Below, piece by piece: positions 1 to 25,224 of a stretch of 25,224 nt of DNA. Made by a program: the position numbers and the translations under genes. Source of the DNA: a virus; IMG/VR virus record IMGVR_UViG_3300046714_000030, positions 1 through 25,224 of that record. One strand, written 5' to 3'. Position 1 is the first letter of the stretch. Each line of letters starts with the position of its first letter. The notes under the pieces were generated by a model, which was not told where the DNA came from, did not search any database, and worked only from the letters and a program-made list of their open reading frames with translations.

Positions 1-126
1 AGCGATTGCGCCCCCGACATTCGTTACTTTTCACGACGCACAAGTGTTTTTTAATCCGGGGGTTACAGAGGGGTCCGGAGACGCGGGCATAATTCCCGGG
101 CGCAAGTGCGGCATACAGGGGCGGTC
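1..126. other. Non-coding leader upstream of the terminase genes; possible packaging-site region
   Basis: I see no convincing gene here. The stretch is less GC-rich than the rest and contains a six-T run followed by AA around 47-54. A G-rich segment with short TCCGG/CCGGA inverted arms lies around 55-81. In lambda the cos site lies just before the small terminase gene, so a packaging site could sit here, but I cannot recognise one from sequence. The left edge is cut, so a promoter or the end of an upstream gene could also be involved. Confidence 0.25.
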
Positions 127-687
127 GTGATCGAGAAAAAGCTCGACGAATCAGCGGGAAAAGCGAGCGAGCCAGACGAGAAAGTCGTCGCGCTCGACCC
201 GTTCGGCGACGTGGCGGCTCCGATCATCGCGCGGCTCCTGAATCTGACGATCGCGCGCGTTCAACAACTTGCGAAAGAGGGCGTGATCGCGCGCGCTGGA
301 CGCGGGCGCTACAACGTGGCGGCTTGTGTGCGGGGCTACGTCGCCTACTTGCAAGCGCGCGGCGCGCACAAGGTCGAGACCGATCCGGACTCGCTGGAGC
401 CGTTCAAGCGCAAGGCTCACTATCAGGCGGAGTCGGACAAGATGAAGCTCGCGAAGGAGCAAGGCGAGCTTATCCCGGCGGACGAAGTCGAAGACGAGAT
501 GGCGACGATCGCGAAGCTCGTAACCGAGACGCTCGAAACGCTCCCGGATATTCTGGAGCGCGACACGGGCGCGACGCCGCGCCAGATTGCGATCACGGAG
601 CGCGCGATCGATCGCGTACGCGAGACGCTTTACTCGAAGCTGAAGAAGCGCGGCGCGCTCGCGCAACGCAAGGGAGCAACAGATTGA
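106..687 (+). CDS. Terminase small subunit (Nu1-like DNA packaging protein)
   Basis: Likely the DNA-recognition subunit of the packaging motor, which binds the packaging site and recruits the large subunit. Residues about 38-83 form a winged helix-turn-helix-like segment (ARLLNLTIARVQQLAKEGVI, then a basic GRGRYNV wing), typical of the Nu1/DUF1441 group. The C-terminal half is rich in charged helices, as expected for oligomerisation and large-subunit contact. At about 190 residues the length fits lambda gpNu1 (181). The start is uncertain: GTG at 106 gives the longest form, but GTG at 127 (protein starting MIEKK) has a better AGGGG ribosome binding site just upstream. The stop overlaps the next start (TGATG). 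Position directly before the large terminase supports the call. Confidence 0.8.
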   Translation: MRHTGAVVIEKKLDESAGKASEPDEKVVALDPFGDVAAPIIARLLNLTIARVQQLAKEGVIARAGRGRYNVAACVRGYVAYLQARGAHKVETDPDSLEPFKRKAHYQAESDKMKLAKEQGELIPADEVEDEMATIAKLVTETLETLPDILERDTGATPRQIAITERAIDRVRETLYSKLKKRGALAQRKGATD

Positions 688-1148
688 TGCCGCGCTTACG
701 CGAACTCGAAGGGCGCTTCAAACGATGGGAGAGCGCAATCGCTGACAAGGGACACGGTCGCACGTTGCCGGACGGCTCGACGCAATGGGGCGGCTTCCCG
801 ATCGATACGTTCGTCCCCGTCGAGACGCTCGCGGAAGCCGACGGGCTCTGGTTCGACTGCCCGAAGTGCTGGCAAGCGTGGCACGACGCGGGCGCAAAGC
901 CGGAGAAGCTCGGCGAGACGAGCTACCGCCCCGGCGTTCATTCCGTCTTGATCTGGTTCGAGGGTCGACGCGCGCCGCCGCATATCGGACTTGACTCGAC
1001 CGGGAAGTGCGTTCGCTGGGCGATCGGTAAAGACTCGACCGGACTCGACGATCTCGTCTTGACGCCGTCGATCCTTCTCCCGGGCAAGGGTTGCGGCTGG
1101 CATGGCTTCGTGGGCTCGAATGGAGTTCCGCCCGGACACGCGGCGTAA
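687..1148 (+). CDS. Small cysteine-containing phage protein (DUF6527-like), between the terminase subunits
   Basis: A 153-residue protein of unknown function. The ATG at 687 overlaps the preceding TGA and follows an AGGGAG site at 671-676. It contains a CPKC knuckle (Cys58, Cys61), further cysteines at 108 and 136, and histidines at 85 and 139. The end pattern, PSILLPGKGCGWHGFVGSNG followed by PPGHA, resembles the layout of small DUF6527-type proteins, in which a CxxC pair precedes a beta-rich body ending in a Gly-Cys-x-His segment. A zinc-stabilised fold is plausible. Lambda has no gene between Nu1 and A, so this is an addition to the packaging module. It could be a packaging accessory or a small host-interaction protein; neither can be shown here. 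Confidence 0.7.
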   Translation: MPRLRELEGRFKRWESAIADKGHGRTLPDGSTQWGGFPIDTFVPVETLAEADGLWFDCPKCWQAWHDAGAKPEKLGETSYRPGVHSVLIWFEGRRAPPHIGLDSTGKCVRWAIGKDSTGLDDLVLTPSILLPGKGCGWHGFVGSNGVPPGHAA

Positions 1149-3194
1149 ATGAGCTACGCGCGAGCGCGATCCGTCACTGAGCGAACGGCGGAGCTTTACC
1201 GTCCGCCGCGTCGTGCGCTCGCGAGCGAAGTCGCGCGCGCGCATCTGCGGAACGATCGCGATCGCTGGGACGCCGATCTCGCGCCGATGATGATCGAGCC
1301 GCTCGACCAGATATCCTCGCGCGAATACACGGGGATCGTGTTCGTCGGTCCGGCGCGAAGCTCGAAGACGTTCACGCTCGTCGGCGGCGGCGTGTGCTAC
1401 GCCGTGATCGCGAGCCCGGGCGACGGCGCAATCGTGCATATCTCGCAAGACGCCGCGCGCGACTTCTCGCGAACGGACTTCGACCGGATGATTCGCTACT
1501 CGGACGCGCTCGCCGAGCGGCTCTCGCCGTATCGACGCGACGACAATACGTTCGATAAATTCTTCCGCTCCGGGATGATGGTCAAGCTGTCATGGCCCGC
1601 CGTCTCCCAGCTATCGTCGAAGACGCTTAAATACGTCTGGCTCACGGACTACGATCGACCGGAGAATCGCGACGACGTCGACGGCGAAGGTCCGCTCTTT
1701 GATCTCGCGGCGAAGCGGATCGAGACCTACATGAGCCGGGGCAAAGTGATCGCCGAGTCGAGCCCGGGCGAGGAGTTCGTCGACCGCACATGGAAAGCGT
1801 CGACGCCGCACGAAGCGCCGCCCGCTCCCGGAATATTATCTTTATATAATCGCGGTACTCGGGCGCGCTGGTATTGGCGTTGCGCGCATTGTGAAGCTCA
1901 CTTTCAAGCCGAGCCCGGACTCGGAAACTTTCGCCTACTGCCGAAGGAGCGCGAGCATCTGGAGAAGCTCGTCGCATCCGGGACCGATCTCCCGGGGCTC
2001 GCCGAGGAGTTCGCGAAGGTGCCGTGTCCGAAGTGCGGCGCGATCCACGAACAGAGCGAGCGCGGCGAACTCAATCGCGGCGCGGCGTGGGTTCACGAAG
2101 GGGACGTCTGGAACGGCAAGGAGTGGGACACGAACGGACGGCGGCGCTCGAAGATCGCGAGCTACTGGCTCGGCGGCGTGGCGGCGGCGTATCAGCGATG
2201 GGACTCGATCTTGCTGAAACACTTCCAAGCCCTCGCGGGCTATCTCCAGACGAACGACGAGCGCGCGCTGAAAGCGACCGCGTTTACCGATCAGGCTTTC
2301 CCGTACACGCCGCGCGCGGTCGCGCGCCGCCGGACCGCCGACGAGTTCTCGACGCGCTCGGAAGACTGGGCGCAAGGGCTGATCCCGGCGGGCGTCGCGT
2401 TCTTAATTACCGCGATCGACGTGCAAGTCCGGAGCTTCGTCGTGCAAGTTCACGGCTTCGGCGTCGGGCTCGAATCGTGGATCGTGGATCGCTACGTTCT
2501 CGCTATGTCCGAGCGGACCGACGTCGACGGGCGCAAGCTCGCGCTCGATCCGGCGAGCTACGCCGAAGACTGGGACGGGCTGAAAGACGTGATCGAGAAG
2601 ACGTACCCGCTCGACGGCGTCCCGGGCGCGATGATGGGGAGCCACGTCACGGTCTGCGACTCGGGCGGCGCGGAGGGCGTGACGCAACACGCCTACGACT
2701 TTTGGCGCAAGATGCGCGACGCCGGACACGCGCGGCGCTTCGGGCTCGTCAAGGGCGACGGTCGACCGTCCGCGCCGCGCTCGCAAGTCACCTACCCGGA
2801 CACGCGCCGGAGCGGGCGCGACGCCGGAGCCCGGGGCGATATCCCGGTCTGGATGCTCGCGACGACCTTCTGGAAAGACGCGATCTCGGGCGACCTTGCG
2901 CGCGATCAGCGGGGTCCGGGGTTCGTGCATCTCCCGCGCTGGCTGGGGCGCGAGTTCTACGAAGAACTCGTCAGCGAGGAGCGCAACAAGAAGGGCGTCT
3001 GGGAGCGGCTGAAGCCCGGGCTCAAGAATGAAGCGTTCACGCTCGCTTACTACGCGCGCGCCGCCGCCCAGATCGCCGGAGCCGAGAAGATCGACTGGAC
3101 GAAGCCGCCCGCGTGGGCGATCGCGCCGAAGCCGGGAGACAAAACGGAAAAAGTAGTATCCTTCGCCGAACTTGCGAAGGGGTTGAATCAATGA
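1149..3194 (+). CDS. Terminase large subunit (GpA-type ATPase and nuclease)
   Basis: The packaging motor: it cuts concatemeric DNA and pumps it into the procapsid through the portal. The protein has 681 residues, against 641 for lambda gpA. Visible ATPase motifs are a Walker A-like GPARSSKT (67-74), a Walker B-like VWLTDYD (about 163-169) and a coupling segment AESSPG (202-207). Two CxxC pairs (Cys245/248 and Cys293/296) are consistent with a zinc-binding insertion. The C-terminal nuclease domain begins near residue 415, with acidic candidates Asp424 (TAIDVQ) and Asp504 (VCDSGG). The ATG follows the previous TAA directly. The stop overlaps the gpW-like start (ATGA). The GpA family is associated with cos-type packaging, but the cleavage site is not identified. 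Confidence 0.95.
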   Translation: MSYARARSVTERTAELYRPPRRALASEVARAHLRNDRDRWDADLAPMMIEPLDQISSREYTGIVFVGPARSSKTFTLVGGGVCYAVIASPGDGAIVHISQDAARDFSRTDFDRMIRYSDALAERLSPYRRDDNTFDKFFRSGMMVKLSWPAVSQLSSKTLKYVWLTDYDRPENRDDVDGEGPLFDLAAKRIETYMSRGKVIAESSPGEEFVDRTWKASTPHEAPPAPGILSLYNRGTRARWYWRCAHCEAHFQAEPGLGNFRLLPKEREHLEKLVASGTDLPGLAEEFAKVPCPKCGAIHEQSERGELNRGAAWVHEGDVWNGKEWDTNGRRRSKIASYWLGGVAAAYQRWDSILLKHFQALAGYLQTNDERALKATAFTDQAFPYTPRAVARRRTADEFSTRSEDWAQGLIPAGVAFLITAIDVQVRSFVVQVHGFGVGLESWIVDRYVLAMSERTDVDGRKLALDPASYAEDWDGLKDVIEKTYPLDGVPGAMMGSHVTVCDSGGAEGVTQHAYDFWRKMRDAGHARRFGLVKGDGRPSAPRSQVTYPDTRRSGRDAGARGDIPVWMLATTFWKDAISGDLARDQRGPGFVHLPRWLGREFYEELVSEERNKKGVWERLKPGLKNEAFTLAYYARAAAQIAGAEKIDWTKPPAWAIAPKPGDKTEKVVSFAELAKGLNQ

Positions 3195-3391
3195 CGCCGG
3201 AAGAAGAACTGGCGCAACTACAAGCGGCGAGGGCGGCGCTCCTCTCGGGCAAGCAACAAACCGAAGTCCAATACGGCGAGCGGCGCGTGAAGTATGCGGT
3301 CGCCGATCTCGCCGATCTGAACACGCGGATCGCCGAGCTTACGTCGACCGTCTCCGGGACCGAACGCCGTCCGCTCGGCGTGATCTGGTAA
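3191..3391 (+). CDS. gpW-like head completion (head-tail joining) protein
   Basis: A 66-residue protein closely matching lambda gpW in size (68 residues), position and layout: two helices around a short beta hairpin. It has an N-terminal charged helix starting TPEEELAQLQAARAAL, a central SGKQQTEVQYGERRVKY hairpin and a second helix (ADLADLNTRIAEL), ending in a short arginine-containing tail. gpW binds the portal vertex after DNA packaging, retains the DNA and makes the head ready for the tail. The start ATG overlaps the terminase stop, and the stop overlaps the portal start (TAATG), as in lambda A-W-B. The nearby ATG at 3113 in this frame lies inside the terminase gene and would add a non-conserved extension. 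Confidence 0.9.
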   Translation: MTPEEELAQLQAARAALLSGKQQTEVQYGERRVKYAVADLADLNTRIAELTSTVSGTERRPLGVIW

Positions 3392-5058
3392 TGGGCGCGT
3401 CGCTCCCGATCATCGTCGACCAGCGCGGGCAACCGCTCCGGGCAGACGCGGCGTTTAACGCCGCCGAGCGCGCCGGGATGGAACTCGCGTCATGGACCCC
3501 GCCGCTTATGTCGGCGGATGGGGAATGGCTGGGCGAGCGGAACATCGCGCTCGCGCGTGTTCACGATCTGATCCGCAATCACGGCGGCATCTCGGGCGCG
3601 GTCCAGACGCAAGTCGATAACATGGTCGGCTCCGGGCTGCGGCTCGCCGCGAAGCCGAACTGGGAAGCTCTGGGCGTGACTGATCCCGCCCAGCAACTGA
3701 AGATCGAGAGCGCGATCGAGACCGCGTTCGACGACTGGGGGAACGACCCCGGCTACTACTGCGACGTCGAGCGGAACCTGACCTTCGGCGGGCTCGTCGC
3801 GCGCGGTTGCCGCTCGCATCTGACGAGCTTCGAGATTCTCGCGGTCGCCGAGTGGCTGGAGCGCCCGGGCGCGGAGTTCCGGACGACCATCCGGGGCGTC
3901 GATCCGCTCCGGCTCTCCCAGCCGTCGACGGCGATCGAGAGCGCGACCTTCAAGGCGGGGATCGAGTTCGACGACTTCGGCGCGGCGGTCGCGTATCACA
4001 TTGCGAACCGCGTCCCGACGGACCCCTACTCGGTCACGCGCCGGAACGATCTCCTTCGCTGGGTGCGTGTTCCACGGGAAACATCGTGGGGGCGCGCGAA
4101 CGTAATCCACATTTTCGAGCATGAGAAAGACGGGCAGACGCGCGGGCGTGGCGGCATTCTCGCGGCGCTCACGCGCGCGAAGATGCTCGACAAGCATGAA
4201 CAGGCGCATCTCCAGCAATCGATCTTGTCCGCCGTCTACGCGATGTTCGTAACGTCGCCGCTCGGTCAAGACTCGATCGGGCAAGCTCTGGGCGCGGGGC
4301 AGGGGATCGACGCGAATCTCGCGAGCTATCTCGCGGCGAAGACGGACTTCCACAAAGAAGCGAACGTGAAGTTCAACGGGGTCAGAATCCCGCACCTGTT
4401 CCCCGGGGAGAAGATCGAACACTCGAAGCCCGCGCATCCGTCGGCGAACTTCGAGAGCTTCGAGCGCATCTTCCATCGCTACATCGCGGCGTCGCTGAAT
4501 ATGACCTACGAACAGTTCACGAAGGACTATTCGCAGACGAACTACTCGGGGCATCGCGCGGCGTTGCTGGACTATTGGCGCTTCGTGACTGGACGGCGCT
4601 CGTCGATCTCGGGCAAGTTCGCCGGAGCGATCTACGTTCTGTGGCTGGAGGAGTTTCTCGACTCGGGCGGGCTCGACGGGATTCTCCCGAAGGGAGCCCC
4701 GGCGTTCTGGGACGCGAAAGCGGCATGGACGCGCCACGAATGGATCGGCCCGGGTCAAGGTCAGATCGACCCGTTGAAAGAAGCGAATGCGACGATGGTC
4801 GAGTTTCAATGCGGCGTGACGACGCTCGAAGCGGAATGCGCCGCGCGCGGGAAAGACTGGCGCGCGGTCCTGATCCAGCGCGCGCAAGAAGCCGCCGAAG
4901 CGAAGCGGCTCGAAACGCAATACGGGCTCGAACCGGGATCGCTCGACTACGCGAAGGGCGCATCGCCCGCGCCGCCGGGACCAGATGGCGGCGGAGACAC
5001 GGGCGCGCCGCCCGCGAAGAAGGAGCCCGCGCCTACACCGGAGCCCGCCAATGCATGA
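3391..5058 (+). CDS. Portal protein (lambda gpB family)
   Basis: The dodecameric channel at one capsid vertex through which DNA enters and leaves. It also nucleates procapsid assembly and docks the terminase. The 555 residues compare with 533 for lambda gpB. The N-terminal third carries the family-like segment with DLIRNHGGISGAVQTQVDNM and SGLRLAAKPN. The middle carries HIFEHEKDGQTRGRGG, and a WIGPGQGQIDPLKEANA segment lies near residues 450-467. All of these are typical of lambda-type portals. The last 30 residues are a low-complexity Pro/Ala/Gly tail. The gene starts in the TAATG overlap with the gpW-like gene and overlaps the protease start by 8 bases. Confidence 0.95.
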   Translation: MGASLPIIVDQRGQPLRADAAFNAAERAGMELASWTPPLMSADGEWLGERNIALARVHDLIRNHGGISGAVQTQVDNMVGSGLRLAAKPNWEALGVTDPAQQLKIESAIETAFDDWGNDPGYYCDVERNLTFGGLVARGCRSHLTSFEILAVAEWLERPGAEFRTTIRGVDPLRLSQPSTAIESATFKAGIEFDDFGAAVAYHIANRVPTDPYSVTRRNDLLRWVRVPRETSWGRANVIHIFEHEKDGQTRGRGGILAALTRAKMLDKHEQAHLQQSILSAVYAMFVTSPLGQDSIGQALGAGQGIDANLASYLAAKTDFHKEANVKFNGVRIPHLFPGEKIEHSKPAHPSANFESFERIFHRYIAASLNMTYEQFTKDYSQTNYSGHRAALLDYWRFVTGRRSSISGKFAGAIYVLWLEEFLDSGGLDGILPKGAPAFWDAKAAWTRHEWIGPGQGQIDPLKEANATMVEFQCGVTTLEAECAARGKDWRAVLIQRAQEAAEAKRLETQYGLEPGSLDYAKGASPAPPGPDGGGDTGAPPAKKEPAPTPEPANA

Positions 5059-6433
5059 CCTACTGAACTATCCGCGCGTCGCCGCGCGCATCTTCGACGT
5101 CCCGCTTCTGGTCGACCGCTCGAAGCTGAACGTCATTCTCGGCGCGCTCGGCGACCGGATGCAGTTCGACGCGCCGCCGAAGTCTGCCGACGCGGTCGGC
5201 GCGCAACACGCGACGCCCGACTCGCACGAACAAGCCCTTCTCTCCGAAGCCGCGATGAAGAACGTCCCGCTCAAGCGGGCGGACGGCGGCTACTTTATCG
5301 CCGGGGACGTCGCGATCATCCCGATCGTCGGGACGCTCGTTCAGCGGTCCGACTGGATGACCGAGTCTTCGGGCATGGTCGGCTATGGGCGGATCGCGAG
5401 CAAGTTCGCGGCGGCAATGGCGGACCCAGCCGTGGGCGAGATCATGCTCGAAATCGACTCCCCGGGCGGGGAAGTCGCCGGGGCGTTCGATCTGGCGGAC
5501 GGCATCTACAACGCGCGCGGAACGAAGCCGATCACGGCGGTCGCGTCCGAGCTTGCCGCGAGCGCGGCGTATCTGATCGCGAGCGCGGCGGACTCGATCG
5601 TCGTCCCCCGGACGGGCTACGTCGGGAGCGTGGGCGTCGTCGCCGCGCACTACGATATGTCGCGCCAGATGGAGAAGAAGGGCGTCGCCGTGACGTTGCT
5701 CTACGCGGGCGAGAAGAAGGTCGACGGGAACCCGTTCGAGCCGCTCGATCCGCGCGTTCGGGACGAGTGGATGGCGGAGATCAAAGCCGTCTACGGACTA
5801 TTCGTAAACACGGTCGCGCGCAATCTGGGGATTGCTCCCGGGCGCGTTGCGTCGACCGAAGCCGGGACGTTCATGGGCTCGAAAGCCGTCGAAGTCGGCT
5901 TCGCCCATCGCATCAACACCTTTGCGAACGAACTCGGAAACGCTATGCTTCGCGCCAACGCGGGCGGGAACCCTCGCTCGAATCTCTCACATAAAGGAGT
6001 CGATTCCATGATGACCGAGCAAGAGAAGAAAGACGCGGCGGACGCCGCCGCGAAAGCCCGCGCCGACGGTCTCGCCGAGGGCGAGAAGAACGCCGCGAGC
6101 GTCGCCGACAAGAAAGCCGCCGACGAACGGGCGCGCGTTCAAGCCATCCTGACGTCGCCGGAAGCCGAAGGGCGGACCGAACTCGCGAATCACTTCGCGT
6201 TCGGCACGACCATGAGCGCCGCCGACGCGCAAGCCGCGCTCAAGCTCGCGCCGAAAGCCGAGAAGAAGGGACCGCTCGCGTCCGCGATGGACAAGGCGAA
6301 GCCGTCGGGCGTCGCCCCGGACGGAACGGACAATACGGAGACGGTCGAGCGCAAGAAGATCGACAGTCGCGGCATTTACCAGCGTCGGAAAGACGCGGTC
6401 GCCGCCCGCAAGCGTCACGGCATTCCGGCCTAG
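5051..6433 (+). CDS. Head maturation protease, S49/SppA type (gpC-like), with scaffold-like C-terminus
   Basis: A 460-residue protein with the two-part layout of lambda gpC. Residues about 85-290 are an S49 protease domain. LEIDSPGGEVAGAF precedes the likely nucleophile Ser171 in ELAASAAYLIASAAD, and a downstream lysine pair (222-223) before VDGNPFEPLD gives the expected Ser-Lys dyad. From Met320 onward the protein is highly charged and Ala/Lys/Glu-rich, with little predicted globular character, as in scaffolds. The protease acts inside the procapsid to remove the scaffold and process head proteins. The chosen start, ATG 5051, overlaps the portal end. The longer in-frame ATG at 4985 would add an arginine-rich shadow of the portal gene. 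An internal start for the scaffold part is annotated separately. Confidence 0.93.
   Translation: MHDLLNYPRVAARIFDVPLLVDRSKLNVILGALGDRMQFDAPPKSADAVGAQHATPDSHEQALLSEAAMKNVPLKRADGGYFIAGDVAIIPIVGTLVQRSDWMTESSGMVGYGRIASKFAAAMADPAVGEIMLEIDSPGGEVAGAFDLADGIYNARGTKPITAVASELAASAAYLIASAADSIVVPRTGYVGSVGVVAAHYDMSRQMEKKGVAVTLLYAGEKKVDGNPFEPLDPRVRDEWMAEIKAVYGLFVNTVARNLGIAPGRVASTEAGTFMGSKAVEVGFAHRINTFANELGNAMLRANAGGNPRSNLSHKGVDSMMTEQEKKDAADAAAKARADGLAEGEKNAASVADKKAADERARVQAILTSPEAEGRTELANHFAFGTTMSAADAQAALKLAPKAEKKGPLASAMDKAKPSGVAPDGTDNTETVERKKIDSRGIYQRRKDAVAARKRHGIPA
5994..5999 (+). promoter_or_regulatory. Internal ribosome binding site for the scaffold
   Basis: AAGGAG, 8 bases upstream of the in-frame ATG at 6008 and inside the protease coding sequence. 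It is one of the strongest Shine-Dalgarno matches in the window, which argues that it is functional rather than chance. Confidence 0.7.
6008..6433 (+). CDS. Internal in-frame scaffold protein (Nu3-like) nested in the protease gene
   Basis: This is the last 141 codons of the protease gene, probably also made as a separate protein. A near-perfect AAGGAG (5994-5999) lies 8 bases before ATG 6008, in the middle of a coding region where no such site is needed. A second ATG follows at once. The product begins MMTEQEKKDAADAAAK and is rich in Ala, Lys, Glu and Asp, with probable long helices, as in scaffolding proteins. In lambda, Nu3 is produced in exactly this way from within gene C, sharing its C-terminus. 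Scaffold copies would guide capsid shell assembly and then be degraded by the protease domain of the full-length product. Confidence 0.7.
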   Translation: MMTEQEKKDAADAAAKARADGLAEGEKNAASVADKKAADERARVQAILTSPEAEGRTELANHFAFGTTMSAADAQAALKLAPKAEKKGPLASAMDKAKPSGVAPDGTDNTETVERKKIDSRGIYQRRKDAVAARKRHGIPA

Positions 6434-6506
6434 CGCCGAGCGCGCGTCGGAGCTTTCCTTTACTATCCGGCTCGCATCACTCCAAACGAAAACAGGAGAC
6501 TAGAAG
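6434..6506 (+). promoter_or_regulatory. Intergenic leader with strong ribosome binding site before the capsid gene
   Basis: At 73 bases this is the longest gap between genes after the left leader. It ends in AGGAG (6494-6498), 8 bases from the capsid ATG, which suits a highly expressed gene. A short CCGA/TCGG hairpin with a CTTTCCTTTAC stretch after it lies around 6436-6465. I do not see a convincing -35/-10 pair or terminator, so only the ribosome binding site is firm. Confidence 0.5.
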
Positions 6507-7997
6507 ATGGAACCGAAAACAGAAGGTCGCCACGCGGCGAGCTTCATCATGAGCGAAGCGAACGGGAATCGCTCGCGCGAGACCGTCCTGATCGCCGAAG
6601 GTGAAGTCGTCACGGCGGGGCAAGTCATCGCGAAGCGGACGTCGGGCTCGTTCTCCGGCGACTACGTCGCGTTCGATCAAGACGGGAACGACGGCAGCGA
6701 GACCCCGATCGGGATCGCGATCAACGGCGTCGACGCAACGGACGCCGCCGTGAAAGAAGCCATCATCGCGCGCGACGCGGAAGTGAATGGCGATCAACTG
6801 GGCTGGCCCGACGATATCGAAGGGAGCGAGAAAGAAGACGGCGTCTCGGGGCTGGCGGACCTTGGAATCATCGTCCGGCTCCTGATCGTCGCGCTCGCGC
6901 TGGGCTGGATGATGGTCGGCGGCACGACCCCGGAACAAGCGGGGCTCGCGATGGCGCTCGTCGGGCTGGGTATGCTGGACGTCTTCAAGGGCTCGGCGTT
7001 CGACACGCTCTCGCTGACCGACGCGATCAACGAGATTCCGTTCGTCCCCGGGCGCGCGGGAATGCTGATCCCGTGGCGCGAGAACGGCGTGAACACGTTG
7101 TCGATTGCGATCGAGCAAAAGGCGGGCGTTCTCTCGCTTATCAATCCGTCGCCGCGCGGCGGTCCCGGCGAAGCGATCGGGAAACAGACGCGCTCGCTCC
7201 GTATGCTCCGCATCCCGCACTATCAGCGGGACGACGCGATCATGGCGGATGAAGTGCAGGGCGTCCGCGCGTTCGGCTCGGAGACCGAACTCGAAACGGT
7301 ACAGGGCAAGGTAAACGAGCGCATGGCGGAACACGTCGATCTCGGGCTCGACCCGACGCTCGAATATCAGCGCGTGGGCGCGGTGAAGGGCGTGATCCTG
7401 AACGCCGACGGCTCGACGCTGATGAACCTGTTCACCGAGTTCGACGTCTCGCAAGCTGGCGAGATCGACTTCGATCTGGACAACGCGACGCCCGCGAGCG
7501 GCGCGCTTCGCGCGAAGTGCGCGGCGGCGGTCCGGCTCTCGATGGACGCGCTCGGCGGGCTCCCGGTCGTGGGGCTTCATGCTTTCTGCGGCGACACGTT
7601 CTTCGATCAGCTTCTCGCCCACAAGGAAGTCGTCGCGAGCTATCTCACGACGCCGATGGCGCAAGTTCTCCGCGAGGGCTACGTCTACCCGAACGGCGAC
7701 AAGGTCTACGGCGCGTTCGAGTTCGGCGGGATCGTCTGGGAAAACTATCGCGGCAAGGTGAACGGCTCGCCGATCATCGAAGCCACGAAAGCCCATATCT
7801 TCCCGATCGGGAACGGTCTGTTCCGGACCGTGTACGCCCCGGCGGACTACAACGAGACGGTCAACACGCTGGGGCTCCCGCGCTACGCGAAGCAATTCCC
7901 CATGCCGAACGACAAGGGCGTCTCGATGGAAATCCAGTCGAACGCTCTGAACTACTGCACACGCCCGCTCTCCTTGCTGAAAGGCAAGAACACCTAA
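6507..7997 (+). CDS. Decoration protein-major capsid protein fusion (gpD-gpE)
   Basis: One uninterrupted 496-residue frame holds two proteins that are separate in lambda. Residues 1-124 are a head decoration protein of the gpD family: EGRHAASFIMSEANGNRSRE at the start, IGIAINGVDAT in the middle, and the family's usual end ARDAEVNG ... LADLGIIVR. Residues 125-155 are a very hydrophobic linker with two apolar stretches around a GGTTPEQ turn. Residues 156-496 are a major capsid protein starting at a natural-looking Met156 (MLDVFKGSAF, then LTDAINEIPF). They total 341 residues, the same length as lambda gpE. In lambda, gpE builds the shell and gpD trimers clamp it. Met156 (ATG 6972) could serve as an internal start, but I see no Shine-Dalgarno site before it. 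Two sequencing indels bracketing the linker are the main alternative explanation. Confidence 0.9.
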   Translation: MEPKTEGRHAASFIMSEANGNRSRETVLIAEGEVVTAGQVIAKRTSGSFSGDYVAFDQDGNDGSETPIGIAINGVDATDAAVKEAIIARDAEVNGDQLGWPDDIEGSEKEDGVSGLADLGIIVRLLIVALALGWMMVGGTTPEQAGLAMALVGLGMLDVFKGSAFDTLSLTDAINEIPFVPGRAGMLIPWRENGVNTLSIAIEQKAGVLSLINPSPRGGPGEAIGKQTRSLRMLRIPHYQRDDAIMADEVQGVRAFGSETELETVQGKVNERMAEHVDLGLDPTLEYQRVGAVKGVILNADGSTLMNLFTEFDVSQAGEIDFDLDNATPASGALRAKCAAAVRLSMDALGGLPVVGLHAFCGDTFFDQLLAHKEVVASYLTTPMAQVLREGYVYPNGDKVYGAFEFGGIVWENYRGKVNGSPIIEATKAHIFPIGNGLFRTVYAPADYNETVNTLGLPRYAKQFPMPNDKGVSMEIQSNALNYCTRPLSLLKGKNT

Positions 7998-8006
7998 CGG
8001 GGCGCG

Positions 8007-8351
8007 ATGGCATCCCTCGCCGTTCTCCAGAGAGAGATCGACGCATCGATCTTCTCGGAGATCGGCGAGGTTCTTCGCTTCGGTTCACTCGAAGCGTCCG
8101 GAATTCTGCACAAGGCGTACCGCGAGATCGAGTTCCCGAGCGGCTACGTCGTCGGGCTCGCGATCTCGTTCGACTGCACATGGTCCGACTGGATGGGCTC
8201 GCTCACAGAGGGCGACGAAGTCTCCGTCTACGGGCTCGATGCGAGCCAGACCGAAGTCGCGCTCGGCTCGTTCCGCTTCATTCGGCGCATTCCGCCGGAC
8301 GGCGACGAATCCTCGCTCGTCATTCTCGAACTCGGTAGTCTGGGCGCATGA
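8007..8351 (+). CDS. gpFII-like head-tail connector protein
   Basis: A 114-residue beta-rich protein directly downstream of the capsid gene, where lambda has FI and FII (FII is 117 residues). FII-type proteins attach to the gpW ring and form the surface to which the tail docks. The N-terminal helix (VLQREIDASIFSEIGE) followed by strands (YVVGLAISFDC, EVSVYGLDA, SLVILELGSLG) fits this family, but the sequence match is by pattern and position only. The ATG follows a GGGGCG stretch. The stop overlaps the next start (ATGA). A phage gp13/ATP-binding-like connector is the same functional class. Confidence 0.65.
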   Translation: MASLAVLQREIDASIFSEIGEVLRFGSLEASGILHKAYREIEFPSGYVVGLAISFDCTWSDWMGSLTEGDEVSVYGLDASQTEVALGSFRFIRRIPPDGDESSLVILELGSLGA

Positions 8352-8809
8352 GCGATCCGCTTTCGCTCACGGTCCGCGATGCCGTGATCGACGCGCTGAA
8401 CGAGCCCGCCGGGAGCGGCGACGTCCCGGTCGCGACGAAGCGCCGCGTCATGCCGGGGGAGCCGATCAAGGAGCCCTTTATCGCCGTCTTTCTGGACGAC
8501 GAGAACGTGAACCTTCCGCAAGGAACGCGCGGCGCGATCGCCGCCCGGGACGTCGGGATCAATATCCAGATCGGCGTCGCAACCGCTGATCTCTCCACGG
8601 TCGACGACTTGCTCGAACCCTTGCGCGCTCATGTGATCGAGCGTCTCGGCGACACTGATCTCGACGGGCTCGCGACGAGCGTAATCGAAGTCGGGATTCC
8701 CGAGGGCGGGCGGATCGCTTACAAGCTCGACCTTTATAACGCGCTCGTCTTTTCCTACTGGCGCGTCCGCTACCAAACGAAGCGCGCCGATCTGAGCGCG
8801 AAACAGTAA
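8348..8809 (+). CDS. gpU-like tail terminator / minor tail protein
   Basis: A 153-residue protein with the layout of lambda gpU: an N-terminal helix LTVRDAVIDALN, a strand segment (EPFIAVFLDDENVNL), a second strand (VGINIQIGVA) leading into a helix (LSTVDDLLEPLRAHVIERL), and a final strand (LYNALVFSYWRVRYQTKR). The tail terminator caps the growing tail tube and later forms the tail side of the head-tail joint. The position before the tail tube gene agrees with this, although five extra genes are inserted between them. gpZ-type tail completion is the alternative. It overlaps the upstream gene by 4 bases. Confidence 0.65.
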   Translation: MSDPLSLTVRDAVIDALNEPAGSGDVPVATKRRVMPGEPIKEPFIAVFLDDENVNLPQGTRGAIAARDVGINIQIGVATADLSTVDDLLEPLRAHVIERLGDTDLDGLATSVIEVGIPEGGRIAYKLDLYNALVFSYWRVRYQTKRADLSAKQ

Positions 8810-8813
8810 GGAG
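8808..8813 (+). promoter_or_regulatory. Strong ribosome binding site for the small membrane protein
   Basis: AAGGAG, beginning within the stop codon of the tail terminator gene, with a 7-base spacer to ATG 8821. It marks the beginning of the inserted gene block. Confidence 0.65.
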
Positions 8814-8820
8814 AACGACG

Positions 8821-8964
8821 ATGGGACAGATAGGAAGATTTGCGCTCGGCGGCTTTGTGGCGCTCCAGAGCGTAGCGATGATTCTCGGCGGAACGACGAT
8901 CCCGCTCTGGGCGATCGGAGTCGTCGGAATTGCGGCGGCGATCGCGATCTTTATCGGCAAGTGA
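8821..8964 (+). CDS. Small two-helix membrane protein
   Basis: A 47-residue ORF (MGQIGRFALGGFVALQS...) preceded by a strong AAGGAG (8808-8813) 7 bases before the ATG, so it is very probably translated. About 80 percent of it is hydrophobic: residues 7-22 and 27-46 can each span a membrane, separated by a GGTTIP turn, and it ends in Lys. Its stop overlaps the GTG start of the next gene (GTGA), so it is translationally coupled to the glycan-type genes. The function is unknown. It could anchor the neighbouring enzymes at the membrane. A holin is less likely because no lysis partner is adjacent. The turn resembles the linker in the capsid fusion (GGTTPEQ). Confidence 0.7.
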   Translation: MGQIGRFALGGFVALQSVAMILGGTTIPLWAIGVVGIAAAIAIFIGK

Positions 8965-9698
8965 AGCCGTTCTCGTCGCTCGTTCACGCGCACGTCGGGC
9001 GCGTCGGCGTCGCGATGGGCGGCGGGCTCTCTCTCCCCGAGCAAGTCAACCGCGCGCCGTCCGGCTCGGTTCTGATCTCGGCGAACGAACACGGCGCGAA
9101 GCTCGGCGTCGGGATCGACTACATCGTCGGCGTCGATCGCCACGTTCTCGACGAGAAGCATCTCCGCGCGTTCGGCGTCCCGCTGATCGCGCCGCATAAC
9201 TGGGCGGACTACCGGATCGCGAAACAGCATCATCCGAGCGCCGGGATTACTACGGCGTGGGCGCTCTGGGTCATGGGCTGCGCGCCGATCTTGCTCGCCG
9301 GAATGGACTTGTACCGGGGCGGGACGTATTGGCACAAGCCCGACGCGCGCTCGACTGGGAACACGGTCAAGCTCGGACGGCATATCGATCGCTGGCTCGC
9401 GTTGAAGAACGCTTGCGGCGGCGTTCTCTCGCCGTTTCGCGCGATGGGCGGACCCTTGCTGGACTTCTTCCCCCGCTACGATCCGAGCGAGCGCGTGACG
9501 CCCTCGCACGTCGTCGCGGCGGCGAAAAGCGCGACGGGCGTCCGGGTTGCCGTGGAGCGCCGCTACGCGACGCGCAACGCGGACGGGTTCGAGCCCGGGG
9601 ACGAGCCCGAGCTTGCGCCGGAACACGCCGAGCGGCTCGTCCGGGGCGGCTATGCGCGATATCTCGATGCTCCCGGTCAGCTACCCCGCTCCCGCTGA
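8961..9698 (+). CDS. DUF115/MptE-like putative glycan-associated protein
   Basis: A 245-residue protein starting at GTG 8961, coupled to the previous gene. The pattern suggests a Rossmann-type fold of the kind grouped with DUF115/MptE-like proteins and bacterial sialyltransferase-like enzymes. The segment SVLISANEHG (36-45) precedes GIDYIVGVDRHVL (51-63). It is followed by SAGITTAWALWVMGC (93-107) and APILLAGMDLYRGG (108-121), the family's alternation of a small-residue helix and a strand ending in G-x-D. In other phages and bacteria such proteins accompany glycosyltransferases and flagellin or surface glycosylation. The substrate is unknown. The next three genes all fit a glycan or protein modification theme. 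Its end overlaps the next gene by 47 bases. Confidence 0.5.
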   Translation: MKPFSSLVHAHVGRVGVAMGGGLSLPEQVNRAPSGSVLISANEHGAKLGVGIDYIVGVDRHVLDEKHLRAFGVPLIAPHNWADYRIAKQHHPSAGITTAWALWVMGCAPILLAGMDLYRGGTYWHKPDARSTGNTVKLGRHIDRWLALKNACGGVLSPFRAMGGPLLDFFPRYDPSERVTPSHVVAAAKSATGVRVAVERRYATRNADGFEPGDEPELAPEHAERLVRGGYARYLDAPGQLPRSR

Positions 9699-10401
9699 GA
9701 CGACCGCTCCGCTTTTCGCGGCGGCGTTCGCCGAAGGATGCGGCGGCGAAGTCTCGACCGTCTACCAACCGACGCGCCCGTGGGCGGGCTTCGGCAGTCC
9801 GAAGACGTGGGACCATCTGCGCGAGACGCGCAAGCGCGGCGGCGAGTGGTATTACGGCGATCACGCCTACTTCGGGCGGCGCGTCTACTTCCGCGCCACG
9901 CGCAACGCCTACCAGCATCCCGGACACGGCGAGACGGACGGACGTCGGTTCGCGCGCATGGGCATCGAGATCAAGCCGTGGCAACGGGGCGGCTCCGAGA
10001 TTCTGGTCTGCCCGCCCGACGCGGGCTGGGCGCGCTTGATGAACATGGACCCTAATCTCTGGCTCGCCGAAGTGAAGAAGAAGCTCCACGCGAACAGCGA
10101 CCGCACGATCACGGTTCGGCGGCGCGGCTCCCGTGTCCCGCTCGTCGAACAGTTCCGCCCCGGGCGGACGTGGGCGGTCGTGACCTACACGTCGAACATC
10201 GCGGTCGACGCGCTTCTGTACGGCGTCCCGGCGTTCGTGACGGGCGACTGCGCGGCGCGCTCGATGGCCCGGAGCGATCCCGTGAACATCGAGTTCCCGT
10301 TCCGCCCGGACGATCGCGAACGCTGGCTGGGCGTTCTCGCGGACAATCAATGGACGCTCCCCGAGATCGCGGCGGGGCTTGCATGGGAGAAGCTGAAATG
10401 A
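9652..10401 (+). CDS. Putative glycosyltransferase-like protein (GT-B-like C-terminus)
   Basis: The protein has 249 residues if it starts at ATG 9652, after GGGGCGGC; ATG 9667 is an alternative. The upstream in-frame extension to 9547 is a shadow of the preceding gene and is rejected. The most informative segment is TSNIAVDALLYGVPAFV (180-196). It resembles the (S/T)S..a.eALl.G.P.i donor-site motif of GT-B enzymes and capsule polysaccharide KpsS/LipB-like proteins. The N-terminal half contains many Trp, Tyr and Arg residues (GGEWYYGDHAYFGRRVYF). The function is inferred from this motif and from the GT9-like and FkbM neighbours. The stop overlaps the methyltransferase start (ATGA). Confidence 0.45.
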   Translation: MRDISMLPVSYPAPAETTAPLFAAAFAEGCGGEVSTVYQPTRPWAGFGSPKTWDHLRETRKRGGEWYYGDHAYFGRRVYFRATRNAYQHPGHGETDGRRFARMGIEIKPWQRGGSEILVCPPDAGWARLMNMDPNLWLAEVKKKLHANSDRTITVRRRGSRVPLVEQFRPGRTWAVVTYTSNIAVDALLYGVPAFVTGDCAARSMARSDPVNIEFPFRPDDRERWLGVLADNQWTLPEIAAGLAWEKLK

Positions 10402-11117
10402 AATTCTGGGAAAAGGGCGGATGGTGGCTCCCCGACGTGGAAGAACACCTTCAGGAGTGGATGACGAAGGTCAACAAGTGGCGGACCAGCGCGGACGGCT
10501 CGCGACGCTTGCTCTACCAAGCGCACAAATACGAGCGCGCCCGCGCGCTACAGGCGGATCGATCCGGGCTCGCGGTCGACGTCGGCGGACACGTCGGGCT
10601 CTGGTCGTGGCAGATGGCGCAAGACTTCGCGAGCGTCGTCGCGTTCGAGCCCGTGAAGGAGCATCGTCAATGCTGGGAAAGGAACATGGCGGCGATCCCC
10701 TACGTCGAGTGTCATCCTTGCGCGCTCGGCGCGGAAGCCGGGACGGTCCGGCTGAAGTGCCGGACCCCGGGCTCGTCGGGCGACACGGGCGTCGACCCAG
10801 TCGCCGAACGGAGTTCGCTCCGGGCGAGCGTGGACGTCGAAGGGGAAGAAGCCGAACTGCGGACGCTCGACTCGTTCGGGCTGGAGAATGTCCGTTTTAT
10901 GAAGCTCGATTGCGAGGGCTACGAGTTCCACGTCTTGCGCGGCGCGCTCGCCACGATCGAGCGATGCCGTCCGGTTATGGTCATCGAGCAAAAGCTCCAG
11001 ACGGGCATGGAGGAACGCTACGGGCTGGAGCCGAAACAAGTCTTCGATCTCCTCGCGGGGCTGGGCGCGAAGCATCGCGGCAGCATCCAAGGAGACCATT
11101 TTTTCTCGTTCGCGTAG
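10398..11117 (+). CDS. FkbM-type SAM-dependent methyltransferase
   Basis: A 239-residue class I methyltransferase. Motif I is AVDVGGHVGLWS (59-70), the acidic loop after strand 2 is AFEPV (82-86), and the FkbM signature FMKLDCEGYEFHVLRGA lies at 167-183. A final strand VMVIEQK follows at 193-199. FkbM enzymes usually O-methylate sugars or polyketides and often sit in glycan clusters. ATG 10398 is preferred: it overlaps the previous stop (ATGA) and has GGGAGAAG upstream. ATG 10383 would add five residues. The N-terminal 50 residues are Trp- and Lys-rich, with no recognised domain. It lies between two glycosyltransferase-like genes, so a methylated sugar decoration is a natural inference. Confidence 0.8.
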   Translation: MKFWEKGGWWLPDVEEHLQEWMTKVNKWRTSADGSRRLLYQAHKYERARALQADRSGLAVDVGGHVGLWSWQMAQDFASVVAFEPVKEHRQCWERNMAAIPYVECHPCALGAEAGTVRLKCRTPGSSGDTGVDPVAERSSLRASVDVEGEEAELRTLDSFGLENVRFMKLDCEGYEFHVLRGALATIERCRPVMVIEQKLQTGMEERYGLEPKQVFDLLAGLGAKHRGSIQGDHFFSFA

Positions 11118-11131
11118 AATCCCCCGGCAAT

Positions 11132-11920
11132 ATGGGCATGGGCGACGAGATCATGGCGGCGGGGCGAGCGGAGACGCTTTATCAGTCGACGCGCTTCCCG
11201 GTCGCCGTGACCGACTCGAAGGGTCGCGTACGCTGGTCCGAAATGTGGGACGGGAACCCCGCGCTCGATCCTAACTCTCCCCAGAAGCTCGTCGACTGCC
11301 CGGGTCATCGCGCGTATATCGAACGCTGGATCGGTCGCCGAGTCGTCTTCCGGCAGGAGCATCGCCCGCGCGCGGGGAAGATTTTCCTCGCGCAAGGCGA
11401 ACTCGCGTGGGCGGCTCAACTGGGCTTGCCGGACGAGTTCATTCTCGTCGAGCCCACGATCGCGCCCAAGTCGAGCCCGAACAAGCAATGGGGGCGCGCG
11501 AACTGGGAGAAGCTCGTCTCTCTCCTGACGCTCCCGGTCTACCAGATGGGACCAGACGACGGGCGGATCACGCTCCCCGGCGCGCATCGCATCATGACGC
11601 CGACGGCGCGACACGCCGCCGCGATCGTCGCGCGCGCGCGCTTGCTCGTTCTCCCCGAGGGCGGGCTTCACCATATCGCGGCGTCGTTCGGTCGGCGCGC
11701 GGTCGTGATCTTCGGCGCGTTCACGCCGCCGCTCGTCACGGGATACGACTTCCACACGAACATCGCGGTCGAGACGCCCGAGGGTTACTGCGGGCGCTAT
11801 GAACCTTGCTCGCATTGCGCGGCGGCTATGGCGACGATCTCGCCGGAACACGTCGCAGGGCTCGCGGGGGTCATGCTCGCTGCGTCGTCAACCGCGCCGC
11901 GCGAAGTGGCGCATAACTAG
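11132..11920 (+). CDS. GT9-like glycosyltransferase (heptosyltransferase-type fold)
   Basis: A 262-residue GT-B-type protein. The N-terminus has a G-x-GDEIMAAGRAE segment, the counterpart of the G-x-GD loop of GT9 enzymes. The C-terminal donor half has LVLPEGGLHHIAASFG (172-187), then VVIFGAFTPP (191-200), matching the GT9 pattern D/E.G..H.a...g followed by .lFGpt.P. Three cysteines (220, 226, 229) precede ISPEHV, again as in GT9 proteins, which end with a Cys cluster and an I.p..V segment. At 262 residues it is shorter than typical heptosyltransferases (about 330-350), so the N-terminal acceptor domain is reduced. The long upstream frame (from 10421) only shadows the methyltransferase gene. 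The sugar and acceptor are unknown. Confidence 0.65.
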   Translation: MGMGDEIMAAGRAETLYQSTRFPVAVTDSKGRVRWSEMWDGNPALDPNSPQKLVDCPGHRAYIERWIGRRVVFRQEHRPRAGKIFLAQGELAWAAQLGLPDEFILVEPTIAPKSSPNKQWGRANWEKLVSLLTLPVYQMGPDDGRITLPGAHRIMTPTARHAAAIVARARLLVLPEGGLHHIAASFGRRAVVIFGAFTPPLVTGYDFHTNIAVETPEGYCGRYEPCSHCAAAMATISPEHVAGLAGVMLAASSTAPREVAHN

Positions 11921-11923
11921 GAG
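11919..11923 (+). promoter_or_regulatory. Ribosome binding site of the tail tube gene
   Basis: AGGAG, 7 bases before ATG 11931, starting inside the previous stop codon. It is strong, as expected for an abundant virion protein, and it defines the start of the tail tube gene against the longer upstream frame. Confidence 0.6.
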
Positions 11924-11930
11924 AACAAAA

Positions 11931-12704
11931 ATGAATTCCTTTCCCGGTCGCGGCGAGAACGTCAAGCTCGGCAAGGGCGCGCTCTTTCTCGATCTCGATG
12001 CCAAAGGCTACGAGTTCGTCGGAAACTGTACGTCGGTCGCCGTCGCATCCGATATCACGAAACAGGAACTCTATTCGTCGACCGAAGCGTCGGGCGCGCT
12101 ACTCGACTCGACGACGTCGCGCGTGAAGTACACGATTACGCCCGTGATTAGCGAGTTCACGCTGACGAATCTGAAGCTCTTTCTCAAGGCGCAAGAGAAC
12201 GACAAGCCCCAGACGGCGGACACGGGCGACACGTTCGCGATCACGAACGCGAAGCTCGGGCGCTACTACGACGTCGGCAAGCGCCAGATATCCGGCGTCA
12301 CGGTCTCGAAGGGCTCGGTCGAAGTCGCCGCGTCGGGCAACTGGGAAGTGAACGAAGAATTCGGCGTCGTGCATCTGTTCGCGAACGCGACCGACGTCGA
12401 CGACGACGACGATCTCGTCGTGAACTTCGAGTCGCCCGAGCTTACGATCCAGCAACTGCGGATCGCGACGGCTGGGCAAGCGATCGCGAAACTTCTCTAC
12501 CTTGCCGACGACGCGAACAACGCGGCGAATCCGGCGAAGGATCGGCTCGAATGCTGGCGCGTGGACGTGGCTCCGGACGGGGAACTGAATCTGATCTCGG
12601 ACGACTACGGCTCGTTCTCGCTCTCGATGACGCTCCTTACCGACGCGGCGAATCATCCGGACGAGCCCTACGGGACGCTCGACCGGATCAACGCGGCGGC
12701 ATGA
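11931..12704 (+). CDS. Major tail tube protein
   Basis: A 257-residue protein that probably forms the stacked rings of the non-contractile tail tube. The evidence is partly positional: it lies directly before the tail chaperone pair and the tape measure gene, as lambda gene V does (246 residues). The N-terminus (GKGALFLDLDAKGYEFVGNC) is followed by alternating strands (SRVKYTITPVISEFTLTNL, GSVEVAASGNWEV, DLVVNFESPE). It has an acidic run VDDDDD near residues 155-160 and the general all-beta character of tail tube proteins. The strong AGGAG and ATG 11931 are chosen over the longer frame that starts at 11799. The stop overlaps the next start (ATGA). Confidence 0.8.
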   Translation: MNSFPGRGENVKLGKGALFLDLDAKGYEFVGNCTSVAVASDITKQELYSSTEASGALLDSTTSRVKYTITPVISEFTLTNLKLFLKAQENDKPQTADTGDTFAITNAKLGRYYDVGKRQISGVTVSKGSVEVAASGNWEVNEEFGVVHLFANATDVDDDDDLVVNFESPELTIQQLRIATAGQAIAKLLYLADDANNAANPAKDRLECWRVDVAPDGELNLISDDYGSFSLSMTLLTDAANHPDEPYGTLDRINAAA

Positions 12705-13213
12705 GCGAAGCGGTTCTAAGCGAAGAAGAAGCGTCCGCCGAGCGCGCAGTCGTCACGCTCGGCGGTCGCCGTTTTGTCGTGATCCACTTCGATCGGCGAA
12801 CGGTCGTCATGGATCACTATCTCGGGAAGATGATCCGTCGCTCCGGGGTAGACAAGGTCGTTCCGATGGACTCGGACGGCGAAGGGATGCTCGCGCAGCA
12901 AGCCTACTTGCTGCGATGCCAGACGGCGCTACTCGACTCGGGGGTCGCGCATGAGATCATCGCGGGCTTTTTGCTACCCGAGGGGAAGGTCGAGCGAGAC
13001 TGGACGCCGGATATCGCGCGGAAAACGGCGGCGCATATCGCGGCACTCGATACTGAAGGGGACCGCGATCAGGTTCTCCGCCTTTCGATGGAAGCCGTCT
13101 TCGGTTTTTTTCGGGACGCGCTCGCGCGGCTCGGCAGTATCCAGCGATCTTTGCTCGTTCAGAGTCAGAGCGCCGCGACGCCGAGCGAGAGCGCAAGCGC
13201 GAGGGCGCATTAG
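12701..13213 (+). CDS. Tail assembly chaperone, gpG-like
   Basis: A 170-residue soluble helical protein between the tail tube and tape measure genes, the fixed position of the lambda G and GT chaperones. gpG-type proteins coat the tape measure and recruit tail tube subunits; they are not part of the virion. The ATG overlaps the tail tube stop. Codons 136-137 are TTT TTT after a GGT, forming a seven-T run in the phase needed for -1 slippage (see separate entry). If slippage occurs at 13111, the first 137 residues are shared with a longer G-T fusion. The non-shifted C-terminus is low in complexity (Ser/Ala/Gln-rich) and probably unstructured. Confidence 0.8.
   Translation: MSEAVLSEEEASAERAVVTLGGRRFVVIHFDRRTVVMDHYLGKMIRRSGVDKVVPMDSDGEGMLAQQAYLLRCQTALLDSGVAHEIIAGFLLPEGKVERDWTPDIARKTAAHIAALDTEGDRDQVLRLSMEAVFGFFRDALARLGSIQRSLLVQSQSAATPSESASARAH
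13105..13111 (+). promoter_or_regulatory. Probable -1 ribosomal frameshift site (T TTT TTT)
   Basis: Seven T in a row, read in the zero frame as GGT TTT TTT, is a canonical X XXY YYZ slippery heptamer (U UUU UUU). It stands out in this GC-rich sequence. The -1 frame has no stop from 13057 to the stop at 13465-13467, so slippage would join the gpG-like protein to the gpT-like frame, giving about 255 residues (lambda gpGT is 279). It sits earlier relative to the end of G than in many phages (34 codons before the G stop), which is the main doubt. Confidence 0.6.
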
Positions 13214-13236
13214 AACTAGGGGAGTGGAATTCCATC

Positions 13237-13467
13237 GTGCGAGAAGTAGCCGGACACGACTACGACAAAGCTCGCGCGATCGGCTTCTGGCCCGCGCTCG
13301 AACTACTGGAAGCGTTCGAGTCGCATCTCCGGCGTAGGGCGCTCGCCGAGTTTCAACACGCGACGCTCGTCTGGACGACTGGCTATCCGTCGGTCGTCAT
13401 GTTCGCGAAGGTCAAGCGTCCGAAGCCGCCCGACGTTCCGCCGATCCTGAGAAAAAACGATGGCTGA
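13237..13467 (+). CDS. gpT-like tail chaperone extension (expressed by -1 frameshift from the gpG-like gene)
   Basis: The given start, GTG 13237, would make a 76-residue protein, but it is probably not the real start. The frame is open far upstream (from 13057), the nearest AGGGGAG (13218-13224) is 12 bases away, and the frame is exactly -1 relative to the gpG-like gene. It is best read as the C-terminal part of a G-T fusion starting at 13111. The visible part carries a short helical segment (ARAIGFWPALELLEAFESHL). It ends in a basic Pro-rich tail (KRPKPPDVPPILRK). In lambda the T domain binds the tail tube protein while the G domain binds the tape measure. The stop overlaps the tape measure start by 8 bases. 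Confidence 0.7.
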   Translation: MREVAGHDYDKARAIGFWPALELLEAFESHLRRRALAEFQHATLVWTTGYPSVVMFAKVKRPKPPDVPPILRKNDG

Positions 13468-15970
13468 TGATATCCGCGTAAGGCTCTCTCCCGAGGGCGT
13501 CGAAGACGTTCTCGCCGCGCTGAAGAAGGTTCGCGCGGGCGCGGGCTCGGCTGCGAAGGGAGCCGCGAAAGAAGTCGGCGTCCTGAAGCAAGCGATGGAG
13601 GAGATCAAGGAACTTGCGCCGACGATCGGGCTCGCCGCCGTAATTCTGGGCGTGATCTCGCTCGGTAAACACGCGCTGGAGACCGGGGAACATATCCGCA
13701 AGATGGGGCAAGCGGTCGGCGCGACCGCCGAAGACTTGTCCGTCTTTCGCTTCGCATCGATCACGGCGGACGTGTCGATGGAGCAACTAGAAAAAGGGAT
13801 GGTCAAGCTCGCGCGCAACGTCGTCGAGCTTCGCAACGGGAACGAGAAAGCGACCGACTCGTTCGATCAACTGGGCTTGTCCGCCGCCGACTTCGCCGGG
13901 AAGGATACGGGGCAAGCGTTCGCGCTGGTCGCCGAGCGGCTCGGCAAGCTCCCCGACGGGATCGAGAAGTCCGCGCTCGCGTTCGATCTACTCGGCAAGG
14001 GCGGGGCGAAGCTGATCCCGTTGATGAACGATATCGCGACGAAGGGCTTCGCCGCCGTTCGCAAAGAAGCGGAAGACGCTGGGCTGATTATGTCGACCCA
14101 GTTCGTCAAAGCCGCCGAAGAAGCAAACGATCAGATGAAGCTCGCGAAAGCGCAAGCCGAAGGGCTCGCGATCGCGTTTACGACGGGGCTCGCGCCCGGG
14201 ATCGCGGAAGCGGTCGACGAGTTCCGCAAGGGCGTGAAGTCGGGCGATACGAGCGGGCTCAAGGAACTGGGCGAAGCCGTCGGTCACTTCGCCGTCTACG
14301 TCGTGCGCGCGTTCTTAATCGCGGGGCAGACCGTCGCCGCGTTTATGGCGCTCATGACGGAAAAGGCGAAGGACTTGAAGAAGCTCGGCTCGGAAATCTC
14401 GTCGGGCTTCCACAAGGGCAACGCGATCGCCGGACCGATCGGCGGTCTGATCGGGATCGGCAAAGCGATCACGACCCCGACGGACTCGAAGCAAGTCGAG
14501 ATCATCGACGAACTCGGCAAGAAGATCGACGAGATACTGACCAAGACGGAGCCGTCCAAGCTGGGCGCGCACAAGGCGGCGCTCGACGCGCTCCTCTCGG
14601 GCGACGAAGAAGGGGAGAAAAGGTCGATCGGGCTGAAGGATCAGATCGCGCGGCTCACGGGCAAGCTGCGCGACGACGATCTGAAGTCCCTTAGCGACGT
14701 TGCCGCGAAGACGGAAGCCACGAACGAGCGGATCATCCTCGCGGAGCGCGCGCTCGCGGACGCGCGGGCGGCAAAGAACGCGATCACGCTCGAAGGTCAG
14801 AAAGCGATCGACGCCGCCGAACAGAACGTCTTCCGCGCCAGAGTCGAGAACGCGCGCGAGACGGCGAACCGCGAACTCGCGATCGTGAAGCTGCGGACGG
14901 ACGGGCTCCTCGCGCTCGCGAACAAAGACTTCGCCGGGACGAAGGAGCGCGCCGGGGTCGTGCGCGAGATTCACAAGCAAGAAGCCGAAGCGACGCTCGC
15001 GATCAACGTGAAGCTGTTTCAGGATTTGACGCGGCTCCGTGAAAGCTACCTTGCCGACGCGCGGAGCGCGGCGTCGACGATCATCGCTCTGGACAAGGAG
15101 ATCGCGAAGAACAAGCGCGAACAGCAACGCTTCGCCGAGGAGATCACGCTCGCCGGACTCTCGGACGAACAGAAGCTCGGCTACACGATTCTCCTCGCGA
15201 ACCAGCGGACCGCCGAGCTACGCGACGCCGCGCTGTCGGGCGATCTGGAGAAGACGCGCGAACTGCGGACCGAAGTAATCGGACTCGCGCGTGACATTGC
15301 GAAGATGGGCGAAGCCCGGGTCGCGGAGAACATCTTCGGGGAAGCGAACGATCTGTTCCAACTGGCGGCGAACGCCCGTCAGCTACAGGCGAAGACGGCG
15401 GGCGACGTCGCGACGAAAGAAGCGGACAAGCTCAAGACCGAACTCGCGACCGTGAAGGATCAGATCGGCGAAGCGGCGAACGCGATCGTCGCGAACATCA
15501 AGCCGAAGGTCGACACGGACGCGCTTAACACGCTGATCGCCGACGTTCAGAAGACGCTCGGCTCGCAGAAGTTCACGATCCAGCTTTATCCGCAGATGGT
15601 CGGCGGTCCCGCTGTTCAGGGGCAAGCGGGCTACGCGAGCGGCGGTCCGATTCGCGGATGGTCGCCGCACTCGCGCGCGGACAATATCCCGATCTTCGCG
15701 ACGGCGGACGAGTTCATGCAACCCGTCCGGGCGGTCCGCCACTACGGAACGGACTTCATGGAGTCGATCCGGACGCTCCAGTTCCCGCGCTTCGCCGACG
15801 GCGGGCAAGTGGGCGGCGGCTGGATGGACGGCGCGGGCGCGATGCAAAAGCGCGTCGTCGAGTTCCGCGCGGGCGGCGCGAGCGCGAGCGGGGAATTTAC
15901 CGACGAGCAACTTCGCAGCTTGACGCGCGTTCTTCGCGAGATGGAACTCGGCGACGGGAGCCCCGCATGA
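13460..15970 (+). CDS. Tape measure protein
   Basis: An 836-residue protein that sets tail length and occupies the tail lumen; lambda gpH is 853, so a similar siphovirus tail length is expected. The N-terminus is Ala/Lys-rich with a hydrophobic segment (PTIGLAAVILGVISLG, about 54-69). A typical tape measure core follows (GQAVGATAEDLSVFRFASIT, about 83-102, then LGLSAADF). A second apolar stretch lies near 275-300. Residues about 380-690 are long charged helices, probably coiled coil. The C-terminus has a Gly-rich segment and a conserved-looking ADEFMQPVRAVRHYGTDFME motif common at the end of tape measure proteins. ATG 13460 overlaps the chaperone stop; the stop overlaps the next gene (ATGA). 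Confidence 0.93.
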   Translation: MADDIRVRLSPEGVEDVLAALKKVRAGAGSAAKGAAKEVGVLKQAMEEIKELAPTIGLAAVILGVISLGKHALETGEHIRKMGQAVGATAEDLSVFRFASITADVSMEQLEKGMVKLARNVVELRNGNEKATDSFDQLGLSAADFAGKDTGQAFALVAERLGKLPDGIEKSALAFDLLGKGGAKLIPLMNDIATKGFAAVRKEAEDAGLIMSTQFVKAAEEANDQMKLAKAQAEGLAIAFTTGLAPGIAEAVDEFRKGVKSGDTSGLKELGEAVGHFAVYVVRAFLIAGQTVAAFMALMTEKAKDLKKLGSEISSGFHKGNAIAGPIGGLIGIGKAITTPTDSKQVEIIDELGKKIDEILTKTEPSKLGAHKAALDALLSGDEEGEKRSIGLKDQIARLTGKLRDDDLKSLSDVAAKTEATNERIILAERALADARAAKNAITLEGQKAIDAAEQNVFRARVENARETANRELAIVKLRTDGLLALANKDFAGTKERAGVVREIHKQEAEATLAINVKLFQDLTRLRESYLADARSAASTIIALDKEIAKNKREQQRFAEEITLAGLSDEQKLGYTILLANQRTAELRDAALSGDLEKTRELRTEVIGLARDIAKMGEARVAENIFGEANDLFQLAANARQLQAKTAGDVATKEADKLKTELATVKDQIGEAANAIVANIKPKVDTDALNTLIADVQKTLGSQKFTIQLYPQMVGGPAVQGQAGYASGGPIRGWSPHSRADNIPIFATADEFMQPVRAVRHYGTDFMESIRTLQFPRFADGGQVGGGWMDGAGAMQKRVVEFRAGGASASGEFTDEQLRSLTRVLREMELGDGSPA

Positions 15971-16338
15971 TCTCTCTGGACGGAGTCGACCTTTCGGACT
16001 CGATGATCTGGCGCGAACGCTACAACGCGAGCGGCGTCGAACAGACCGAAGATCGCACACTGGGCGGCGTCCCGGTCGTGTTCTCCGAGGGCTACGAGAA
16101 GGGCGTCCCGATCACGCTCGCCGCCGAGACGGATATCGGCTGGCTCACGCGGACGCAAGTTCTCGCCATGCTGGAGCGCGCCGCCGTCCCGGGCGCGGTC
16201 TACGCGCTCGACTTCGGGAGCGAGACGTTCGACGTCATCTTCACGGGTGACAGAGTCCGCATGGAGCCCGTCTACGCGCGCGTCGCGGATGCCGCGTCGG
16301 ACTACTTCCGGGGCGAACTGTTCTTCATGACGGTCTAA
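15967..16338 (+). CDS. Small tail protein after the tape measure (minor tail protein)
   Basis: A 123-residue beta-rich protein (starting MISLDGVDLSDSMIWRERY) whose ATG overlaps the tape measure stop. It occupies the place of lambda gpM, which is of similar size (109 residues) and joins the tape measure tip to the baseplate. I cannot make a firm family match. The pattern of strands and the phrase YALDFGSETFDVIFTG fit a distal tail or gpM-like protein. The upstream extension of the frame to 15658 is a shadow of the tape measure gene. The gene is followed by a small gap with a good AGGGAG site for the next gene. Confidence 0.6.
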   Translation: MISLDGVDLSDSMIWRERYNASGVEQTEDRTLGGVPVVFSEGYEKGVPITLAAETDIGWLTRTQVLAMLERAAVPGAVYALDFGSETFDVIFTGDRVRMEPVYARVADAASDYFRGELFFMTV

Positions 16339-16350
16339 GGGAGAGAAGCT

Positions 16351-17343
16351 ATGTCGGTCCAAGCGGACGAAATCCTCTACTACAAGTCGCTAGTCGTCTC
16401 GGACGCCGCCGGGAACGGCGGGCGCATGAGCGCGAACGAGATCGTCGACGGCGCGGCGCGCAACGTCTTCAACACGGTCGGCGAATCCGAGCGGACGGCG
16501 GGCTCGACCAAGTACCGGAAAGTCTTCATCAAGGTCGCTAACGACGACGATCTCCCGGGCTCCGAGCCGAAGGTCGTTCTCGATCGCTACACGCTGGGCG
16601 ACGATATCGTGACCTTCATCCCCGGCACTCAGACCGACGTCCAGAGCGCGATCGCGGGAACCCAGTATGGAGCCGGGAAGCTCGACGCGAACGTAGTCGC
16701 GACCGCGACGACGCTCGACATTCTGGTCGAAGACGGAACGAATCATACGTTCGTGAACGGCGCGTCGATCCGCATCTCGGATATGGCGGACGTTCAAGCG
16801 AGCGGGAACGAAGAATTCGTGACGATCTCGGGCGCGCCGTCCGTTCTGGGCGACGTCGTCTCGATCACGTTTACGCCCGCGCTCGCGAACAACTACTCGG
16901 CGAGCAATACCTACGTCCAGCGCGTCTACACGCCGCCCGCCGACGTGGAAGCCACGATCGACAACGTCGTCGTCACGTCCGCCGCCGGGACGTTCGACGA
17001 TGACTTCTTGCTACCGGATGCGATCGGCGGAATCGAAGACGTAATCACGGCGACGTTTACGAGCGCGACGGCGTTTACGCTGGTCGGCGCGGTCGCGGGC
17101 GCGCTCGGCGTGGGAAGCGTGGGCGCGGGAGCCGCTCCCGTGAACGCGGACTTCGGCAAGCCGCGCTTCGTGATCCAGAGCGCGGGCTTCGGCGGGACGT
17201 TCGTCGCCGGGAATACGATCGTGTTCCAGACCCATCCGGCGGCGGTCCCGATCTGGCTGAAGCGGCTCGTCCCGGCGGGAGCCGGACCGTTCACGGCGAA
17301 TGAATGCGTTCTCGCGCTGATCTGTGAGACGTCGGCGTCATGA
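16351..17343 (+). CDS. Conserved phage structural protein, tail tip region
   Basis: A 330-residue, mainly beta protein with a good AGGGAGAG site 6 bases or so upstream. The N-terminal part (ILYYKSLVVSD, NGGRMSANEIVDG, NVFNTVGESERTAGSTKYRK, VFIKVANDDDLP) is a segment I recognise from conserved but functionally unnamed tail-region proteins of Pseudomonas-type phages. These are usually next to proteins like the 405-residue one at 20805. The C-terminal part is rich in Gly, Ala and Thr strands and ends with a segment containing FQTHPAAVPIWLKRLVPAGA. No enzymatic motif is visible. A baseplate or tail tip component is the likeliest role. Confidence 0.7.
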   Translation: MSVQADEILYYKSLVVSDAAGNGGRMSANEIVDGAARNVFNTVGESERTAGSTKYRKVFIKVANDDDLPGSEPKVVLDRYTLGDDIVTFIPGTQTDVQSAIAGTQYGAGKLDANVVATATTLDILVEDGTNHTFVNGASIRISDMADVQASGNEEFVTISGAPSVLGDVVSITFTPALANNYSASNTYVQRVYTPPADVEATIDNVVVTSAAGTFDDDFLLPDAIGGIEDVITATFTSATAFTLVGAVAGALGVGSVGAGAAPVNADFGKPRFVIQSAGFGGTFVAGNTIVFQTHPAAVPIWLKRLVPAGAGPFTANECVLALICETSAS

Positions 17344-17576
17344 TGTACCCCCATCCGCCCGAGACGACGCTACTCGTCGCGAAGGAGACCGGACGCGGCG
17401 CGGTCACGGCGCATAACGTCGAGCTACTCCTTCGCCCGGATCGGCTCCCCGGCGAATCGTGGCTGGGCTACAGGGCGCGTCTACGCGCGGCGCGGGATTG
17501 GCGCAAGGCGAACCGCTCGGGCGCGCGGCGCGTGGCGGAGAGCGTCCCAGAGGGCAACATCGCGGGCAAGCGGTAA
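17340..17576 (+). CDS. Small basic protein of unknown function
   Basis: A 78-residue, Arg-rich protein (MMYPHPPETTLLVAKETGRG...) starting at ATG 17340, which overlaps the previous stop; ATG 17343 directly after is equally possible. The middle has SWLGYRARLRAARDWRKANR, probably a basic amphipathic helix. I recognise no family. Its place inside a run of tail tip genes, overlapping on one side and directly abutting on the other, suggests a morphogenesis accessory or minor virion component. Coding potential is supported by the tight spacing and by codon use like its neighbours. Confidence 0.55.
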   Translation: MMYPHPPETTLLVAKETGRGAVTAHNVELLLRPDRLPGESWLGYRARLRAARDWRKANRSGARRVAESVPEGNIAGKR

Positions 17577-18491
17577 ATGAGCGACGCCGCGCTCCAAGCC
17601 CAGACCGAAGTCCGGTTCTCGAAGACGGTCAAGGCGGGCGACTTCGGGCTCGCGATCGTGGGCAACCCGGGCGCGTATCTGGACTCCCTGATTCACTTGC
17701 TGCTGATCCCGGACGTCCCGGCGTCGCTGGTCGCGGACGTGGGCTCGATCCAGCTTGGACAAGCGCGCCCCTACGACGTCCCGGGCGGGATTCTCACGTT
17801 CTCGAACTCGGACGCGACGAAGCTCCCGATGGCTCCGATCGGCACGATCCCCGAGTTCCGTCGGCTGTTCGCGTTCGGCGCGACGGGGCAAGTCGTCGGC
17901 GTGACCGCAAGCTGGGAAGAATCGACGCAACAAGTCCGGCTCTCGCGACCGATCACGGGCGCGATTGCCTATGCGAAGTATCGGACGACCGCGCGCGAGT
18001 TCGTCTACACGCCGCAAGTCGAAGTCTTCGGACAAGGTTCCGCGACGACCTACGGCGTGATCTGCGCGCACTATCGCGGCACGATCATTACCTATGAAGC
18101 GACGCCGTCGACGATCGAGCGCGGGCTCGCGCTGATCGAGCTTTACCGCCGCTACTCTTACAAGGTCACGAATCGAGACGGGCAGTTCGAGAAGCCGCCG
18201 AACTATCCGACGAGCGGCGCGTATCCGGATGCTCCATCGTTCACGCTGGACGTCGACGGCTCGACGCAGTTCGAGCGCGTCCATGAGATCGGACTCATGA
18301 ACGAGCGCGGCTATGCATGGGTCGAGACGCCGAACGTCAACATTCTGGAGCCGTTCGTCGACGTACCGACATACGTCCCGACGATCTCGGTCCGGATCAA
18401 CGCGCTAGACCCGACGAAGTATCCGCCCGAGATCATCGCGAAAGCGAAAGACTTCATCAAGTCGAGAGGGCTCGGGACTGGGGTCTCGTAG
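17577..18491 (+). CDS. Tail or baseplate structural protein, unknown family
   Basis: A 304-residue soluble protein whose ATG directly follows the previous TAA. It is a mix of strands and helices, for example DFGLAIVGNPGAYLDSLIHL near the start, then GGILTFSNSD and FAFGATGQVVGVTASWEES, and later TLDVDGSTQFERVHEIG. There is no signal peptide, membrane segment or enzyme motif. The size and position, between the tape measure block and the large tail protein, suit a baseplate or tail tip component. I cannot link it to lambda L, K or I. Confidence in coding is high; the role is inferred from position only. Confidence 0.65.
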   Translation: MSDAALQAQTEVRFSKTVKAGDFGLAIVGNPGAYLDSLIHLLLIPDVPASLVADVGSIQLGQARPYDVPGGILTFSNSDATKLPMAPIGTIPEFRRLFAFGATGQVVGVTASWEESTQQVRLSRPITGAIAYAKYRTTAREFVYTPQVEVFGQGSATTYGVICAHYRGTIITYEATPSTIERGLALIELYRRYSYKVTNRDGQFEKPPNYPTSGAYPDAPSFTLDVDGSTQFERVHEIGLMNERGYAWVETPNVNILEPFVDVPTYVPTISVRINALDPTKYPPEIIAKAKDFIKSRGLGTGVS

Positions 18492-20801
18492 ATGCCCGCC
18501 GTCGTAACGCACGACTTCCATCGAGACGAAGCGGTCCGCTCGGTCACGGGCTCGGAGAATCTCGGCTTCTTGCTCGCGCGCTCGGGTGCGGCGCTCGCGC
18601 CGAAATGGTGGGCGCATTACGCCGACGGCGTCGTGGAGGAGATCAATCCGGCGGACGGTCATCCGCGCCCCGATCCTGATCCCGCCGTTCGCTCCAAGCG
18701 CGTCGCGATCCCGCCGTCGATCCAGACGCAAGACGGGCTCGTCATCAAACACGGGAGCAAGTTCTCGGGGCTGATCCGGCGCGCGGTCCAGTGTCAATAT
18801 TCGCGCGGGCTGGAGACCAAGTTCTCCCATCTCTGGTCGAAGACCCACGGCATCATCGAGTATCCGCAAGATCGCGAAGTGGGCTCGACCAAGGGCGAAG
18901 AAGCGGTTCTCCTCGCGACGCGCCGCCAGTGGGTCATCGAGATATCCGCGCAAGGCGTGTTCGCCGCGCCGCTCGCGATCGGCGCGGACTGTCGGCGATG
19001 CGCGACCGATATCTCGAACTATCTACCGACGGCGTCCCAGCTTGCGTCGCATCCGGAATGGTCCGCCTACGCTTCGGAGCTTTCGCTCGCGTGGGCGTAT
19101 GCGAATAAGAACGAGAGCGGCGCGGTTCTCCAGCTTCTGACCGCTGGCGCGATCGCCCCGGCTTACGCGAACGGCGCTCCTTGGTACTCGGGTATGGGCT
19201 GGGCGTTCTCTGGCTCGGGCTACGCCGCGTCGAACGTCGTCGCGCGCACGATCTTCGACGGCGAATCGGTCGGACTGCCGGACTACTACGAGACGCGGCT
19301 TCTCGATCTCGACTTCACGGTCTCATTTACGGGCTCGGTCATTACCGCGCTCACGGCGGCGAGCGGCGTCGCTTACGCGAACATGGCGGGACACGGGTTC
19401 GTCGAAGGGGCGCTCGTCTCGATCTTCGGAGCCACGCCCGACGACTACAACGGCGCGCACATCATCCGCAACGTCACGGCGGACTCTTTCGAGTTCACGG
19501 TCGAGTCGGGAATCCCGAGCCCCGCGAGCGGCTCGCCACAAGCGGCGAACGCGGCGGGCGTGGCGACGATCACGGCGGCGCTCACGACCGGAACGCCGGG
19601 GCGCGTGACGTTTCGCTGGGCTGATCTCGGGACGCTCTGGGTTCCGGGCTCGGAACAGTTCACGCGCTGGGACGGCATTCGTCCCTTCCGGAATATCTTC
19701 AACTGTTCGGGCGTCGTCCATGTTTTCTACGACGGCGAAGAAAAGGTCGTCACGAACTGGCGGAGCCAAACCGGAACGGTCGCCGAGGAGCGCATCTTGA
19801 GTCCGCACCCGGACCCGAGTTCGCCGAACTATCCGCTCCCGGCGGGAGCCGATCCGAACAACTACTGGGCGGGCGTGACGTTCGGCTTTCACTACTGGGC
19901 GTCGGCTCCGCTCTACATCGACCCGTATCCACAAGACAACAAGGCGAACCCAGATTGCAAGTTCAAATACGCCGATTATGTGATCGGGTCCGGGCATCTC
20001 TATAGCAGCTACGGCAATCTCGAATGGGGCTTTAGCGGTCCGTTTAATCACATCGTTAATGCTTATTCGCGCAACCGCATCGAGACCGAGACCCATTGGT
20101 ACACGGATCACATTCGCGACCCGGGCTTCGACACGTTCTATAACAGCGGATACGTTGAATGCGGGACGTCTCCGCCGCGATCGTGCGCGGCGACGTTCGT
20201 CTACCGCGCCTACAAACGGACGATGGTCAAGAACACGGCGCGCGTGACCGAGGGCGGCTCGGGCTCGTCCGCGTTGTTCCTCTTTCCGATGGAGCGCGAA
20301 GCGGTCGGCGGCGTGAAGCGAACGAGCAACACTTACGCGACGACGAACAGCGCGGTCGGCGGAAACTTTCTCAAGAGCCGGATCGTGACCGAACACGTTA
20401 TTCACGCGGGCTTCCCGTTGTGCAACATCGCGCAGTTCGACATAGCGCCCGCCGGACTTCCATCCGTCGGACCGACGATCTCTCAGCCCGTCGTGAACAC
20501 GTCGAGCGCGACGAAAGAGTTCGCGATCCGCGCGTCGGGCGGCGTCTCGATCTCGGGCAGCATTGCGGGCGCGTCCGCCGATCTCGATCCGTTCATCGTC
20601 TGGCAAGCGGGCGTCAAGGAGACGGCGGACTCGTCTATCTTCTACATGGGCGGCGGGCTCTACAACGCGGACCCGGGCTTGAACCCGCCGGACCAAACGG
20701 ACAATAGAGTTTATAGTCGCGACGGCGTCCAGAGCGTGACGTCGGGCTTTACGGCGCTACCGTCCGGGCGGACCCCGGTTGCGTTTATCGGACAGGTGTA
20801 A
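18492..20801 (+). CDS. Large tail protein with inserted beta module
   Basis: A 769-residue protein, the second largest in the window, starting at ATG 18492 right after the previous TAG. The N-terminal 270 residues contain unusual cysteines (VQCQYSRG, GADCRRCATD) and many aromatics. Residues about 278-350 carry a copy of the HGF..GA.VSIFGA..DDYNG module that also occurs twice in the 405-residue gene downstream. The second half is rich in Tyr, Trp, Phe and Asn (NYWAGVTFGFHYWASAP; LYSSYGNLEWGFSGPFNHI), typical of surface-exposed fibre or carbohydrate-binding proteins. No lambda gpJ-like domains are recognisable. It may be the central tail tip or receptor-binding protein. No catalytic motif is evident. 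Confidence 0.7.
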   Translation: MPAVVTHDFHRDEAVRSVTGSENLGFLLARSGAALAPKWWAHYADGVVEEINPADGHPRPDPDPAVRSKRVAIPPSIQTQDGLVIKHGSKFSGLIRRAVQCQYSRGLETKFSHLWSKTHGIIEYPQDREVGSTKGEEAVLLATRRQWVIEISAQGVFAAPLAIGADCRRCATDISNYLPTASQLASHPEWSAYASELSLAWAYANKNESGAVLQLLTAGAIAPAYANGAPWYSGMGWAFSGSGYAASNVVARTIFDGESVGLPDYYETRLLDLDFTVSFTGSVITALTAASGVAYANMAGHGFVEGALVSIFGATPDDYNGAHIIRNVTADSFEFTVESGIPSPASGSPQAANAAGVATITAALTTGTPGRVTFRWADLGTLWVPGSEQFTRWDGIRPFRNIFNCSGVVHVFYDGEEKVVTNWRSQTGTVAEERILSPHPDPSSPNYPLPAGADPNNYWAGVTFGFHYWASAPLYIDPYPQDNKANPDCKFKYADYVIGSGHLYSSYGNLEWGFSGPFNHIVNAYSRNRIETETHWYTDHIRDPGFDTFYNSGYVECGTSPPRSCAATFVYRAYKRTMVKNTARVTEGGSGSSALFLFPMEREAVGGVKRTSNTYATTNSAVGGNFLKSRIVTEHVIHAGFPLCNIAQFDIAPAGLPSVGPTISQPVVNTSSATKEFAIRASGGVSISGSIAGASADLDPFIVWQAGVKETADSSIFYMGGGLYNADPGLNPPDQTDNRVYSRDGVQSVTSGFTALPSGRTPVAFIGQV
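19325..19560 (+). repeat. Beta module, copy 1 (protein-level repeat)
   Basis: This encodes residues about 278-355 of the 769-residue protein. The pattern is VITALTAASG, then HGFVEGALVSIFGA, DYNGAHIIRN, a DSFEFTV strand and a PASGSP end. It aligns by eye with the two modules at 21278 and 21598. The similarity is at protein level; I see no obvious DNA identity. Confidence 0.5.
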
Positions 20802-20804
20802 ACG

Positions 20805-22022
20805 ATGGCTTCCGTCCCTCAGAGCATCGCGTATCTCGAACAGCGTCTCTCCGGCGGCGCGGCGAACGCGGACCCGGACGCTTCACTGGGCGGCGTAATG
20901 TCGAGCGAGCGCATCCTCGCGCAGTCGACGACCGCGCTCTCGAACGTAACCGGGGTCGTGATCGACTACGCGGGCGGCAACCCAGCGGGCGCGGGCTCGC
21001 TCGCGTTCGACTTCTCCGACGGGACGCTGACGTGGACGCCGAACGGTCTGGACGCGGGCGACCCCGTCGACGTGAACGACGCGACCGGACGCTATGCGAT
21101 CTTCGGCGAACAAGGCGTCTTGCTCGTCACGGTCACGACGGGCTCGCTCGCGGGCTCGGACAAGACGGACGCGGTCACGATCGCATACATCGCGAACGAA
21201 CAGTTCGACGACGTCACGAAGGGCGAGTCGTTCGCCGGGGACTCGGAGTATCGATGCTTCTACGTCGAGAACGCATACTCGGGCTCGGTTACGTCGATCA
21301 CGCGCTCGGGCGGGACGGCGCACGTCACGACCGCCGCGAATCACGGCTACGTCTCGGGCGACGAAATCTCGCATCGTGGCGCGGTTCAACCGGAATACAA
21401 CGTGTCCGAAGTAATCACGGTCATCGACGCGAACGAATACGAGTATCCAGTCTCAGGCGCGCCCGCGACTCCGGCGACGGGCGCGATCTTCCACGGCAAA
21501 CAGATGCTCTCGGTTGAAGTCTACATCGCGACCCAGCCAGACCCGGGAACGGTCTCGGTCGGCGTGGATGCGGCGGGCGTGGGCGACGGCGCGACGAAGA
21601 CGGTCTCCTCGCTCACGCGCGCGAGCGCGACGGTCACGGCGACGACGGCGGCTCCGCACTCCTACGAGACGGGGCAGACGGTCACGATCGCGGGCGCGAC
21701 GCAAAGCGAATACAACGGCGTCCAGACGATCACGGTTACGGGCGCGTCGACCTTTACCTATGCGATCGCGGGAACGCCCGTCACTCCGGCGACGGGATCG
21801 CCCACGGTCTCGCGCGGCGTGGCGGTCACGGTCGCGGACGAGAACACGGCTCCGGTCGGCGTGACGTTCTCCGAGCCCGACGAAGTCGGCGTCGCGCTCG
21901 TTCTCGCGGCGCTTCGCCCGGGCGAGTCGGTCGCGTTCTGGAAACGGCGCGTCATCCCGCAACGGAACACGACGACGAACGCCGAGACGCTCGATCAACT
22001 GAGCTTCGCCGTCTTCTCGTAG
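20805..22022 (+). CDS. Conserved tail-region protein with two inserted beta modules
   Basis: A 405-residue beta protein. The backbone resembles a recurrent phage structural protein: ADPDASLGGVMSSERI near the start, then EQFDDVTKGESFAGDSEYRC, FYVENAYSG, then MLSVEVYIATQPDPGTVSVG, then VTVADENTAPVGVTFSEPDE and GESVAFWKRRVIPQRN. These backbone pieces are separated by two copies of a roughly 70-residue module at residues about 158-229 and 265-339. Each module has a HGY.SGDEI or HSYETGQTVTIAGA strand pair, then an EYN turn, then ITV...T/YEY/FTY and PATPATG. The modules look like domains inserted into loops of an older fold. No enzyme motif is present. A tail surface protein is likely. Confidence 0.7.
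   Translation: MASVPQSIAYLEQRLSGGAANADPDASLGGVMSSERILAQSTTALSNVTGVVIDYAGGNPAGAGSLAFDFSDGTLTWTPNGLDAGDPVDVNDATGRYAIFGEQGVLLVTVTTGSLAGSDKTDAVTIAYIANEQFDDVTKGESFAGDSEYRCFYVENAYSGSVTSITRSGGTAHVTTAANHGYVSGDEISHRGAVQPEYNVSEVITVIDANEYEYPVSGAPATPATGAIFHGKQMLSVEVYIATQPDPGTVSVGVDAAGVGDGATKTVSSLTRASATVTATTAAPHSYETGQTVTIAGATQSEYNGVQTITVTGASTFTYAIAGTPVTPATGSPTVSRGVAVTVADENTAPVGVTFSEPDEVGVALVLAALRPGESVAFWKRRVIPQRNTTTNAETLDQLSFAVFS
21278..21490 (+). repeat. Beta module, copy 2 (protein-level repeat)
   Basis: Residues about 158-229 of the 405-residue protein. SVTSITRSGGTAHVTTAANH leads into GYVSGDEI, an EYN turn, VITVIDANEYEYPVSG and APATPATGA. It separates the backbone strand ending CFYVENAY from the one starting MLSVEVYIA. 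Confidence 0.55.
21598..21820 (+). repeat. Beta module, copy 3 (protein-level repeat)
   Basis: Residues about 265-339 of the 405-residue protein. TVSSLTRASATVTATTAAPH leads into SYETGQTVTIAGA, SEYNGVQTITVTG, STFTYAIAG and TPVTPATGSP. It is closer to copy 2 than to copy 1, which suggests a duplication within the gene. Confidence 0.55.
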
Positions 22023-22373
22023 ATGCATCCGCACGACCGCATCCGCGAGACTGCCGACTTTAACGCGACCGATCCGTTCGCGTTGAACGGCGCGGACTCG
22101 GGCTACGCCGCGTTCGGCGACGTGCTGGCGGACTTGGACGAAGTCACCTACTCCGCCGTCTTCGGGACGCAATGGGAAGTCGGACAAGGTCGCTACGAGA
22201 CGTCGGGGAATCAGATCGTGCGGCTCGAAGTGTTCTCGAACAGCGAACAGACGACCGCGCTGATCTCGTTTAGCGCGGGAACCGGGAGAGTCTGGATCGA
22301 TCACTCGGCGGAAACAGAAAAACGCAAATATGGCTTGATGATCGCGATCTCTCAGGGAGTCGGCATCATATGA
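22023..22373 (+). CDS. Small tail fibre-type domain protein
   Basis: A 116-residue protein starting at ATG 22023 directly after the previous TAG. It matches a domain pattern common in phage tail fibre genes: DRIRETADFNATDPFALNGA, then SGYAAFGDVLADLDEVTYSA, then TQWEVGQGRYETSGN, then IVRLEVFSNSE and ISFSAGTGRVWID. In other phages this domain is often the N-terminal attachment part of a longer fibre; here it stands alone, ending 4 bases into the next gene. It may provide a docking platform for the downstream glycine-rich proteins. Confidence 0.65.
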   Translation: MHPHDRIRETADFNATDPFALNGADSGYAAFGDVLADLDEVTYSAVFGTQWEVGQGRYETSGNQIVRLEVFSNSEQTTALISFSAGTGRVWIDHSAETEKRKYGLMIAISQGVGII

Positions 22374-22786
22374 ACTTCGCTCCGATCTACTCGCGCGCGC
22401 CGGACTTCCAATGGGTCTCGGGCTACGCGACCGCCGCGAACACGACCGCCGATCTCACGGCGGGGACGATCTATCTCGCGTTCACGGCGGGCGCGGACGG
22501 AGGAACGCTTCCGAAGCTGATCTTCCGCTCGACGCCAGCGGGAACGACGACGAAGACGGTCGCGCGCATCTGGATCAACAACGGATCGACGACGGGAACG
22601 GCGGCGAACAATCAACTAATCGACGAAGTCCCGCTCGCGGCGACCGCGTCGGATGCGGACGATCCGACGACCGGGATCGTCTGGACGCTCGGGCATCAAC
22701 TCCCGGCGGGCTATCGCATCTACGTCACGCTCGGAACAGGTTCGGCGAACGGCTGGGCGATCTCGTCTCCGGGCGGAAAGTATTAA
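22370..22786 (+). CDS. Small beta-rich virion-type protein
   Basis: A 138-residue Thr/Ala/Gly-rich protein, start ATG overlapping the previous stop. Strand-rich pattern: TADLTAGTIYLAFTA, KLIFRSTPAGTTTKTVARIW, NNQLIDEVPLAAT, then GHQLPAGYRIYVTLGTGSAN and ending near GWAISSPGGKY. It resembles short conserved phage proteins of the fibre region that have no assigned function. There is no signal peptide or membrane segment. Given its place between a fibre-type domain and three glycine-rich proteins, a tail surface or fibre-connecting role is plausible, but this is inferred from context. Confidence 0.6.
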   Translation: MNFAPIYSRAPDFQWVSGYATAANTTADLTAGTIYLAFTAGADGGTLPKLIFRSTPAGTTTKTVARIWINNGSTTGTAANNQLIDEVPLAATASDADDPTTGIVWTLGHQLPAGYRIYVTLGTGSANGWAISSPGGKY

Positions 22787-22795
22787 GCTCCGCTG

Positions 22796-23680
22796 ATGTT
22801 CCCGAACGAGCCCTTCCCCACGCCGGGGCTTCAGGGCTGGAAGACGCAAATCTTTAGCGATGCGTTCGTCAACGTCGCGCCGAAGTGGAAGAAGCCGCCG
22901 GGAATCTCGCTCGTCCATGCGTTAGTGATCGGTCCCGGCGGCGGCGGCGCGGGCGGAACGAGCGGCGGCGCGGTCAACCGAACGGGCGGCGGCGGCGGCG
23001 GAAGCGGCGCGATCACGCGCGGCGTGTTCCCGGCGTGGGCGCTCCCCGAGTTTCTTTTCCCGCTCATGGGAACAAGTCTGGGCGGCGCGGCTGGCGTGGG
23101 CGGCGGAACGGCGACCGCCGCCTATATCTTGACGCATCCGTTGATTATCACGGTCGAGACGCTCTTTCTCTATGCCGCAAGCGGCAACCCGGGCGCGGCG
23201 GCGGGAACAGCGGGAACGGCGGCGGCGATCACGGCGACTACAACGCATTGCCTTGCGTCGCTCGGAAACTGGACGTCGATCGCGGGCGTCGCTGGCGGCG
23301 CGGGCGCGGTCGGCGCGGGCGCGCAAGCGGTCTCGGGCTCGGGAGTCGGAACGGTTCTCACGGGCGGCGGCGGCGGCGGCGGCTCGTCGAACGTCGGCGC
23401 GAATGGAACAGGCGGCGGCGTCGCCGCGCATGGCTTTCATCCCGGGCTCGCGGCGACCGCGATCTCCGGCATCGACGGCGCACTCGGCGTCTCGCTTCTG
23501 AGCGCGCTCCGTCCGTTCTTCGCTTGCGGCGGCGCGGGCGGAAGCGGCAACGGCGCGGGGACGGGCGGACGTGGCGGCTACGGCGCGTTCGGCTGCGGCG
23601 GCGGCGGCGGCGCGGGCGGCGGAACGGGCGGACGTGGCGGCGACGGCGGGAACGGTTTAATCATCATTTCGTGCGGATGA
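22796..23680 (+). CDS. Glycine-rich adhesin-like tail protein, paralogue 1
   Basis: A 294-residue protein with a short non-repetitive head (MFPNEPFPTPGLQGWK; KWKKPPGISLVHALVIGPGG) followed by glycine-rich blocks separated by conserved hydrophobic segments. These are TRGVFPAWALPEFLFPLMG, a segment with LFLYAASG, LASLGNWTSIAG, LTGGGGGGG, and a C-terminal CGGAGGSG ... GCGGGGGAGG ... LIIISC. Three Cys (FFACGG, FGCGGG, ISCG) recur in paralogue 2. The pattern fits the glycine-rich domain of phage fibres and may fold as polyglycine type II helices, as known for gp38 adhesins of some T4-like phages. It is probably receptor-binding. The two downstream genes are paralogues. Confidence 0.75.
   Translation: MFPNEPFPTPGLQGWKTQIFSDAFVNVAPKWKKPPGISLVHALVIGPGGGGAGGTSGGAVNRTGGGGGGSGAITRGVFPAWALPEFLFPLMGTSLGGAAGVGGGTATAAYILTHPLIITVETLFLYAASGNPGAAAGTAGTAAAITATTTHCLASLGNWTSIAGVAGGAGAVGAGAQAVSGSGVGTVLTGGGGGGGSSNVGANGTGGGVAAHGFHPGLAATAISGIDGALGVSLLSALRPFFACGGAGGSGNGAGTGGRGGYGAFGCGGGGGAGGGTGGRGGDGGNGLIIISCG
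23363..23383 (+). repeat. (GGC)7 triplet tract
   Basis: Seven GGC codons in a row encode seven glycines in paralogue 1; shorter tracts occur near 22937, 22987, 23597, 23815 and 24283. Slippage would change the protein length without breaking the frame. Confidence 0.6.
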
Positions 23681-23684
23681 AACG

Positions 23685-24611
23685 ATGTTCGTAGACACGG
23701 ACGCGAGAACGCGAATCTTCGGACACGCGCGGATGATCCCGGGCGCGCGCTCGCCTAGCGGGGTCTGGGTCAAGCCGAAGGGAATTACGTTCGTTCACAT
23801 TCTGATTCTGGGCGGCGGCGGAAGCGGCGGCGGCGGACGAACGGACGTCGCCGGGATCGGTCGGCAAGGCGGAAGCGGCGGCGGCGGCGGAGCCACGACG
23901 CGCGGCACGTTCCCCGCCTACGCGCTCCCGGATATTCTCTACCCCCGCATGGACGCGGCGGCGACGGGCGGCGCGGGCGGCGCGCCGACGGCGAACAACG
24001 GAATCGGCGGCTCGGTTGGCGGCTCGGCGTGGGTCAGCGTGGACCCGATTCTCTCGACGGCGGGCTATCTTCTTCTTCTCGCGAACGGCGGCGCGGGCGG
24101 AAGCGGCGGCGGGACGGGCGCGGGCGGTCCCACGGGCGGCGGCGGCGCGGTGGCGACGCTCGCGGGCGCGATGGCTCTCTCGTCGCTCGGGGTATGGAAC
24201 TCGACGAACGGCACGATCGGCGCGCAAGGGGGAACGGGCGCGGCGGCGGCGAATGGATCGGGACAAGGCGGCTTGCTCACGGGCGGCGGCGGCGGCGGGC
24301 AAGCGACGAACTTGAACGTCGGAACCGTGGGCGGCGGGACGACGGCATATGGAGTAATGCCCGCGTTCGCGTCGACCGCCGCGTCGGGCGTGACTGGCTT
24401 GAATGGCTTCTTCGACTTTTCCCGGAGCTACGGCGGAAACTTCGTGTTCATGGTATGCGGCGGCGCGGGCGGATCGGGGCATGGAACCGGAACAGGCGGA
24501 GACGGCGGGATGGGCGGTCCGGGTTGCGGCGGCGCGGGCGGCGCGGGCGGCGTTCAAGGCGGCAGCGGGGGCAACGGCGGATCGCCGTTGATCGTGATCG
24601 CGTGTTCGTAA
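23685..24611 (+). CDS. Glycine-rich adhesin-like tail protein, paralogue 2
   Basis: A 308-residue paralogue of the preceding protein with the same segment order: a head (MFVDTDARTRIFGHARM), WVKPKGITFVHILILGGGG, TRGTFPAYALPDILYPRMD, YLLLLANGGAGGSGGGTGAG, SLGVWNSTNGTIG, LTGGGGGG, VMPAFASTAASGVTGLNGF, and the C-terminal CGGAGGSGHGTGTGG with GCGGAGGAGG and LIVIACS. The hydrophobic segments are better conserved than the lengths of the glycine blocks. The ATG lies 4 bases after the previous stop. It could form a heteromeric fibre tip with its neighbours or give a different receptor specificity. Confidence 0.75.
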   Translation: MFVDTDARTRIFGHARMIPGARSPSGVWVKPKGITFVHILILGGGGSGGGGRTDVAGIGRQGGSGGGGGATTRGTFPAYALPDILYPRMDAAATGGAGGAPTANNGIGGSVGGSAWVSVDPILSTAGYLLLLANGGAGGSGGGTGAGGPTGGGGAVATLAGAMALSSLGVWNSTNGTIGAQGGTGAAAANGSGQGGLLTGGGGGGQATNLNVGTVGGGTTAYGVMPAFASTAASGVTGLNGFFDFSRSYGGNFVFMVCGGAGGSGHGTGTGGDGGMGGPGCGGAGGAGGVQGGSGGNGGSPLIVIACS

Positions 24612-25224
24612 ACGAGCCGATCCCGTCGTCGGAGAACAAGGGCTGGCGCGAGTTCGTCGTCCCGGCGGTCGGCGAGATTGTCTGGACGAAGCCGAAGGGC
24701 GTCAGCGTCATCATGTTCACGGTCATCGCTCCGGGCGGCGCGGGCGGCGGCGGCGAATCGAACGCGGGCGGAAACGCGCGAATCGGCGGCGCGGGCGGCG
24801 GCGCGGGCGCGATCACGCGCGGCGTGTTCCTCGCCTACCTTCTACCCGACATTCTCATTCTGGGCGGCGGCGTCCCGGGCGGGAGCGACGTTCCGCAAGG
24901 CGGCGCGCCCGGAGCGGGCGGCGGCGCGAGCGGCGGCGCGGGCGAAGCGCAAGGCTTCGCCTACGTCCGACTTCAGGATGGCTCGACCGCGCCTTATCTC
25001 CTCTTGCTTGCGAACGGCGGGCAACCCGGACCCGGAGGAGATGGAACGGGGCAAACAGGCGGCGTCGGCGGCGTCGCGTCGGCGGCGACCGCTCACGTTC
25101 TCGCGTCGCTCGGGACGTGGCTCTCGATCGGCGGACTATCTGGCGGGAACTCGTCGAACGCGGGCGTGGGCGGGAACGCATCCGGCGGCGTGACGATCCC
25201 GACTCCGCTTACGGGCGGGAGTGG
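24602..25224 (+). CDS. Glycine-rich adhesin-like tail protein, paralogue 3 (partial at right edge)
   Basis: The frame is open from GTG 24602 to the window edge (207 codons plus 2 bases) and has no stop in the window. The start overlaps the previous gene by 10 bases. GTG TTC GTA AAC parallels the ATG TTC GTA GAC of paralogue 2, and the head VNEPIPSSENKGW parallels NEPFPTPGLQGW of paralogue 1, so GTG is well supported. The segment order is the same: WTKPKGVSVIMFTVIAPGG, ITRGVFLAYLLPDILILGGG, YLLLLANGGQPGPGGDGTG, LASLGTWLSIGGLSGG and a final LTGGS. The C-terminal Cys-containing part lies beyond the window. Confidence 0.75.
   Translation, partial: MFVNEPIPSSENKGWREFVVPAVGEIVWTKPKGVSVIMFTVIAPGGAGGGGESNAGGNARIGGAGGGAGAITRGVFLAYLLPDILILGGGVPGGSDVPQGGAPGAGGGASGGAGEAQGFAYVRLQDGSTAPYLLLLANGGQPGPGGDGTGQTGGVGGVASAATAHVLASLGTWLSIGGLSGGNSSNAGVGGNASGGVTIPTPLTGGS

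Follow-up and report, generated by a model that had tools for sequence, protein, structure and literature searches.

A lambda-type decoration domain and capsid protein in one open reading frame: a probable fusion through an apolar capsid extension

Whether a lambda-like phage can carry its head decoration protein (gpD type, here D) and its major capsid protein (gpE type, here E) as parts of a single polypeptide is the question raised by one locus of the window, as we call the whole 25,224-nucleotide stretch of viral DNA analysed here. The elements of this locus, and the three head genes that precede it, are as follows.

1149-3194, plus strand: terminase large subunit, gpA type (Pfam GpA_nuclease and GpA_ATPase)
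3391-5058, plus strand: lambda-family portal protein (Pfam Phage_portal_2, E 9e-88)
4985-6433, plus strand: S49-family head maturation protease, gpC type, directly upstream of the fused gene (Pfam Peptidase_S49, E 1e-27; PHROG head maturation protease, E 4e-114)
6494-6498, plus strand: ribosome-binding site AGGAG of the fused gene (-7.4 kcal/mol with the anti-Shine-Dalgarno sequence)
6507-7997, plus strand: fused D-E gene, one open frame of 496 codons with no internal stop
6507-6878, plus strand: gpD-type head decoration domain, residues 1-124 (Pfam HDPD at residues 4-121, E 8e-32)
6879-6971, plus strand: apolar linker, residues 125-155 (LLIVALALGWMMVGG-TTPEQ-AGLAMALVGLG), aligning without gaps to the E extension of relative L001
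6951-6953, plus strand: Met149, a weak candidate for an internal start (-6.7 kcal/mol)
6972-7997, plus strand: gpE-type major capsid protein core, residues 156-496, with the stop codon (Pfam Phage_cap_E, E 9e-97)

Two complete shell-protein domains in one frame

Both halves of the fused protein are recognized at full length by Pfam. Residues 4-121 correspond to positions 2-116 of the 116 in the HDPD profile (PF02924), scoring 110 bits against a cut-off of 29, which places this part by profile in the lambda gpD family, and residues 167-494 correspond to positions 2-328 of the 329 in Phage_cap_E (PF03864), a full-length match of 324 bits against a cut-off of 22.9. The PHROGs assignments, head decoration and major head protein, agree with those of Pfam, and the D domain ends in LGIIVR, as do the D proteins of relatives. 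In a single-chain structural model both domains are drawn with confidence, and the PDB matches of the fused protein are E-type phage capsids and lambda gpE, that is, proteins of the HK97-type fold; residues 127-157 lie mostly below a pLDDT of 50 and are drawn as two short helices. No fused D-E structure occurs among the structure-library matches listed.

The separate D gene that characterizes the gpD family is not found here, since neither a stop nor a start lies between D and E. The window has no stop codon for D, no gap between the genes, no ribosome-binding site or start codon for E, and none of the charged first residues. The coding signal is unbroken across the join, with third-position G+C of 0.79 in D, 0.90 in the linker and 0.87 in E, all in one frame. 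The linker has a mean Kyte-Doolittle value of 1.45, compared with 0.99 for the top 31-residue stretch elsewhere in the fused protein, and when residues were drawn at random from the remainder of the protein, just 21 of 20,000 samples were as apolar; these draws, and the relatives described below, rule out that it is apolar by chance. The initial annotation had read residues 1-124 as gpD-type, 125-155 as apolar and 156-496 as gpE-type within one ORF, a description that the open frame, Pfam and PHROGs bear out, and the out-of-frame TGA that it placed at 6883-6885 is indeed there. Positions 6507-7997 are confirmed as one intact frame with both complete domains.

The surroundings are those of a lambda-type head gene module (terminase, portal, S49 protease, D and E, in that order), with the neighbouring head genes intact. 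Among the closest relatives of the portal, the protease, D, E and three genes that follow E, the same contigs (L001, L145, L188 or L197) recur for genes on both sides of the join; the contig is therefore not a junction of two phages, and a chimera at the D-E boundary is ruled out. The three genes after E (8007-9698) each find matches in only four of the fetched relatives, L001, L145, L188, L197 and L147 being among these, and they mark a small syntenic phage group. Elsewhere in the window, a 499-codon ORF among the tail genes (10421-11920) has a marginal match to the Pfam glycosyltransferase family 9 (22.5 bits against a cut-off of 22) and no PHROG match, and the region after the tape measure gene (16351-24611) is a run of ORFs with no PHROG matches or with matches of unknown function only, two of which (18492-20801 and 20805-22022) share the family phrog_9998.

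Separate genes and extended capsid proteins in the relatives

The search for a D-linker-E architecture that the initial annotation had proposed covered viral contigs, reference genomes and phage records as well as three surveys of genomes, the last of which brought the number of genomes searched to 1187. It yielded 243 distinct E genes accompanied by a D gene at their locus, and the window holds the sole fusion among them, D and E being separated by a stop in the other 242. None of the 58 prophage loci from one genome survey has a D-E fusion. Several single open frames of 464-694 amino acids that appeared to span D and E in a genome search were rejected because the DNA of the 36 genome loci that were read shows an in-frame stop or separate frames. 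Two patterns, a degenerate one spanning the D-linker junction (GIIVRLLIVA) and an exact one from the E core, returned no second contig of the window virus. In the open-licence literature we found no natural gpD-gpE fusion.

In the relatives, the distance from the D stop to the E core is about 20-200 bases (more in a few prophages) and includes a start codon, and a ribosome-binding site is present in the D-E gap wherever this was examined. Evidence against the fusion, as named in advance, would be relatives in which a stop follows residue 124 and the capsid gene has its own start; every relative is built in this way, and yet the fusion in the window stands, because there the stop, gap, ribosome-binding site and start are absent and not merely out of frame. 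Six relatives (L226, L223, L236, L237, L002 and L041) have D and E in one frame with a single stop between them and the ATG of E one to seven codons behind it, an arrangement in which one stop change would yield a D-E fusion. Two size classes of D were noted in this group (D genes of L005, L008, L021, L024 and L026), a short form of about 120-130 residues and a long one of about 215-230, the latter with an insert of roughly 90 residues after the AGTVLGK region.

An apolar, two-segment extension at the N-terminus of E is found in seven independent relatives, all with a separate D (L001, L024, L025, L026, L027, L256 and L275); L028 has an E core identical to that of L027 and is an unlabelled duplicate. 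In all seven, the extension lies in the E frame behind a ribosome-binding site of its own, and in L025, L027, L256 and L275, which have no Met at the start of the core, it must be translated as part of E. Extensions are about 31-50 residues long. In L001, D ends in LGIIVR followed by a stop, and E, behind a strong ribosome-binding site (-8.7 kcal/mol), begins with MKCIKNQMWMVAAVMLAAVLTISGVIEPSPLVFAAVGVG-MLDVFKGS. Read backwards from MLDVFKGSAF, the window linker aligns with this extension without a gap, 8 of 31 residues being identical as compared with 72% of the E core, with the apolar pattern kept. Such rapid change under a constant apolar pattern would suit a segment kept for its hydrophobicity. 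As in the other extended capsid proteins, the two apolar segments of the window are joined directly to LDVF or LDIF at the start of E.

No stand-alone hydrophobic gene was found between D and E in any of the relatives. Since the extension already belongs to E in seven of them and no such free gene occurs, comparison of the sequences identifies the linker as an N-terminal extension of E and not a third gene. The recurrence of an apolar N-terminal extension on lambda-type capsid proteins, in eight independent sequences, is a broader and firmer result than the fusion itself, and explains the linker. A search of the open-licence literature returned no description of an apolar N-terminal extension on the shell protein of a tailed phage, and the E extension is apparently undescribed so far.

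The L001 extension is modelled, at moderate confidence, as a helix over residues 2-23 followed by a short second helix over 30-37. Scored for membrane insertion on a residue scale, each of six extensions has a favourable first apolar segment but not a favourable second one. The extensions of the relatives have positive residues before the first apolar segment and a mostly acidic or uncharged loop between the two, a charge pattern that would fit a hairpin in the membrane whose two ends both lie in the cytoplasm. We are unsure of this topology, because the second apolar segment, scored by itself, does not come out as a membrane span.

Origin of the join and rival explanations

In a tree built from E cores, the window forms a group with L145 (75% identical, unextended), joined next by L001 (extended), while the other extended sequences used fall in a second well-supported group, mixed with unextended ones. 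The first six extended sequences need six changes on this tree, one of which is due to the unlabelled duplicate L028. A single origin of the extension finds no support in so patchy a distribution, and its history is likely to have been one of repeated loss or exchange. Most simply, the fusion would have arisen by an in-frame deletion that began at the stop of D and ended shortly after the extension begins: an ancestor with separate D and E genes, whose E already had the apolar two-segment extension, would have lost the stop codon of D, the gap carrying the ribosome-binding site for E, the start codon of E and the charged residues that came first.

The fusion comes from one metagenomic contig and is probably real. 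That D and E are in truth separate, a short intergenic stretch having been lost by the assembler, is an unlikely though serious alternative: there is that single contig to set against separate genes in all 242 of the other distinct relatives, the nearest of which, L001 and L145, show a stop, a gap and a strong ribosome-binding site at the join. A single-base error, however, would be insufficient, as the stop, gap, ribosome-binding site and start are all gone and both sides share one frame; the adjoining head genes are intact, and the end of D and the beginning of the extension share at most eight identical bases (in five extended relatives), too few for an assembler to collapse. A frameshift or missed stop was rejected, since the coding pattern and the frame run through the join and a start signal for a separate E is absent; if the TGA at 6883 were in frame, E would have no good start at 6909 or 6912 and its first apolar segment would be cut off.

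Other alternatives accept the open frame and differ on what is made from it. The fusion might be a precursor whose apolar linker is cut by the S49-family head protease or by a host protease, leaving a mature head like that of lambda. SppA-type enzymes cut apolar signal peptides, a head protease of this S49 (SppA-type) family is encoded just upstream, and the modelled linker is poorly ordered; as there is no known cut site and, to our knowledge, the N-terminus of lambda gpE is not trimmed, we consider cleavage possible but rather unlikely. Internal initiation at Met149 (6951) or Met156 (6972), giving free capsid protein beside the fusion and a mixed shell, seems improbable. The pairing upstream of Met149 is fair at -6.7 kcal/mol, but about equals that of the best background ATGs inside the gene; Met156, the start suggested in the initial annotation, finds little support, its pairing being weak (-2.5 kcal/mol, against -7.4 for the D start); and in the extended relatives E starts at the extension, four of them having no Met at the core start. 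The same annotation had proposed a D-E fusion, possibly of three parts with a separate small membrane protein in the middle. The contig supports the D-E fusion; the three-part version, to which the two apolar segments and the turn between them lend some appeal, is very hard to maintain when the relatives offer no example of an independent hydrophobic gene between the two and seven of them already have the apolar segment as the start of E.

A tethered decoration domain beside known systems

On balance, then, we favour a real in-frame gene fusion that yields a tethered shell protein decorated 1:1. From one start, a chain of roughly 53 kDa would be made, comprising D, the apolar link and E. Lambda gpD and gpE are present in the head in nearly equal numbers, and the dose of one D per E in the fusion would come close to that ratio. 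At the three-fold axes of the lambda head, gpD contributes its N-terminal strand to a sheet shared with the E-loop of one gpE and the N-arm of an adjacent one (PMC5701804), and gpD binds expanded shells only, late in DNA packaging (PMC7602432). By analogy, D would be carried on an arm of E that in lambda adjoins the D site at the local three-fold axes, and each D could dock after the shell expands; given these contacts and the near-equal numbers of gpD and gpE, attachment to the N-terminus of E would bring D near its site and in the right number.

For the apolar segments, the most likely arrangement would be a hairpin in or on the inner membrane that holds both D and E in the cytoplasm while the early shell assembles, or they might instead pack together near the three-fold axis. 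Membrane-bound early shells, dependent on the portal protein, have been imaged for SPP1 (PMC13212656). We advance only tentatively, as a conjecture less probable than not, that a group of lambda-like phages has a capsid protein with a built-in membrane hairpin that nucleates the shell on the inner membrane, D being here part of the same chain to give a self-decorating, membrane-tethered subunit.

A natural D-E fusion, if true, would test whether late timing and separate dosing of D are needed, and would also bear on the orientation of the E arm in the early shell. The apolar E extension, in its eight independent sequences, offers a lead on membrane-started head assembly in some phages (compare SPP1; PMC13212656). 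The D-E fusion could also serve as a ready-made 1:1 display scaffold.

Among known systems, HK97-type capsids with an N-terminal scaffolding (delta) domain likewise have a shell protein with additional residues at its N-terminus. The delta domain has about 100 residues and is cut off by the head protease, whereas extensions of the kind found in the window have about 31-50 apolar residues and fall short of that length. Lambda gpD and gpE share with the fusion both complete domains and the same order after terminase, portal and S49 protease, but are encoded by two genes, while the window has one chain with an apolar segment between the domains; lambda, moreover, adds D to the expanded shell only (PMC7602432). 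L145 (IMGVR_UViG_3300009609_000352), the nearest relative by E core, has a 75% identical E and the same neighbouring genes, but its E starts directly at MLDVFKGSAF, with neither extension nor fusion. L001 (IMGVR_UViG_3300036760_000027), the nearest extended relative, has a D and an E core 61% and 72% identical to those of the window and the same apolar E extension, and differs in having D and E as separate genes, with a strong ribosome-binding site before E.
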